DNA of 64,000 bases from Verrucomicrobiota bacterium. Lineage in GTDB: Bacteria > Verrucomicrobiota > Verrucomicrobiia > Verrucomicrobiales > Akkermansiaceae. The notes beneath the pieces were generated by a model. The model had not been told where the DNA came from. It ran no database searches and worked only from the letters and a program-made list of their open reading frames with translations. The translations under genes were made by a program, and so were the position numbers. The stretch covers positions 1 through 64,000 of the forward strand of contig JAURPJ010000010.1 in assembly GCA_030835305.1 (NCBI GenBank). The letters are read 5' to 3'. How positions within the stretch are numbered: position 1 is the stretch's first letter; each line of letters starts with the position of its first letter. This document shows, in pieces, positions 1 to 64,000 of the stretch.

Positions 1-84
1 GTTGTGCGTTACGAATACCACCACCTCAACTACGCGGGTTTCATCCACCTTGCCTGCGTAAAAATCCTGCTCCAACATTTATGA
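1..84 (+). mobile_element. IS5-like transposase, C-terminal fragment (cut by window edge)
   Basis: Frame 1 is open from the first base and ends at a TGA at 82-84. It encodes about 27 residues including RYEYHHLNYAGFIHLAC and ending ILLQHL. The pattern R-Y-x(5)-N-Y-x-G-F-x-x-L-A-C followed by a Leu-rich end is how many IS5/IS4-group DDE transposases finish. Only the tail is inside the window, so completeness and terminal repeats cannot be judged. An unrelated protein tail cannot be excluded. Confidence 0.5.
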
Positions 85-150
85 GATGACTTCTAGTAAT
101 CGCAAGCCCAAGGAAAAGGGCTTCTATGCTCCACGGAATACGAGAGAGAT

Positions 151-786
151 TTATTTATGATTGTAATAGACCAGGCGGAACGCTCCCCAAATCAATGGTG
201 GCAATCCTGCACTTAGACTAACGGCTATCATCGGATGTTCGTTACTGGTTTGTCCGATTCGGGCGAAAACGAATCCCATCGGAAAGCAACCGGCACAGAG
301 CGCGACAAAGAAACGTCTGAAGGGCATCTTTGAAATTCCGGCGAGACAGGCGACTACTTCCGGCATGACAGGCATCCAGCGTGAGAATGCGACCAACCAC
401 CCTCCGGTCTCCCCTCCAAAAAGGTGCTCACCTTCGGCGATTCCTTTTTCACCGCCTAGAAACACAACCGCCCGTCTTCCCAGTCTCCTTGCAAGTCCAT
501 AAGCGAGTAAACCGGCACCAATCGAGCCTGTCGCTGAAATGAGACCGCCCCAAAACCAGCCGTATACCAACCCAAGTGCCGACATGACCACCGTTCCAAG
601 AATTGGGAGGAAAAGATCAATGACGAGTAATCCAATACCAACCGCCCACGCCCAACCTCCGCTCGATTGCAACCAGTCAACCGTATTTTTAAGAGACATG
701 GTCTCTTCGAAATAATCCCTCCAGATCAGAAAAGGGATAATGACCAGTAGGGCCAAGGCAAGAAAGATGAGCGAGAGGCGTTTCAT
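151..786 (-). CDS. VTT/DedA-type (TVP38-like) membrane protein
   Basis: Integral inner-membrane protein of about 211 residues. A hydrophobic segment follows the start (LALALLVIIPFLIW). Further spans contain the Gly-rich stretch WGGLISATGSIGAGLLAYG, then a basic loop with RRLGRR. A Pro-containing segment, FSRWMPVMPEVVACLAG, resembles the re-entrant helix signature of VTT-domain proteins, which are implicated in lipid scrambling and membrane homeostasis. The second Met (MKRLSL) was chosen because the membrane segment begins immediately after it; an earlier ATG at 810 adds eight residues. The gene is divergent from the PNPOx-like gene, with about 50 bases between the starts. The substrate cannot be inferred. 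Confidence 0.7.
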   Translation of the reverse strand: MKRLSLIFLALALLVIIPFLIWRDYFEETMSLKNTVDWLQSSGGWAWAVGIGLLVIDLFLPILGTVVMSALGLVYGWFWGGLISATGSIGAGLLAYGLARRLGRRAVVFLGGEKGIAEGEHLFGGETGGWLVAFSRWMPVMPEVVACLAGISKMPFRRFFVALCAGCFPMGFVFARIGQTSNEHPMIAVSLSAGLPPLIWGAFRLVYYNHK

Positions 787-839
787 TATTTCTTGAATCG
801 TGATAATCATCAGTCGGCCGAACCAGAGCTAAATTTTTC

Positions 840-1295
840 ATGAAACCCCGACCAGAACCTGTTGATCCTGTCAAACTCTACGACCTAGCCCATACCGTGA
901 TCAAGGATGCAAAGTTTCCGATGCTGGCGACTGTGGATTCCAAGCATCAACCCCGACTTCGTCCGGTGTCACCGGTCCGGGTCGATCCGGATTTCACCGT
1001 CTATGTCGCGAATCTCGCCTCGTATCACAAAACCGCGGAGATCTCGGCCAATCCCAGGGTGGAACTCGCCTATCTGGCTCCCGATCACGACCAACTCCGT
1101 ATTACCGGTAACGCGGAGGTAGTAGATGATGAAGCAACGCTGTCGGATATCTGGGCAGCCAATCCCTTGCTGGAACATTATCTTGGGTCACCTGACAATC
1201 CCGAATTTATTCTCTATCGTATTGTTCCTATTGAAGTTCGGTTCATGCGAGAATGGGCATTGGAGTATCACGCGGTGCCAACCAATTCCCAATAG
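840..1295 (+). CDS. Pyridoxamine 5'-phosphate oxidase-fold protein
   Basis: A 151-residue soluble protein with the split-barrel flavin-binding pattern of the PNPOx/general-stress-protein family. An early strand (MLATVDSKHQPRLRPVSPV) is followed by VYVANLASYHKTAEISANP, the motif where these proteins contact FMN phosphate, and then RITGNAEVVDDE. The C-terminal strand RIVPIEVRFMREW matches the family's last barrel strand. The length fits single-domain members; true PNP oxidases are about 210 residues, so this is unlikely to be PdxH. It is a probable flavin- or F420-type oxidoreductase of unknown substrate. It stands alone between divergent and convergent neighbours. Confidence 0.75.
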   Translation: MKPRPEPVDPVKLYDLAHTVIKDAKFPMLATVDSKHQPRLRPVSPVRVDPDFTVYVANLASYHKTAEISANPRVELAYLAPDHDQLRITGNAEVVDDEATLSDIWAANPLLEHYLGSPDNPEFILYRIVPIEVRFMREWALEYHAVPTNSQ

Positions 1296-1344
1296 AGAGG
1301 GTAGCTCGATTGGCGTTACTTTCATGCATGGATGTATCAGGAGG

Positions 1345-3036
1345 CTATTCCTCCTCGGTCCCACCTAGGGTCACATTGATATTGTATTTGTTTTGGAGGT
1401 GGGCGTGGGCCTTGCTGGCTTGCCCTGATTTCGGGTAGCGTTTGCAAGTCAGTTGAAACGTGCGGATAGCCTTCTCCTTGTCCTTGGCCTCTTCGTAGGT
1501 GTATCCAATCTGTAAACTTGCTTCAGGTGCTGATTTCTCCAGAATTTTAATCTGATTGTATAGGGTAATGGCCTCTTGTTGCTCTTTGAGTTTCCGATGG
1601 CAATTAGCCATAGCAAAGTAGTTCGCGGGAAATCGGTCGATTTGACGATAGCAAGCGATTGCATTCTTCCAGTCCAACTGTGTCTCGTGACATCCGGCAA
1701 TAGACCAGAGGTATTCGCCTGAATTTTCTCCGTCGATTTCGATGATTTCACGGTAACAGGCGATTGCTTTATCCCAATTGGACTGGGTTTTATAACAACC
1801 GGCTATCCTCAAAAGATATTTAACAGAATTATCTTTATCGATTTTGATCATTTGACGGTAGCAAGCGATCGCCTTTTCCCAGTCAGGTTGGCTCTCATAA
1901 CAACTAGCAATATTTAAAAGATATTCGACAGAGTTATTTTCGTCGATTTTTATCATTTCGCGATAAATGGAGATAGCTGCTGCGACTTTTTTCTCCTCAA
2001 GTGACATGGCCGCAAGATTCTTTAGGCCTGTTAGTTGGTCTTCAAATTCGCTATAGATTTTTCGAGCTTCGTTCCTTCGGCCTCGTGACTTATACCATTG
2101 CGCCATCCTTTCACGGAGACTGTCATTCATCCCGAAGCGATCTCCAATCTCACGATAGATTTTCATAGTGTCACTATGGCGGCCAAGAGTAGTGTTCAAG
2201 TCTGCTGCTTGGTAGAGAAATTGTGATGCCAATTCAGTGCGGACAGATGCCTCGTTTCTGAGTGTCATAATTAATTGATCTCCCAGCTTTAATGCTGCAA
2301 TTCTTGTTTTTTGATCTCCTAGGAGATGTTTCATCGTTTTGACGGAAAGGTTGTAAACTTGTTCAAAAAGTTTGGTCCCGGAATACGTGGTGGAGAGAGC
2401 TTTTTTACCTTGCTCGAGCTTTTGCGCAAAACAGTGTAATTCGGCGAGTTCGTGGCATGCCTTTACGCAATCGTCTCTCGAGTTTTCGTTCCGTTCTACA
2501 ATGAAAGTTAGTTCATTTAGAAGGGTAAGGCGCTCCTCCATATCCTCATGAAGGCGCGCATAATAGAGGAGGTCCTGCCGTGCTCGCATTGCAAGTTCAT
2601 GCCCAGGATATTCCTTAATGAGAAAGCGGAAGCATTTTTGAGCGTCCTTGATTTCGCCCATTGTACGATACGCATCACCCATGCAATAGGATGCGATCGT
2701 GGCTTCAAGAGATTCAGGCCAGTAGTCTATGACAGATTGAAAGCCCTCGCGTAAAGCGGTTTTGGGCTTTTTTAGTTTCATCATAGTATGACTCCACATG
2801 AGCTGTGCGTAGGGAGCCCCAGCGCTTTTTTCATAGAGGGTCAGAAATTTTTCATATTCGGCGAGGGCGATCTTGAAACTCCCTTTAAGAAAATGCTTCT
2901 CGGCAATTTTGATCTGATAACGTTCGACCTCCCGCATTTTTTCGAAGGTTTTGACGTCAATTTGTTGGAGTGTTGAAAGAGCTGCCGTCGCGAATGAGCC
3001 GAAGGCAAGGACAAGGCTAAGGATAAAGGTAGGCAT
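1345..3036 (-). CDS. TPR-repeat protein with a secretion signal (last gene of the ExbBD operon)
   Basis: A 563-residue protein. An N-terminal hydrophobic stretch (MPTFILSLVLAFGSFATAALS) looks like a signal peptide, so the protein is probably periplasmic. Most of the rest is TPR-like helix pairs, e.g. AEYEKFLTLYEKSAGAPYAQ and AIRTFQLTCKRYPKSGQASKA. Residues about 361-465 are three almost identical 35-residue units (listed separately), a sign of recent internal duplication. It starts 2 bases after the DUF4159 gene, implying translational coupling, and is the promoter-distal gene of the ten-gene run starting at 19558. TPR proteins are scaffolds, so a role in assembling the envelope complex encoded upstream is inferred. 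Confidence 0.8.
   Translation of the reverse strand: MPTFILSLVLAFGSFATAALSTLQQIDVKTFEKMREVERYQIKIAEKHFLKGSFKIALAEYEKFLTLYEKSAGAPYAQLMWSHTMMKLKKPKTALREGFQSVIDYWPESLEATIASYCMGDAYRTMGEIKDAQKCFRFLIKEYPGHELAMRARQDLLYYARLHEDMEERLTLLNELTFIVERNENSRDDCVKACHELAELHCFAQKLEQGKKALSTTYSGTKLFEQVYNLSVKTMKHLLGDQKTRIAALKLGDQLIMTLRNEASVRTELASQFLYQAADLNTTLGRHSDTMKIYREIGDRFGMNDSLRERMAQWYKSRGRRNEARKIYSEFEDQLTGLKNLAAMSLEEKKVAAAISIYREMIKIDENNSVEYLLNIASCYESQPDWEKAIACYRQMIKIDKDNSVKYLLRIAGCYKTQSNWDKAIACYREIIEIDGENSGEYLWSIAGCHETQLDWKNAIACYRQIDRFPANYFAMANCHRKLKEQQEAITLYNQIKILEKSAPEASLQIGYTYEEAKDKEKAIRTFQLTCKRYPKSGQASKAHAHLQNKYNINVTLGGTEEE
1642..1956 (-). repeat. Three tandem 35-residue (105-base) TPR-like units
   Basis: Inside the 563-residue TPR protein, three consecutive units share the framework IKID-x-x-NS-x-x-YL-x-x-IA-x-C and end in KAIACYR or NAIACYR. 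The period is 35 residues rather than the canonical 34. The units resemble each other far more than the flanking TPRs, which suggests recent expansion. Residue numbers about 361-395, 396-430 and 431-465 were counted from the C-terminus. Confidence 0.8.
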
Positions 3037-3038
3037 AA

Positions 3039-4466
3039 TTATTTTTTGGTCCGTTCAAGCCACTTGTTGTATTCGGAGTGTGCGTAATAGATAATATTGA
3101 CGCCAAGTTGATAGGAGGACTCCCAGACTTCACGTTTGACTCCAGAATGACCATCGGCCCAAGCATCACCAATATCTCCGGGGTGGTAATAAGCGACAAG
3201 TCGACCGTCGACAACCCATCCGAGAGCATTGGATCGTCCATGTGGAGCGACGATAGGGAGACGCGGAAGTTGATAAGGAACTTGATGGATCTGATGGTCG
3301 AGATAGACATCGATAAATTCGACACGGGGAAGAACTTTTTTCATCATTGAAACAAATTGACCTTCCCACCCAGAACTTCCTCCGTTGTCACCAAAGAGCA
3401 TGCCGTGATGTTCAAGAAGATAGCGGCGCATGGTCTGAATCTCCATGTCGCTGAGGCTAATTCCTTCTTGTCCGGTCATGTAAACAATAGGTGGACTTTT
3501 TCGTTTGGGAAAACTCTTGAGTCGACCGATTTCCATTGGTTCGGGGCGGTCGCTAACTGGGTGGCCGGTGCGGACTCCGTATTCGGTCAGCAAATTAAGA
3601 TCGGAACCGCGATTCATATCTTGTTCCCAGTCGCCACCATTATATTTGAGGCGAATGAAGCGGACTTTCCCTCGAGCTGTGCCTGATGAAAATCCGGTGC
3701 TATCTCCTTTTCCCTGTCCGATTTGATAAAGGTGTTCCGTGACTTCGAGGACTTCAAGTTTGACGTCATCAATCGGAGGAGGATTGAAAAGGACGCTGCT
3801 GTAGGGGTTGATGACAAACTTCTTGTTGATCACCTTCTGGATTTTTACGACTTGCTTAAGTTGAATAGTATCCCCACCTCCGAGGGGGGATTCGTAAATA
3901 CTACAGCCTGATAGCCTGGTTAAAATGAAGGCTGCGATACTGAAGAGTATGGTGTAGCTCACGAGGGTAAGGAGAGATTGGCGGAGTTTGTGGTTCTTCT
4001 TCCCGAAGTACCAGGCCGAAAGTCTGCGAGGATCCCAGGGATGGCTGTAGTTGGAATTAGTGGAGACGCGTTTTGTTTCGTGATCGATTCCCCACGCAGT
4101 CCATCCAAGTCCAAGAAAGAAGGCCCCGATTGTTCCAATTTGCGAAATGCTAATCGAGAGCGCGTAGGAAAAGTTAAGAAGGGGGAGTTGAACAGCGAGT
4201 TGCCAAACTGGAAGGTAGAAAGCACTTAGAACCCCGCGGCGAATGAGGAGGGAAGACTTGCGGTGTCGGCGAACCCAAAAAAAGAAGACTGGAAGCACTG
4301 AGATGAAGCCGATCGCTGAGAGCCAACGATTCAGCCAAAACCAAACATGCGCGTCGATCCAGAGGAGGCACCAGAATGCTGCGTAAATCCCTGTTAACGA
4401 GATTGGGCTGCGAAGGCGGCGGGGGAGCCGGCTGCAGAGATCTTTAATCTTTTGTCGAAGGAGCAT
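3039..4466 (-). CDS. DUF4159-domain membrane protein
   Basis: A 475-residue protein with several N-terminal membrane spans in the first 190 residues (e.g. AIGFISVLPVFFFWV, LTLVSYTILFSIAAFIL). A C-terminal soluble domain lies at about 265-470. That half contains IVYMTGQEGISLSDMEIQTM, then YLLEHHGMLFGDNGG, IHQVPYQLPRLPIVAPHG and a YYHPGDIGDAW stretch, the signature of DUF4159, a glutamine-amidotransferase-like fold common in Planctomycetes and Verrucomicrobia. DUF4159 often lies beside MoxR/Bat-type or ExbBD genes; here it sits 40 bases after the 154-residue protein and 2 bases before the terminal TPR gene. Its biochemical function is unknown. Because DUF4159 follows the membrane part, it could sense or gate the ExbBD engine (inference). 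Confidence 0.75.
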   Translation of the reverse strand: MLLRQKIKDLCSRLPRRLRSPISLTGIYAAFWCLLWIDAHVWFWLNRWLSAIGFISVLPVFFFWVRRHRKSSLLIRRGVLSAFYLPVWQLAVQLPLLNFSYALSISISQIGTIGAFFLGLGWTAWGIDHETKRVSTNSNYSHPWDPRRLSAWYFGKKNHKLRQSLLTLVSYTILFSIAAFILTRLSGCSIYESPLGGGDTIQLKQVVKIQKVINKKFVINPYSSVLFNPPPIDDVKLEVLEVTEHLYQIGQGKGDSTGFSSGTARGKVRFIRLKYNGGDWEQDMNRGSDLNLLTEYGVRTGHPVSDRPEPMEIGRLKSFPKRKSPPIVYMTGQEGISLSDMEIQTMRRYLLEHHGMLFGDNGGSSGWEGQFVSMMKKVLPRVEFIDVYLDHQIHQVPYQLPRLPIVAPHGRSNALGWVVDGRLVAYYHPGDIGDAWADGHSGVKREVWESSYQLGVNIIYYAHSEYNKWLERTKK

Positions 4467-4506
4467 TGCGTTTGCGTCACAATGGGAATAGAAAAATAGA
4501 GTTATT

Positions 4507-4971
4507 CTACTCTAGCTCTTTGAGAAAACTTCCTCCATCGTCTTCGAGTGGATTGACATTTGCTGGGGCGTTTTTCTTTTCATTTAGCCCAAGTGGAGCG
4601 AGAGGTTCGGCGGGCTTTATTTGTTTAGGGTTAGGGTCGGCTTGTTTGGGCTCGGCAGCGGGAGTTGCTGGATTTGTAACGATAGGCTGCTCAGGGTCAG
4701 GACTCTCTTTATTTCCAAAAAAATAAGGAATGGCGGTTAGGGCAAATATGGCACCGATTACCAAAATAACTGAAAGAACGATAGCTCGGATAAGTTGGCT
4801 CGACGCGACGATTCCTAGCATCTCTGGCGGGCTCTTTCCCTTTAGTTCACGAAGAAATAGCTGGAGCTCCTGAACGGTGGCTCTTGAGTTAGCCTTAAGT
4901 TCACGGAGGTCGGCCTTGGCGCTAGCCATAGAAGTGCGAGATGCACCAGAGTTCCTTGATTTTCCTTTCAT
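4507..4971 (-). CDS. Single-span protein with Pro/Ala-rich periplasmic tail (TonB/TolA-like topology)
   Basis: A 154-residue protein that I do not recognise. A basic N-terminal cytoplasmic part with an Ala/Leu-rich, probably coiled-coil helix covers residues about 15-45. One clear membrane span follows at about 61-85 (IRAIVLSVILVIGAIFALTA). The last 65 residues are rich in Pro, Ala, Asn and acidic residues with repeated PAEP/PNPKQ-like pieces and end in SFLKELE. Cytoplasm-in, one span, Pro-rich periplasmic linker is the topology of TonB and TolA, but no globular TonB C-terminal domain is visible. It overlaps the second exbD by 4 bases, so it should be made together with the ExbBD proteins. 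A linker or stator-coupling role is inferred. Confidence 0.7.
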   Translation of the reverse strand: MKGKSRNSGASRTSMASAKADLRELKANSRATVQELQLFLRELKGKSPPEMLGIVASSQLIRAIVLSVILVIGAIFALTAIPYFFGNKESPDPEQPIVTNPATPAAEPKQADPNPKQIKPAEPLAPLGLNEKKNAPANVNPLEDDGGSFLKELE

Positions 4972-5384
4972 TGGGAAGACAGAGGTTGTTCGGGTTCAAG
5001 GATATGAACGAGATCGCCACCGGCTTCACTGATCGCAGCGATAATGGGTTCAAAGTGTATTGCTTTGGCTTCCTTGTGAACTTTGAGAAAGACATAGCGT
5101 TTTCCCGATGGGGTATCACCGAGAATTTGCGAAAGGGCTGCAGGAAGTGCATCCGTAGAAATCTCTTTGCCATCTAGGTAGTTTTTGAACCCAGTATCGA
5201 TGGTGACGCTCGCTAGCGGAGAGGCGACCATTTCAACTTCCTTGAGCTTGGCCGGTTGCCAGCGAACGTGACTGTCGTCCTGCGCTCGAGCGAGTATGAC
5301 GAAGAAAATAAGCAATAAGAAGCCGATGTCTCCCATCGCGAAGGAGGGAACAGATGCCGTAAGTTTTTTTCGGGGGAGTTTCAT
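4968..5384 (-). CDS. exbD: ExbD/TolR-family protein (second copy)
   Basis: A 138-residue protein with the ExbD layout. A short basic cytoplasmic N-terminus (MKLPRKKL) is followed by one membrane span at about 18-33 starting GDIGFLLLIFFVIL, then a periplasmic domain of about 100 residues. The span carries Asp19 at the position of the essential proton-carrying Asp of ExbD/TolR/MotB, so it should be able to couple to the proton gradient. The start codon overlaps the stop of the first exbD by 4 bases, and its own stop overlaps the next gene by 4. It differs clearly from the first copy in the periplasmic part, so the two are probably non-redundant subunits of one motor. Confidence 0.88.
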   Translation of the reverse strand: MKLPRKKLTASVPSFAMGDIGFLLLIFFVILARAQDDSHVRWQPAKLKEVEMVASPLASVTIDTGFKNYLDGKEISTDALPAALSQILGDTPSGKRYVFLKVHKEAKAIHFEPIIAAISEAGGDLVHILEPEQPLSSQ

Positions 5385-5803
5385 TCGACGTTAATGATCC
5401 GATCTGATTCGAGTTCTAGAGTGAGGATGCCGCCTTCTTGTTCGATGACTTGTGAAATTTTAATCCAGAGCGGGTAAGGCGTATTGGGTTCGCTTTTAAC
5501 GGTGACGACGCGGTCTTCATCTCTCGTCTTTTTAGACAATGCTGCGTTGAGCTTTAAGGGAAACTCTTTAAGTTTTAGAGGGCTTCCGTCCAGGATGATG
5601 CTATTTGGTGTGATTGACACCTCGATATTTTTGCTTTGTTCCTGCTTCTCAGTTTTCTCCTCCGTCTTTGGAAGAATCTGTGCAATTCCGGTCTCTGGCT
5701 GCACTGCGGCGCAGACGAGAAAGAAGATAATAAGGATGAAGGCTATATCCGAACTGGCACTGGCAGGTGGATCGACCAACAATTTGCCGCGTTTTAGTTT
5801 CAT
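5381..5803 (-). CDS. exbD: ExbD/TolR-family protein (first copy)
   Basis: A 140-residue biopolymer-transport protein. A basic N-terminus MKLKRGKL precedes a membrane span at about 18-34 beginning SDIAFILIIFFLV. Asp19 is the conserved intramembrane proton-carrying residue. After the span comes a charged Glu/Lys/Gln-rich linker (EEKTEKQEQSKN), then a periplasmic domain with the ExbD-like pattern VSITPNSIILDGSPLK and a late RVVTVKSEPNTPYPLW segment. In family members such domains bind TonB/TolA-type or peptidoglycan partners. The gene overlaps exbB by 4 bases upstream and the second exbD by 4 bases downstream, the tight coupling expected of stoichiometric motor subunits. Confidence 0.88.
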   Translation of the reverse strand: MKLKRGKLLVDPPASASSDIAFILIIFFLVCAAVQPETGIAQILPKTEEKTEKQEQSKNIEVSITPNSIILDGSPLKLKEFPLKLNAALSKKTRDEDRVVTVKSEPNTPYPLWIKISQVIEQEGGILTLELESDRIINVE

Positions 5804-6507
5804 GAGTTTTCCTTGTTCAGAGTCAGTCGGAGAGAAACAACTTCAATAAGCTCAGCGGCAGATGATTCAACCTGAAGAACAAAGTCATTGATGAGTCCGG
5901 TGAAGTAGTTGAAAGCCATGTAAGCTGGAATACCTACGATTAATCCGAAGGCAGTGGTGAGAAGGGCAACTCGGATTCCCGATGCCGCAGCTTGCACGAT
6001 GTTCTGTTGACCGATGTTCGCTTCAATATCGCCGAATGCTACGATCATCCCTTGTACTGTCCCGAGAAAACCCAGCATGGGTGCAACGGAAGCGATAGTG
6101 GCGAGAATCGGAAGATGGCGCTCGAGGACTGCAACAATATTAACCCCGTAGTTTTCCATGCTTTTTACGACCTGTTGTTCCATTTGAGCCTGATCGTAGT
6201 TTAGACGGCGAAGGACGAGGTATTTACGAAGACCATTTGAAAGAATTGCGGGAACGGGGCCGCGTGCGGAGTCACAGAGTTTTAAGGATTCTTCAACTTT
6301 GTCTTCGGATAAGAGTTCGATGACTTCTTCACGGAGAGTTCCTGCATCGGTTTCAAGGAGCTTGAGGCTACGATAGCGCTCAATGATGACTGCAATAGCC
6401 ATGATCAGAAGAGCAAGTAACGGCCACATGAAGGGGCCGCCTTCAAGTAAGAATTTTAGAGCACCGGATTCAAAAAAACCGGCATCAGCGAGGTGGACTG
6501 GGATCAT
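5800..6507 (-). CDS. exbB: MotA/TolQ/ExbB proton-channel family protein
   Basis: A 235-residue inner-membrane protein with the three-span ExbB pattern: span 1 at about 27-43 (FMWPLLALLIMAIAVIIER), a cytoplasmic loop, and spans 2 and 3 at about 134-158 and 176-203. The signature PMLGFLGTVQGMIVAF (about 143-158) and the polar-lined third span GIRVALLTTAFGLIVGIPA are both present. ExbB/TolQ/MotA proteins form the pentameric stator around ExbD dimers and use the proton-motive force. It starts 2 bases after the 2375-residue gene ends and overlaps exbD by 4 bases. No tonB, tolA, tolB or pal gene is seen in the run, so the driven partner is probably one of the unusual neighbours. Confidence 0.9.
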   Translation of the reverse strand: MIPVHLADAGFFESGALKFLLEGGPFMWPLLALLIMAIAVIIERYRSLKLLETDAGTLREEVIELLSEDKVEESLKLCDSARGPVPAILSNGLRKYLVLRRLNYDQAQMEQQVVKSMENYGVNIVAVLERHLPILATIASVAPMLGFLGTVQGMIVAFGDIEANIGQQNIVQAAASGIRVALLTTAFGLIVGIPAYMAFNYFTGLINDFVLQVESSAAELIEVVSLRLTLNKENS

Positions 6508-6509
6508 GT

Positions 6510-9500
6510 TTATTCGTTTAGATTGGCTTCTTTTTCAAATTGGGAGAGGAGTTCAGGAAGTGCGAGTCTTCCACGTGAATACTTAGCGGCATCACTTTCT
6601 GGGAAGTCCCAACGGCAGCGGTTGTAGCGTCGAAAGGCGTTAGGAATATCTCGACCCATACGATAACTTTCACCGGCCCAAAAAAGTGCTTGAGCAGTAA
6701 GTTCTTGGTCAGGAAACCGTTTAGTAAAGGCGTCGAATGATTTGCCCCCTTTTAGAAATTCTTCTTGCTTGTAATGGCATTGGCCAATGCGGAACGCCAT
6801 CTTTGGAGTCCACTCATGGTTAGGGAATTTCTCCAGAAATTTTTCGCCGACCGAGGCTGCAACCGAGTAGTCCTCCTTAGTATAAAAGTGTTCGTTAATA
6901 CGAAGCATCACATTTGCGATGAGAGGGCTCTTTGGATAGGTTCCAGCTAAGGTCACATATGCTTCAAGCGCTTCATCGAGTTCGCCGGCTTCTTCGTGAC
7001 ATTGACCAAGTTTATACTGTGAATCCGGGGCGAGATTGTGCTCGGGGTGATTTCTGACGATGGATCCATATGCGGCGATAGCTTCGTTCCAGGCCTCCAT
7101 TTCTTGAGCGAATTGACCGAGGAGGTAGGAAACACGTGGAGCGTATTTGGGGTTAGGGTAGTCGTCTTGAAGATCACGAAGAACGCGTTGCCCCGAGGTC
7201 AGTGCCGCTTCAGCCTTGGCGTCTTGTTTGAGCTTGCGTTGGCTCTTGAAGAGTTCGAAGTAGCTCTCCGCGATATGGAATTGAGTTTGGATCGCTAAGT
7301 CTTCATCTTTGTAAATCTTACTAAAGGCAGCCATTATGCCATCAGTGCCAACGGCAACCGGCAATATACATTTAATGATGGGTTGTCCGTCGGTAGTTTG
7401 AATGACGTTATCAAGATATCCCGCGGTGATTTGATCGCCGAAGAAGCATTCGATTTCCCCTTCAAAATTTCCGGGCACCGGTTTGGGATTTGCCTGGAGG
7501 GGGAATGAACCGCTGAATACTCCGCTGTGTGTCAGAGTTTCCTCTAGTTCGACCGTTTCGTCCTCACCGCTTTCGGTTATGATTCGCACGATGGCCAAAT
7601 CTCGCTTTTTCGAAATATCGAGATCTGGATCGGAAAGCCGAAGGAAGAGTTTCTTGCCAACGTATGCGATTTCGGCGGGTTCTAAATATTCTTCATTGGT
7701 GATTTCGAGGCTAGCAGCAGAGAAGAGCTTTGCGGCAGCATTCAAAGTAATTTTGGAGTCATCGGGCCGTGAGGTGTCCTCGTAGATGGCTGTAAATTGG
7801 TCCGTGCCAACAACGCTTAGAACCGCCAGTGCGGCTTTAGATTTATTTTCTCCATCATCGAGTTCGGTTTCAGGGTCGGGCTCGGTTGGAATAATGATTT
7901 TCCCGAGTCCGCTTTTTGGCAAGGTGCCGTCTTCGGGAACCATCGTGATATTTTGTGGCGAGCCTAAGAGGAGTGGAATTTGGCCAACGAAACGGCCTTC
8001 TAAAAGAGCTGGGTTCCGAGATTCTGAAAGGGCTTCGTTCGGAGTAGCGAAGGCTCGCGATAGGACACACTCGACCTGGGTCTTCACCCCTTGGGTGGTC
8101 ATGACTTCGACGAGCACCGTGCTGCGGGAATCCTTGGCGCGGTCGGGATCAATAACTTCAATAGTAAGAGGGAGGCGATACTCGACTTTGCTGATGTAGT
8201 CTTGCGGGCGAGGCTCTTCAACGGGGAGAAATTGCAAGCCACCTTCAACTGAGGTTTCGCTATCGACAATCTGGATTTGAGCCTCCGAAGGCTCATTTAA
8301 AAGAACGACTGTCTCACGAAAAAAAGCATGCCCAGGGAAAATGTTCTGCGCATCTTTATAGCGAAGGTAAACTTTGTCTCCTTGTTTGACTGTGATCTTA
8401 CCTTCGGACGCTTCGGCGGCCGTGTCGATCTCAGCGAGGAAAACCCCAGTCGAGGCACCGGTCTCGGTTGCAGTGTATTTGAAAGGGGGGGCTGAATTAA
8501 CTTGAATCTCTACCTCGACTTCATCGCGATCAAGACCGATGTCTAGATCAAAGTCGACAATCTCAGCAACGATTCGTTCGCCGGGTTCAATACGAAGAAG
8601 TTCTTTGCGAGTTCCTTTGACCGAGCCATTTCCGCTACGAATAAAGTCGTAACTGATAGGTGTGATTTGGCCGTTGTAGTAGGTCGCAGTGAGAGACTTT
8701 GTGAGAAGTCGATTTCGTTGCTCAGCTCCAGCAGTGAGTTCATCAAGATAGGAAACCGTAACTGTGTCTCCAGGTGCGAGCTCGAGGACATCATTACTTG
8801 CGAGTTCAAGGACGTCAGCTGTGGGTGGGATGTGTTTGAGTTCACCACCTGAAATTTCTACGTTGTTGATAGCGATTGCCTCGCCGCGATACTCAAGGAA
8901 CTCAAAATCAATGAACCTTAGCTCACGAGAGGGCATTGAAAGGTTCCAGCGGTTTTCTTCTTGAGTGATTTCAGGAGCAGGAACTGGTTCGAAATATGGA
9001 ATGTCAGCAGCGGAATCCTTGTCAAAATCAATAGCGGTGAAAGGTCGCATTTTGACGATTGATGATTGGCGATTTTCACGAGCCAGTTTTACTTCGACTG
9101 ACTTTGCTTCAGGAGTGGCGATGGAGAGTATATTGAGTTTATGGACCCCTCGAGGAACAAAGAGATCTACACTTTGGGTTCCTTCGCGAATCGGCATCTC
9201 CAGCTTTCCGTTAAGCATGAGCGCGGTGTTTCGCCCGGACACCTCGATTCGTATCGCTCCTTGGCGCTCCTGGACAAGTGGGCCAGACCAAAGGAGGAAG
9301 TAGGCGTCCGTGCTTTCCTTCGGGGATTGCCACGAGAGAGCTTCCACTTGATTAACCTCGGTTGGTTTAACTTTTTGGACGAGGTTGGAGATCTCTTCCC
9401 ATGAGTAATTTTCTTTCAGGCTTTCGGCTGAAGTCTTGAAGACTCGAAGGAGCATGTCAGCTTCTGGGAAATTGAGTGGTAGAGCGGGCTTTGGTGGCGG

Positions 9501-12500
9501 GAATGAAGCTAGGTTAAACCAAAAGCGTCCGTCGTGGCTCCCTCGAATTGTCATCCGGACTGGGGCTTCTTCGTCTGTTTGGGGAGAAGTGAGAGTGATC
9601 GAGTCAGTCTTACGGAGCTCTTTCATGTCGATTGAAAGAGACTTAGGCGCGGCACCATCGGGCTCGCTACGCCAGGTGGTTTCGAGCGAATGATCAATTG
9701 CTTTGAGTGGGCTATGATCAAGGGCGGAATCCGAGGCTTTTGCTCCTGCGGGAAGTTCTCCGGTGCGGGACATCCCAAGAAAGATGCCGCCGTGTCGGCT
9801 CTCTTCATCGATTTTGAGTTGAACTTCATCGCCACTTGAAGTGGAGAGTTTCACGCTGACCTTATCTGGGGTGTCCGTAAGATCGCGGTCCCCATCCTTA
9901 ACCTGAAGATAGATTAGATTACCGGGTTTCACCTGATTTCTCGGGCGAGAAGCAGAGCGTGATTGCTCCTCTTTCTCTTCTACGATTTCCTTTTTGAGGA
10001 CGTCAGTAAAACTAGCGTCTTTTTCATTAATGATTTCGCTGCTGGCCACTTCGAGTGATCCATCGGAAGCGATTCGAAGGCGCGTGTTGCTTAGAAATTC
10101 AAACTGGAATTGCTTTTTAAAATCCTCGGGGTAATCGACAGAGATAATGTCGCCTCCGGTGACCTGTAAGACCCCGTCTCCAATATTTGCCTCGCCAAGG
10201 GTCGTTGGGAATTCAGTGAGAAAGATTCCTTTGCCTGCCCCTCCACTGCTTAGGAAAGATTCCTCACGATCATTCCCGGGCTCAGTGCGGACAATGACGG
10301 GGATGCGTGTGTCTCCGCGGCTAATCCCCAAATCTGGGTCTTGCACGACGACTGAGAGAGCCTTGCCTGGGGCATGCCAGAGTTTTGATTCCTGTCCGAG
10401 GCGTCCCACAGTACGTAGTGTCTCTAGTTGAGTAAGGAATCGTTGTTCGATTCCATAAACTTCGGCAAGGTTATAGAGTGTTTTGTTGGCGAGTGCGGTA
10501 TCCGGAGCTTGCTCTAGGACTGAGAGAAAAATCCGGCGCGCTCGTTCGTTGTCCTCCTGTCTGATAGCGAGGACTCCTCGAAGGAAATTCGCTCGTATCG
10601 ATATGGAGGGGTTGGGGTTTTCTGAAAGTGTTGTGAAAATTTCTTCAGCCTGATCGTAGACGCGCTGAGCCATGTAAGTCTCTCCAATTCCAAATTGTGC
10701 TTCAATCGCCTCTGGCTGATCCTTATAGAGATTCAGAACTGTGGTGAATTCAGCACGAGCAATGTCGTATTGTCTGCCTCGCTGATAGTTACGCGCTAGA
10801 AGAAGTTGAATTTGTGACTTGTCGCGAACATCGACTTTTTCAGACTCGCTAAACTTAAGCATCCATCCACGAAGTATATCCTCCGCTCGATCATGATCTT
10901 CTGGAGTTCCTTGCGCGATGTGAATTTCTGCACCAAATAGAAGAAGTTCTATCGGAAGGTCATGGCGGTGCTTGTTGAAAAGCTCCTGATTTTCGTAATA
11001 GCTCGCCTCGGCTCGCTCGTTATCACCAAGACGAAGGTGGAGGATCGTTTGTAGAAGCGGAGCGATCGGGCTATCTGATGGAATATCGGCACTCAGAGTT
11101 CCCATTTCTCGATAAGTATTACCGAGAAGTTTTCGAGCCTCCGTTATTTCGGAATCACCTACTGAACGGATGGTGTTTAGGAGTCCATTTAGAATTGTGG
11201 TTCCAAGTGGGAAATCTTTGCGAGCGAGAGCAGCCTGGGCGTAGGGGTAGATTCGCCTCCATGATTCATAATGTTGGTCGGCCGTCTTGATGAGAGCTTG
11301 TGCGCTTAGAAGTCGATCGACCGATCTAGCTGAGGTGCTGAGGAGATCGAGTCCGGCTTCACTGCTCACCCGTCCAATGCGGAGATCTCTAATTATTTTG
11401 TAAACACGCTTTTTTTTGTCTTCAGGCCAATCTTTAGAGCTCTTGGCAGTTTCGAGCCAGGAGCGAGCGGGCCACTCACCCATACCCCAGGATCGGAAAG
11501 GCGTTTGATCTGCGCGATCACGGGCTTTTTTGAGAAGCGACTGCATTCCTTCGAGATCGTCAGCCTGAAAGAGAAGGTTCGCGAGTTCAGCAGCGTAGGC
11601 TCCGTGGTAAGCAGTGTCTGCTGCTGCTCGATTTTTAAGAAAGCCCTGCGCGAGGTCGGGTTTCATAGTCGACGCGACACGAAGGGTGCAATCAACATAC
11701 TCGCGGTTACTCGGGTCAAGACCCATGAAGGATTTCCACCATTGGATGGCTTCGGTTTCCATCCCAAGCTCATTCATGATATCGCCGATTCGGGTGCTGT
11801 GGGCGGATCTATTGTCACTCTGTTCCTTTGATTTTTTGATCCATGGGATGGCCTTTCGGATCAGGGGCTCATTTTTGAATTCGACGAGGCGATACCAGGT
11901 GTCGTAGTGGGCGGGGCCGGGAGGGATTAAGAGGAGGTGGTTGGCTGCTGCAAGTTTCATGGCCACTCGATCTTTTTCTGGAGCGTAGGCTGCAGCTTCG
12001 AGCCATTGTTCCGAAGCCGCGAGGTCTTTTGGGAATTCTTGACAGAGCTTTTCGTAATACTTTGCAGCACTTTCTTTTGATTTCCCTCCAAGGTGGTGGC
12101 GATACACATACGCGAGTCGTGAAAGAACAAGGCGACGTTGTGTTTTTGTGAGTTTTTGCTCGAGAAGCTGCTGACAAGATTTACCTGATTTTCCTCCTTT
12201 TTCTTGAATGCCTTTCCAAAGATTGGCCACCGGATCGTTTTGATGAGACTTTTTAGCTATTTGCCAGCTACGATTTTGTTCTTTATCCTTTGGGGCATTT
12301 TTCCAGATTCGATCTTGGAACCCAGCAAGATGTGGAAATGATTTTGCGCTGCTACTGATGGCTGAGAGATCTTTACGGAAGGTCTCTGGTCCGGTGGCTG
12401 ACGAATAAAGGAAAGCAATAATTTCCTCCGTCCATTTATCTTCGGTTGGAGATTTTGCGAGAAAGTCGTAGGCAACGCTCCGTGCCTTCGCGATATCTTT

Positions 12501-13637
12501 TAGGCCATCTCGATAAACACTGAGTGCAAGGACAGCGCGGAGGGTTCCTACTCCGTTAGGATTTTTTGCAATAAGTTTAAGGAGGCCCCGGGCGGCAAGA
12601 GAATGATTGTCCCCGTGCCATTTTACATAAGACTGGAGAAGGTTTTGATTGGTAACGTCGTGCAGCATGACGCTCTCAGCAATGGTTAAGGCTCGAGTTA
12701 AGTCCTTGGCTTCGGCGGCCGCATTCGCTGCCTTGATAAGCGGGGTAAATCGATCATCGCGCTTAGGAAAGGCCGCAAGATACTTTTTCGCTTCCGCTTC
12801 AATTGCGGAAGGGGGGGTCTTTGCGCTGATCATGGCGTCGATCAGATTGCTATGAACATCAGCTCGCTTTGATTTAAGAGCTTGGCGATATGATTGAATT
12901 GCATTTTCAAATTGTCCTAATTTTGATTCAAATCGACCGGTGCGAAACCATAAATCTTGTTTATCGAGTTCATTCATGGGGGCATTTCGGCGAATGAGAG
13001 TTTTTGCGATTTGAAGCCCTTCGGCCCATTGCTCTGCTCGCTCGGCGGCGTGCATCCCCTGAAAGCCAACTCCAGTGAGTAGCGAAGTGGCGGGGATCTT
13101 CACAACCATCGCAGCTGCTAGGCTGGAGGCCCGGTTGAATGAGGCGCCATTATTGACCTGATTGAAGAGACCGAGCGCTTTGATGCCCTGGCTAGTAGGG
13201 CCGTTATTTTCCCAAATAGTTTGATACTCAATTGCGGCAAGATTACTGCGGCTGGTGTTCTCATATGCAGTCGCAAGGTATTCTCTTACTTTGTTAGTAA
13301 GAGTGTGCCCTGGGAAGATTTCCAAGAATTGGCGCCCGGTCATTATCACGTCGTCATGGCGAGCCGTTACGGTATAACCTTCAATGAGCTTAAGGGTCAT
13401 CGCGGCGCGTTTGGGGTTCTCAGTCTGGGCGCGTGAAAACTTCGAAGTGGTGCGAATGATCCCGAAGACCTTTTCGTCCTTCCAGTAAAGGTCCACTAAT
13501 TCCTCCATAAGTTTCCCCCCTGAGGAAGATGATTCTGTTGTTTCCTTGAGCTTCGCCTCAAGGTCGATAGCTTTGTCGGCATGCGCCGGCATGCTTAAGA
13601 AAAGAAGTAGAGCGAGTTGAGGGATAAGTGTTTTCAA
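6510..13637 (-). CDS. Giant secreted TPR and beta-repeat protein (2375 aa)
   Basis: A signal peptide (MKTLIPQLALLLFLSMPAHA) directs export. About residues 60-1080 are TPR-like helical repeats. Residues about 1090-2100 are beta-rich, with a recurring module of the form D-x-D-x-D followed by strands, a TxxGD/E turn and S/T-G-V/I-F near the end, e.g. VVVQDPDLGISRGDTRIPV, IVDFDLDIGLDRDEVEVE and LRLSDPDLDISKKRD. An F5/8-type-C-like stretch lies at about 1305-1372 (TTWRSEPDGAAPKSLSID, then GSHDGRFWFNLASF). Residues about 2110-2365 return to TPRs of the YbgF/BamD style (YPNPKYAPRVSYLLGQFA). The start codon is TTG within TTGA, overlapping the stop of the 725-residue gene. I know no named protein with this architecture. 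A periplasm-spanning or cell-surface scaffold driven by the adjacent ExbBD is inferred. Confidence 0.82.
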   Translation of the reverse strand: MKTLIPQLALLLFLSMPAHADKAIDLEAKLKETTESSSSGGKLMEELVDLYWKDEKVFGIIRTTSKFSRAQTENPKRAAMTLKLIEGYTVTARHDDVIMTGRQFLEIFPGHTLTNKVREYLATAYENTSRSNLAAIEYQTIWENNGPTSQGIKALGLFNQVNNGASFNRASSLAAAMVVKIPATSLLTGVGFQGMHAAERAEQWAEGLQIAKTLIRRNAPMNELDKQDLWFRTGRFESKLGQFENAIQSYRQALKSKRADVHSNLIDAMISAKTPPSAIEAEAKKYLAAFPKRDDRFTPLIKAANAAAEAKDLTRALTIAESVMLHDVTNQNLLQSYVKWHGDNHSLAARGLLKLIAKNPNGVGTLRAVLALSVYRDGLKDIAKARSVAYDFLAKSPTEDKWTEEIIAFLYSSATGPETFRKDLSAISSSAKSFPHLAGFQDRIWKNAPKDKEQNRSWQIAKKSHQNDPVANLWKGIQEKGGKSGKSCQQLLEQKLTKTQRRLVLSRLAYVYRHHLGGKSKESAAKYYEKLCQEFPKDLAASEQWLEAAAYAPEKDRVAMKLAAANHLLLIPPGPAHYDTWYRLVEFKNEPLIRKAIPWIKKSKEQSDNRSAHSTRIGDIMNELGMETEAIQWWKSFMGLDPSNREYVDCTLRVASTMKPDLAQGFLKNRAAADTAYHGAYAAELANLLFQADDLEGMQSLLKKARDRADQTPFRSWGMGEWPARSWLETAKSSKDWPEDKKKRVYKIIRDLRIGRVSSEAGLDLLSTSARSVDRLLSAQALIKTADQHYESWRRIYPYAQAALARKDFPLGTTILNGLLNTIRSVGDSEITEARKLLGNTYREMGTLSADIPSDSPIAPLLQTILHLRLGDNERAEASYYENQELFNKHRHDLPIELLLFGAEIHIAQGTPEDHDRAEDILRGWMLKFSESEKVDVRDKSQIQLLLARNYQRGRQYDIARAEFTTVLNLYKDQPEAIEAQFGIGETYMAQRVYDQAEEIFTTLSENPNPSISIRANFLRGVLAIRQEDNERARRIFLSVLEQAPDTALANKTLYNLAEVYGIEQRFLTQLETLRTVGRLGQESKLWHAPGKALSVVVQDPDLGISRGDTRIPVIVRTEPGNDREESFLSSGGAGKGIFLTEFPTTLGEANIGDGVLQVTGGDIISVDYPEDFKKQFQFEFLSNTRLRIASDGSLEVASSEIINEKDASFTDVLKKEIVEEKEEQSRSASRPRNQVKPGNLIYLQVKDGDRDLTDTPDKVSVKLSTSSGDEVQLKIDEESRHGGIFLGMSRTGELPAGAKASDSALDHSPLKAIDHSLETTWRSEPDGAAPKSLSIDMKELRKTDSITLTSPQTDEEAPVRMTIRGSHDGRFWFNLASFPPPKPALPLNFPEADMLLRVFKTSAESLKENYSWEEISNLVQKVKPTEVNQVEALSWQSPKESTDAYFLLWSGPLVQERQGAIRIEVSGRNTALMLNGKLEMPIREGTQSVDLFVPRGVHKLNILSIATPEAKSVEVKLARENRQSSIVKMRPFTAIDFDKDSAADIPYFEPVPAPEITQEENRWNLSMPSRELRFIDFEFLEYRGEAIAINNVEISGGELKHIPPTADVLELASNDVLELAPGDTVTVSYLDELTAGAEQRNRLLTKSLTATYYNGQITPISYDFIRSGNGSVKGTRKELLRIEPGERIVAEIVDFDLDIGLDRDEVEVEIQVNSAPPFKYTATETGASTGVFLAEIDTAAEASEGKITVKQGDKVYLRYKDAQNIFPGHAFFRETVVLLNEPSEAQIQIVDSETSVEGGLQFLPVEEPRPQDYISKVEYRLPLTIEVIDPDRAKDSRSTVLVEVMTTQGVKTQVECVLSRAFATPNEALSESRNPALLEGRFVGQIPLLLGSPQNITMVPEDGTLPKSGLGKIIIPTEPDPETELDDGENKSKAALAVLSVVGTDQFTAIYEDTSRPDDSKITLNAAAKLFSAASLEITNEEYLEPAEIAYVGKKLFLRLSDPDLDISKKRDLAIVRIITESGEDETVELEETLTHSGVFSGSFPLQANPKPVPGNFEGEIECFFGDQITAGYLDNVIQTTDGQPIIKCILPVAVGTDGIMAAFSKIYKDEDLAIQTQFHIAESYFELFKSQRKLKQDAKAEAALTSGQRVLRDLQDDYPNPKYAPRVSYLLGQFAQEMEAWNEAIAAYGSIVRNHPEHNLAPDSQYKLGQCHEEAGELDEALEAYVTLAGTYPKSPLIANVMLRINEHFYTKEDYSVAASVGEKFLEKFPNHEWTPKMAFRIGQCHYKQEEFLKGGKSFDAFTKRFPDQELTAQALFWAGESYRMGRDIPNAFRRYNRCRWDFPESDAAKYSRGRLALPELLSQFEKEANLNE

Positions 13638-15811
13638 AATCCTGCTTTTTTGAGGGCTTCCACGATTTTATTAGCTTCTGTGGCAATGTCACTTTCGGGA
13701 TAGTCGCGGATGAGATGTTCGAATTTTTGGCGGGCTTCGGGCTTTTTATTAAGCTTGTAGAGACAGCGGCCATAATTGAAGAGTATGACATCTAAAAAAT
13801 TGGCGTCGGGATAGTCAGAGAGAACATTTTCAAAAACGTCAACGGCGCGCGCGTAATCTTCTTTCTTATAGTAGAAGGCAGCCATTTTTGCGACAGAATC
13901 CCCAACCCGGCCCGAATCAGGAAACTGCTCGTAGACTTTTTGGTAGGCTAGAAATGCTTTCTCATAGAGACTGGCGGATTGTCCCGTGGTGGCTTTCAAG
14001 GCCATGGCTTCATAGCACTCGCCGGTGAAGAATTGACCTTCTCCTTTTAAAGGGCTTTCTGGGATTTTGGCGATACTTGTATAGAGGTTGATAGCGCGTG
14101 GGAAATTCTCGCGTTTTCGCTCAACATGGGCTTGTTGCAGCATCGCTTCGTCCACGAATGAGCTGGATGGAAATTCATTCAGGAGACGTCGACTCATACC
14201 AAGCGCTAGGTCTAGCTTATCCATAGCGAAGTAGATCCGCCAAAGTTGCACATACGTTTGCTCGAGGAGTTTTCCTCCAACCTTCTTGGCTTGAACGAGG
14301 ATTTCCTCACAGACATCAAGAGCTTCAGCATATTTATAATTGGCCTTTTCGTTGAGACCAAATTCCTTGTAGTGATTGCCCACTTCGGTAAGTGCCGAGG
14401 CGGTTTGAAGTTTCGTTTTAAGTCGAAGTTCTTCGTCGGAAATTTCGGTCCGAGTGACACGCACTTCGCCGAGGTTTCCCTCAATGATTTTGGTTTCAGA
14501 GGTGCGAATCATGGTGCCTTCGCCGAGGTTCTGATCGTCTCGGTAAACGAGTCGGACGATTTGGCCGGGTTCGCCGGTGAGAGTGTTGGCGGCGGTCGAA
14601 AGCCGGAGAGGGATTGCGAGACGGAAAGTTCCTCGTTGCTCTTGTTCACGTAAAGTTACAGGAACCGCTCGGACCATGAAGAGGGGGTCAATCTGAGATT
14701 TCAAATCTTCCCCGTCAGGGCCCTCTTCAAGTTCTCCACTTGCGACTCCTTTCGCGAGTTCCGCGTCAATTTCATCGGGCGTTTTACGCCGAAAAACTTG
14801 AACGGTGGCTTGGATCTGGTCGGCTCCGTTAGTGGTGTCGTGATCGGCGTCGGTGACCTGGAGGTGAAGTTGCTTTCCAAGAACTGCTGCCGGTAGATTA
14901 TGGAGGTAAGACCCGTCCGTGATACGCGCTACTCCATTGCCCACAACCATGACATCCTTTAGGCGCTTTGCGTTGGTGTCTTTTTGAGCGGTTTGGGCAT
15001 CGATATAAGTGACTGTGATCCGATCTCCGCCGCGCAGTTCGAGGGTGCCATTATTAGGAGAAGCTTGATTGAGCTGGGTTGGGATCCGACCCATCACGAT
15101 CCGAGCATTTCGACCAACAGGATCGCACACGACTGTTTCTTCATCGCCACCTGTGGTAAGGCAGCGAACTTTGATTTGAGAACCAGGTTCTAGAATAGCG
15201 AAATCCTGATCATCGATTTTTACATAGAATCGTTTCCCAGCTTCGACTTTTTCGACCAGTGAATCTTTATTCGAGAGCGCGGTGCCAACTTTTTCGAGTG
15301 CTTCAATAGCCCGGCTGTAGTGGCCTAGTTTGAAGTGGCCGAGGCCGATATAGTAGTAAGCTTCATTAACCTCGGAAGAGGCGGGAAATTGTTCGATGAC
15401 ATCACGCATGATGCCAAAGCATTTCCCGTAGTTGCCCGCTTCGTAAAAGCAGGTCCCAGTATTCAGGAAAGCATAGGCGCGCTTGGCGTCATCTCCGTTG
15501 GCTTCAACCGCCGCTGCTTCGTAGTGAACGCGCGCCTTGTCGAAGTCTTTGATCTCCTTGAGCAGGTGATCGGCAAGACGGAGGTGGGCGTCAAATCGGA
15601 TCTGGCTGCGAGGATAGCGCTCAACGACCGACTCCCATATCTCAAGGGCCTTTTCGTTTTCCCCGACCTCAAGACGAGCATCGCCCGCTTGAAGAAGCTT
15701 TCGCGCCGCGCGATCTTCAATGATCGAACCGCGCTCGACGGCCTTGGGCGTTTGAGCAAAGAGAGGGAGGGCGAGGAGGAAAGAGAGGAGCCGATTGATG
15801 AAGTTGCTCAC
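13634..15811 (-). CDS. Secreted TPR/beta-repeat protein, smaller partner of the giant protein (725 aa)
   Basis: It starts at a GTG and has a signal peptide ending around SFLLALPLFAQ. Its plan is a miniature of the 2375-residue neighbour. TPRs lie at about 30-190 (LEIWESVVERYPRSQIRFDA). A beta-rich centre at about 200-430 carries the same module (LHLQVTDADHDTTNGADQIQ, later EQEQRGTFRLAIPL). C-terminal TPRs lie at about 450-720 (YARAVDVFENVLSDYPDANF). The stop overlaps the giant gene's TTG start by 4 bases, and the gene starts 5 bases after the DUF1501 gene. Shared architecture and coupling suggest the two arose by duplication or accretion and work as a pair. Function is unknown. Confidence 0.82.
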   Translation of the reverse strand: MSNFINRLLSFLLALPLFAQTPKAVERGSIIEDRAARKLLQAGDARLEVGENEKALEIWESVVERYPRSQIRFDAHLRLADHLLKEIKDFDKARVHYEAAAVEANGDDAKRAYAFLNTGTCFYEAGNYGKCFGIMRDVIEQFPASSEVNEAYYYIGLGHFKLGHYSRAIEALEKVGTALSNKDSLVEKVEAGKRFYVKIDDQDFAILEPGSQIKVRCLTTGGDEETVVCDPVGRNARIVMGRIPTQLNQASPNNGTLELRGGDRITVTYIDAQTAQKDTNAKRLKDVMVVGNGVARITDGSYLHNLPAAVLGKQLHLQVTDADHDTTNGADQIQATVQVFRRKTPDEIDAELAKGVASGELEEGPDGEDLKSQIDPLFMVRAVPVTLREQEQRGTFRLAIPLRLSTAANTLTGEPGQIVRLVYRDDQNLGEGTMIRTSETKIIEGNLGEVRVTRTEISDEELRLKTKLQTASALTEVGNHYKEFGLNEKANYKYAEALDVCEEILVQAKKVGGKLLEQTYVQLWRIYFAMDKLDLALGMSRRLLNEFPSSSFVDEAMLQQAHVERKRENFPRAINLYTSIAKIPESPLKGEGQFFTGECYEAMALKATTGQSASLYEKAFLAYQKVYEQFPDSGRVGDSVAKMAAFYYKKEDYARAVDVFENVLSDYPDANFLDVILFNYGRCLYKLNKKPEARQKFEHLIRDYPESDIATEANKIVEALKKAGF

Positions 15812-15816
15812 GTGAC

Positions 15817-17070
15817 TTAAGTAAATAGTTCGTTGATGGGGGCCGCTTCCTTGCGGACGAGTCGCATTGGCCGTCCCTGGGGAGTGGTAAGTTCCTTGTT
15901 GAGGTCAATGCCGAGGGCATGGCAAAGGGTGGCGTGCAGGTCGGCCACCTTCACTGGACGTTCGGCAACTTCCATGCCGTCCGGGTCCGAGGCTCCGACA
16001 ATGCTTCCCCCCTTGAGTCCTCCGCCAGCCATCATGCAGCTAAAGACACGGGCCCAGTGGTCGCGGCCGCCACCATCGTTGATGCGGGGAGTTCGTCCGA
16101 ATTCACTGAGAACCACAACCAGCGTCTTGTCGAGTTTACCATTCGCTTTGAGGTCCGAGATGAGGGAAGCGATGGCGGGGTCCATGGCTGCTCCGTGATT
16201 ACGCATGGCCTCGAAGATGTTTCCGTGATTGTCAAACCCACCACGGTTAACCTGCACGAATCGGACTCCTTTTTCGACGAGACGCCGGGCAAGAAGGGCT
16301 CCGCGACCAAACTCGGTGTCGCCATATTTTTCGACCGTTGCGGGAATTTCTTCTTTGAGGTCAAAAGCCTTGAGTGCGGGGCTCTCCATGAGTGCGACCG
16401 CGTCTTTCAACGCGGTTTGGGAGGCTTTTAACTCTTTCGCGCCTTTCTGATCCGAGGTGCGGCGATTCATTTTTTCAAGGATCTGAAGTCGTTGCATTCC
16501 CCGCGCGTGGCTGATGCCTTCCGGGAAGGTTAGGTATGGGTCCTTTTGTCCGGGGCGGCCGACGAAGTAGGCTTCACATTGCTGCCCAAGATATCCCGAA
16601 CGGGCGGCCTGACCGCTAATACTGACGAGAGCGGGAAGGTCTCCGAGTGGCTCGCGTTCGTGAACGACAAGAGAACCAAGTCCCGGATGCATGATATTGG
16701 GGGATTGGTTGAAGCCGGTTTGGAGTTCATACTGGGCACGACCATGGTCACCGTTGGTCCCGGCGATAGAGCGGATGAGGGTTCCATGGTGCATTTGCTT
16801 GGCTAGCTGCGGGAAGATTTCCGAAATCTCCATGCCTTCGACCGAAGTTTTGATGGGATTAAACTCGCCCTGAACCTTACGACCTGGTTTGGGATCCCAG
16901 GTGTCCAGATGACTCATTCCTCCGCTATTCCAGAAGAGAATGACATGTTCGGCTTTTGCCTCTAATGAAGTGCCTTGGGCCAAAAGTTGGCTCACAGGCA
17001 TGCCAAGGAGGCTCGCGCTGAAGGTCTTCAGCATACGTCGGCGGGTAAATTGGTAATCGGAGCAGGACAT
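15817..17070 (-). CDS. DUF1501 family protein (Tat-exported), operon copy
   Basis: A 417-residue protein with an N-terminal twin-arginine-like signal (FTRRRMLKTFSASLLGMPVS) suggesting folded export. The body has the DUF1501 landmarks of the alkaline-phosphatase/sulfatase-like superfamily: HVILFWNSGGMSHLDTWDPK near residue 40, GDHGRAQYELQTGF, GVRFVQVNRGGFDNHG, VVVLSEFGRTPRINDGGGRD and a late HATLCHALGIDLNKE. DUF1501 proteins nearly always pair with PSD1-type cytochrome proteins in Planctomycetes and Verrucomicrobia; the partner lies 46 bases upstream. The pair is usually discussed in connection with degradation of complex or sulfated polysaccharides, but no reaction is proven. Here the pair opens an ExbBD/TPR operon. 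Confidence 0.88.
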   Translation of the reverse strand: MSCSDYQFTRRRMLKTFSASLLGMPVSQLLAQGTSLEAKAEHVILFWNSGGMSHLDTWDPKPGRKVQGEFNPIKTSVEGMEISEIFPQLAKQMHHGTLIRSIAGTNGDHGRAQYELQTGFNQSPNIMHPGLGSLVVHEREPLGDLPALVSISGQAARSGYLGQQCEAYFVGRPGQKDPYLTFPEGISHARGMQRLQILEKMNRRTSDQKGAKELKASQTALKDAVALMESPALKAFDLKEEIPATVEKYGDTEFGRGALLARRLVEKGVRFVQVNRGGFDNHGNIFEAMRNHGAAMDPAIASLISDLKANGKLDKTLVVVLSEFGRTPRINDGGGRDHWARVFSCMMAGGGLKGGSIVGASDPDGMEVAERPVKVADLHATLCHALGIDLNKELTTPQGRPMRLVRKEAAPINELFT

Positions 17071-17116
17071 TAGAGTTTAACTTTGAAGGATGAACGGTGA
17101 GCTTACTAAACGTGAT

Positions 17117-19558
17117 TTAGGGGAGAAATCGGAATTCGTTGGAGTTGAGGAGCGCCCACCGGAGGTCGGCCATGCCTTCGGCGGAGTTATTGACGATGGT
17201 GCGGGCGTCGGCCTTTTCTTCGGCGGTGGGAAGGCGGGTTAGAATTTCCTGGTAGGCCCAATCGATGGCGAGGTTTTGATCTTTTTTGAGGAGACGGTGG
17301 ATTGGCTCGAGGGTTCCAACGCGGGAGGCTTCGTGGGTCATGCGACCATTGAGCATCAGAAGCTGCTGGCGAAGCGAAGAGGCGTCGTCGCGGAACTCAC
17401 CGAGGCCGGTGCGAGCAGGTTGGCCAAAGACTCGCAAAAAGTGAGCGGGTGGAGCTGGAGTCGCCATGCGCATGGCGCTATCGAAACGAGGGTTGTCATC
17501 GACCGTTTCGGTGACGGTTTCGGTTTTGAAATTCATGACTCGGCGCTCTTGTTCTTCGCGCATTGCCGCCATTTCCCGGGCTTTGATGGCCTCATCAGAT
17601 TCCATACGCATGGTGGCGAGTTCGGCTTGTTCCCTAGAGTTAAGAACGGAGTTGAAATCGATCTTCAGGGAAGACTCAAGATCGTAGCCATCGTCTCGCA
17701 TCGGCTTCTTTTCGGCCATCATGACGGGCTGGGGCTCATCGGTTTCAATAATGGTGTATTCACCCGTCGGGACGCGGATCTCGCGAGTGACTTCCTTGCT
17801 GTTGGCTCCCTTGGGCCACTTGAAATCTTCGAGATGACCGGCAATGACGATGCTGTCGTAGAGAACCTCGCTGATCATTCTACGGGTGGGCGCGGCGGCG
17901 AAGTTCAATTCGCTTTTCTCCCGGATTTCGATGTCGGTCTCTGCCGGGAGAGCTGAGCGCCGATAAACATCAGAGAGGGTGATGATACGCACGAGGGTTC
18001 GGAAGTTGTAACCACTAGCGATAAATTCCTGAGCGAGAAAATCCAGGGTGGAGGGGTGATGGAGACCGCTGTAGTCGGAGAAGTTATCAAGCGGTTCGAC
18101 GAATCCGTGGCCAACCAATTCAGCCCAGACCCGATTGACAAACGCGCGGGCAAAGTAGTCATTTCGCGGGTCGGTGATGAGATCGGCCAGTTGGGTCCGG
18201 AGCTCGCTGGAGCGATAGATGTCGCCATGAACGTTGAGCTTACGGCTTTCCTCCTTGGCTTCCTCCAGAACCGGGTCGCCAGGCTTACCAAGGTCTGGCT
18301 CAACTGAGTCAAGGAGGGCGTCTAGGGATGCTGCTTCGTCTTCTCCGGAATTCCTTTCGGCTCGGGCGAGTCGGACGGCTTCAAATCGCTTGATATGCGG
18401 GGGTGTGGTCCCAGGGTCGGACATTTGGAAGGGGAACTTTGGCTTGACTGGCCTGCGTTTGTCAGGCGCGGCTTTGTCCTCGGGCGGCCAAAGAACCATC
18501 ATTTCATCCCCCTCGGTGGTGTAAACTGCCCCTCCTTGGCGTCGGCTCTGCATCTTTTTGGTTTTGCCGAAGAATGCGGCAAGGTCGTAGAAATGCTTTT
18601 GTTCCCAGTCGTCAAAGGGGTGGTCGTGGCACATGGCACAGCCAATCCTGACACCCAGGAAGATTTGGGAGGTGGCAGCTGCCAGTTCCATAGGAGCGGC
18701 ATCGTCGCCGAGGATGTAGCCGACGGCTGGGTTCGAATTGACACGACCGGAGGCGCTGATGAGTTCACGAACGAGGTCGTCGTAGGGTTTGCCTTGATCA
18801 AGGGATCCGTGGATGTAGGCTAAGAGCTGGTTGCCGCCGGTTACGTTGGAGCGGATGCGTAACATGTCGGCCATGAAAATGGTCCAGCGATCGGCGAAGC
18901 GATGGTTGGAGGAGAGCTTCTCGATGAGTCTCGCTCGGCGATCTTCGCCCCAATTTTGGTATTCCCGAATCTCCTTCATTGTAGGGATACGTCCAATCAA
19001 GTCGATAGTGGCTCGCCTGAGGAATGCATCGTCGCCAATGGTTTTGGTGGTGATCACTCCTGTTTCGGCATTTTCACGACGTAAGAGGTCGTCGAGCATG
19101 ACTGCTGCCTCGGCATTGTTGGCGGGAGTCTTCGTTGGAACGGTGACCCGCCTGGGTTTTTCTGGTTTACGCTCGGTTAAAGTGACTCCTTTGGGCCACT
19201 TGGCACCGGCTTCGACCCAGGCATCGAGGATCGCGACCTCTTCCCCTGAGAGAGCCTGCCCTTCGTCGGGCATCACTCCTTCGTCGATGGGGCGGAGGTG
19301 GATTCGAACAAGGAGCTCACTTTCGTCAGGTTTGCCGGGAACAACGGCATCAGCGGTATCTCCGCCTTCCATAAGTCCCTCATAAGTGTCGATTCTAAGT
19401 CCTCCCTTGACTTTCGATTCGGTGTGACAGCGGACGCAATTGGCCTCGAGAATAGGCTGAACTTCCGTCTTGAAATTGGGAGTAGCTGCAAAAGTTGGTA
19501 AAGCTAAAGTACCTGCGATAGCGACCAATGAAAGGGTGATATATTGGGATTTCTTCAA
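17117..19558 (-). CDS. PSD1 cytochrome-c domain protein (DUF1549/DUF1553), first gene of the operon
   Basis: An 813-residue exported protein. A signal peptide (ITLSLVAIAGTLALPTFA) precedes one covalent haem-binding site, CVRCH at residues 41-45, in a planctomycete-type cytochrome c domain. Next come DUF1549 at about 160-370 (RATIDLIGRIPTMKEIREY, later CAMCHDHPFDDW, a second CxxCH) and DUF1553 at about 450-780 (FARAFVNRVWAELVGHGFVE, ending LRWALLNSNEFRFLP). Cys/His sites imply redox chemistry in the periplasm. The start is TTG at 19558, and no in-frame ATG fits the signal peptide. There is no Shine-Dalgarno sequence. It heads the ten-gene run, so its promoter should lie in 19559-19700. Confidence 0.88.
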   Translation of the reverse strand: MKKSQYITLSLVAIAGTLALPTFAATPNFKTEVQPILEANCVRCHTESKVKGGLRIDTYEGLMEGGDTADAVVPGKPDESELLVRIHLRPIDEGVMPDEGQALSGEEVAILDAWVEAGAKWPKGVTLTERKPEKPRRVTVPTKTPANNAEAAVMLDDLLRRENAETGVITTKTIGDDAFLRRATIDLIGRIPTMKEIREYQNWGEDRRARLIEKLSSNHRFADRWTIFMADMLRIRSNVTGGNQLLAYIHGSLDQGKPYDDLVRELISASGRVNSNPAVGYILGDDAAPMELAAATSQIFLGVRIGCAMCHDHPFDDWEQKHFYDLAAFFGKTKKMQSRRQGGAVYTTEGDEMMVLWPPEDKAAPDKRRPVKPKFPFQMSDPGTTPPHIKRFEAVRLARAERNSGEDEAASLDALLDSVEPDLGKPGDPVLEEAKEESRKLNVHGDIYRSSELRTQLADLITDPRNDYFARAFVNRVWAELVGHGFVEPLDNFSDYSGLHHPSTLDFLAQEFIASGYNFRTLVRIITLSDVYRRSALPAETDIEIREKSELNFAAAPTRRMISEVLYDSIVIAGHLEDFKWPKGANSKEVTREIRVPTGEYTIIETDEPQPVMMAEKKPMRDDGYDLESSLKIDFNSVLNSREQAELATMRMESDEAIKAREMAAMREEQERRVMNFKTETVTETVDDNPRFDSAMRMATPAPPAHFLRVFGQPARTGLGEFRDDASSLRQQLLMLNGRMTHEASRVGTLEPIHRLLKKDQNLAIDWAYQEILTRLPTAEEKADARTIVNNSAEGMADLRWALLNSNEFRFLP

Positions 19559-20635
19559 GCTGGAGAGAGGGTATACGGATTGGGATTAACCGTATTCAAC
19601 AGTTACATCTGGAGCTAAGCAAAAATTTCATTTTACTGTAGTTGAATTTAAACATTTTCCATGATGTTATCAACCATTCTTCTACTGATTTGTCCTTTCG
19701 ACTTTTTGAGTAAACTTTCCAATTCTGTACGATCGTGGGTGTCTCCTTTTCGAATTGCGTGGCCGATCGGCCCATCGACCCACTCTCTTCCTAATCCTAT
19801 GAAAATCCGACTCCTGCCAATCTGAGTGATTTTAATCACAACTGTTTTCGTTGCCGGATCTTGAGGCGCCAGGTGGAAAAAGTCGAAGAAGCTCGCAGAA
19901 AAAACTAGCGCAAGACGCAGGTTGAGTTCTTGGCAGGAATCGAAAAAGCAGCGTGGAAAAGAAGTGAGTCGCGACCGGAACAGGATTCTATGAGAGTCGG
20001 ATTGCGGGAGAAACGGTGAATTCTGAGCTTGAGGGGATTATGTTGACAGAGATTGATGAGGTTGTCAGTTAAGCAGGACTTGAATGGCAGCATCTCGAAG
20101 ATTTGGCTGTGGATTCGAATGGGGAAGGGAACCGACTGAAGCTGGAGAAGACCCTCTTTCCGAGTCAAAATACAGATGGGGGACTGGTCTTGATACCAAT
20201 CAATGGTTCAGGTTGTTGAGGAAGTGGTGACGCTGGTAATCCTAAGGAATGATCGCGCAACGGAATTTGTTCATCTCAAAGATCATAGGGAAAGTGGAAT
20301 CGAGCAGAAAAACGTTCTGAGTGGATACCTTGAGTCGGATGGATTTAGTGGTTACGAGGTGAACCTGAATGCCGCAAGTCACTTCTTCATAGGCCACCTG
20401 CCTCCGGGAGTTCAAGTTTTCGAAACAAGTCTTCGGGTGCAACATGCAGGCAAGTATAAAACGGGGATCGCGGAGGTCCGGTGTATATATCGCCGCAATT
20501 CGCTGCGCGCAGAGCGAGCGTGGAGGTGTCCGCCAAATAGATCCTCTCCGGAGTTGCTTCCTATCCAATGCTACACGAACACGGTAAAACCACCTCTTCA
20601 GGAGAGACGAGAGGGACTCTCCTCAGTCCAGTTTG
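19559..20635. other. Gene-poor stretch of about 1.08 kb with possible transposase relic
   Basis: No convincing intact gene. On the minus strand a frame is open from about 20036 down to 19648 but has only a GTG at 19839 as a start (63 residues, unrecognised). On the plus strand an open frame at 20203-20655 contains GYLESDGFSGYE, which resembles the G-Y-L-x-[TS]-D-G-[YF]-x-G-Y motif of IS66-family transposases, but the flanking sequence does not continue the match in one frame. The whole is best read as decayed DNA plus the promoter region of the operon that starts at 19558. It is the longest non-degenerate-looking gap in an otherwise packed window. Confidence 0.45.
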
Positions 20636-22129
20636 CTAGGCAAGGAGATCCTTGATAACGTGCCCGTGGATGTCGGTGAGGCGGAAATCTCGACCTTGGT
20701 ATCGATAGGTGAGTTTTCGGTGGTCGATCCCCAGTAGATGCAGAATCGTGGCATTGAGGTCGTGAATGTGCACGCTGCCCGGGGTCCAGTGATCTTTGGT
20801 GGGCTGGGGGAAGATCGGGTCGCCGTCGGCGTCGGCGATGTTGTAGCCGAAGTCGTCACTGCGGCCATAGGTAATCCCTGGCTTTACGCCGCCTCCTGCC
20901 ATCCAGGTCGTGAAACAGCGGGGGTGGTGGTCCCGCCCATAATTCTTTTCCGTGAGTTTGCCCTGACAGTAAGCGGTCCGGCCAAATTCTCCGCCCCAGA
21001 CGACGAGGGTGTCCTCGAGCATGCCTCGTTCCTTCAGGTCGGTGATGAGCGCGGCGCAAGCCTGATCAATATCCTTGCACTGTGACTCGTGTTCTTTAGG
21101 GAGATTGTTATGGGCGTCCCAGCCACGATGGAAGATTTGAATATTACGAACGCCGCGCTCGGCGAGGCGGCGGGCGTTGAGGCAACAAGCGGCAAAGGTC
21201 CCTGCCTGCCGAGCTTCTTCGCCGTAGAGTTTAAAAGTCGATTCCTTTTCGTTGGAGAGATCCATCAACTCGGGGACCGAGCTCTGCATGCGGTAGGCCA
21301 TCTCATGTTGTTTGATACGGGCGAGAATCTCGGGATCCCCAAATCGATCGTGCTGACTCTCGTTGAGAGCAGCGAGGGTGTCGAGCTGGACCCGGCGATC
21401 GCTTCGGGAAACACCCTTTGGGTTGTGCAGGTAAAGCACGGGATCTCCCTGACTTCGAAGGAGAACACCTTGATGTTCCGACGGGAGAAAGCCCGGCCCC
21501 CAAAGACGGCTAAAGAGGCTTTGCTCTCCGAAATTGGTCTTGGCGTGCATAACGACGTAACCGGGCAGGTCATCATTCATACGTCCTAAGCCATAGCTAA
21601 GCCATGACCCAAAACTGGGGCGTCCGGGGATTTGGCTCCCGGTTTGAATGTAGGTGACAGCCGGATCATGGTTAATCGCTTCTGTAAAAGTGCTCTTGAT
21701 GACGCATAGCTCCTTGGCCACCTTGGCGGTGTGTGGGAGGAGTTCACTGACCCAGACCCCCTGATCGTTGTTGTCGTATTTTTTAAACTCATATTTCGAC
21801 GGGCAAACCGGGAGATTTTTTTGTCCGGCAGTCATTCCAGTGATGCGTTGGCCGTCGCGGATGTGTTCGGGGAGATCCTTGCCGAACATTTCTTTCATCT
21901 TCGGCTTGTAGTCCCACATGTCATGTTGACTGGGGCCACCGCTCATGAAGAGATAGATGACGCGTTTCGCCTTGGCGGGATGGTGCAACCCCTGGGGGTT
22001 GTCGGGTGTTTGAGCCAAAAGATCCGCGCCCAGCAATTGTGCCATTGTGGCAGTTCCCAGCCCGAGAGCACTTCGCCCGAAGAGTTGGCGGCGGGACATG
22101 TTTAGATCAAATTCGCGTGCTGAGTTCAT
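20636..22129 (-). CDS. DUF1501 family protein (Tat-exported), second copy
   Basis: A 497-residue protein from the ATG at 22129 ([20 protein letters not shown]). The frame is open further upstream, but that part overlaps the preceding gene and looks random. A twin-arginine-type signal ([18 protein letters not shown]) is followed by DUF1501 landmarks: [95 protein letters not shown] and the C-terminal [20 protein letters not shown]. That last block and the larger size make it the long subtype, whereas the operon copy at 15817 is shorter. It lies 20 bases downstream of its PSD1 partner. Confidence 0.9.
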
Positions 22130-22149
22130 AGAAACAATGGGTTGGGAAA

Positions 22150-24405
22150 TTAGAAGAGGGCGAGGGCAATATCGCTGGCGAGGACGGTGGTAATGACCTG
22201 GGTCCAGGCCGCAAGCTCGTTGGGATTGAGGTCCGGATTTGCAGGCGAATCTCCGATGGTGAGAAGCGCTTTCGCTTTCTCGGGAGCTGCGGCGTAGCGA
22301 CTGTTCATCGTGTCGAGAAGAGCGAGGCATGCCTTGCCTTCTCGTGGAAGCGCCTGACGACAGGCAAGCAATTTGTAGAGAAGGTCCAACCGGGCCTTGT
22401 TATCCGGAGAGGACTTCACAAGTCGCTCGGCAAGTTTACGGGCCATTTCGATTCGTTGGGTTTCGTTGAGGAGAGCGAGCGACTGCAATGCGGTGCTCGT
22501 TCGTGATCTTTTTACGCAGCTGGATTCCCGGTTTGGAGCATCGAATAGAGTCATCATGGGGTGAGGGCTCGTCCGCTTCCAATAGACGTAGAGGCTGCGA
22601 CGATAGAGCCGTTCTCCTTTATCCCGCACATAGTCTTTTGTGTTGCTGGCAGGGTGCATGAGGGCTTTCCAGAGCCCTGCCGGTTGGTAGGGTTTAACGC
22701 CTTCGCCGCCCATGGTCGGGTCAAGGAGTCCACTCGACCACAGGCCGATGTCGCGGATGACTTCGGCGTCGAGCCTGAAGCTTGGACCGCGCGCGTAGAG
22801 CCGGTTGTCGGGGTCCTCCAAATCCGTGAGGAATCGTGAACTCTGTTTGAAGGTCTGACTTGTCACCATAAGACGGAGAATGTGTTTCAAATCCCAGCCT
22901 TTTTCCCGGAACTCGACGGCCAACCAGTCGAGAAGCTCCGGGTGAGTTGCCTGTTCCCCCTGGAGACCGAAATCTTCAGGGGTGCGAACCAAACCGTGCC
23001 CGAAAATCCTTTGCCACATGCGGTTTACCAATACCCTGGTGACAAGAGGATGCTTGTCTGCCGTAAGCCACTGAGCAAGACCCAGGCGATTGCGCGGGGC
23101 GTTTTCAGGGAAGCTCCCCATAACGATGGGAACGTCTGGCTTAAGCGCTTCGCCAATCGGGCTGTGATACTCGCCTCGTTGCAGGACTCTGGTGACTCTC
23201 GATTTAGGGAGTTCCCGGGCGATCAGCGTTGTGGTCGTAAATGACTCCATCACCTCCTCTTCGTTGCCATCAAGAGACGCCAGGGATTCCCATTCTTTTG
23301 GGTTCGCGGGAGCCTTCATGGCCGGGCCATGATCGTATTTATTGCCATCGAGGGGACTTTCTGCCGTGCTGTTGAAGAAGGCGAGGAGGCTGAAATACTC
23401 CTGATGAGTGATCGGGTCGTATTTATGGGTGTGACATCGTGCGCACGACATCGTCATGCCGAGCATCACGGTGCCGAGAGTCTCGGTGCGATCGAAATTA
23501 TTTTTGGCCTGAAATTCTGCCGGGATCGCGCCGCCTTCGGAGGTGGTGGGATTCATTCGCACGTAGCCGGTGGCGATCTTTTGGGTGATCGTAGAATTGG
23601 GCAGAAGATCACCGGCAAGCTGCCAGGTGACGAAATCATCGATGGGGAGATTTTCATTGAAGGCTCGAACCACCCAATCCCGGTAGGGATAGATGCCCCG
23701 TTTATTATCAAGGTGAAGACCGTGGGTGTCACCGTAACGGATGGCGTCGAGCCAGTAACGAGCCTGATGTTCTCCGTATTGTGGCGATGCGAGGAGCCTG
23801 TCGACGAATTGCTCGTAGGCCTTCTGCGACTTGTCTGCGAGGAACTGCTCGAGAAGGACTGGCTCCGGAGGGAGTCCAGTTAAGACTAGGGCCGCGCGAC
23901 GGGCAAGGACATCCCGCGAGGCCTCCTCAGCAAAGGAAACGGGCGGGTTTTGGGCTTTCAGTCCTTTCTCAATATAGAAATCGATCACTTCATTTTTGGG
24001 AGCCTTCAACCCCTTGATTGGAGGGACAAAGGCCCAATGGGAAGCATACTCGCCGCCTTGTTTCACCCATCGGGTTAGAATGTCTTTTTCCGCTTCCGTC
24101 AATGGCTTGCCATGGTCCTCCGGGGGCATCGGATCGTCTTCATCGTGAATCCGAAAAATGAGTTCACTGTCCTCTAGATTGTCGGGATCGATCGAGCGGA
24201 TTCCTTTGCGATTCCGGGTGGCAGCCTCGTAGCTATCGAGCCGCAGATCCTTAGCTTTCCTGGTGTCAGGGCCATGGCAGGCAAAGCATTTGTCGGAGAG
24301 AATGGGGAGGACTTCGCGGGCGAAATCAACCTTTTCCTCACCGTGGAGAAAAGTGATGAAAAACATGCCGGCGAGAGCAGCCTTAAGTGTGCGTTGCAAA
24401 ACCAT
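22150..24405 (-). CDS. PSD1 cytochrome-c domain protein (DUF1549/DUF1553), second copy
   Basis: A 751-residue exported protein. A signal peptide ([16 protein letters not shown]) precedes a planctomycete-type cytochrome c domain with haem motif CFACH at residues 40-44 and the family phrase [21 protein letters not shown]1549 spans about 135-340, including [20 protein letters not shown] and a second CxxCH (CARCH near residue 320, followed by [13 protein letters not shown]). DUF1553 covers the rest ([39 protein letters not shown]). ATG start; the only upstream sequence is the pseudogene zone, so the pair 24405-20636 is its own transcription unit. It resembles the copy at 17117 in plan but not closely in sequence. 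Confidence 0.9.
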
Positions 24406-24554
24406 AACGTGTTTGGATGGATAATCTACGTTGGACGATTCGTCGATCCATCAGGTCACTTTTGTGAGTTTGCCAAATGCGGCTTGAGCTTGTCGTTTTT
24501 ACGAGTTTCCGAGAATGTCGGGAAGATCTTGTCGCGAGTAACTCTTCCACCCCC

Positions 24555-25380
24555 CCACTGATTCCAGTCTGGGCGATGTTGACGTTGATGTTTCGTCCAA
24601 TGTCTTCCGACTGCTGCTTTCCCGCGCCGGCAGCAAGATTGCCGATCGATTGGCGGGCCCCAAGACGACTTTGGCGGGACTGCTAATCGTCGGCCTGCTG
24701 GTCTGTTTCAGCTTGGCCCGAGGCATTCGCTCGGTCACGGCGAAGGATGTCCTGGGGAAGACAACTCCCAAGAGCACGAGAGCGTAACTTATCGGCTGGG
24801 CTGCTTCGGCCAGTGGCAACATTGCGGTAGTAGCTGCCGCTTTTCTGATCTTTGTGAACGGAGAGAGATCGACGACCAGCTATACGATCTATCTCGGAAT
24901 TGCGGCTGCAATATCGTGGCGCGCGGCCCTCTTTCACTTTGGGATTTCGGAAACTGAGGGCAAGGTTAAAAAAAAGGCTCAGTGTCGGCTTGCTCAAGCA
25001 GTTTAAATTCCTCAAGACGGATTCAGATCTTCGAGATATCCTGATTGTATGGGCACTTGCGATTGGTTCGGGGCTTTCCGCGGCTCTCACCTCCGATTTG
25101 GCGAAAGTGGGCGGACAGTTCAAGTCGCGCTTTGCTGAGAGGAGCAATCCCTTGGGTGTCCCTGCTTTTGCTTTTCGTGGTGGTTTTTACCATTTGGGTC
25201 GATGGAAACCTTGTGAATCGCATTTTTCCCAGCGGTCCTCTTGCTGATTGGAGTCATTTTGATTATTGCCGGTTTTCTTACCGGATTGGCCTCCTTAATT
25301 TCGATGCTCGTCGCTCTTGGGATCTTTGGGTGATCAGCAGCGCTTGGAACTCTATACTGTCACCTATTTTCATCGGTTAG
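24555..25380 (+). pseudogene. Decayed MFS transporter gene
   Basis: The plus strand encodes recognisable but broken major-facilitator sequence. LLLSRAGSKIADRLAG is followed by LLIVGLLVCFSLARGIRSV and the intracellular-loop motif KDVLGKTTPKSTRA. An in-frame TAA comes next, and the same frame continues LIGWAASASGNIAVVAAAF, the expected next helix. Later KFLKTDSDLRDILIVWALA and AIGSGLSAALTSDLAK are in another frame, followed by a hydrophobic run LLIGVILIIAGFLTGLASLI in a third. At least one internal stop and two frame changes, with no full-length start, show that the gene is dead. Boundaries are approximate. Confidence 0.65.
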
Positions 25381-25542
25381 CGAGGCTTGGTCACCTTTCG
25401 GAGGCTCCGCCGATTCTGGAATCGAAAAGACCCGCGCAGCGGGTTTATCGGAGATGAAGGAAAAAACACGCGATCGTAGCACAGCTAGTTTTTTGCGAAA
25501 GACCACCAGGAAGGCAAAGTGAATGCAAAGCCAAGCAAGCTA

Positions 25543-26684
25543 GGCTAGAAAACCTTTAACTTGAGCTTGTTGGCTTGGGCTACGGCAGCGTTTTTGCCGA
25601 TGATTGCCATTTTCCTTTTACCTGATAACTGAAGGCTGGACGAAGTTCCAGATAGCGGTCCTTGTAGACCGTCTTTAGGAGGCTCAAATCTTCGTTGAGA
25701 ATTTTGGCGACATGTTTTCCCATTTGCATCACCGCCAGCGCGAGACCCGGGACACTCTTGCCGTCGCGGTCAACAAGACTCACTAGATCGCCGGCGCAAA
25801 AGACGCGGGGGTGATTGGGGACTGTGAGGGGAGGCTCCACCTCGAAACGACCGCCTCGGTCGCGAGGGTGGTCAATACACCCGGTGAGCGGTGAGGCGGC
25901 CACCCCCGCGGCTCACATCAAGGTTTCGGTCTCTTTCTCGCGGCCATCATCGAGGTGTAAATAGTGCTCTTTGACGTTGTCGACTCTTGCCTCCAGAATA
26001 ATTTCAGTACCACGAGTTTTCAGACGTTTTCTTGTGTATTCGGAGTGATCTTCGGTAACAGGCTTTAGCAGGCGATCACCGGATTGATTAAAGTGATCAG
26101 GAAATCATTCACCTCGATTTGGTAGTCTAACTTGAGGGCACGTCGTACGAGGTCGGCAAAAGCCCCGGCGAATTCCACCCCGATCGGACCACCGCACAAG
26201 ATTGTAACGGTCATGGGGATCTTCTTTTGCGCGGGGTTGGAAGTCCGCTAGGCCCTTCCCATAGCATGGAGAACCTTTTACCGGATATTATGGGAATCTT
26301 GGAGCGTTTTGAGCCCGAAGGTGTGTTAGACCCACCCGCCCTAAACAAAATAGGAAGTCCCCGCGCCGGTGGCTAGAACAAGACTGTCGTATGAATAGTG
26401 ACCATTTTCAGTGATCACAGCTTTCCGGCCGTTATCAATTTGAGTCACCTTGTTGAGAAGAACAGAGACATCCGGGGAATCGTCAATGATAGCCCGGAGC
26501 GAGCGGGCAATTTCAACCGCCGAGAGTGAAGCGGTTGCCACTTGACATTGGAGAGGCTGGAAAGGTGGTGGTTTTCCGGTCAATCAGGGTGACTTCAAAG
26601 TTGTCATCGTTGGCTGGGGATTTGGCGCAGTTGAGCCCTGCGAATCCTCCCCCCAACAATGGCGACACGATGTGGTGCTTTCAT
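25543..26684 (-). pseudogene. Decayed type II NADH dehydrogenase (NDH-2-like FAD oxidoreductase)
   Basis: From an ATG at 26684 the minus strand reads MKAPHRVAIVGG, then shifts frame to GFAGLNCAK (together the Rossmann G-G-G-F-A-G-L motif). It shifts again to FQPLQCQVATASLSAVEIAR and YDSLVLATGAGTSYF, as in NDH-2, and then stops. Further down, ILCGGPIGVEFAGAFADLV is the second dinucleotide-binding site. RVFCAGDLVSLVDRDGKSVP gives the FAD-binding CAGD motif, and FSYQVKGK shifts frame into MAIIGKNAAVAQANKLKLK. At least four frame breaks and a missing C-terminal membrane anchor indicate a pseudogene. A functional ancestor would have fed NADH electrons to quinone. Confidence 0.75.
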
Positions 26685-26783
26685 GGGTGCAAGATAGTGA
26701 GTAATGGGCATTTCGCCGTGCCCAATTTAAGCGTGCGAAGTGTTTCGCTTGCGGGGGTGTGGATCCGCTGTCAATGTGACGTT

Positions 26784-27071
26784 ATGAATTCGAGTATTAA
26801 CCTGATCCGGCTCTGGATCCTGACGTCCGTTCTCGGGGCGTCGGCGTCCTGTGCTGACGACCCCCCAATGTTTTTTCCGTTCAAAGTAACGATCGGGGAG
26901 CAGGAGGCTAAAATGAAATACCCCGGTGATTTGTTTGCCGTCATTGAGAGGCCGTCAAAGCCCGCGGATTTCCTCAAGATCGACAAGGAGGCTGAGTTTC
27001 TGATAGCGAATCCCCAGGGGGGACTTAAACAGATCAGTGACATTATCAAGCTCTTGAAAGGTAACTCCTAG
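26784..27071 (+). CDS. Small exported protein of unknown function
   Basis: A 95-residue protein, MNSSINLIRLWILTSVLGAS..., with an N-terminal hydrophobic segment ending near ASASCADD, a plausible signal peptide; the Cys is not in a strict lipobox. The mature part, with FPFKVTIGEQEAKMKYPGDL and EFLIANPQGGLKQISDIIKL, has no motif I recognise. An open frame continues upstream of this ATG but overlaps the decayed NADH dehydrogenase in antisense, so it is not taken as coding. The stop lies 27 bases before the likely recJ start, and the two may be cotranscribed. Confidence 0.55.
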   Translation: MNSSINLIRLWILTSVLGASASCADDPPMFFPFKVTIGEQEAKMKYPGDLFAVIERPSKPADFLKIDKEAEFLIANPQGGLKQISDIIKLLKGNS

Positions 27072-27090
27072 CAAGCCTTGAGTCAGGAGG

Positions 27091-28775
27091 AAAAACAGGT
27101 GCAGTGGGTCATTCGCGAGGCACCAAAAGGTTGGGAGAATCTGGTTCCGGAAGGAATGCCACGGATCCTCGGGCGATTGCTTTCACAAAGGGGGATACAA
27201 CACGAAGAGGTCGAGCGCTTTTTGCGTCCTCGTCTCGCCGAGTTGACTGATCCTTTCGATATTCCGGAGGTTGACCTGGCGGTCGACCGCATCCTGCATG
27301 CGGTGGATCAAAAAGAACGTGTTTGTATTTATGGCGATTACGATGTTGATGGTGTGAGCTCAATTGCAGTGCTCCGCACGACTCTTGAGGCCTATGGACT
27401 CAAGCCATACTCATTTATTCCACGCCGAAGTAGTGAAGGTTACGGTTTAAGTGCAGGCGGTCTGGGTCGCTGCCTGACTGAGTTCGGTAAGCCCGACCTC
27501 ATGATTTCGGTTGATTGCGGCACGGTCTCGAACGATGCCATCGCGATGCTACAGAGCAAAGGAGTCGAGACTGTCGTCGTGGATCACCACGAAATGGGTC
27601 CTGACGGTCGACCTGATTGCGTCGCTTTGGTGAATCCAAAGGCTTCGCGCGATCCACGCGAATACCTTTGTGCGGCAGGCGTCGTTTTCAAGCTGGCGCA
27701 TGCTCTCCTGAAGCAACGACCGCTTGAAGGATTTGATCTTAAGTCGGTGCTCGATCTGGTGGCGGTGGCCACAATTTCGGATATTGTTCCTTTGGTGGAT
27801 GAAAATCGCCTTTTGGTGCGACATGGTTTGCGAAAGCTGGAGAATTCGGTCAGACCGGGACTCAGGGCTCTTTTAAAACTCACTGGGACCGAGGGAAGGC
27901 TGAGTAGTGCCGATATCGGCTTCCGGATAGGGCCCAGATTGAATGCAGCGGGCCGCATGGATCAACCAGAGCAGGCCTTGGCCACTCTGATGACGGGATG
28001 TTCAAACGAGGCTCTCGATTTGGCTGACGAACTTGAGAATTTCAATAGAAAACGCCAGAAGCTGGAGCAGGCGATTTTCGCGGAAGCGATGGCCTTGTTG
28101 CAGGAGAGCACCAATGATCCGGTTATCGTGGTCGGCTCAAGAGCCTGGCATGCTGGCGTGGTCGGAATCGTCGCATCACGCTTGATGCGGATGTATCATA
28201 AGCCTGTTTTCGTGATTTCCATTGATGAAAATGGGATCGGAAAAGGTAGTGGTCGGAGTATTCCCGGTATCTCATTGGTTGAGGCGATTGGCTCATGTCG
28301 GGAGCACCTGATCGCGGGTGGGGGACACCACATGGCTGCCGGATTGAGTATTCATGAGGATTTAATCGACGCTTTCCGGGAAAGTTTTGTGAAGTTTGTC
28401 AATGAGACCTGCGGGGAGAAGGATCTCGCCGCCAAGGTTCAAGTTGATGCCGAAGTTGAGCTCGGTGAACTTTCTCTCGATTTTCTCGCCAGCTACGAGC
28501 TGTTGCAACCGTTCGGGAGTTCCAATCCACAGCCAATATTTTTGACTCGCAACGTTTGGCTGACCGAACCACCGAGACGCTTGAAGAACAACCACCTTCG
28601 CTTGTTTTTGCGCCAGGGGTATGACGAGCGAGATGCGATTTTCTTTGGAGGGGGAGCCAACGAATTGCCTGATCCGCCTTGGGATATTGCATTCACCGTT
28701 GATCGTAACGTCTTCCGCGGACGGGTCAGCGTGCAAATTAGCATTCAAAATGTGAGGCCAGCGGCCGGAAACTGA
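27091..28775 (+). promoter_or_regulatory. Placement note: Shine-Dalgarno AGGAGG at 27085-27090 sets the recJ start
   Basis: AGGAGG lies 8 bases upstream of an in-frame GTG at 27099, an ideal spacing. The more upstream TTG at 27078 has no such signal and would place the Shine-Dalgarno inside the coding region. The GTG is therefore the better start. The span given here covers the spacer and the gene it controls; the site itself is 27085-27101. Confidence 0.6.
27099..28775 (+). CDS. recJ: Single-stranded-DNA-specific 5'-3' exonuclease RecJ
   Basis: About 558 residues from GTG 27099. RecJ degrades single-stranded DNA 5' to 3' in RecF-pathway recombination, mismatch repair and base-excision repair. 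DHH-family metal ligands are visible: YGDYDVDGVSS at about 79-89 (DYDxDG motif), an SVDCGT segment at about 139 and VVDHHEMGPDG at about 158-168 (DHH). The DHHA1 half has GRSIPGISLVEAI and the Gly-Gly-His-His motif GGHHMAAGLSI at about 406-416. The C-terminal OB-type domain (LLQPFGSSNPQPIFLTRNV) is present, so the protein is complete. It is followed after one base by recG, forming a two-gene recombination-repair unit. Confidence 0.95.
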   Translation: MQWVIREAPKGWENLVPEGMPRILGRLLSQRGIQHEEVERFLRPRLAELTDPFDIPEVDLAVDRILHAVDQKERVCIYGDYDVDGVSSIAVLRTTLEAYGLKPYSFIPRRSSEGYGLSAGGLGRCLTEFGKPDLMISVDCGTVSNDAIAMLQSKGVETVVVDHHEMGPDGRPDCVALVNPKASRDPREYLCAAGVVFKLAHALLKQRPLEGFDLKSVLDLVAVATISDIVPLVDENRLLVRHGLRKLENSVRPGLRALLKLTGTEGRLSSADIGFRIGPRLNAAGRMDQPEQALATLMTGCSNEALDLADELENFNRKRQKLEQAIFAEAMALLQESTNDPVIVVGSRAWHAGVVGIVASRLMRMYHKPVFVISIDENGIGKGSGRSIPGISLVEAIGSCREHLIAGGGHHMAAGLSIHEDLIDAFRESFVKFVNETCGEKDLAAKVQVDAEVELGELSLDFLASYELLQPFGSSNPQPIFLTRNVWLTEPPRRLKNNHLRLFLRQGYDERDAIFFGGGANELPDPPWDIAFTVDRNVFRGRVSVQISIQNVRPAAGN

Positions 28776-28776
28776 A

Positions 28777-30783
28777 ATGAAAGCGACTGACTCGCTTCTT
28801 GAGTTGCCGGGTGTCCGGGGGCGCGATCTCGAAGCTCTAAGGGTCTCGGGAATTGAGCGGGTGGCCGATCTTTTAAATTGGTTGCCAAAGCGATACGAGG
28901 ACCGGCGCCGTTTCGACGCATTTCCGGCTCAGGCGGGCAGTGGTGCGGTTTGTCTGCGGGGATTGGTGATCGATACACAACGGAAAGGTTTTGGTGGGAA
29001 GGGCTTTTACGAGGCTGTTGTTGAGGATCATGCGGGCGGTGGTTTGTCGCGAATGACTTGTCGTTGGTTTAATATGCCATTTCTTCAGAAGGTCATCGCA
29101 ACGGGACATGAGGTAGTGCTCTACGGGAAGCCCAAAGAGAGTAGAGGTAAGGTGGTCATGGATCACCCCGAATTTGAGGTGGTATCGGATGAAGGCCGGA
29201 GGGTTCATCTCGAGCAGATTGTGCCAATCTACAAGAACGTTAGCGGTATTCCCCAGCGGAAATTGCGGGAGGCAATCTTCTGCGCTCTTGAGATTGTTGA
29301 AGGGGACTCGCTGGTGCCGGTTCACGACGTCGATCCGACCTACCCGAGAATTGAGGCTTTCCGGGAGCTTCATTTCCCCGGAGAGTTGGCCCAGGCTGAT
29401 GCCGCGAGGCGGTATTTCGCGAAGGAGGAGTTCTTTTTTCAACAGCTACGGGTCGTTTGGCGTAGGGCGCGCCATGCCGATCTGACTGGTCGAGTTCTTG
29501 GGAAACGGACGAAGCTGTTGACCGAATTTTATAATTCATTACCTTTCGATTTGACCGCAGCCCAGAAGCGCAGTGTGAAGGAAATTATTGCAGACATGCG
29601 CGTGCAGCGGCCAATGAACCGCTTGCTACAAGGAGATGTTGGAAGTGGTAAAACATTTGTCGCAATGTGTGCGATGCTTCTGGCTGTTGATTCGGGGTGT
29701 CAGGCAGCCCTAATGGCTCCGACCCAAATTCTGGCCGAGCAGCATCACTTCACCTTTGCAAAATGGCTCTCACCTCTTGGGGTCAAGGTTGGTTTGGCAA
29801 CAGCGGACCGGCGGGAGGAGGTCGCCGACGCACAGATTATTATCGGAACACATGCCCTGCTTTACGATAACGTGGACTTTGATGACCTGGGTCTAATTGT
29901 AATCGATGAACAGCACAAATTTGGGGTGGCCCAGCGCGGCAAGCTCATTCAGCGGGGCGTGATGCCCGATGTTTTGGTCATGACAGCGACGCCGATTCCG
30001 AGAACCCTGACCTTAACAATTTACGGTGACCTGGATGTCTCGATTCTTGACGAATTGCCGACGGGACGTGGCAAAATTATTACCGGGGTGCGGGTGAAAC
30101 CGAAGATCTCCGAGATGACCAAGTTTCTCATCGAGCAACTCGAGGAAGGGCGACAGGCCTATTTGGTTTATCCGCTTGTGGAGGATAGCGATTCGGTGAA
30201 GGCGGCCTCGGTTGTGGAAGAACACCCAAAGTGGAAGAAGAGATTCAAACACTTCGAAGTAGAATTGCTGCATGGGAAAATGGCGTCCGAGGAGAAAGAA
30301 GCGGTCATGAAACGCTTTCGGGACCACAAATCAGAAGTGCTTGTTTCGACAACCGTGATCGAGGTCGGGGTCGATGTTCCCAATGCCAACGTCATGGTGA
30401 TTTTTAACGCCGAACGCTTTGGCTTGGCCCAACTCCACCAGCTGCGGGGCCGCATAGGGCGGGGTGAACACAAAAGCTACTGTATCCTTGTGACCGATGG
30501 TAAAAACCCCGAAGGTCTGGCGAAGTTGAACATTCTCGCGGGGACCATTGATGGTTTCAAAATCGCAGAAGAGGATCTGCGGTTACGCGGCCCCGGGGAG
30601 GTTTTGGGGACCCGGCAGAGCGGGCTGGGTGGTTTGCGTTTTGCCGACTTTTTAGCGGATACTTCTTTGATCCGGGAAGCGCGCGAAGTGGCAGAGAAGT
30701 TGCTGCGCGAGGACCCGGGCCTTACGCAAAACGCTCGCCTCAAGGCGAGGCTTCTGGAGCAGGCCGAGGTCGGAAATCAATAG
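28777..30783 (+). CDS. recG: ATP-dependent DNA helicase RecG
   Basis: A 668-residue branch-migration helicase that remodels stalled forks and Holliday junctions. The N-terminal wedge/OB domain (about 1-220) includes RYEDRRRFDAFPAQAG and VVEDHAGGGLSRMTCRWFN. Motor motifs: Walker A GDVGSGKTFVA at about 286, motif GTHALLYDNVDFDDLGL, DEQH box VIDEQHKFGVAQR at about 375, TATPIPRTLTLTIYGDLD (RecG-specific), VSTTVIEVGVDVPNA, and QLRGRIGRGEHKSYC at about 553. The C-terminal G-P-G-E-V-L-G-T-R-Q-S-G block is intact. The length is normal. It starts one base after the recJ stop, so the two proteins are almost certainly made from one message. Confidence 0.96.
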   Translation: MKATDSLLELPGVRGRDLEALRVSGIERVADLLNWLPKRYEDRRRFDAFPAQAGSGAVCLRGLVIDTQRKGFGGKGFYEAVVEDHAGGGLSRMTCRWFNMPFLQKVIATGHEVVLYGKPKESRGKVVMDHPEFEVVSDEGRRVHLEQIVPIYKNVSGIPQRKLREAIFCALEIVEGDSLVPVHDVDPTYPRIEAFRELHFPGELAQADAARRYFAKEEFFFQQLRVVWRRARHADLTGRVLGKRTKLLTEFYNSLPFDLTAAQKRSVKEIIADMRVQRPMNRLLQGDVGSGKTFVAMCAMLLAVDSGCQAALMAPTQILAEQHHFTFAKWLSPLGVKVGLATADRREEVADAQIIIGTHALLYDNVDFDDLGLIVIDEQHKFGVAQRGKLIQRGVMPDVLVMTATPIPRTLTLTIYGDLDVSILDELPTGRGKIITGVRVKPKISEMTKFLIEQLEEGRQAYLVYPLVEDSDSVKAASVVEEHPKWKKRFKHFEVELLHGKMASEEKEAVMKRFRDHKSEVLVSTTVIEVGVDVPNANVMVIFNAERFGLAQLHQLRGRIGRGEHKSYCILVTDGKNPEGLAKLNILAGTIDGFKIAEEDLRLRGPGEVLGTRQSGLGGLRFADFLADTSLIREAREVAEKLLREDPGLTQNARLKARLLEQAEVGNQ

Positions 30784-30797
30784 GTCTAAAGAATGGT

Positions 30798-31298
30798 TCA
30801 ATGATGTTTGCTCGCCCGGAGCGCGGTGATTTTCCATTGGTCTTCAAGTTCGAGATCAAAGACCAATTCCCACGACTGGGTTTCTTTACCGCTAAAGGGC
30901 GAGGCCATGGCGATTTGTGCAATTCTAGTCAATTGGGCTTTATTTCCAATTAGCTGAAGCTCCTCCTCGAGAGTCGTAAAATCACGCTCGGATGTCGCGG
31001 CGTGCAGCAGATCAAGTCGACTGCAAAGGCGCTCGAACGACATCTCGCGAGGCAGCTCGACGTTGAATGGAAGGTTCGATAAGTCCGAGATTTTCAGCGT
31101 GATGGTCTCGCTCGTGGAATTTCGAACTGCCTCGTGAACATCCTCGCGGCTGCGAAGTTTGGTGCTGTCATATTCAACGGCTCCGATAAATTGATCGACG
31201 GCCCGTTTGATCTTTTGTTCGGGTTGGTGGTAGTGCCAAAAACACCCTCCAAAAACTACGATCAAAATGAAAACAATAAGAGCGATGCGGGGCTTCAT
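30798..31298 (-). CDS. Membrane-anchored or lipoprotein-like protein of unknown function
   Basis: A 166-residue protein. An N-terminal segment MKPRIALIVFILIVVFGGC is followed by FWHYHQPEQKIKRAVDQF. The Cys after GG resembles a lipobox, though position -3 is Phe/Gly rather than Leu, so it may simply be an uncleaved anchor. The mature part is helical and polar and ends in a strand-like SWELVFDLELEDQWKITALR, a pattern reminiscent of small NTF2/SnoaL-like secreted domains, but this is not secure. It lies 6 bases before the next minus-strand gene (31305-32465), which is upstream of it, so the two probably share an operon. Confidence 0.6.
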   Translation of the reverse strand: MKPRIALIVFILIVVFGGCFWHYHQPEQKIKRAVDQFIGAVEYDSTKLRSREDVHEAVRNSTSETITLKISDLSNLPFNVELPREMSFERLCSRLDLLHAATSERDFTTLEEELQLIGNKAQLTRIAQIAMASPFSGKETQSWELVFDLELEDQWKITALRASKHH

Positions 31299-31304
31299 GC
31301 GAAA

Positions 31305-32465
31305 CTATCGATTTGGAGCAAGCTGGAACGTGAACCCTTTCAGATACTCCGTTTCCGGCAAGGTTGCAATGATGGGGTGGTCAAGTCGTTGGGAGTGATT
31401 GTCGATCATCCTAAGGGTTCGCTTCCCGTCGACGGCGGCACTCTTCACGCTATCGAGAAAAAGCTCGCGAGTTGCGTGATGGGAACAGCAGAAGGTAGCC
31501 AGGATGCCACTCTGATTTAACATGCCAAGAGCTCGAAGATGGATCTCTTTGTATCCCCGCATAGCGTCTTTGAGTGTTTTTTTGTTTCTGGTAAAGGAAG
31601 GGGGATCGAGAATGATGAGGTCGTAGGTCTCCTCGTCTTTTCTGAGAAAATCGAAGGCATTGGCAGCCACCGTCTCCACTTGCACGCCGGTTAATTCAGC
31701 ATTTCTAGCTGTCGCGGCGGTCGCGTCCGCGGAAATATCGACAGCGCGCACCGAATCCGCTCCAGCCAAGGCACAGGCAAGGCTAAATCCTCCTTGATTG
31801 CAAAAAACATCGAGGACCTTTTTGCCCGGTGCTAGATGGGCCACCCTCTGGTAGCTGTCCATAATGTCGAGATAGAGTCCGGTTTTTTGACCATTTGCCG
31901 GATCGATTTCAAAGACCGAATCGTGATGTTTAACAGTGAAAGGGTCTGGTTGTGCCCCATAAATCATCCTGATTTCATCCTCGAGGCCCTCAGGGCGCCT
32001 CATTGAGGAATCATTCCGCAGGGTGATCGACTTTGGCGCAAGAATTTGCACAAGACAACTGGCAATCAGTTCCTTACGCTGGTCCATGGCAAGAGTTGTG
32101 GTCTGCAAGACAAGATGGTGACAATATTGATCGACAATGATCCCGGGAAGGCCGTCTGATTCACTCCAGACGAGCCTTCGAAGGTCGCTATCGATGCCAA
32201 GGGACTCCCGGTAATCGATGGCCTGACCCAGACGGCGCATGAAGAACTCCTTATCCAGCTTCTGTTTCCTTCGGGAAATTCTGCGCGCCACAATCTGCGA
32301 ACCAGGATTGTAGATAGCGACTCCCAGCGGGCGATCCTTGAAATCCTTGAGCGTTACAAGGTCTCCGGGCTCGGGATTTCCGAAAGTTTTCTGAATTTCG
32401 GAAGAATAAACCCACTCATGGCCGTGAAAAATACGAGAACGGGGTTTAATGATGAGGCCTGCCAT
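31305..32465 (-). CDS. Class I SAM-dependent rRNA (cytosine-C5) methyltransferase, RlmI-like
   Basis: About 386 residues from MAGLIIKPRSRIFHGHEWVY. The N-terminal PUA domain typical of RlmI/COG1092 proteins begins here with the H-E/P-W-V motif, which is why this internal Met is preferred. Longer starts at 32528 and 32633 add a random-looking leader, and the longest overlaps the divergent gene. The Rossmann SAM site is KKVLDVFCNQGGFSLACALA, with a later VETVAANAFDFLRKDEETYD and the catalytic-loop motif DLIILDPPSFTRNKKTL (DPPxF). FCCSHHATRELFLDSV holds the nucleophile-region Cys. RlmI modifies 23S rRNA C1962; the exact site here is not provable from sequence. Confidence 0.85.
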   Translation of the reverse strand: MAGLIIKPRSRIFHGHEWVYSSEIQKTFGNPEPGDLVTLKDFKDRPLGVAIYNPGSQIVARRISRRKQKLDKEFFMRRLGQAIDYRESLGIDSDLRRLVWSESDGLPGIIVDQYCHHLVLQTTTLAMDQRKELIASCLVQILAPKSITLRNDSSMRRPEGLEDEIRMIYGAQPDPFTVKHHDSVFEIDPANGQKTGLYLDIMDSYQRVAHLAPGKKVLDVFCNQGGFSLACALAGADSVRAVDISADATAATARNAELTGVQVETVAANAFDFLRKDEETYDLIILDPPSFTRNKKTLKDAMRGYKEIHLRALGMLNQSGILATFCCSHHATRELFLDSVKSAAVDGKRTLRMIDNHSQRLDHPIIATLPETEYLKGFTFQLAPNR

Positions 32466-32567
32466 GCGGGAAGAAAAGGGCAGGGAAGGGATGAGATCAA
32501 GACATGGCGTGCCTTTTCGCTTGATCATCCGGTCGATGGGCCCTAACTCCGTCCTGAACTTAATCCT

Positions 32568-32879
32568 ATGGGTCAGAATCTCAAAACTCGTCAGAAACGC
32601 CGCCGCAGAAAACTTTACTTGAAGCGGAAGCACGAACGCAACAAACTTGGAGGCTCTTCAAAGCCAGCTAAGGCAGATAAGCCAGCCAAAAAAGCTGCTA
32701 AAAAGGCTGCTAAAAAGACTGTTAAAAAGGTAGCCAAGAAGGCCGCTAAAAAAGTGGCTAAGAAAGCCGCCAAGCCAAAAGCCGCAGAGCCAAAGCCTGA
32801 GGAGGTGAAGGCTAAAGAGCCCAAAGTTGAGGAAACTCCTTCCGATGAGTCCAAAGATTCTGCGGGCGAGAAGGAATAA
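32568..32879 (+). CDS. Lys/Ala-rich histone-H1-like protein
   Basis: A 103-residue very basic protein. The N-terminus MGQNLKTRQKRRRRKLYLKR is arginine-rich. The middle (about residues 36-72) is a run of AKKAAKK/VKKVAKK units like the tails of eukaryotic histone H1 and chlamydial/bacterial H1-like proteins (Hc2, HctB, AlgP type). The end is acidic and Pro-rich (PKPEEVKAKEPKVEETPSD). Such tails bind DNA or RNA non-specifically, so nucleoid compaction or regulation is likely; the basic N-terminal box is unfamiliar to me. The gene is divergent from the RlmI-like gene and is followed by a strong terminator at 32903. Confidence 0.75.
   Translation: MGQNLKTRQKRRRRKLYLKRKHERNKLGGSSKPAKADKPAKKAAKKAAKKTVKKVAKKAAKKVAKKAAKPKAAEPKPEEVKAKEPKVEETPSDESKDSAGEKE
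32676..32790 (+). repeat. Degenerate KKAAK/KKVAK codon repeat
   Basis: Tandem 12- to 15-base units built on GCTAAAAAG or GCCAAGAAG encode the AKKA-type tail of the H1-like protein. Codon choice varies between units (AAA/AAG, GCT/GCC), which suggests selection at protein level rather than a fresh slippage expansion. Confidence 0.7.
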
Positions 32880-32902
32880 GAACCTAGTGGAACTCTTTTT
32901 CA

Positions 32903-32934
32903 AAAACCTGCTCGGCTTCGGCCCGGCAGGTTTT
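32903..32934 (+). terminator. Stem-loop terminator after the H1-like gene
   Basis: A perfect 9-base-pair stem, AAAACCTGC pairing with GCAGGTTTT, encloses a GC-rich loop and lies 23 bases after the stop at 32879. The A-run before and T-run after it (TTTTCCTTTG) allow rho-independent termination in either direction. It separates this gene from the secreted-protein gene starting at 32972. Confidence 0.75.
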
Positions 32935-32971
32935 CCTTTGTCTATCGAGAAAATTCAGAGAATCTGCCGGG

Positions 32972-33463
32972 GTGTTGAGATCTTTGATTGCAGTTCTTGG
33001 ACTGGCCTTCATTTCGTCGAGTTGCGAAAACAGTGAGGAAACAATTACGGAAAACCTTTCTTTTCCCAAAATCGAACAAATCCCTCTTCTGGTAATCCAT
33101 CATAAAAAAAATGGTGATCTCATTCATTATCTCGCTCTCAGGAAGGTTCCGGAGAACTTACAAATTTTCGTCGAACCAGCAAATGAAGAACAGGAACTTT
33201 TCGTCACCGTTCTTGGCAAAAAGCGTCATGAGCTGCTGAAACGCAGTCTATCGATTTCAAGCCAAGTCGGGGAGGCCTATCTTGGGAAGGTCACGGTAAT
33301 TGTGGAAAATGGTTTGGCCGTGAGTATTGACGGGAACGGATTCCATAGCCCGGCCCTAATTTCCGAAAAATCCATGCGGGTAATCGAAGATGCTCTGGCT
33401 AATGAAGAAACCGCCTCGAAAGGCCCTTCGACAATCAGGATTCCACAGGAGCAGGTTGAGTAA
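32972..33463 (+). CDS. Exported lipoprotein-like protein of unknown function
   Basis: A 163-residue protein starting MLRSLIAVLGLAFISSSCEN, a signal peptide ending in Ser-Ser-Ser-Cys, compatible with lipid attachment in a relaxed lipobox. The mature chain has strand-rich segments (IPLLVIHHKKNGDLIHYLAL, GKVTVIVENGLAVSIDGNGF) and ends with an acidic tail. No family is recognised. An ATG near 32972 is the only sensible start before the signal peptide. The gene sits between the terminator at 32903 and ftsH. Confidence 0.6.
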   Translation: MLRSLIAVLGLAFISSSCENSEETITENLSFPKIEQIPLLVIHHKKNGDLIHYLALRKVPENLQIFVEPANEEQELFVTVLGKKRHELLKRSLSISSQVGEAYLGKVTVIVENGLAVSIDGNGFHSPALISEKSMRVIEDALANEETASKGPSTIRIPQEQVE

Positions 33464-33614
33464 TATGGGACCAGAGCTATATTGTTCATGATCGGGCGGT
33501 GGGTCGCTCGGTGCAGGCCGCGTAAATCCGCAAAAAAAAGGCATTTTCATTCCATTTTCTTGCGCTAGCGTCCGGTGCCGGCAGAGAGGGCCCTCAGGCC
33601 GCCGGTAGTTTATT

Positions 33615-35993
33615 ATGTCCGAGCAACAGCCATCAGCATCCCCGGGATCAAAAAAGCCAGCCCAGACTACTCCTGACAGGGGAGTGAACTGGAAAGTGAT
33701 CATTCTATTCACAATCGCTCTGGCGATTATCTTCGTGGCGATCGACGGTGCAAGCGATAGCGATCGTGAGAACCTAAAATTCACGGAGTTTCGTGAGGCT
33801 TTGCTTGAGGGACGTGTCCTTCAAACCGTTTCGAAGGAATATAAAAACGGAAAACTTGAACTGGTTACTTTCACGGGTGAAGCCCGGGCTGAAATCACCG
33901 GACGTTATTCTGAGGAAACTGTTTTAGTGAAACAGTGGGACGATCAGACTCCGATCAAAGCCATCGTCCAGGTTGATATCGACAGCATCAGCAACGATCT
34001 TGACGAGACTTTCGGGGAGAAACTGAACTGGGTTGTTGAAGCTCCTGAGCAGGACGCTTCGGCGCAGGAAGTTCCATTCTCCCGGATCAAAACACTCCTG
34101 TCGGAAAACAAGCTGGTTCTGGGCAAGGATGTGCAGTTTCAGATTTTTCGCGAGCTGAATTCAAACGTTGCAACTCTTTATGCGACCAAAGGGAAGCCTG
34201 TTGCCTTAACCCCGGAGGAGCTCGAAAAGTTGGTCAAGGATGAGAATGATGCTGCCAGACTCAAAGGCTTTCAGGTCAAACTAAGCGCAAGCTCGCGCGG
34301 GAAGCTGGAAGCGCTCATTGACTCCGGAATCTCAACTCGCAACCAGGACAACACTTTCGGCAAGATTATGATGAGCCTTCTGCCTGTGCTCCTTTTGATC
34401 GTGCTGATCTTCTTCCTTTTTCGTCACCAGATGAAGTCAGCAGGGAGGGGCGCAATGAGCTTCGGCAAGTCCAAGGCCAAGCTTCTGACAATGGACCAAC
34501 ACAAGGTAACCTTTAAGGATGTTGCCGGCATCCAGGAGGCAAAAGAAGAGCTTTATGAGATTGTTGACTTCCTTCGCGACCCTCGCAAGTTTCAGGCTCT
34601 AGGGGGAACGATTCCCAAAGGGGTATTGATGGTGGGTCCTCCGGGAACCGGCAAGACCCTCTTGGCCCGCGCAATTTCCGGCGAGGCCGATGTGCCATTC
34701 TTTTCGATCAGTGGTTCGGATTTCGTCGAGATGTTCGTTGGGGTCGGTGCAAGCCGAGTTCGCGATATGTTCGAGCAAGGCAAAAAGCATGCTCCCTGCC
34801 TTGTTTTCATCGATGAAATTGACGCGGTCGGACGCCATCGGGGCCAGGGTATGGGCGGTGGTCACGATGAGCGCGAACAGACCTTGAATGCACTTCTTGT
34901 TGAGATGGATGGTTTCGACACCCAGGAAGGGGTCATTATTATCGCGGCCACCAACCGCCCCGACGTTCTCGATCCTGCGCTTCTTCGCCCTGGTCGTTTT
35001 GATCGACAGGTCACGGTGTCTCTTCCTGACGTGAATGGACGTGAGCAGATTCTCGATGTACACGCCAAGAAGATCAAACTGGCTGCTGGGACTGATCTGG
35101 CCGTGATTGCCCGCGGAACCCCGGGCTTCTCGGGTGCAGAATTGGCGAATCTTATCAACGAGGCCGCTTTGCTTGCTGCTCGTAACGGGATCAAGGCGGT
35201 TACTCTTGCCGAGATGGAGGAAGCGCGCGACAAGGTCCGCTGGGGCCGTGAACGACGAAGTCTTGCTCTATCTGACAAGGAGAAGAAGAACACCGCCTAC
35301 CACGAGGCTGGTCATGCGATTTTGAACGAAATTTTGGATCATACTGATCCGCTGCATAAGGTAACCATCATTCCCCGCGGACCTTCTCTTGGATCGACCA
35401 TGTTCCTTCCGGATGAAGATCGATTTAACTATCGCAAGAATGAGCTTCTATCCCAACTCATCGTGCTTATGGGCGGACGAGTGGCCGAGGAAATCATTTT
35501 CGGAGACGTCACGAACGGAGCTATGGGTGACATTCGCATGGCCACGAACCTTGCCCGCAAGATGGTTTGCGAATGGGGGATGAGCACCGATCTAGGAATG
35601 GTCGAGTATGGCGACGGCGGGGGCGGGGGAGGCTTTCTTTCCCGCGACATGATGGGGCAGTCAAAGAACTACTCCGAAGACACTGCTCAAAAAATTGATA
35701 ACGAAATCAAGGATTTGATTGATCATGCATATAAGGCGGCAGAGAGACTTCTTAAAGAGAACCGAACCTTGCTTGATAAAATTTCGGAGGCGCTTTTGGA
35801 GTTTGAGACGCTTGATGCCAAGCATATCAAGGATCTCATGGAACATGGAGAGATGAAAGACCCACCCAAACCACCCGAGCCCCCTGAGATTCCTGATGAT
35901 ATGAAGACGGAAAAGGCCCCCGAGTCGTCCAGCGAAGAGAAGCGGGACGACGATGGGACCCTGCCACCGGAGGTCGTTGGGGCGCCTGCATAG
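33615..35993 (+). CDS. ftsH: ATP-dependent zinc metalloprotease FtsH
   Basis: A 792-residue membrane AAA+ protease for quality control of membrane and short-lived proteins. Spans lie at about 28-45 ([17 protein letters not shown]) and about 250-270 ([15 protein letters not shown]), enclosing an unusually long periplasmic domain of about 200 residues (E. coli about 75). The AAA domain has Walker [15 protein letters not shown] near residue 341, Walker [21 protein letters not shown], and the second region of homology [20 protein letters not shown]. The zinc site is HEAGH near residue 563, with a downstream acidic ligand region [16 protein letters not shown] Gly-rich insert ([10 protein letters not shown]) and an acidic, Pro-rich tail lengthen the C-terminus. 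Complete and probably functional. Confidence 0.97.
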
Positions 35994-36021
35994 CCTTTAC
36001 TCACACTCAGTTGAACTTTTC

Positions 36022-36051
36022 CCGGAAGGAACTTTCCGGACCACCTTTTTT
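36022..36051 (+). terminator. Possible stem-loop between ftsH and trxB
   Basis: CCGGAA pairs with TTCCGG around a six-base loop, and a T-run begins six bases later. The gap before the T-run is longer than in a textbook terminator, so this may instead be a partial terminator or leader hairpin for trxB. Confidence 0.35.
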
Positions 36052-36061
36052 AAAATTAATC

Positions 36062-36988
36062 ATGCAAAACGTTGTTATTATTGGAACTGGTTGTGCCGGT
36101 TGGACCGCTGCAATCTACACAGGTCGTGCGAATCTGGAACCACTTGTCCTCTCGGGCACCCAGCTTGGCGGGCAATTGACGACCACAACAGAGGTGGAGA
36201 ACTTCCCTGGTTTTCCCGAGGGGGTAATGGGGCCCGAATTGATGGGGCGGATGCAGCAGCAGGCTGAAAAATTCGGAGCTAAGGTCGAATACAAGAAGGT
36301 TAATGAAATCACCAGAAATGATGACGGCACGTTCGATCTCGAGACTGACTCTGGAACGATCCAGTCCAAGACCGTTATCATCGCCACCGGAGCAGCTCCG
36401 CGCTATCTCGGACTTGAGAATGAAATGAGTTTGGTGGGCCATGGCGTGACATCCTGTGCAACTTGCGATGGTGCATTCTATCGTGACGTTCCGGTCGCCG
36501 TGGTTGGCGGGGGGGATTCTGCTTGTGAAGAGGCAAATTTCCTAACTCGCTTCGCGTCGAAGGTTTACCTCGTTCACCGCCGTGATGAGCTCAGAGCGTC
36601 AAAGATCATGGCAGACCGGGTGCTGGCGAATGACAAGGTCGAGCCGGTTTGGGATTCGGGGATCACCGAATATTTGACAGATGAAAAAGGTGAGGTTCGC
36701 GCAGTCAACCTTGAGAATTTAAAGACCGGTGAGAGTTCGGAGCTCGAGGTTAAGTGTGTCTTCGTGGCGATAGGCCACGTTCCAAATTCCCAGTTTGTTG
36801 GCGACCTCGTTGACCTCGATGAGAACGGATACGTTCTTCAAAACGCACACAGCACTGGCACGAAAACTCCAGGACTTTACGCTGCGGGTGATGTTGCTGA
36901 TCATGTATACCGTCAGGCGATCACTGCAGCCGGACAAGGCTGTGCCGCCGCGATTGAAGCGGAGCGGTATTTGGCTGATGGCGATTAG
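36062..36988 (+). CDS. trxB: Thioredoxin-disulfide reductase
   Basis: A 308-residue flavoprotein that passes electrons from NADPH to thioredoxin. The ATG at 36062 gives the N-terminal FAD-binding motif [15 protein letters not shown] at once; an upstream ATG at 36011 adds only a hairpin-derived leader. The redox site CATC lies in [14 protein letters not shown]. The NADPH-binding motif [16 protein letters not shown] follows, then [12 protein letters not shown], and a C-terminal FAD motif [17 protein letters not shown]. In the first motif, Cys replaces the usual Pro (GxGPAG becomes GTGCAG), a mild variation. No thioredoxin gene is adjacent. Confidence 0.94.
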
Positions 36989-37074
36989 GAGCAGCGTTTT
37001 TCCATCCCTCAAACAAGGGAACCGTGATGAGGTGCCAGTTTTTGCAATTTGATTTGCGGGTTTGAATTGAATAA

Positions 37075-37359
37075 ATGACCTTCTATCTCAGCCCTTCAAG
37101 CACCCTCAAGAGGTTGCTAAGGTTGGCTGTGGGGATCTTAGTCGGAGTGTTTGGGGCAGGTTGCATTATAAGTTTCCATTCTTATGGAAATCGTCGCCAA
37201 GCAATCGATCCAGCCGGGGCTGCCATTGGGGCCTTGGCTTATTCAAATGGAAAAAATAAGGGCGAGCGCCGCGAGCATCGCTGTCATGCGGCTGGACGTC
37301 GTTATTACAACAATGGCTGGGGGCAGAATGTTCATCGTGGCGGGCGCTACTGCCGCTAG
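37075..37359 (+). CDS. Small basic secreted-like protein (doubtful)
   Basis: A 94-residue reading frame. A hydrophobic N-terminal segment LLRLAVGILVGVFGAGC ends in Gly-Ala-Gly-Cys, a near-lipobox. Residues 60-94 are rich in Arg, His, Gly and Tyr (RRYYNNGWGQNVHRGGRYCR). No family is known to me and no Shine-Dalgarno is evident. A second overlapping frame (37184-37456) runs into the next gene and is less plausible. Accepted only because of the signal-like start and the non-random composition. Confidence 0.4.
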   Translation: MTFYLSPSSTLKRLLRLAVGILVGVFGAGCIISFHSYGNRRQAIDPAGAAIGALAYSNGKNKGERREHRCHAAGRRYYNNGWGQNVHRGGRYCR

Positions 37360-37385
37360 AAGGGGGCACTCTTGGGATTCCAAAA

Positions 37386-38504
37386 TCAGGAGCCCAGACC
37401 TGCAATCAGCGCGGAAAACCAAGCCGCCCCATCTTCAAGATCCGAGATCCCAATAAACTCATCAGCGGTGTGCGCTTGGTCGATCGATCCGGGCCCAAGG
37501 CATATTGACGGAAGTCCGGCAGCCGATAAATGAGCGGCATCCGAGAACCAGGGGGCACCGGTCAGTTTGAGATTTGAATGGATTTGCCGGAGTTTCAAAA
37601 GCCAGGGATGACTGTCGGACATGGACATCGGTGGGGATTCCGAGCTGTGGACAAGTTCAACATTTTTTAAATAGCGTTTCAGAATTTCGCTCGCCGGTTC
37701 GTCTTCCACCAACGAGGGAACCGTTCTGATATCAATATTAGCCACCGCTTGAGCGGGTACGATGTTCGCACGCGTGCCTCCGGAGATCATACCGATATTC
37801 ATAGTCGATTGCCCCAACACAGAGTGGTGATAATTTGCGAGACACCCGACAAAGGTATCCTGAAGATCTTGCAGTTCGTTAAGCAACTTCAGAATCGCGT
37901 TCTCACCCAGGTGGGGTTGGGAGGCGTGTGTGGCCTTGCCGGTCGCTTTCACCTTGGCCCAAAGACAGCCTTTGGTGCAGTAAACGGCTTCGAGGGAAGT
38001 AGGTTCGCCGGCAATGGCAAACTCATACTCCTTTGCGTGATTTTTTGCAAAATGCCGGGAACCCGGTTGGCTTGATTCCTCTCCCATAAACCCCACGAAA
38101 TCGACTGCCACCGGGAGCTTTGCCAAAAGGTGAGCATTCTCGCGAAGCCCCCAGAGCATGGCCGCCATGGGCCCTTTGGTGTCCGAGGTGCCCCTGCCGT
38201 GGACCTTGCCATCACTGATGGATCCGGAAAACGGGTCAATCGTCATTCCGGTGACCCCAACCGTGTCCAAATGAGGCCCAAGAAGAATTCGAGGGCGGTT
38301 TTCGGAGCCTGGAGCCCGCGCGATTAAGTTGGGGCGTCGTGGCTCCACCTCCTCGAAGATGGGATTGAAACCGTATTGTTGGAGGAAGCCGGAAACAAGC
38401 ATGGCGACCTCTTCTTCTCCTCTGGGAGATACGCCAGGGTCTCCCTCGGGATTTACAGAAGGGGTTTGGACGAGAGCCTGCAAGAGTTCGACGACAGAGT
38501 GCAC
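37386..38504 (-). CDS. M20 family metallopeptidase (ArgE/DapE-like deacylase)
   Basis: A 372-residue zinc hydrolase. Metal and catalytic ligands of the M20 fold are in place: His and Asp in LLGPHLDTVGV (about residue 75), Asp in GRGTSDTKGPMAAM, the Glu pair in FMGEESSQPGS, Glu in IAGEPTSLEAVY and His in AHTADEFIGI near the C-terminus. The dimerisation insert carries GKATHASQPHLGENAI. The family hydrolyses N-acyl amino acids, including acetylornithine (ArgE) and succinyl-diaminopimelate (DapE); no feature here decides between them. A start at 38504 (MHSVVELLQALVQTPSVNP) matches the family's usual beginning. The gene is divergent from the ThuA gene with about 80 bases between. Confidence 0.87.
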   Translation of the reverse strand: MHSVVELLQALVQTPSVNPEGDPGVSPRGEEEVAMLVSGFLQQYGFNPIFEEVEPRRPNLIARAPGSENRPRILLGPHLDTVGVTGMTIDPFSGSISDGKVHGRGTSDTKGPMAAMLWGLRENAHLLAKLPVAVDFVGFMGEESSQPGSRHFAKNHAKEYEFAIAGEPTSLEAVYCTKGCLWAKVKATGKATHASQPHLGENAILKLLNELQDLQDTFVGCLANYHHSVLGQSTMNIGMISGGTRANIVPAQAVANIDIRTVPSLVEDEPASEILKRYLKNVELVHSSESPPMSMSDSHPWLLKLRQIHSNLKLTGAPWFSDAAHLSAAGLPSICLGPGSIDQAHTADEFIGISDLEDGAAWFSALIAGLGS

Positions 38505-38585
38505 GAAGAGGACCTTAAGTAGACGAATACCAATGGGGAAGTTTTTCGTCTTGGCAATCAGGGCAGGCCTTGGTGATACTAGGGA

Positions 38586-39485
38586 ATGAAGAAACGTTTC
38601 ACACTCGGAATCGCCTTGATGCTTCTCGCCAGTTTTGCCTTCGTCGGTTTTGCTGCAAAGAAGGATGACGAAAAGGGATCAAAGGTTGTAAGGGTCCTGA
38701 TTCTCGATGGCCAAAACAATCACAAGTGGCAAGAGACCACTCCGGTTTTGAAGAAAATTTTTGGGAGTAATGATCGCTTCTCTGTCGATGTTAGCACGAG
38801 CCCCGGAAACAAGGCCGCCAAAGAAGAGTGGGACAAATGGCGTCCGGAATTCGACAAATACGATGTCGTGGTCAGCAATTACAACGGTCAGATGTGGCCG
38901 GGTGAAGTTCGCGCCTCTTTCTTAGATTTTGTGAAAAATGGGGGCGGATTTGTTGTGGTCCACGCTGCCGACAACGCATTTTCAATGTGGCCCGAGTATA
39001 ATGAGATGATTGGTCTCGGCGGCTGGGGAGGAAGGAATGAAAAGAGCGGCCCTTATGTTTATTTCAAAGACGGCAAGGAAGTCGTCGATGAGTCGAAAGG
39101 AAGAGGCGGAAACCACGGTCCCCAGCACGAGTTTGTAATTACAAACCGTGCTGATGATCATCCGATCACCAAAAATATGCCCAAAGAGTGGTTGCATACC
39201 AAGGACGAGCTCTATGACATGCTTCGGGGACCTGCAAAAAACATGACGGTTCTTGCCACTGCCCCGAGTGAAAAAACCAAACGAGACGAACCTATGCTCT
39301 TGGCTCTTGATTATGGTGAAGGCCGCGTTTTCCACACCACCCTTGGTCATGCCGATTACTCAATGCAGTGCCGTGGATTCTACGACACCCTTTTGAGAGG
39401 AGCGGAGTGGGCCGCCACCAAAGAGGTGACAGTCAACTGGTCCAAGGACTTCCCGACAAAAGAGAAAGTCACTCCAGTCAAGTAG
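38586..39485 (+). CDS. ThuA-domain protein, exported
   Basis: A 299-residue protein with signal peptide MKKRFTLGIALMLLASFAFV. The ThuA (trehalose-utilisation, class I glutamine-amidotransferase-like) fold follows, with VLILDGQNNHKWQETTPVLK, FDKYDVVVSNYNGQMWPGEV, KNGGGFVVVHAADNAFSMW, HPITKNMPKEWLHTKDELYD and a late MLLALDYGEGRVFHTTLGH. ThuA domains are abundant in Verrucomicrobia and Planctomycetes and often accompany sugar-degradation genes; the reaction is unproven. A stem-loop covers its stop codon (39485-39504), and a DMT permease follows 71 bases on. Confidence 0.85.
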   Translation: MKKRFTLGIALMLLASFAFVGFAAKKDDEKGSKVVRVLILDGQNNHKWQETTPVLKKIFGSNDRFSVDVSTSPGNKAAKEEWDKWRPEFDKYDVVVSNYNGQMWPGEVRASFLDFVKNGGGFVVVHAADNAFSMWPEYNEMIGLGGWGGRNEKSGPYVYFKDGKEVVDESKGRGGNHGPQHEFVITNRADDHPITKNMPKEWLHTKDELYDMLRGPAKNMTVLATAPSEKTKRDEPMLLALDYGEGRVFHTTLGHADYSMQCRGFYDTLLRGAEWAATKEVTVNWSKDFPTKEKVTPVK

Positions 39486-39504
39486 GCTGACGACCCCGTC
39501 AGCC
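39485..39504 (+). terminator. Stem-loop at the end of the ThuA gene
   Basis: GGCTGAC and GTCAGCC form a perfect 7-base-pair stem with a 6-base loop immediately at the stop codon. There is no T-run, so it may be an RNA-protecting or rho-assisting hairpin rather than an intrinsic terminator. Confidence 0.4.
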
Positions 39505-39556
39505 ATGCCCTCACTCGTCACATCAATTCGGGCATGAATTCTCCATTCTGTGTCCA

Positions 39557-40429
39557 ATGACGTTTCCCGGCGGGGCCGTGTGGCTCCCTCTGATTGGTGC
39601 GGCATTGCATCCGCTACTCGGTTGGTGCATCCAGAAAGGGACTTCCCACGGCGTCCGTTTGTCTGTCCTCGTTGCGGTTGCGAATCTCGTGACTGGCTCC
39701 ATTTTCCTTTGCTATCTCAGCCCAAACGGAGGTTTGGAGATTTCTGGAAGAGATTGGTGGGCGGTGGGAAATGGAGTTCTCTTCTTTCTGGGACAATGGT
39801 TTTCTACTCAATCGGTGAAGACGGGTGATCTTGCGGTTCATTCGTCGGCATTGGGAATGAAGGTGGTGATTGTGGGATTCTTCTCGATACTAGTCGGACT
39901 TGAACCGAGTTCCTGGAATTTGGTTTGCGGGGTTGTTTTAGCAACACTGGCAGTCTTTTTGGTTTCGGGAGGAAGTGCCGAGGGTTGGCGGACTCATCGT
40001 GCAACCGTGGGTCTTACCTTGGCCGCCTGTTTGTTTTTTGGCATCAACGATTTTCTTACTGGGTGGCAAAGCCGAGTAATCGGCCCTGACCGCTGGCTGA
40101 TATTGATGATGGGCACCAGTGGTGTCATTTCGATCGGTCTACTCTGTCGCCGTCGCGAGCAGATGTTAATGCTGGTAGGGAATCCGCGCATCACCTTCGT
40201 CGTGGTTGGAGCGGGGTTCTTACTGGGGCTACAAGCACTTTCAGTAAACTTGGCATTCAGCCTTTATGGTCAGCCCACTTTGAGCAATGTGGTTTATAGC
40301 TCGCGAGGGCTCATGGCCGTTCTTTTCCTCTACCTGATCGGGCGAAAAAGCGATCCGCGCTTTGTCAGAAAACAGAGTCTTGGAGCGGTCCTGATGGTGA
40401 TTGCCCTGGCGGTTGTGCTGGGAATATAA
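39557..40429 (+). CDS. EamA/DMT-type permease
   Basis: A 290-residue protein made almost wholly of hydrophobic helices, about ten, in the drug/metabolite transporter arrangement of two five-helix halves. The first half runs LIGAALHPLLGWCIQKGTS to CGVVLATLAVFLVSGG. The second starts ATVGLTLAACLFFGINDF and ends LGAVLMVIALAVVLGI, with a helix carrying SLYGQPTLSNVVYSSRGLMA, a conserved feature of EamA halves. The substrate cannot be read from sequence. The stop TAA is part of a hairpin region shared with the minus-strand terminator of the next feature. Confidence 0.8.
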   Translation: MTFPGGAVWLPLIGAALHPLLGWCIQKGTSHGVRLSVLVAVANLVTGSIFLCYLSPNGGLEISGRDWWAVGNGVLFFLGQWFSTQSVKTGDLAVHSSALGMKVVIVGFFSILVGLEPSSWNLVCGVVLATLAVFLVSGGSAEGWRTHRATVGLTLAACLFFGINDFLTGWQSRVIGPDRWLILMMGTSGVISIGLLCRRREQMLMLVGNPRITFVVVGAGFLLGLQALSVNLAFSLYGQPTLSNVVYSSRGLMAVLFLYLIGRKSDPRFVRKQSLGAVLMVIALAVVLGI

Positions 40430-40456
40430 AAAAGCCCCGACCATTTCCAGTGGGGC
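40427..40456 (-). terminator. Intrinsic terminator for the minus-strand remnant at 40486
   Basis: Read on the minus strand, GCCCC, a 13-base loop, GGGGC and six T residues form a standard rho-independent terminator. It ends transcription of the 40486-40905 remnant and touches the 3' end of the convergent DMT gene. Confidence 0.75.
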
Positions 40457-40485
40457 ATAAGGTGTCCTAGTGAAGGATCAGGATC

Positions 40486-40905
40486 CTAGAGAAGGCGAGT
40501 TCCGATTTTGATTTGCTGCTGGATGTCTTCCTTGCAGAGACAGAAGTTGTAATCGGTGACGAGAGTAAGATTGAAGGTCGCATCACTTTCGACAGCCTGG
40601 ACTCCAAGACCGAAACCGATTTTCCAGCGGTCGCGAACGAAGTAGCCGTAGGTGAGCCTCAAGTTGCAAGCGACGTCATCGGCAAAGTTTACGTTTCCGC
40701 CGACACCGAACTCGCGGGTTCCCTGTACAAGCATTGGAGAAAGTTGATCGTTGAGACTGGAAGTCCCTCGTCCAACAATGCCGGGAACGGCAAGAATCGA
40801 GCGTCCAACATTAGACGCAGCTTCTCCGACAGAGGCAGTTTCGTTAACATCATCTTAACGATTGACGAGACGCTGCAAATCAAGGAACACCAAAGTTAAG
40901 GGCAA
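40486..40905 (-). pseudogene. Truncated outer-membrane beta-barrel-like gene with an in-frame stop
   Basis: Minus-strand reading gives a signal-like leader (LLLPLTLVFLDLQRLVNR), a TAA at 40856-40854, then DDVNETASVGEAASNVGRS and amphipathic strands FGVGGNVNFADDVACNLRL, YGYFVRDRWKIGFGLGVQA and FNLTLVTDYNFCL. Alternating strands with the phrase GYFVRDRW are typical of OmpA/OmpW-type barrels. Without the stop the leader and body would join at a plausible signal-peptide cleavage site (Q changed to TAA). The body is also much shorter than a full barrel. The only ATG (40734) would give 82 residues without a signal. A strong terminator still follows at 40427. Confidence 0.55.
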
Positions 40906-40936
40906 TAAAAGCTACAGTGTTTTATCCGGAAAATCG

Positions 40937-41758
40937 TTAAATTTCGTTAATTACGTCAATGTTAGACGATTGATTCAAATGGTAAACCCTGTTTTGGGAA
41001 CCCGGGCAACTCCACGATTCCGACGTCTCGAGAGCTTGCTGCGTAAAGTTATGGGCTTTTTGAGCAGCTTCTTCCAAGGTTGAACCGGACGCGATCGCAG
41101 CAGCTAGGGCGGAGGACAGAGTACAGCCGGTTCCGTGGGTTTGGGGCAAATCCAAGTGTTCATGCTCGAAGGAGGACATTTTTCCATTTGTTTGGAGTAA
41201 ATCCCGGTGGGTGTGGGTATTTTCCAAATGGCCTCCCTTCAAGTACGTCGACACTCCGAAGGTGGACGATAGCTCCGCCACCGCATTTTCCTGATCCTCC
41301 ATCGTGATGACTGATTTCCCAAGAAGGATTCCGGCTTCTGGAAGGTTGGGGGTGATCACCGTAGCCAGAGGAAGAAGTCTCTCGCGGATGGCATCGAGTG
41401 CATCATCCTTCATGAGCGGATCACCGGTTGAGGCGACCATGACGGGGTCCACAATGAGAGGGATACCGGTGTGCGCCAGTAGCTCGCAGACCGCCACGAT
41501 GTGAGGCTTGGAGTAGAGCATCCCAGTTTTAATTGCGCCAATGGGGTAGCTTCCCAGAAGCAGCCGGATTTGGTCCTGAAGAATCACAGGAGGAACGGGG
41601 TGAACCTGGCTTACAACGAGGGGTGTTTCGGAAACAACGCAGGTCACCGCGGTCAGTCCATGCACTCCGAAGCTCGAGAAGGTCTTTAAGTCAGCCTGCA
41701 GGCCAGCCCCGCCCGAACTATCCGAGCCGGCTATTGTGAGAGCGATAGGACTTTGCAC
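40937..41758 (-). CDS. thiD: Hydroxymethylpyrimidine/phosphomethylpyrimidine kinase
   Basis: A 273-residue ribokinase-fold enzyme of thiamine biosynthesis that phosphorylates HMP and HMP-P. Diagnostic pieces: the N-terminal [66 protein letters not shown] and the anion-hole/catalytic motif [16 protein letters not shown] with the base Asp region before it. The length is typical, and [13 protein letters not shown] is the expected beginning. A C-terminal tail of about 20 residues ([15 protein letters not shown]) is extra. No other thiamine genes or TPP riboswitch are visible nearby. Confidence 0.93.
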
Positions 41759-41842
41759 ATTGTAACTCTAAGCCAGCTGGCTTAGGGCGCAAGTTTAGGC
41801 GGAAGCGCTTGCTAGAAAATTGGAGTTTCATAGACTTCGCAG

Positions 41843-42232
41843 GTGGACACGTCGTTTCGGGAACTTCCTGGCTTAAGGGTTGAGGTAGAGAAAGTCATCT
41901 TTGTGCCACAGCTTAATGCCCCTCCCGAAAAGCCGTTTCCCTTTGCTTATTTCATACACATTATCAACGGGTCGACGAAGCCGGTGACAATTCTGGCTCG
42001 CAAATGGATCCTAAAAGATGGGACGGGGGAGGTAGTAGTCGTGGAGGGGGCCGGAGTCGTTGGAGAAACGCCCAAACTTCTGTCTGGAGAGAAATTCTCC
42101 TACAATTCATACCATGTTGTGGCATCCAATTCAGAGGTTTCGGGAGCTTTTTTCGGGGTGGATTCGGCGGGCCTTGGCATTCGAGTGAAAATCCCGGCGT
42201 TTACTCTCAGGTGTCCGTCCGTGGGGAAATAA
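41843..42232 (+). CDS. apaG: ApaG/DUF525-domain protein
   Basis: A 129-residue immunoglobulin-like fold protein starting at a GTG. The family pattern is clear: FPFAYFIHIINGSTKPVTIL, ARKWILKDGTGEVVVVEGAG, VVGETPKLLSGEKFSYNSY (the GETP/L-x-P-G-E-x-F-x-Y signature) and GAFFGVDSAG, ending in strand IRVKIPAFTL. ApaG proteins were linked to Co/Mg tolerance, and the fold is reused in eukaryotic F-box and polymerase-associated proteins. The molecular role is unsettled. Its 3' end overlaps the convergent 5-formyl-THF cyclo-ligase gene by 26 bases. Confidence 0.88.
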   Translation: MDTSFRELPGLRVEVEKVIFVPQLNAPPEKPFPFAYFIHIINGSTKPVTILARKWILKDGTGEVVVVEGAGVVGETPKLLSGEKFSYNSYHVVASNSEVSGAFFGVDSAGLGIRVKIPAFTLRCPSVGK

Positions 42233-42746
42233 TTTGATCCATCCGGCAATCGTGTTTTTCCACGGGAAGGCGTGATACAATCTGGCACTGAAATCCCACT
42301 CCCAGGATTCGCGCTTTGGGAAACCTTGGGATTACCCGGTCATAAAAACCACCACCTTGGCCGAGGCGAAGCCCTTCGCTCGTAAAAGCCACGCCCGGGC
42401 ACACGATGACATCGAGGTGACTTGCCTTGGCGCCTGAGAGAGGCTCTAGGACTCCAAAGGCCCCTCGACTCAGTTCTTCAACTCTCCTGATTCGGATAAA
42501 GTCCATTTGACCGGGGCCGATAACCTTTGGAAGGTGCCACTTTACCTCTGGGTGGCACTCGATCAATTCTAGAAGCTGCGGTTCGTTCGTGAGGCCCGCA
42601 AAAATGGCAACGGCTGTCCCTGAAGAAAATTCAAGTTGGTCACAAATATCCCGCGACCCCTCGGCGATTTCGGATTCACCCAGTTGGGCTATCAGTTGCC
42701 GAATTTGTTTCCGGACCCCGGCTTTGGAACTTGTGTTCGTCGACAT
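42207..42746 (-). CDS. 5-formyltetrahydrofolate cyclo-ligase family protein
   Basis: About 179 residues from MSTNTSSKAGVRKQIRQL, where the homology to the family begins (K-x-x-x-R-x-x-I-R-x-x-L). The enzyme converts 5-formyl-THF to 5,10-methenyl-THF with ATP. Visible features: ICDQLEFSSGTAVAIFAGL, HLPKVIGPGQMDFIRI, LDVIVCPGVAFTSEGLRLGQ and the phosphate-binding GGGFYDRVIPRFPKARILG, the family's signature. The frame remains open for another 324 bases upstream without resembling the family; that part is treated as non-coding. It overlaps apaG tail to tail. Confidence 0.88.
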   Translation of the reverse strand: MSTNTSSKAGVRKQIRQLIAQLGESEIAEGSRDICDQLEFSSGTAVAIFAGLTNEPQLLELIECHPEVKWHLPKVIGPGQMDFIRIRRVEELSRGAFGVLEPLSGAKASHLDVIVCPGVAFTSEGLRLGQGGGFYDRVIPRFPKARILGVGFQCQIVSRLPVEKHDCRMDQIISPRTDT

Positions 42747-42752
42747 GTCCAT

Positions 42753-43052
42753 AAAACTATAGAGGTAGTCCAGACAGTTGGACAGCTTGGCTTCTTCACT
42801 ATTCTCCTGACAGCGGGAATGCCCTGGGACGTTGCTGCTCTCACATTTGAATTCAAGGCTCCGGTGGTTCGTGGCAGTATTTTCGACGATAACCTCGGAC
42901 TTCTCGAGCGGGAGCGCGATGAACATGCCGAGGCGATTGCTAATTTCGTTACAAATTTTGTCGCAAGCAAAAATGCCGATCGTGATTCGCTGGTATGTTC
43001 CAGAAAGAGCTAAGGCCTGGCTCTCCATCTTTCCACAAGAAACAAGCGAGCC
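42753..43052. other. 300-base gap upstream of the cyclo-ligase gene
   Basis: No recognised gene. On the minus strand, the direction of the cyclo-ligase gene, there are local hairpins: CCTCGG with CCGAGG around 42894-42934, and GTCCA with TGGAC around 42765-42785. The frame in phase with the cyclo-ligase is open but encodes a non-family sequence. The position immediately upstream of this folate gene is where 6S RNA (ssrS) lies in many proteobacteria, but I could not establish the 6S secondary structure. Confidence 0.4.
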
Positions 43053-43283
43053 ATGGTAACAAAATTTCAACTTAGCAAGGGAACGATTTCACTGCCGATA
43101 AAAGCCAAATACAGCCCGGCGACCCTGGCCGCTCTTTTGGTGACACGGGCAGAAACGCTTTTTCAGCAGAAGGGAGACGGAAATCTACTGCTGGCCCGCG
43201 CGCTCATTGATCTCGCGGTAACGATTGCCCCCCATAACGAGGACGCCATCTACGCGTTTGAACTTCAAAATCGACTTCGGTGA
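43053..43283 (+). CDS. Small protein of unknown function
   Basis: A 76-residue reading frame. Residues 1-20 are strand-like (FQLSKGTISLPIKAKYSP). The rest is one or two amphipathic helices with TPR-like spacing (LLARALIDLAVTIAPHNEDA). No signal peptide, no known motif and no Shine-Dalgarno. It is divergent from the cyclo-ligase side and convergent with the sigma factor. It is kept because composition and helix pattern look protein-like. Confidence 0.45.
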   Translation: MVTKFQLSKGTISLPIKAKYSPATLAALLVTRAETLFQQKGDGNLLLARALIDLAVTIAPHNEDAIYAFELQNRLR

Positions 43284-43328
43284 AATCAAGTGGAGTCAGT
43301 TAACCGACGCGCCCCGCCCGAAAGAGAA

Positions 43329-43910
43329 TTAATCCTTAAGATAGGGCTCAAGCGATTCGCGGAGAGCAGCCCGAGCCCGGAACAACTGGCTCTTTACAGC
43401 AGACACAGAGAGTTCGAGGACCTCGGCGATTTCCTCGTAAGGCATTTTCTCGTAGCGTCGGAGAACAATCGCGAAGCGCTGTTTCTCAGGAAGAGAAGCA
43501 ATCGCGCGTTCAATAACTTCCCGCAATTCGTTCTGCTCGATCGACCTGTCAGGTCGCGACCGCGTATTCTGATCTTCGATGGTTTGGTGCCATTCGTCTT
43601 CCTGCTCGTCAAAAGAGTGTTCCTTCCGCCGTGTTTTTTTTCGAGTCGCGTTGAAGACAAGATTTCGAGTGATGGTGAAGAGGAAAGTCGTAAATTTGGC
43701 AGTGGGCTGGTAACGCTTGGAAGATTTCCATAGCCTAATGAAGACCTGCTGGGCAATATCCTCGGTATCGGGAGATTGATTCGTCATCTTTGCCACCGTT
43801 CCTAGGACGGAACGCTGGTGCTTTTCGACGAGCTTGGCGAAGGCGCTTTCGTCACCCCTCGCAACGGCCGCCATCAGCGCCAAATCTTCCTCGTTCGCAT
43901 CGCCTCCCAT
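43329..43910 (-). CDS. ECF-type RNA polymerase sigma factor
   Basis: A 193-residue sigma-70 family protein with only regions 2 and 4. Region 2 (about 25-95): FAKLVEKHQRSVLGTVAKMT, the region-2.2 helix DTEDIAQQVFIRLWKSSKRY and FTTFLFTITRNLVFNATRKK. Region 4 (about 140-190): IASLPEKQRFAIVLRRYEKM, then the helix-turn-helix YEEIAEVLELSVSAVKSQLF-RAR. It resembles sigma-W/RpoE-like ECF factors with a charged linker between domains. No anti-sigma gene is adjacent, so its control is unknown. Confidence 0.93.
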   Translation of the reverse strand: MGGDANEEDLALMAAVARGDESAFAKLVEKHQRSVLGTVAKMTNQSPDTEDIAQQVFIRLWKSSKRYQPTAKFTTFLFTITRNLVFNATRKKTRRKEHSFDEQEDEWHQTIEDQNTRSRPDRSIEQNELREVIERAIASLPEKQRFAIVLRRYEKMPYEEIAEVLELSVSAVKSQLFRARAALRESLEPYLKD

Positions 43911-43958
43911 TGATTGGATAATTTAACCCGGTGAGACGCTGTCAGTCGCGCGAAAATT

Positions 43959-45245
43959 TTACACTTCTTCCGCCTCGACGAGGTCTTGGAGAGTTTGGCG
44001 CTTTCTGACGACCTTGGCTTGCTCTCCATCAACAAGAATTTCAGCGGGAAGGGGATGCGAGTTGTACGTGCTGGCCATCACCATTCCATAAGCACCGGCG
44101 CTCATAAGGGCGATTAGTTCACCGGGCATGAAGCTGTTGACTTGCCGATTTTGGCAGAAAAAGTCACCGCTTTCGCAAATCGGACCGACCACATCCACGG
44201 ACTCGACCGCCCCGGCAGATTCAGTGACGGGAACGATTTCGTGGAATCCTTCATAGAGTGCAGGGCGAATCAATTGGTGCATCCCTGAATCGACTATTTT
44301 AAAGGTCTTGGTGGTGCCTTTCTTTTCGTAAAGACACTTGGACACAAGAATCCCGGCGTTACCGGCGATGAAGCGGCCTGGTTCAAGGAGGATCTTAAGA
44401 CCCAGTGGCTCGAGTGTCGGAATGATTGCGGTTGCGTATTGCTCCGGAGTAAGCGGACGTATTTCCTCGGGCTGGTCGTTCCACCATGATTCGCTTCCGG
44501 AGGCCAGGGCTTTTTCATAGACGATTCCAATGCCCCCACCGATTGAGAAGAATTCGATCCCATACTTGGCCTTGAGATCAGCAGCAAGTGGAGCGACTTT
44601 TTCAACAGCTTCTACAAAAGGGGAAATCGAGGTGAGTTGGGACCCGATGTGCATTTGAAGTCCTTTGAGATTGAGATTTGGGAGCTTCGATGCGCGCTCG
44701 TAGGCGTCTGCGATAAATTCAAAGTCGATCCCAAATTTATTCTCAGACTTTCCGGTCGAAATATACTTATGGGTCTTGGCGTCTACGTTGGGATTTACCC
44801 GAAAGGCGATGGGAGCGACCAAATTCAGTTCTCCGGCGACCTGACTAATGAAGGCTGACTCTTCCTCTGATTCCACATTGATTGAGTAAATACCTTCTCT
44901 AAGAGCATATTCGATCTCCTCACGGGTTTTACCAACTCCGGCAAAGGTGCATTTTCCGGGGTCACCGCCGGCTTTTAAGACGCGGAAAAGCTCGCCTCCC
45001 GATACGATGTCAAACCCGCTGCCAAGTCCTGCCAAAAGGCGAAGCACGGACAGGTTGGAATTCGCTTTAACAGCGTAGGCGACCTCGTGGTCGATTGCCG
45101 AAAAGGCATCGTCGAGCCGCATATAGCGGTCGCGGAACGTTTCGGACGAGTAAACGTAGAGTGGAGTGCCGTGTTTTTCTGCAACATCTGCGATAGAAAC
45201 GCCTTCGCAATGAAGACTACCGTTGGAATAGTGAAACGAGTGCAT
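43959..45245 (-). CDS. lysA: Diaminopimelate decarboxylase
   Basis: About 428 residues from MHSFHYSNGSLHCEGVSIAD; an earlier in-frame start at 45287 adds an unlikely leader. This PLP enzyme of fold type III makes lysine from meso-DAP. The PLP lysine is in HEVAYAVKANSNLSVL. GGELFRVLKAGGDPGKCTFA, FRVNPNVDAKTHKYISTGK, the HIGSQL loop, GGGIGIVYE, EPGRFIAGNAGILVSK (phosphate/PLP site), CESGDFF (active-site Cys-Glu-Ser) and GAYGMVMASTYNSHPLPAEI are all present. The order and length are typical. It has its own transcription unit, divergent from the rhomboid gene. Confidence 0.96.
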   Translation of the reverse strand: MHSFHYSNGSLHCEGVSIADVAEKHGTPLYVYSSETFRDRYMRLDDAFSAIDHEVAYAVKANSNLSVLRLLAGLGSGFDIVSGGELFRVLKAGGDPGKCTFAGVGKTREEIEYALREGIYSINVESEEESAFISQVAGELNLVAPIAFRVNPNVDAKTHKYISTGKSENKFGIDFEFIADAYERASKLPNLNLKGLQMHIGSQLTSISPFVEAVEKVAPLAADLKAKYGIEFFSIGGGIGIVYEKALASGSESWWNDQPEEIRPLTPEQYATAIIPTLEPLGLKILLEPGRFIAGNAGILVSKCLYEKKGTTKTFKIVDSGMHQLIRPALYEGFHEIVPVTESAGAVESVDVVGPICESGDFFCQNRQVNSFMPGELIALMSAGAYGMVMASTYNSHPLPAEILVDGEQAKVVRKRQTLQDLVEAEEV

Positions 45246-45368
45246 CGGGAAAGGGGCGTATCCTCGGTCGGAAGTCCGCGCTGTCAAGGCTGCACCAAAA
45301 GAGCGGAAAATTGTTTTTTCGAGAAAAAGGTGAGCGTTTTGAAATTCTAGTGGTCTTTATTATGGATC

Positions 45369-46130
45369 ATGTCAGTAGTTAGACCTAAATACGACCGGCG
45401 TGGCTGGGTTATGTTACAGGCGCCTGGCGTCAATACGTCGACCATTGGGGTCTTTTTCATGGTCGCCGTCCATCTTGTGCTGGCTTTGGTTTTGAAATTA
45501 CAGGGATCCCTTGCTCTCCAGATGATCTATCTGGAAGGAGGTGTTTCCTGGCAGGGAGTTACAAGTGGCAAAGCATGGCAATTGTTCACCCATATTTGGC
45601 TACATGGCAATTGGTCCCACCTCGCTATCAACGCTCTCCTGTTCTACTATGCAGCTGCCCGCCTGAGCCATGTTTTAAGTAGTTGGCGGATCTTCACTTT
45701 GTTCACTGTCTGCGGAGTGGGAGCAGGAATTGCCCATATTCTGCTTCAGTTTTTCGCTCCCGAAACCCCTCTGTTGGTGGGAGCTTCGGGAGCGGGTACA
45801 GGCTTATTGCTGGGCTTTTTCTCCATTTCTCCGGAGTCGAAAATGATCCTTTTAAATATCTCGGCCCGAAATCTCACAAAAGGGGTTCTGGTATCAAGCG
45901 CGCTTCTCTTTGTGATGACTCCGTGGCTGGGAATTCCGCTGCTTTCCGACCTTGGATACTGGCTCGAATCAGCCGTGGGCGAAATGATCTTTCGGACAGC
46001 CCACCTTGTGCACTTTGTCGGTGGTCTGTTGGGCTGGCTCCTCATCGGGCGATTTTTCCCGAAGCTCCTGAACGCAAATGATTTGGCTCGAATGCGGATG
46101 GCGAGTGAGACAGAGGCAACATCCCGTTGA
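45369..46130 (+). CDS. Rhomboid family intramembrane serine protease
   Basis: A 253-residue membrane protein with six or seven hydrophobic helices. The rhomboid landmarks are intact: the L1-loop region after helix 1 with WQLFTHIWLHGNWSHLAINA (H-x-x-x-N stabilising motif), the nucleophile G-A-S-G-A with Ser140 (VGASGAGTGLLLGF) and the catalytic His in AHLVHFVGGLLGW (His215, with H212 nearby). The family cleaves type I membrane segments. The protein is therefore probably active; its substrate is unknown. The first Met at 45369 precedes a short basic N-terminus. Confidence 0.9.
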   Translation: MSVVRPKYDRRGWVMLQAPGVNTSTIGVFFMVAVHLVLALVLKLQGSLALQMIYLEGGVSWQGVTSGKAWQLFTHIWLHGNWSHLAINALLFYYAAARLSHVLSSWRIFTLFTVCGVGAGIAHILLQFFAPETPLLVGASGAGTGLLLGFFSISPESKMILLNISARNLTKGVLVSSALLFVMTPWLGIPLLSDLGYWLESAVGEMIFRTAHLVHFVGGLLGWLLIGRFFPKLLNANDLARMRMASETEATSR

Positions 46131-46185
46131 TCGCGAGTCATTTGTTTGACGGTCACATGGGGGGCTGCTTGACTCCTACGCAAGC

Positions 46186-47190
46186 ATGAATAAAGGAACT
46201 GTTTTAGTGACCGGGGGAGCAGGATATATTGGGTCGCATACCGTCAGGTTGCTCTGCGAAGAGGGCTATCGTGTCATAGTTCTCGACAATCTTGTCTACG
46301 GGCATGTTGGCGCAATTGTTGATGATTCGGCGGAATTGGTCGTGGGGGATGTTGGAGATCGGGAGCTTTTGACCCGCTTGTTTACCGATCACAACTTTAC
46401 AGGCGTCATTCACTTTGCTGCCTACGCCTACGTTGGAGAATCTGTGACCAATCCCTTGAAATATTACCGGAATAATACCGCAGAGCCCTTGACTCTGCTT
46501 GAGGTAATGTCCGATTTCGGCTGTAAGTCCTTCGTTTTCTCATCAACTTGCGCCACTTACGGAGAACCGGAAAAACTTCCTCTTACCGAGGATCATTCTC
46601 AGAAACCCGTGAGTCCATACGGGAAAAGTAAGCTCATGGTCGAATGGATCCTTGATGACTGCGATATTGCATGGGATCTTAAAAGTGTTGCTCTCCGCTA
46701 CTTTAATGCCAGCGGTTGCTCTACCGATGGTTTAATCGGAGAAGATCACTGCCCTGAAACTCACCTCATTCCACTGGTTCTCCAAGCGGTAAAAGGTGAG
46801 ATCCCCGAGATTACTGTCTTCGGCACTGACTATCCTACCGGCGACGGGACCTGCATCCGCGATTATATTCATGTGGAAGATCTAGCTACTGCGCATCTAG
46901 CAGCCCTCAGGCACCTGGCCGGAGGAGGCGACTCGCTCCGCTGCAATCTCGGAACCGGAGTCGGAATCTCTGTAAAGCAGATTATTGATATCGCTGAAGA
47001 AGTCACTGGGCAGAAAGTTCCGGTCAAGTATGGCGAAAGACGGCCCGGGGACCCCGCACATCTCGTCGCTGACCCTTGCAATGCAAAAAAGTTGCTAGAT
47101 TGGGAAGCCTCCCGCAAAGATCCTCGATCAATGATTGAAACAGCATGGAATTGGATGTCCCAACCGCACGGTGGACACTTTCTCGGCTAA
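46186..47190 (+). CDS. galE: UDP-glucose 4-epimerase
   Basis: A 334-residue short-chain dehydrogenase-type epimerase interconverting UDP-glucose and UDP-galactose. The N-terminal NAD site is VLVTGGAGYIGSHTVRLL, followed by VIHFAAYAYVGESV, the Ser in VFSSTCATYGEP and the catalytic Tyr-x-x-x-Lys in VSPYGKSKLMVEWI. Sugar-nucleotide-side motifs include ALRYFNASGCSTDG, TGDGTCIRDYIHVEDLATAH and GTGVGISVKQII. The substrate pocket cannot be resolved finely, so the enzyme may also act on UDP-GlcNAc/GalNAc. It is a stand-alone gene followed after 80 bases by the pilin-like cluster. Confidence 0.93.
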   Translation: MNKGTVLVTGGAGYIGSHTVRLLCEEGYRVIVLDNLVYGHVGAIVDDSAELVVGDVGDRELLTRLFTDHNFTGVIHFAAYAYVGESVTNPLKYYRNNTAEPLTLLEVMSDFGCKSFVFSSTCATYGEPEKLPLTEDHSQKPVSPYGKSKLMVEWILDDCDIAWDLKSVALRYFNASGCSTDGLIGEDHCPETHLIPLVLQAVKGEIPEITVFGTDYPTGDGTCIRDYIHVEDLATAHLAALRHLAGGGDSLRCNLGTGVGISVKQIIDIAEEVTGQKVPVKYGERRPGDPAHLVADPCNAKKLLDWEASRKDPRSMIETAWNWMSQPHGGHFLG

Positions 47191-47270
47191 ATCATTGAGA
47201 TATACAGTGTAACTACAAAATTTTTCTTGATCTTCACCCGAAACCGAACGATCACTCACCCACACAGGCA

Positions 47271-47969
47271 ATGTTAACCACACCAAAATCTAAAAAGGAT
47301 TCAAGCCGGCTACTCCGCGACTTTCGAAAGGGCTTTAGCTTGGTTGAACTCTTGGCTGTCATGGCGATCATCGCCATCCTCCTCTCGCTTGCATCCGTGG
47401 GGATCAGTCGAATCGGCAAAGGTCAAGGAGTCACCGCCGGACTGGCCATAGGGGAGGGTTTGCTTGCCCAGGCCCGAACTTTGGCAATGAACCAAAATGC
47501 TCCGGCACGCCTTATCATTCATGGACAGCTTAATGATGCTGATCCAATTCAGCGCGAGCGTTACCGTCGCATGATGATGGTTCTCTATCAGACAACCGAT
47601 GAGGAGGGCCGAATCATTCCGGAATGGCAAAGGGCAGGTTCACCAACCTTCCTACCTCAGGGCGTCTACTACAGTCCGGAATTAAGCCGGGCCGACATGA
47701 GGACGGGAGGTGTCCTCCCGCAGGATAGACATCAGCTGACCAACCAGCCTGCCGATACATGGCAATGCCATTATTACGAATTTAACGGACAGGGAGTATG
47801 CACAACACCAGGTGCTGGCTTCGTTGTGGTGAGTGGAGCGCGCCCGAACGGCGCCCAGCAACCTCTCCTCGGTGGAAGAAGGGATCTCGGCGGCTTTGTC
47901 GTTCTCAAAAATGGCGGAACTACCTTGATTAGGGATATCGAGCAACTGGGCGCAGTTGGAACCAACTAA
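47271..47969 (+). CDS. Prepilin-type protein, Verru_Chthon cassette D-like
   Basis: A 232-residue protein. A basic leader (about 24 residues with KKDSSRLLRDFRKG) ends in G-F-S-L-V-E-L-L, the prepilin peptidase site with Glu at mature position +5, then the hydrophobic helix AVMAIIAILLSLASVGI. The C-terminal two-thirds is a beta-rich globular pilin head with GQGVTAGLAIGEGLLAQART and an invariant-looking AGFVVVSGARPNG. This pattern fits the D member of the Verru_Chthon pilin-like cassettes of Verrucomicrobia. Assembly by a type IV pilus/type II secretion-like machine encoded elsewhere is expected. Confidence 0.8.
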   Translation: MLTTPKSKKDSSRLLRDFRKGFSLVELLAVMAIIAILLSLASVGISRIGKGQGVTAGLAIGEGLLAQARTLAMNQNAPARLIIHGQLNDADPIQRERYRRMMMVLYQTTDEEGRIIPEWQRAGSPTFLPQGVYYSPELSRADMRTGGVLPQDRHQLTNQPADTWQCHYYEFNGQGVCTTPGAGFVVVSGARPNGAQQPLLGGRRDLGGFVVLKNGGTTLIRDIEQLGAVGTN

Positions 47970-47988
47970 CAAAACTCACAGACTCAAT

Positions 47989-48717
47989 ATGATAACACAG
48001 GGACCAATCAGACTAAGGAGAACCACGGCCGGCTTCACTCTTGTGGAGGTTGTCATCGCTCTGGGGATTCTGGTCGTGATGATCACGGGGTTTATGGCTG
48101 TTTTTGGACCTGCCGCCCGAACGATCAAGAAGACGCTCTCGACTGACGAGGCAAGCCGACTACAGGCCACCTTGGAGCTTGAACTCCGAACAGTTCGCGA
48201 AGGCCGGGAGCGCCGGCGCTACCAGGGAGACCCTTTCCAGAAGGCGATTGATTGGGTCGCGCAGTCTGAGCAACAAGGTGAAACCATTATCATCTATAAA
48301 TACCGCGCGATTCCCGGCCAATTTCGAAACGATGGCACGCTTGCACCGGCCGACCGCACCCTTGCCATCTCAGGTCGTGACTTTTTGGTGCAACCAATGG
48401 TCCGCCGGCTGAGCGATCCTCTTTTCGAGGAGGATCTTCAGGCTGTCGAAGGTCGGATATTTTTTGTAAAGTTGCGCCAACTCGTCTACGAAGGGCAGGG
48501 ATTGCGCGTCACCGAAGAGCCTGGGACAATTGTTGACCCCAATGTTCCGGGACAGGATTTTGCGCAAACCCCCCAGTCTTATCCGGAGGCTGTGATAGCC
48601 TTCGAAGCTGAATACTATAGCCTGCCAACGAAGACATTTGCTTATCTTTCCAACGCGTTTGACCCTGCCAACTTTACGCGGCCTATCTTTTCCCGGAATC
48701 TCGTCGTCCGCCGCTAA
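47989..48717 (+). CDS. Prepilin-type protein, Verru_Chthon cassette B-like
   Basis: About 242 residues from the ATG at 47989 (MITQGPIRLRRTTAGFTLVE). A leader of 15 residues ends at G-F-T-L-V-E, with the +5 Glu present, followed by the helix ALGILVVMITGFMAVFG. An upstream in-frame start at 47956 overlaps the preceding gene's end. The head region contains SRLQATLELELRTVREGRER and a C-terminal AVIAFEAEYYSLPTKTFAYL. It sits between the D-like and C-like genes, spaced 19 and 18 bases, so the three form one operon. B-type identity is inferred from order and size. Confidence 0.75.
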   Translation: MITQGPIRLRRTTAGFTLVEVVIALGILVVMITGFMAVFGPAARTIKKTLSTDEASRLQATLELELRTVREGRERRRYQGDPFQKAIDWVAQSEQQGETIIIYKYRAIPGQFRNDGTLAPADRTLAISGRDFLVQPMVRRLSDPLFEEDLQAVEGRIFFVKLRQLVYEGQGLRVTEEPGTIVDPNVPGQDFAQTPQSYPEAVIAFEAEYYSLPTKTFAYLSNAFDPANFTRPIFSRNLVVRR

Positions 48718-48735
48718 TTGAGTCTCTCAAAACCT

Positions 48736-49689
48736 ATGAAATATTCCCGCACCCGCAAAAATTTCGCCAAGGGATTCACTCTGGCAGAGTTGATGGTGGC
48801 AATGTCAATCACTCTTGTTCTCGTTTTGCTCACCCTGCTTATTACAGGGTCGGCGATTGATACCTGGAAAGCCGCCCGGACCGAGATCCGCGCTGCCGGA
48901 CAAGCCAAGATCATGCTCAATGCTCTCGGGCGCGACCTTGAGTCGATGGTCAGTCGCATGGGAAATAATCAAAGCCAGTGGCTCATCGCAACGACCACCG
49001 CTCAAGCGGTCGGACCTCAAGGGCAGGAGAGCCCGAACGCCGCTCGTTTGACTTTCTTTACCTCTGCGTCAGACCGCTATAACGGGAATGCCGGAAGCCG
49101 TGAGCGACTGAGTGCCGATGGCGGGAATCGTAATGCCGATCAAGGCGGGGACGTCTCCGCTGTTTCCTACCAACTTGATTTTGTCGACCCCGTTTTCGGG
49201 AATCCCAACCAAAGGTTTGCGACGTTTGTCCTGTATCGTAATCTTCTCGATCCCAACGAAACCTACAATGGCTCACTCGTGGGAAGTCAGAATCTTGAGA
49301 CTGATTTCGACGCTGCGGCAGGGAGGAACGAGCTTGCCGACTTAATGTGCGAAAATGTTTACGAATTCACTGTGACCTTTGTGGTTGCCTATCGGGACGC
49401 GACGGGGCTTTCCCGCACAACCAAGATTACGGTGATGAGTTCAGATCAAGGACTGCAAACAGTCCGAAATTTTGCGATCAATGGAACCGGATTAGCTCCT
49501 AATTTGAATACCCGTTCTGAATTTGTCGGCGGGAGGATCACTTCCGTGGAACTTGCAATTACGGTTCTTTCCGACGAAGGGGTTTCCATCCTCAAAAGGA
49601 ATCCGTTTCAGAGCCCACTTGCCGCAACACAGTTTATTGAGCAAAATAGTTTTCGTTACACCCGGTCTGTCACCATCCCACAGGGATGA
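48736..49689 (+). CDS. Prepilin-type protein, Verru_Chthon cassette C-like
   Basis: About 317 residues from the ATG at 48736 (MKYSRTRKNFAKGFTLAELM); a TTG at 48718 gives a slightly longer form. The prepilin site G-F-T-L-A-E-L is followed by the helix MVAMSITLVLVLLTLLITGS and IDTWKAARTEIRAAGQAKIM. The head has an Asp/Asn/Gly-rich middle (DRYNGNAGSRERLSADGGN) and a long strand region TSVELAITVLSDEGVSILKR. This is the longest of the three, matching C members. No large A-type cassette protein follows; a tRNA gene begins 76 bases after the stop. Confidence 0.75.
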   Translation: MKYSRTRKNFAKGFTLAELMVAMSITLVLVLLTLLITGSAIDTWKAARTEIRAAGQAKIMLNALGRDLESMVSRMGNNQSQWLIATTTAQAVGPQGQESPNAARLTFFTSASDRYNGNAGSRERLSADGGNRNADQGGDVSAVSYQLDFVDPVFGNPNQRFATFVLYRNLLDPNETYNGSLVGSQNLETDFDAAAGRNELADLMCENVYEFTVTFVVAYRDATGLSRTTKITVMSSDQGLQTVRNFAINGTGLAPNLNTRSEFVGGRITSVELAITVLSDEGVSILKRNPFQSPLAATQFIEQNSFRYTRSVTIPQG

Positions 49690-49756
49690 TTTTTTTTTCA
49701 AAGTAATTCTTGAACAGGAGGAGGGGGACGACTACTTCCTCCGCCAACAAAGAGAT

Positions 49757-49855
49757 AGTGCTTAGCGCGGGTGGCGGAATTGGTAGACGCGCCAGACTAA
49801 GGATCTGGTGTCCATTGCGGACGTGGGGGTTCGACTCCCCCCTCGCGCACCATCT
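49757..49855 (+). repeat. 99-base duplicated block, left copy (contains tRNA-Leu)
   Basis: Identical to 50021-50119. It contains the whole tRNA-Leu gene, 8 bases upstream (AGTGCTTA) and 3 bases downstream (TCT). Outside these limits the two loci diverge. Confidence 0.85.
49765..49852 (+). tRNA. tRNA-Leu (anticodon AAG)
   Basis: 88 bases including an encoded CCA. The acceptor GCGCGGG pairs with CTCGCGC. The D-arm box is TGGCGGAATTGGTAGACGCG. The anticodon stem CCAGA/TCTGG closes the loop CTAAGGA, placing AAG at 34-36. A class II variable arm TGTCCATTGCGGACG and the T-arm GGGGGTTCGACTCCCCC complete the cloverleaf. The 34th base is A, which would have to be deaminated to inosine or read CUU only. 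Confidence 0.93.
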
Positions 49856-49875
49856 CTTTGATGAAACGACCGAGG

Positions 49876-49904
49876 AAGGCCCCCGTCAAAAAGGGGCCTT
49901 TTTT
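49876..49904 (+). terminator. Intrinsic terminator between tRNA-Leu and tRNA-Val
   Basis: AAGGCCCC and GGGGCCTT pair around the loop CGTCAAAAA and are followed by a T-run (TTTTTT). The tRNA-Leu transcript therefore probably ends before the tRNA-Val gene, which must have its own promoter. Confidence 0.8.
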
Positions 49905-49921
49905 AAGTCTCTGAAAATTGG

Positions 49922-49996
49922 GGTCGATTAGCTCAGTGGTAGAGCGCTTGCTTCACACGCAAGATGTCACTGGTTCAAATCCAGTATCGACCACCA
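49922..49996 (+). tRNA. tRNA-Val (anticodon CAC)
   Basis: 75 bases with encoded CCA. The acceptor GGTCGAT pairs with ATCGACC. The D-arm is TAGCTCAGTGGTAGAGC. The anticodon stem CTTGC/GCAAG closes the loop TTCACAC, giving anticodon CAC. The T-arm is CTGGTTCAAATCCAG. A normal class I tRNA. Confidence 0.93.
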
Positions 49997-50020
49997 TTTT
50001 GACGGGACTAAGACAGATGC

Positions 50021-50119
50021 AGTGCTTAGCGCGGGTGGCGGAATTGGTAGACGCGCCAGACTAAGGATCTGGTGTCCATTGCGGACGTGGGGGTTCGACT
50101 CCCCCCTCGCGCACCATCT
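50021..50119 (+). repeat. 99-base duplicated block, right copy (contains tRNA-Leu)
   Basis: Second copy of the block at 49757-49855, with no differences. Its upstream neighbour is tRNA-Val, so the duplication brackets that gene. Confidence 0.85.
50029..50116 (+). tRNA. tRNA-Leu (anticodon AAG), second identical copy
   Basis: Base-for-base the same 88-nucleotide class II tRNA as at 49765, with acceptor GCGCGGG/CTCGCGC, anticodon AAG and encoded CCA. It lies 32 bases after tRNA-Val with no terminator between, so it is probably cotranscribed with tRNA-Val. It is followed by the sigma factor gene. Confidence 0.93.
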
Positions 50120-50183
50120 GTTCCAAAAGATTGTTTTTTCTGAGACAAATCATCCCAATTAGGGCATTATTCCCACTGTAACA

Positions 50184-50717
50184 ATGGCAGTTGGGAGCAG
50201 AAATGTGGGAAAAACGTGGCGGGAATGGCTCGATGTGAGCGCTCCTCGTTTGCTGGCCTATGCGAGGGCTCGTTGCAACAATGCCCAGGAGGCTGAGGAT
50301 TTGCTGCAGGATGCTCTTATAAAGCTGTGGGGCTATCAGGAGGAGAGGGAATTTCGCCCGCCGGATCTGCCTCTCGCATTCTCGGTCATGCGTTATCTCG
50401 GTCTTGATTACGGACGTCGAAAGGGCCGCCGGGAGAAACGGGACCAAAAAATCATTCAATTTCAAAGGGGTGATGATCACTGGCTCGACCTGACTCTTGA
50501 GGAAACTGAAGAGGCCGAGCTTCTCAGGAAGGAAGTTGATAACTTGCCGGAAAAGCTTCGCGAGGTTCTTACTCTCAAAATATGGGGTGGCTTGACCTTT
50601 GCTGAGATTGGAAAAATTCTCAAAATTTCACACAATACCGCAGCTTCCCGTTACCGCTACGCGCTCGAGCAACTGCAAAAGAAGCTGAAACACCTTCAAA
50701 ATATAGGAAATGGATAA
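50184..50717 (+). CDS. Sigma-70 family (ECF-like) RNA polymerase sigma factor
   Basis: A 177-residue sigma factor with regions 2 and 4 only. Region 2: RLLAYARARCNNAQEAEDLL, QDALIKLWGYQEER and AFSVMRYLGLDYGRRKGRRE. Region 4 near 115-165: NLPEKLREVLTLKIWGGLTF, then the helix-turn-helix FAEIGKILKISHNTAASRYR. This is the small subgroup frequently paired with a short membrane anti-sigma in Planctomycetes and Verrucomicrobia. It overlaps the next gene by 8 bases, coupling its synthesis to the likely regulator. It begins 67 bases after the second tRNA-Leu. Confidence 0.9.
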   Translation: MAVGSRNVGKTWREWLDVSAPRLLAYARARCNNAQEAEDLLQDALIKLWGYQEEREFRPPDLPLAFSVMRYLGLDYGRRKGRREKRDQKIIQFQRGDDHWLDLTLEETEEAELLRKEVDNLPEKLREVLTLKIWGGLTFAEIGKILKISHNTAASRYRYALEQLQKKLKHLQNIGNG

Positions 50718-51192
50718 TGCATTGAAAAATCTGGAATCGAAACTCGAAGTAATGACCCCGAGGGGGCTCAGCAACGAAGGGAGGGAGAGCTCCCACCAAC
50801 TGATCGACCAGTTGGTGAGAGAATCCGGGCTTTCTGCGAAGGATTCGAGCAGCGGGGACGTAAGGTGGATTGAAACGGCAGCTGCTGCAGCCATCGCCCT
50901 CAGTATCGGAATTAGTGGTGGATGGTATTTAGGCAAGAACAAGGCGTCTTCCCCGGATTTGGTGGGCGATCAGACTGGCGATGTTGCGGCATTCGAATAT
51001 CTGGATCACGAGGCCTGGGTTTTGACTAAGGAATCTCCAAATGTTTATGTCACTAAGTCTGGGGAAATTAGAGAAATTTCAAGAGAGGTCGAAGTGACCA
51101 AGGATGTGGTTGAGCACCGGGAAAGTGGGGTAGTGGTTACGGTCGAGACAACCGATCATCATGTTGTCGATGGTCCCAAGAGTGATTTTTAA
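50710..51192 (+). CDS. Putative membrane anti-sigma factor
   Basis: A 160-residue protein with an N-terminal cytoplasmic part of about 53 residues (LEVMTPRGLSNEGRESSHQL). One membrane span follows at about 57-75 (AAAAAIALSIGISGGWYLG), then a periplasmic tail rich in Val and Glu (YVTKSGEIREISREVEVTKD). No zinc-anti-sigma H-x-x-x-C-x-x-C motif is present. The start overlaps the sigma gene (ATGGATAATG), and the small size with one span fits an anti-sigma or a sigma-linked sensor. This is inferred from position and topology only. Confidence 0.6.
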   Translation: MDNALKNLESKLEVMTPRGLSNEGRESSHQLIDQLVRESGLSAKDSSSGDVRWIETAAAAAIALSIGISGGWYLGKNKASSPDLVGDQTGDVAAFEYLDHEAWVLTKESPNVYVTKSGEIREISREVEVTKDVVEHRESGVVVTVETTDHHVVDGPKSDF

Positions 51193-51204
51193 TTTCTATC
51201 GTCC

Positions 51205-51885
51205 GTGAAAACCCTTCTGATTTTCGTATCGGCTCTTTTGGCAAGTTTCGCTCAGGCGGGTGAGCTACCATGGATCGGTGTTTCGTTTAAATCACTATCA
51301 GCAAAGGATCGCGAGTCAACCTCTCTCAAGTCCGGCGTCGGTTTTAGGGCTTCTCAGATCGTGGCAAATGGACCACTTGCGAATGCCGGAGGAAAAAACG
51401 GAGATCTCTGGTGGAAGTTTGAAGGCCAAATTCTGGTGAATATGGAACAAATGGTGGTGCTACTTCGCGAAAAGAAGGCCGGCGATACCGTGAAAGTGCA
51501 GTTTTTCCGTGCAGGGCAACTCAAGGCACTCGATTTGGTCTTGGGGGCCCGCCATCGTCCGCAGGTCATGCCCGTCAGCTTGTTAGCAAGGGATGAGAAT
51601 TCAGCCAGATCCAGAAGGCTTGCGAAGAGGGAGCAGATCGCCCGACTTATAATGGATGGGAAATCTTTAAGTTTGGAGGCAGAAGGTGAACAATGGCGCT
51701 TTAAAGTGACCGAGGGCGACGTTGTCGTTCTTTCGGCACTCGTTTCGAATGATAATTTGGGGGGGGAACTTCCCAGGAAATGGATGGGCGCCTTCATGAT
51801 CCTTAAACAGACTCTTCAGCGGAGCCGGGAGCCGGGAAATCCGACTCCCGGAGAGAGGGTGAGATTCGTCCCGAAGGATTCATAA
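51205..51885 (+). CDS. Exported PDZ-domain protein
   Basis: A 226-residue protein starting at GTG 51205. It has a signal peptide (KTLLIFVSALLASFAQAG) and a PDZ-like domain at about 20-110: WIGVSFKSLSAKDRESTS, IVANGPLANAGGKNGDLWWK and the partner-binding strand VNMEQMVVLLREKKAGDTVK. A basic segment (ARSRRLAKREQIARL) and a C-terminal strand-rich part follow. No protease domain accompanies the PDZ. It lies 12 bases after the putative anti-sigma, completing a three-gene sigma, anti-sigma, PDZ unit, which suggests that the PDZ protein senses or transduces an envelope signal (inferred). Confidence 0.75.
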   Translation: MKTLLIFVSALLASFAQAGELPWIGVSFKSLSAKDRESTSLKSGVGFRASQIVANGPLANAGGKNGDLWWKFEGQILVNMEQMVVLLREKKAGDTVKVQFFRAGQLKALDLVLGARHRPQVMPVSLLARDENSARSRRLAKREQIARLIMDGKSLSLEAEGEQWRFKVTEGDVVVLSALVSNDNLGGELPRKWMGAFMILKQTLQRSREPGNPTPGERVRFVPKDS

Positions 51886-51990
51886 AAAAGTTCTATCGAA
51901 TGACATTGACTCGACCCGTTTAGGGAGTAGTCTAACCACTTTTTTGGATCCGTTCTTGCTATTACCGCATGTCCCAACCAGTGTCGAGAC

Positions 51991-55142
<3,152 letters not shown>

Positions 55143-55171
55143 AGGGACTCGCTCATTCGATTTCTTTAAAG

Positions 55172-55198
55172 GCCGCAGGTTTTTCTGAGGCTTTTTTT
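55172..55198 (+). terminator. Intrinsic terminator after enolase
   Basis: GCCGCAG and CTGAGGC pair with one mismatch around the loop GTTTTT and are followed by seven T residues, 30 bases after the eno stop. Confidence 0.75.
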
Positions 55199-55243
55199 AG
55201 TTTGGACTTCCTAAATATCGATTCTTGGGTATCCATAACTCGG

Positions 55244-55591
55244 ATGAGTCGTCATTATCGAGCTTCAAAAAGCCGGTCACCGGAGTTTTTAGATTCCCAT
55301 GGTGCTCGTGGTTTCTTTGGAAAACCAACCTTGGTGGTATTCTGGCTTTTTGTAGTGGCGGCCTGCTTCGCAGTCGCAATTCCGGCCCTTCCTCAATATC
55401 ATCTCCTCAAGGAAATCGAAGGAGAGCTGGCCGATGCGAAGGAGGAAGAGAGACAGCTTGAAAAGCGCAGCCAGCAACTGGAAGCCGAAGCACGTGCTCT
55501 GAAAAAGAACACGAGTTATTTGCAAGAGCGTGCCCGGGACCCTCTCCGCTACATGCTGAAAGGGGAGACGATTATTCAAATCGAAGACTAA
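55244..55591 (+). CDS. FtsB/DivIC-family septum-formation protein
   Basis: About 115 residues from the ATG at 55244 ([10 protein letters not shown]). A single membrane span ([20 protein letters not shown]) is followed by a coiled coil of about 50 residues with regular heptads ([32 protein letters not shown]). The C-terminus [13 protein letters not shown] matches the G-E-x-x-x-x-I ending of the FtsB/DivIC family. FtsB joins FtsL and FtsQ in the divisome. The stop overlaps the 3' end of the convergent SDR gene by 4 bases. Confidence 0.8.
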
Positions 55592-56376
55592 ATCGTCATC
55601 GAATTGAAGCCGCCATCGACCACGATTTCTGTGCCTGTGATGAAACCGCCGGCCCGATTCGAGGCTAGGAGGAGCGTTGCTCCAATCAGTTCCTGTGGAT
55701 TTCCGAACCTTGAAGCGGGAGTATGACGGAGGATTTCGGCTACTCGTGATTCATCGAGCACTTTACGGTTCTGCTCGGCCGGAAAGAAACCTGGGACTAA
55801 TGTGTTGACGCGAATATCGCGATCAGCCCATTCGCGCGCGATGTTGCGTGTCAGGTTGTGCACTGCTGCCTTGGAAGCCGAGTAGGTGAAGACTCGTGAA
55901 AGAGGGTTCAGCCCAGAGATCGACCCCAGGTTAATAATCGATGCCTGGACATCCCGGCTCAGGAAATAATTTCCGAAAATTTGGCAGGCGCGCATGACCC
56001 CCACCAGATTGACATCGAGAATCTTCAGAGCTTCTTCATCCGTTATTTCCACAAATGGACTGGGAGAATTGATCCCTGCACCATTCACGAGGATGTCGAT
56101 CTTTCCGGATTGCTCCACCACCGAGTTCAGAAGCTCGTTGAGCGACTGACGGTCACCTGCGTCTGCCAAGGCGAAATACCCCTTACCTCCAGCTTCCTCA
56201 ATCACCTTGAGACGCTTATTGGCTTTTTCCTCGTTGCGCCCCACCAAAACGACTTCGGCTCCAGCCTGGGCAAGTCCGAGCGCCATGTAGGAACAAAGCT
56301 CTCCCGTGCCTCCGATCACCACGGCCGTCTTGCCCTCCAGGCCGAACATTTCTTTCAAAAACTGTGCTGTTTTCAT
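55588..56376 (-). CDS. SDR family oxidoreductase
   Basis: About 262 residues from [20 protein letters not shown]; longer in-frame leaders are not family-like. A classical short-chain dehydrogenase: cofactor site [17 protein letters not shown], then [15 protein letters not shown] (Arg after the second strand, often NADPH), [32 protein letters not shown] (catalytic Ser) and [16 protein letters not shown] (Tyr-x-x-x-Lys). The ending is [17 protein letters not shown]. It resembles gluconate 5-dehydrogenase/D-mannonate-oxidoreductase-like members, but the substrate is not determined. The usual TGxxxGxG glycine pattern is altered to GGTGELC. Confidence 0.9.
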
Positions 56377-56533
56377 CTTAGAACAAACGTAGTGGGTGGT
56401 TGGCGCGCGGCAAGAAATGATATCAAGGAAGTTCGTGTAAAATGCAATCTCCCCGGAAATTTTCCGCTTCATTTTCTCTTGATAAAAAAGTTAGAACGAA
56501 ATCACTGAATTTTCGATAGCCATTGACACACGA

Positions 56534-57067
56534 ATGGCTACCTTTGCAGTGTTGATGAAGTGCGACTCATGCCAGGAAAAAGCCACGGTGTTTTACACCC
56601 AGGTGACGGACGGCAAGCTCAAGAAGTTTGTCCTCTGCGAATCGTGCGCCAAAAAGAAAGGGATCACCACCGTGGACGGCCTTTTAATGGGGGGTGATTT
56701 GTTCGGAGGTTCGCCACCCCAGACCCAAATCCCCGATCTTATCGTGGATCTGAATCATGAGGATTGCAGTGCCTGTGGCTTCACCCTGGAAGACTTTCGC
56801 AAGGTAGGGCGTTTGGGTTGTCCTGAGTGCTATCAGGTCTTTTCCCGTGAGATAACCGGGCGGCTTTCCTCGATGCACAAGGGGGGCGTCCACAAGGGGT
56901 ATTTGCCAGAGGGCTTGGCGAAGAAACAGGCTCTGGAGTCAGAACTCGCGGGCTTGGCAGCCAAACTGGCAAGTGCGATTGAGGAAGAGCGTTTCGAGGA
57001 CGCGGCCATCATTCGGGATGAGATCAGCGAAGTCGAAAAGAGCGGGAAGGGAGTGGTTGGAACATGA
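56534..57067 (+). CDS. mcsA: McsA-type zinc-finger protein, activator of protein-arginine kinase
   Basis: A 177-residue protein. Four CxxC-type pairs (C10/C13, C35/C38, C78/C81, C96/C99) probably form two zinc-binding sites. A UVR motif at about 133-168 (LAAKLASAIEEERFEDAAII) is the helix that contacts ClpC or UvrB. This combination is McsA, the activator and adaptor of McsB in Firmicutes. Its stop overlaps mcsB by 4 bases, and clpC follows. ctsR, the usual first gene of this cluster in Bacillus, is absent. Confidence 0.9.
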   Translation: MATFAVLMKCDSCQEKATVFYTQVTDGKLKKFVLCESCAKKKGITTVDGLLMGGDLFGGSPPQTQIPDLIVDLNHEDCSACGFTLEDFRKVGRLGCPECYQVFSREITGRLSSMHKGGVHKGYLPEGLAKKQALESELAGLAAKLASAIEEERFEDAAIIRDEISEVEKSGKGVVGT

Positions 57068-58155
57068 TGCGATTTACAACACTTTTGAGGCATCCTGCTG
57101 ACTGGATGACAGGGCACCGAGCTAAGACTTCGGTCGTTTTGACGAGCCGGGTTCGCCTGGCCCGAAATCTTGCCAAAGCTCCCTTCCCAGGTTGGGCTCG
57201 AAAAAAGGAGCGTCAGGCGGTTCGTTGTTCTCTTCAGGGTAAATTGGAAGCCATCCCGGGTATGAAGGACGGTTTTTCTCACGAGCTGTGCGACCTCGAG
57301 CCGCTCCAAAAGCAGGTACTTGTCGAGCGCCACCTGATCAGCCGGGAACAGGCGGCTCGGAGTGAGGGAAGTGGTTCTGTCGTGAATCGCAAGCAAACCT
57401 TGAGTTTGATGATTAACGAGGAGGATCATCTTAGGATTCAGGCCATCCTTCCCAGTCTCCAATTGAAGGAGGCTTTCAGACTGGCCCACACCATCGACCA
57501 GAGCCTCGAAAAGGTGGTCGATTTTGCGATTGATCCGACCTTGGGATACCTCACAGCTTGTCCAACCAATCTTGGTACGGGCATGCGTGCCTCGTCGATG
57601 CTCCATTTGCCGGGCTTGGTTTTAAGCGACCAAATTGGTCAGGTTTTGAAAGGGATTAACAAGCTGGGACTTGCGGTTCGCGGGTTATATGGAGAAGGCA
57701 CTGAATCCTTGGGGAACCTTTACCAAATCTCGAATCAATCTACGCTCGGCGAGAGTGAGGAAGAAATTCTAGATCGGTTGACCAAGGTGATTGGTGACGT
57801 AGCTCTATACGAACTGCAAGCGCGCAAGAAGCTCATGACCGAAGATCCGGTGATGATTCGGGATCGTATTGGACGTGCCGCAGGCAATCTTTCCTATTCC
57901 CACATAATCACTTCGAAAGAGGCTCTCAATCATCTATCCATGCTTCGCCTGGGAGCGGATCTGCAGCTATTGCCCGCAGATCTCGTCGAAACTTGTGATC
58001 GGCTCTTTATGGAGACCCAGCCAGCCCACCTACAATGGATGGCTGGGCGCAAGCTTGAGCCGGAAGCCCGCGACATCCTCAGGGCCCAAATGATTCGCGA
58101 GCAGTTGCAATCATCACTTCCACCTGCTATCGATATTACAGGAAAAGAAAGTTAG
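57064..58155 (+). CDS. mcsB: Protein-arginine kinase McsB
   Basis: A 363-residue ATP:guanido phosphotransferase-fold enzyme that phosphorylates arginines in proteins, tagging them for ClpC in Bacillus. Nucleotide-binding and catalytic features: TSRVRLARNLAKAPFPGWAR, RKQTLSLMINEEDHLRIQAI (the NEEDH motif) and the Cys of LTACPTNLGTGMRASSMLH at about 160-178. GLYGEGTESLGNLYQISNQS is characteristic of the bacterial McsB branch. The protein is complete and of normal length. The start overlaps mcsA, and clpC begins 31 bases after its stop. Confidence 0.95.
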   Translation: MMRFTTLLRHPADWMTGHRAKTSVVLTSRVRLARNLAKAPFPGWARKKERQAVRCSLQGKLEAIPGMKDGFSHELCDLEPLQKQVLVERHLISREQAARSEGSGSVVNRKQTLSLMINEEDHLRIQAILPSLQLKEAFRLAHTIDQSLEKVVDFAIDPTLGYLTACPTNLGTGMRASSMLHLPGLVLSDQIGQVLKGINKLGLAVRGLYGEGTESLGNLYQISNQSTLGESEEEILDRLTKVIGDVALYELQARKKLMTEDPVMIRDRIGRAAGNLSYSHIITSKEALNHLSMLRLGADLQLLPADLVETCDRLFMETQPAHLQWMAGRKLEPEARDILRAQMIREQLQSSLPPAIDITGKES

Positions 58156-58186
58156 CCGAAACTCCCCACTTCACTTTAAAGATTCC

Positions 58187-60706
58187 ATGAATAATTTCAC
58201 ACCACGCGCACAGCAGGTGCTGGCTTTGGCTCGAAAAGAGGCAGACCGATTCAACCACAGCTACATCGGGACGGAACACGTCCTATTGGGGCTCATCAAG
58301 CTTGGGCAGGGAGTTGCAGTGAGCGTTCTCCAACGAATGGGGCTCGAACTTGAATCCGTACGCATGGAAGTAGAAAAGGAGGTTGGAACTGGTCCTGATG
58401 GAAAAAATTCAACCAACATTCCCTACACACCTCGTGTGAAAAAGGTTCTCGCCCTGGCAAACAAGGAGGCCAAGCAGCTCAACCATTCATACGTTGGAAC
58501 CGAACACATCCTCCTGGGTTTGCTCCGCGAAGGCGAAGGAATGGCAGCCCGCGTTCTTGCCAGCCTGAGCGTGGATCTCCAAACGACCCGCAATGAGGTG
58601 CTCGCCGAGATTGATCCGAATTTTGCTGCTGAAGATTCCGATGATGATTTCGAGTTCGAAGATAATGACGAGATGGAGATGGAGAGTGAGGAGGATGCCG
58701 AAGGCAAAACCAAGACTCCGGCACTGAAGGCTTTCGGTCGCGATCTCACCAAGCTTGCGCAAGCAGGGGGGCTTGACCCGGTGATTGGTCGTTCTTCCGA
58801 AATTGAGCGCGTCATTCAAATTCTCTGTCGACGAACCAAAAATAATCCTGTTCTGGTTGGGGAGGCCGGCGTTGGGAAGACTGCGATCGTGGAGGGGTTG
58901 GCCCAAGAGATCGCGGCAGGCGATGTTCCCGAAATTCTTCGCGACAAGAAAGTGGTCACTCTTGACCTAGCCCTAATGGTTGCCGGTACTAAATATCGTG
59001 GTCAATTTGAAGAACGGATTAAGGCTGTTATGGATGAGATCCGCAAGGTGAAGAACGTTATTCTTTTCATTGACGAACTCCACACTATTGTTGGTGCGGG
59101 ATCGGCCGAGGGGGCTATGGATGCTTCGAACATCATCAAGCCAGCCTTGAGTCGGGCCGAACTTCAATGTATCGGTGCGACCACTCTCAATGAGTTTAGA
59201 AAGCATATTGAAAAGGATTCCGCTTTGGAGCGCCGATTCCAGCAGGTGAAAGTCAACGAGCCTTCGATCGGGGATGCGATTGAAATTATGAAGGGGCTCC
59301 GCGAAAAGTATGAGAGCCACCACAAGGTTCGCTACACCGAAGATGCCCTGGAGGCCTCCGTGAAGTTGACTTCACGTTATCTCACCAGTCGCTTTCTTCC
59401 GGACAAAGCCATCGACGTGGTTGACGAAGCTGGCGCCCGCGCCCGGATTAAAACAATGACTCGGCCGATCGGGTTGAAGGATCTCGAGGCGCGCATAGCG
59501 GAGATCAATGACGAAAAGGTCGCCGCCATCAACGATCAGGATTTTGAAAAAGCCGCTGCTCTTCGTGACGAAGAAAAGAGCACCCAAAAGGAACTCAATG
59601 ACAAGATCGAAGGATGGCGCGGCGAAAGCGAAGAGAAGATCGTCGATATCGAAGAGGACGACATCATGTCCGTCGTTTCCAAGTGGACCGGAGTTCCGCT
59701 CCAACGTATGGAACAGAAAGAGGCTGCTAAGCTCCTTAAAATGGAGGAGAACCTCAAGGGAACCGTCATCGGACAAAACGAAGCAGTTGTGGCAATTTCG
59801 AAGGCCCTTCGTCGTTCCCGTGCGGACCTCAAGGATCCACGTCGCCCCATCGGATCATTCCTTTTCCTTGGGCCGACCGGTGTGGGTAAAACCTATCTTG
59901 CCCGAAATCTGGCGAACTTTATGTTTGGCGATCCTGAGTCACTCATTCAGATCGACATGTCGGAATACATGGAGAAGTTCAGCGCAAGCCGTCTCATCGG
60001 CTCGCCTCCGGGATATGTCGGCTATGAAGAAGGAGGTCAGCTTTCCGAAGCTGTCAGACGCCGCCCCTACTCGGTGATTCTTTTTGATGAAGTCGAGAAG
60101 GCCCACCCGGACGTGATGAATCTCCTGCTCCAGATTTTGGAAGAGGGCATGATCACGGATAGCTTTGGTCGCAAGATCGATTTCCGAAATACCATCATCA
60201 TTCTAACCTCCAATGTCGGGGCCGAGAGCATCAAGCGCCAAACTACTTTGGGATTCAATGCGATGGTCGAAGATGAAGCTGACTTCGAGGGAATGAAGGC
60301 CAAGATTGACGCAGTCGCCAAGAAGCACTTTCGCCCGGAATTCCTCAACAGACTAGATGAACTCGTGGTCTTCCGCATGCTCGAGAAGGAGAGCCTCAAC
60401 CAAATTGTTGATCTGGAGGTTGCCAAGTTGGTGAAGCGTCTTGCTGAAAAAGATATCGAACTGGTTCTCGAGGAGTCTGCTCGCGATCTTATCGTCACCG
60501 AGGGCTACGATCCTGACTATGGCGCGCGCCCCATGCGCCGCGCTGTTGAGCAACTTCTTGAGGATCCGCTTGCAGAAGCAATTCTCTCAGGCGAGGTCAA
60601 GGGAGGACAGCACGTCACGGCAAAGGTGCGAAAGGACGAGAAAAAGGTTTCGTTTAAGACCAAAGCTGGAAAGAAGACAAAGGAAACCAGCGCATCGGCT
60701 TCCTAG
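58187..60706 (+). CDS. clpC: ATP-dependent Clp protease ATP-binding subunit ClpC
   Basis: An 839-residue AAA+ unfoldase. Two Clp_N repeats occupy about 1-150 ([20 protein letters not shown] and [20 protein letters not shown]). An acidic linker follows, then Walker A1 [15 protein letters not shown] near 224 and Walker B1 [11 protein letters not shown] middle domain carries a UVR motif ([20 protein letters not shown] at about 448-467). D2 has [15 protein letters not shown] near 562, with [20 protein letters not shown]. The UVR motif matches the one in McsA and is a ClpC hallmark. It degrades arginine-phosphorylated or adaptor-delivered proteins with ClpP (not in this window). Confidence 0.97.
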
Positions 60707-60743
60707 CGAGTGGAAGGAATCCTGGATGTTTTCGTCGTTCGTC

Positions 60744-63020
60744 TTATTCCGCGATCGGCGAAAAATCATCTTGTCTGACCCATCCGGAATAACCTCCAGG
60801 GAGTTTAATTTTGGCCCATCCCGCCCGGCTCATTTCAACCAGACAAAGACTGCCAACGACATTTTCGCGGGCGGCATCACCGCCCTCAAAGGGTTGACTC
60901 CTCAATGGCGTTTTTTCGGTTATCACCGAGAGTTCACATAGCGGCTCAAAGCTCACTCCTTTTGGATAGAGCCACAGCCCGATGCCCCCAATCAAGATGC
61001 CCACTCCGGTGAGGGTAGCAAAGGTTATGATGAGGGTTCGCCGCGCCCCACCCAAGATATAGCGGACGGTCAGCATGACGATGACAAGCGACCACAATCC
61101 AAGGAGGCAAATTTGAAGATAAAGCCACTTTGGTAAAATCGACACCCATTCCGTTCCCTCCGGTTCCCGCGCGCGAATCCCGGGTAGATCGATCATTAAT
61201 TTGGAGCTGTCACCGCCTTGAAGCTGATAACGATAGGCCCAGAGTGCGGCTTTGCCTGGATTCCCTAATTCATTTTCACAGATGGAGAGGTTGTGAAAAT
61301 GTTCCCTCACTGCCCCCCTTTTCATGTCTTCAAGAATTCGGGCTTTTGCATCTTCGGGAGCAAAGTCGTTTCCGTTTGCCGGTAGAATCACAGAACCCGC
61401 AAAGAGGAAAACCAGTAGAAGAGGGGACAAGGTTTTCAGCAGCCTCAAGATGCGCTTCTTTTCGCCGGGTTCAGTTGGCTCCGATTTCGAATCCTTCCGA
61501 AAACAAATTTCATCCCGCGTCTCAAAAATCTCTTCAAATTCATCAGTCGCATTGTGGTCGGTCGCGAAGCGGGCTGCTTCCCGGAAAAATCCCACCCGGT
61601 CACCTCCTGCCGAAATTACTTTCTCGAGATCCTGCTCAAACTCCCTCCGCGGTAATAACGCAGTCTGACGAGCTTTAACCTTGTTCCGGAATCCAGTTCC
61701 TAGAATCCAGCAGACAATCAACGCCGGAATAATCTGCCAGGACCACTTGGCGAGAGGCGAAGATTTTCCAAACGATTTCAAAGGGAGATTGCCGGTCACA
61801 AGAAACTCCGGGTCCACCTTTCCTGTTGCAGACGAAGGGATATCACCCGTGATTAGGATTGGAAAAGGAGGAGATTTTTTAGTTTCGTAACTCTCGAGCA
61901 ATGGGTCAAAGTAGGCGAAGCGATAGGGGGGAAGGGTTGGCACTTGTTTGAGAGGACGCAGCACATGCGAAAACTCAGCGGTCCCTGAACTCGATCGGCG
62001 TTCACCTCCACTGGGTCTAACCACTGTTTCAAACTGTTTCCAATTTCTCTCGGGGTCAACCAACTGCGGCCCGGGGAATTGATCGATGTTCCCGGAACCT
62101 GTGATTCGCGTTTCAACCGTAAGGGAGTCACCTAGTTGTAGTTCGAAACTCAGTGGACGAACTTCCATGGAGAAGGATCCCACTGCACCGCCAAAACCGG
62201 CCGGTGCATCGTCGGGAAGGGGGCGAACGTTCAGCTCAACTGCCGGAAAATCGATCTTGGTGACAAAAGAGGCGGTGGCAAAACCACCACGAACTGCTTG
62301 CCGCCGGAGCAATGTTGCGTTGGTTGAGCCCGGCCCAACGGCAAGGGCACCATCCCTCAGGGCGTTGATGGAACTCGTGTAGGTGTAGACGGCAAATTGA
62401 TGGTCTTCATAATCGAGAAATCCCGTCGGTTCTGCAGTCGTGGTAAATCGCCAGGCAGCGAGCCCGTCCTTCTTCATGTTGATGACGTTCCCATCCGACA
62501 ATCGGAGTAAGTGGGGCGCAGCCCGCGAGAGATACAGTTTGGCCTCGATGTCCTGCGTTTCGCCCAAATAGGGATTCATTTTCTCGAGAAAAACACCGGT
62601 CAAATAGGGTGTAACATCTCCTCTGATCTTAATCCCGTGTGTTTCAAGGCTATCGATTGGCGCAACTCGAAGAGTATGGCCACGTGACCGAATGACCCCG
62701 GAACGGGTTTGAAGTTCAAATGGGGGGACCGTGTAAACTCCAGGCTCGAAGGCCGAGATCACATACCGGAAACCCTCGCGAATGCGCCCGTTGATTTCAT
62801 AACGACGCTGCGATTCCTGTCTGACGACGAGAGGTGCTGCTTTTGGCGTTGTGGGCCAATCAATCAGCGTAAGATCTTCAACCCAGACCGTCAGATAGGT
62901 TTTTTCCCCCACGACAATCATTGAGCTGTCGAGGTTGGTTCGGATCGCCGGGCCGCTCTGGCCGAAGAGGGGACTTTCTGCGGTGATCACAAAAAACAGA
63001 ATGATTGAGAAAAATCTCAC
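60744..63020 (-). CDS. BatD-family protein with C-terminal SH3-like domain
   Basis: About 758 residues if read from the GTG at 63020, just before the signal peptide VRFFSIILFFVITAESPLFG. TTG codons at 63035 and 63098 are alternatives, the last overlapping the previous gene by 62 bases. BatD proteins are periplasmic, beta-rich and membrane-anchored; here SMIVVGEKTYLTVWVEDLTL, ELQLGDSLTVETRITGSGNI and FSHVLRPLKQVPTLPPYRFA are typical. Spans follow at SWQIIPALIVCWILGTGF and further on. An SH3-like end (VITEKTPLRSQPFEGGDA, GWVRQDDFSPIAE) is unusual for BatD. In Bacteroides the Bat proteins are linked to oxygen tolerance. It lies next to a Bat-type TPR gene. Confidence 0.75.
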   Translation of the reverse strand: MRFFSIILFFVITAESPLFGQSGPAIRTNLDSSMIVVGEKTYLTVWVEDLTLIDWPTTPKAAPLVVRQESQRRYEINGRIREGFRYVISAFEPGVYTVPPFELQTRSGVIRSRGHTLRVAPIDSLETHGIKIRGDVTPYLTGVFLEKMNPYLGETQDIEAKLYLSRAAPHLLRLSDGNVINMKKDGLAAWRFTTTAEPTGFLDYEDHQFAVYTYTSSINALRDGALAVGPGSTNATLLRRQAVRGGFATASFVTKIDFPAVELNVRPLPDDAPAGFGGAVGSFSMEVRPLSFELQLGDSLTVETRITGSGNIDQFPGPQLVDPERNWKQFETVVRPSGGERRSSSGTAEFSHVLRPLKQVPTLPPYRFAYFDPLLESYETKKSPPFPILITGDIPSSATGKVDPEFLVTGNLPLKSFGKSSPLAKWSWQIIPALIVCWILGTGFRNKVKARQTALLPRREFEQDLEKVISAGGDRVGFFREAARFATDHNATDEFEEIFETRDEICFRKDSKSEPTEPGEKKRILRLLKTLSPLLLVFLFAGSVILPANGNDFAPEDAKARILEDMKRGAVREHFHNLSICENELGNPGKAALWAYRYQLQGGDSSKLMIDLPGIRAREPEGTEWVSILPKWLYLQICLLGLWSLVIVMLTVRYILGGARRTLIITFATLTGVGILIGGIGLWLYPKGVSFEPLCELSVITEKTPLRSQPFEGGDAARENVVGSLCLVEMSRAGWAKIKLPGGYSGWVRQDDFSPIAE

Positions 63021-63036
63021 GATTATTTTCTGCAAA

Positions 63037-64000
63037 TTACCAATCGTGCTGGCTTCGATTATAGGATCTCTGAATTCTCCGCGGAGCCTTGCCTCCAAAA
63101 TCGGAATACTGCTTTAAGAGCCGCCGGGCTCTCTCGCGGGGTGTCTCATTTTTTGGAGCATTGGGGTCATCTTTTAGATTGGCACTCTCAGGCTCTGACT
63201 TGTTCTCACCACCTCGCTTTCCCTCCTGTTGATTATTCTGATTATTCTTGGGATCTGGTTGATCATCCCCGGACTTCGGATCTCGTTTACTCTCATCCAC
63301 GTTTGAGTCGCCGCCTTGTTTGTCATCTTTGTCTTCGTTGGATGGATCACCCTTGTTCTCTTCGCCCTTTTTTCCCTCTGCTTGATCGTCCGAGTTCTCT
63401 TCAGAATTTTGATCAGGATTTTTTTCTTCCTCTTCGGGATCCTTTTTTTTCGTCTCGTTATTCTTACCATCATCGTCGTATTGATCCGGCCCTTTGGGCT
63501 CTTGTCCTCCTTCCTTCTCTTTGTTATCCTCCTCTTGATTTTCCTTTTCTTCCTGATCTTGCCCATTCGGTTCGTCCTGTTTCTCCTCTTTTTGAAGCTC
63601 GGACAATTGCTTCCGGATCGACTGTAAATTATCAGACGAGGCCTGATGTTCCGGCTGCAGTTCCAAAGAGGCTTCAAAGTGCTCAATCGCTCCCTTCCAG
63701 GCCTTCACTTTTTTAGCTTTTGCTTTGGGCGCCCCGAAATAGAAGAGGGAAGTTGCAAGAGCGTAGTGGGCTTGCTGCTGGATTTCAGGATCTTCAGCGG
63801 AGAGCGCCGAGCTGAATGAATCGATCGCTGCGGACCAATCCTGTGCTTTTGAGGCCGCTGATCCGGCTGCGAGATGCAGACTTGCAGCACGGTCGCCCGA
63901 GGCCTCCCCGGCGGCTTCACTAAAAAATTGCCGGGCCGCAGTTGTCTCGCCCGCTTTAAGAGCGGCAACGCCATCTTCCACCAAGCCGGCCTCGGCACGT
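63037..64000 (-). CDS. BatC/BatE-type TPR protein with charged C-terminal region (5' end outside the window)
   Basis: The frame is open to the right edge, so the start is missing and the 63984 GTG is probably internal. TPR helices occupy the available N-terminus (SAASKAQDWSAAIDSFSSAL, AIEHFEASLELQPEHQASSD). A long highly charged region of Glu, Asp, Lys, Asn and Gln follows (QDQEEKENQEEDNKEKEGGQ). The terminus RARRLLKQYSDFG...SQHDW (TPR-Bat consensus ending in Asp-Trp) matches BatC/BatE proteins. It is encoded immediately upstream of the BatD-like gene. The remaining Bat genes (MoxR, DUF58, VWA) may lie beyond 64000. Confidence 0.75.
   Translation of the reverse strand, partial: RAEAGLVEDGVAALKAGETTAARQFFSEAAGEASGDRAASLHLAAGSAASKAQDWSAAIDSFSSALSAEDPEIQQQAHYALATSLFYFGAPKAKAKKVKAWKGAIEHFEASLELQPEHQASSDNLQSIRKQLSELQKEEKQDEPNGQDQEEKENQEEDNKEKEGGQEPKGPDQYDDDGKNNETKKKDPEEEEKNPDQNSEENSDDQAEGKKGEENKGDPSNEDKDDKQGGDSNVDESKRDPKSGDDQPDPKNNQNNQQEGKRGGENKSEPESANLKDDPNAPKNETPRERARRLLKQYSDFGGKAPRRIQRSYNRSQHDW

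Follow-up and report, generated by a model that had tools for sequence, protein, structure and literature searches.

S-layer-like Ig modules, predicted from profiles and fold, in two TPR proteins encoded next to an ExbB-ExbD-ExbD motor in a Verrucomicrobiota bacterium

The gene cluster

The window is a stretch of 64,000 nucleotides from a Verrucomicrobiota bacterium, and all the features described here lie on its minus strand. The open reading frames and their translations give a giant protein of 2375 aa (6510..13637) and a 725-aa partner, the small protein (13634..15811); the two frames overlap by 4 bases and both N-termini are signal-peptide-like. In the giant this N-terminus is followed by a TPR-rich part, five Ig-like modules (residues 1088-2080) and a C-terminal block of YbgF/CpoB-like TPRs found with Pfam and NCBIfam (about 2110-2370, 6528..7310). 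The small protein has the same layout on a smaller scale, i.e. TPRs at 27-184, two Ig-like modules at 189-428 and TPRs at 459-722, and its AlphaFold model is helical at 27-184 and 459-722 and beta at 188-443. The modules are thus placed between TPR blocks in both proteins, as the earlier note described, judging by AlphaFold in the small protein and by Pfam TPR matches to both flanks in the giant.

The pair lies directly upstream of one ExbB and two ExbD genes. The ExbB/TolQ-type proton channel (5800..6507; PF01618, E 1.1e-27) lies 2 bases past the stop of the giant, and the two ExbD/TolR-type proteins (5381..5803, PF02472, E 4.6e-15; 4968..5384, PF02472, E 5.7e-12) both retain the aspartate of the transmembrane helix, in the first case at its start (SDIAFILIIFF and GDIGFLLLIFF, respectively). 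Further downstream are a 154-aa protein of no known family, with one transmembrane helix by eye and a Pro-rich tail (4507..4971), a DUF4159 protein with hydrophobic segments at the N-terminus (3039..4466; PF13709, E 1.1e-30) and a 563-aa protein with Pfam TPR matches and a signal-peptide-like N-terminus (1345..3036). On the other side of the pair are a DUF1501 protein (15817..17070; PF07394, E 9.7e-108) and, by Pfam, a PSCyt1-DUF1549-DUF1553 cytochrome-type protein (17117..19558).

This gene order is kept across Verrucomicrobiota and Planctomycetota; one cultured carrier of the cluster is Zavarzinella formosa DSM 19928. Among the giants with downstream room, ExbB is found within 400 nt in 44 of 57 and anywhere downstream in the locus in 52 of 57; two ExbD genes are present in 43 of 52 loci, and the small protein is immediately upstream of the giant in 41 of 47. 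ExbB is absent from the examined flank of some giants (L060, L061 and L108). Gene order alone, we add, is no proof of contact between giant and motor.

The repeated module

The consensus of the module is G-x8-DxDx[DGA]...D...GD/E...ETGxxTG[VI]F...L.V..GD...Y.D, and it occurs five times in the giant (copy 2 split by an insert, copy 4 degenerate) and twice in the small protein. HMMs were made solely from the orthologues of one module at a time, with 1000 shuffles as the control. The HMM of s1, the first module of the small protein, recovers m1 of the giant at 33.2 bits, m5 at 22.9, m2 at 13.2 and m3 at 11.2 (top of 1000 shuffles 3.6), while that of m2 recovers m5 at 23.8 and m3 at 19.5 bits (top shuffle 3.8). 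HMMs link m1 to m2, m5 and m3 weakly, but pairwise hhalign supports these three links. As cross-recovery among the modules of both proteins is mostly far above the 1000 shuffles, the repeated module common to the giant and the small protein is genuine. The earlier note had named such an HMM as one way to check its claim of a shared envelope module, and with it one module does find the others in both proteins. The starting points it gave (1099, 1246, 1695, 1825 and 2000) coincide with the acidic motifs, and its one or two copies in the small protein are two, the second with a helical insert. Its figure of 110-160 residues holds as a spacing that includes the linkers, but the core module has only about 85-95 aa; similarly, the (S/T/R)-G-(V/I/T)-F taken as the close is present as TG[VI]F, but the module runs on to L.V..GD.I.V.Y.D.

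The individual copies differ in their details. The first, m1 (residues 1088-1172, 10122..10376; HMM and conservation), has a GGAGKG loop in place of ETG. The first part of m2 (1236-1297, 9747..9932; HMM and conservation) is separated from its closing strands (1600-1633, 8739..8840; E 0.010) by about 300 residues that hold the inserted F5/8-type-C domain. In m3 (1682-1765, 8343..8594; HMM and conservation) D1695, D1697, D1699, D1705, E1725, G1731, F1733, Y1760 and D1762 are invariant in 63 giants. The degenerate m4 (1818-1960, 7758..8186), which has a long insert and a weak HMM score, retains DPD, GRFxG and YxD; m5 (1991-2080, 7398..7667) is again defined by HMM and conservation. In the small protein s1 (189-272, 14996..15247) was found by HMM and s2 (309-428, 14528..14887) by HMM and AlphaFold; despite its helical insert s2 retains D321, D323, E389, G394, F396, Y423 and D425.

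The insert of m2 (residues 1295-1380 plus a closing strand at about 1585-1597, 8847..9755) is an F5/8 type C (discoidin, CBM32-like) domain according to both Pfam and fold. The isolated piece matches PF00754 with E 2.2e-6 and 28.2 bits, which equals the cut-off of 28.2, and VIA aligns the model (226..528) with CBM32 at Z 17.6 over 124 residues (rmsd 1.9). A second all-beta domain, another sandwich with predicted boundaries at about residues 1395-1570 (8928..9455) and no Pfam match, is nested inside the discoidin domain.

The acidic positions (D1100/D1102, D1248/D1250/D1252, D1695/D1697/D1699, D1830/D1832 and D2003/D2005/D2007) are invariant or nearly so in the 63 giants. This makes calcium binding by the modules, which is plausible from the sequence, more plausible. 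The S-layer of Nitrosopumilus is reported to be EGTA-sensitive, but the available portion of the report assigns no ion to the acidic motif of the module (PMC11153153).

In the home genome and the distant genomes searched, only the pair or linked paralogues carry the module. It also occurs in adhesin-like proteins of 3000-4300 aa in other Verrucomicrobiota (L150-L152); phmmer with one adhesin module gave nothing significant.

Relation to S-layer proteins

When the A4 profile, which had been widened by iteration (a step that can inflate E-values), was run against the PDB it matched residues 1517-1593 of the Nitrosopumilus S-layer protein (8c8k_A) with E 7.8e-14, and the unwidened A2 profile has the same chain as its top match, at E 0.0069. 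A Foldseek search with the AlphaFold model (pLDDT 84.6) ranked four chains of this protein (NmSLP) first, with E 1.9e-21 to 1.4e-17; the low TM-scores (0.12-0.17) come from comparing a string of flexible domains. VIA aligned 223 residues of m4-m5, i.e. two modules, with the Nitrosopumilus S-layer at Z 14.6 and rmsd 8.6. The small protein reached NmSLP at E 1.1e-5 in Foldseek, while its VIA list was filled by TPR chains so that its modules were barely probed there. The anammox S-layer model NF052345 of NCBIfam gave a module-level match (E 4.7e-11), and five anammox S-layer proteins have three consecutive module copies apiece. Sequence profile and predicted fold both show the module to be an Ig-like beta-sandwich, the building block from which ammonia-oxidising archaea and anammox planctomycetes make the S-layer proteins of their crystalline coats.

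The relation emerges with module-only profiles and with the fold search; whole-giant phmmer against the PDB found mainly TPRs, and the whole-region profile discoidin-type chains only. We read Foldseek matches to complement and alpha-2-macroglobulin as generic Ig arrays, and the viral structure library contributed solely generic Ig/PA14/FN3 arrays with low TM-scores.

Single modules and intermediate sequences found no Pfam family above the cut-off (Invasin_D3 was weak, E 0.013), and in NCBIfam single modules found no named domain, the sole module-level match being the exception-level anammox S-layer model. The giant itself is outside the NF052345 family since it scores 36.1-40.8 bits against a cut-off of 1400, the match being at the level of the module. 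The earlier note called the domain unnamed and regarded a match to an Ig-like family as evidence against this. The term stands for Pfam, which has no model, and nearly so for NCBIfam, but the domain is not unknown: the objection applies in part, because the module is homologous to the solved Ig-like domains of NmSLP and also occurs in the S-layer proteins of anammox bacteria.

NmSLP (Nmar_1547, PDB 8c8k-8c8r) is an archaeal protein of ten Ig-like domains that forms a 2D lattice (PMC11153153). It is the best match in both sequence and structure, with domain 9 as the reference for the module; its domains have the same pattern DxD...TETxxxTGxF...GD.V...Y.D, and one domain is nested within another as in m2; however, the available sections of the report mention no TPR blocks or motor linkage (PMC11153153). 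In the Kustd1514 family of anammox S-layer glycoproteins (NF052345; PMC5088730) five proteins that exceed the family cut-off have the three successive modules, at residues 940-1260 or so, but these are cell-surface lattice proteins of about 1576-1600 aa (PMC5088730).

Comparison with motor-scaffold systems

TPR-tolQ-tolR-tolR-vWA clusters with an 'uncharacterized TPR gene' were described in PVC bacteria in 2025 (PMC12204202), and as they also combine a TPR gene with one TolQ-like and two TolR-like genes they are probably the same kind of cluster as the one found here. In contrast, the accessible part of that report describes neither Ig-like modules nor a small partner nor genes of the DUF1501/PSCyt kind, and its transducer is a vWA protein whose transmembrane helix has SHLS; here a DUF4159 protein and the 154-aa transmembrane protein follow the ExbDs, the latter with no SHLS motif by eye and no C-terminal domain.

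In the gliding machine Agl-Glt of Myxococcus xanthus (AglR/AglQ/AglS and the 4132-aa TPR protein GltI; PMC3169522) giant TPR envelope proteins likewise work with three motor subunits, one of them TolQ-like and two TolR-like. It differs in its Glt proteins: the cluster here offers a non-significant match of the 154-aa protein to GltJ (E 0.024) and, with NCBIfam, no other Glt homologue. PflA of Helicobacter and Campylobacter joins a beta-sandwich to a TPR solenoid in the periplasmic flagellar scaffold (PMC11392913), and the C. jejuni scaffold chain 9hmf_K is among the Foldseek matches of the small protein (E 2.3e-6). The motor of PflA/PflB, however, is the flagellar MotAB, and the TPR match is generic.

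Proposed function

Conserved gene order establishes the association of the pair with the motor genes, and it suggests physical contact between them. Our favoured reading, which we hold with somewhat more confidence than doubt, is that the two TPR proteins are exported and together make up a scaffold in the periplasm at a proton-driven ExbB-ExbD-ExbD motor, with the S-layer-type Ig modules as their stiff spacers. The scaffold would lie around or above the motor, with the TPR solenoids binding motor-side partners and other envelope proteins and the Ig-like stretch bridging part of the periplasm. Calcium bound at the invariant D-x-D-x-D, D, E and Y-x-D residues would probably stiffen this stretch, and the discoidin/CBM32-like domain, going by its fold, may bind envelope or extracellular polysaccharide. 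At the outer membrane the motor would supply the energy for movement, export or assembly and, by analogy, the giant and the small protein may work like the PflA/PflB or Agl-Glt scaffolds. A bolder version, which we put forward tentatively and consider rather unlikely in full, is a PVC-specific proton-driven trans-envelope machine in which the giant is an arm of TPR solenoids and calcium-stiffened S-layer-type Ig modules with a sugar-binding discoidin head, and which moves, exports or assembles a surface polymer. If this were true, a molecular motor would have taken over S-layer building blocks for its moving part.

The giant might instead be a surface-layer or adhesin protein outside the cell, with the motor genes mere neighbours that have no functional link to it. 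The occurrence of the module in anammox and archaeal S-layer proteins and in the large adhesin-like proteins of other Verrucomicrobiota speaks for this, but TPR blocks are absent from these S-layer and adhesin proteins in the material available on them, whereas in the giant TPRs flank the modules at either end and the link to ExbB/ExbD holds in two phyla. We regard it as improbable. There is a similarly small chance that the operon encodes a divergent energiser of the Tol-Pal/TonB kind, with the giant and the small protein as oversized CpoB/YbgF-type factors tuning outer-membrane constriction or import. Both proteins pass the YbgF cut-off of 90.1 bits (135.1 and 101.3, respectively), only by summing TPR stretches, and TolQ is the best NCBIfam family match of ExbB. 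However, the full-length CpoB model reaches 62.5 of 383 bits, the motor proteins belong to the broad Pfam families MotA_ExbB and ExbD but are far below the NCBIfam equivalog cut-offs (TolQ 108.8 against 221, ExbB 66.7 against 206.2 and TolR 30.3 against 127.3 bits), and the ten cluster genes include none identified as TolA, TolB or Pal.

Three things that were formerly apart are linked here: the Ig-like modules of archaeal and anammox S-layers, for which Pfam has no model; the TPR gene called uncharacterized in the 2025 report on PVC motor clusters; and the abundant DUF1501/PSCyt proteins. As the cluster is conserved and has a defined giant partner, the function of the motor is open to direct tests, and hundreds of envelope proteins would gain an annotation from a module profile. 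That the module is a convergent acidic beta-repeat whose S-layer likeness is compositional is very hard to believe: the short length of the modules, their high content of D, E and G and the E-value given above, which is all that the A2 profile reaches by itself, speak for it, but the whole module, including ETGxxTGxF and YxD, aligns in register with archaeal and anammox S-layers, the fold search agrees independently and the shuffled controls are near zero.

Module copies in the two proteins

The genes for the 2375-aa protein (giant; 6510-13637, minus strand) and its 725-aa neighbour (small; 13634-15811, minus strand) overlap by four bases, and the two products share a repeated module. By sequence reading, the giant carries copies at residues 1088-1172 (m1), 1236-1297 plus 1600-1633 (m2, in two pieces), 1682-1765 (m3), 1818-1960 (m4) and 1991-2080 (m5), and small, with a predicted layout of TPR, two beta modules and TPR, carries them at 189-272 (s1) and 309-428 (s2). 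Since circularity was to be avoided, one HMM was built per module from that module's orthologues alone and searched against giant, small and 1000 shuffles. The s1 HMM scored 33.2 bits on m1, 22.9 on m5, 13.2 on m2 and 11.2 on m3 (top shuffle 3.6), and the m2 HMM scored 23.8 on m5 and 19.5 on m3 (top shuffle 3.8). Certain m1 links are weak by HMM, yet they are backed by hhalign; m4 is degenerate and was assigned mainly from the DPD, GRF and YxD columns conserved in 63 giants. These searches bear out the module common to both proteins that the earlier note had described. It is real, with five copies in the giant as proposed and two, where "one or two" had been counted, in small; its length is about 85-95 residues and not 110-160.

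Identity of the module

The term "unnamed envelope domain" from the same note holds for annotation, as no Pfam model matches the module even through intermediate sequences, but not for the fold. The single NCBIfam match is an anammox S-layer family (E 4.7e-11), and each of five anammox S-layer proteins scoring above the family cut-off contains the module in three consecutive copies. Among solved structures, the profile of giant and small modules matched 8c8k best (E 0.0069); widened with paralogues and adhesin copies, it matched 8c8k residues 1517-1593 (E 7.8e-14). This is the archaeal S-layer protein NmSLP of Nitrosopumilus maritimus, which has ten Ig-like domains, the ninth modelled to residue 1616 (PMC11153153). 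Foldseek, queried with an AlphaFold prediction for giant 1070-2120 (built from 63 sequences; pLDDT 84.6), ranked four NmSLP chains best, and 8c8k aligned with this prediction across m4-m5 (Z 14.6, rmsd 8.6, 223 residues). Because sequence profiles and predicted structure agree, we identify the module as S-layer-type Ig-like.

Its acidic pattern suits a putative structural metal site. Among 63 giants, m3 and m5 show no or almost no variation at the D-x-D-x-D, the next D, the E of ETG, the G and F of TGxF and the closing-strand Y-x-D, and the same holds for most of these positions in m2; the ETG glutamate is missing from m1 and s1. In a set of 489 distinct module sequences, model positions 12 and 14 are D in 99% and 95%, position 80 is Y in 99% and position 82 is D or E in 100%.

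A discoidin/CBM32-like domain (Pfam E 2.2e-6; VIA Z 17.6) breaks m2 after its first strands. This domain is itself interrupted, its last strand following only after a further all-beta stretch of about 175 residues (8928-9455, without a Pfam match), and m2 therefore has two levels of nesting.

Distribution and genomic setting

What is new here is the module's identity as S-layer-type Ig-like, its recurring confinement, among the genomes searched, to giant/small systems, the nested, two-piece m2 and the setting within a conserved motor cluster. Every match in the home genome lies within giant or small. In six of seven distant genomes searched, a single giant ORF and a single small ORF held the matches; in the seventh they were spread over two clusters, again in giants and small ORFs. 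Modules occurred in 20 of 240 sampled genomes of the phylum (E up to 0.001), mostly in giant and small, with a few matches in adhesin-like proteins of 3000-4300 aa. Such very long carriers from other Verrucomicrobiota (loci L150:8946-19901, L151:184-13212 and L152:4769-13894) hold two or three copies amid DUF11/SdrD-like repeats, and no TPR was seen in them.

The window order is PSCyt1-DUF1549-DUF1553, DUF1501, small, giant, ExbB, ExbD, ExbD, a 154-aa one-TM protein, DUF4159 and a TPR protein, mostly overlapping or with few-base gaps; both ExbD proteins retain the transmembrane aspartate. Most of the cluster is kept over 74 loci from named genomes of Verrucomicrobiota and Planctomycetota, and even the giants of Gemmataceae, Phycisphaera and Zavarzinella formosa show about 40% identity across almost the entire protein. 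Verrucomicrobial loci follow the window order, and several planctomycete loci read small-giant-ExbB-ExbD-ExbD-PSCyt-DUF1501. In counts on stop-to-stop ORFs, 44 of 57 cases have ExbB no more than 400 nt from the end of the giant, and 52 have it anywhere downstream in the locus; two ExbD genes occur in 43/52, and small is directly upstream of giant in 41/47. Paralogous systems (L031, L033; also L032, L034) have two tandem giants (about 2470 aa and about 2600 aa) and also a small-type protein; ExbB and two ExbD genes come after them. Module order is the same in all giants, and the split in m2 is kept too.

Possible function

We regard the S-layer Ig-like homology, TPR flanks, signal-peptide-like N-termini and conserved linkage to the proton-channel motor as established. 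From these we infer that giant and small are periplasmic, that the TPR blocks touch motor-side partners, that the Ig stretch is a rigid spacer, putatively stiffened by calcium, with a discoidin head that would bind a glycan, and that the motor would power a process at the outer membrane, be it movement, export or assembly. PflA/PflB (PMC11392913) and Agl-Glt (PMC3169522) are precedents for a TPR scaffold beside a proton-channel motor of this class. The cluster is probably of the PVC TPR-tolQ-tolR-tolR-vWA kind (PMC12204202), with DUF4159 and the 154-aa protein as candidate transducers. The latter (4507-4971) is conserved, has a Pro-rich tail and adjoins ExbD2 in the majority of verrucomicrobial loci; it resembles a TonB/TolA-type transducer that lacks a C-terminal domain.

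A second DUF1501 and PSCyt1-DUF1549-DUF1553 pair lies nearby (20636-24405), without motor or TPR genes, and the protein encoded at 60744-63098 (784 aa) contains a BatD-like DUF11 domain (PF13584).
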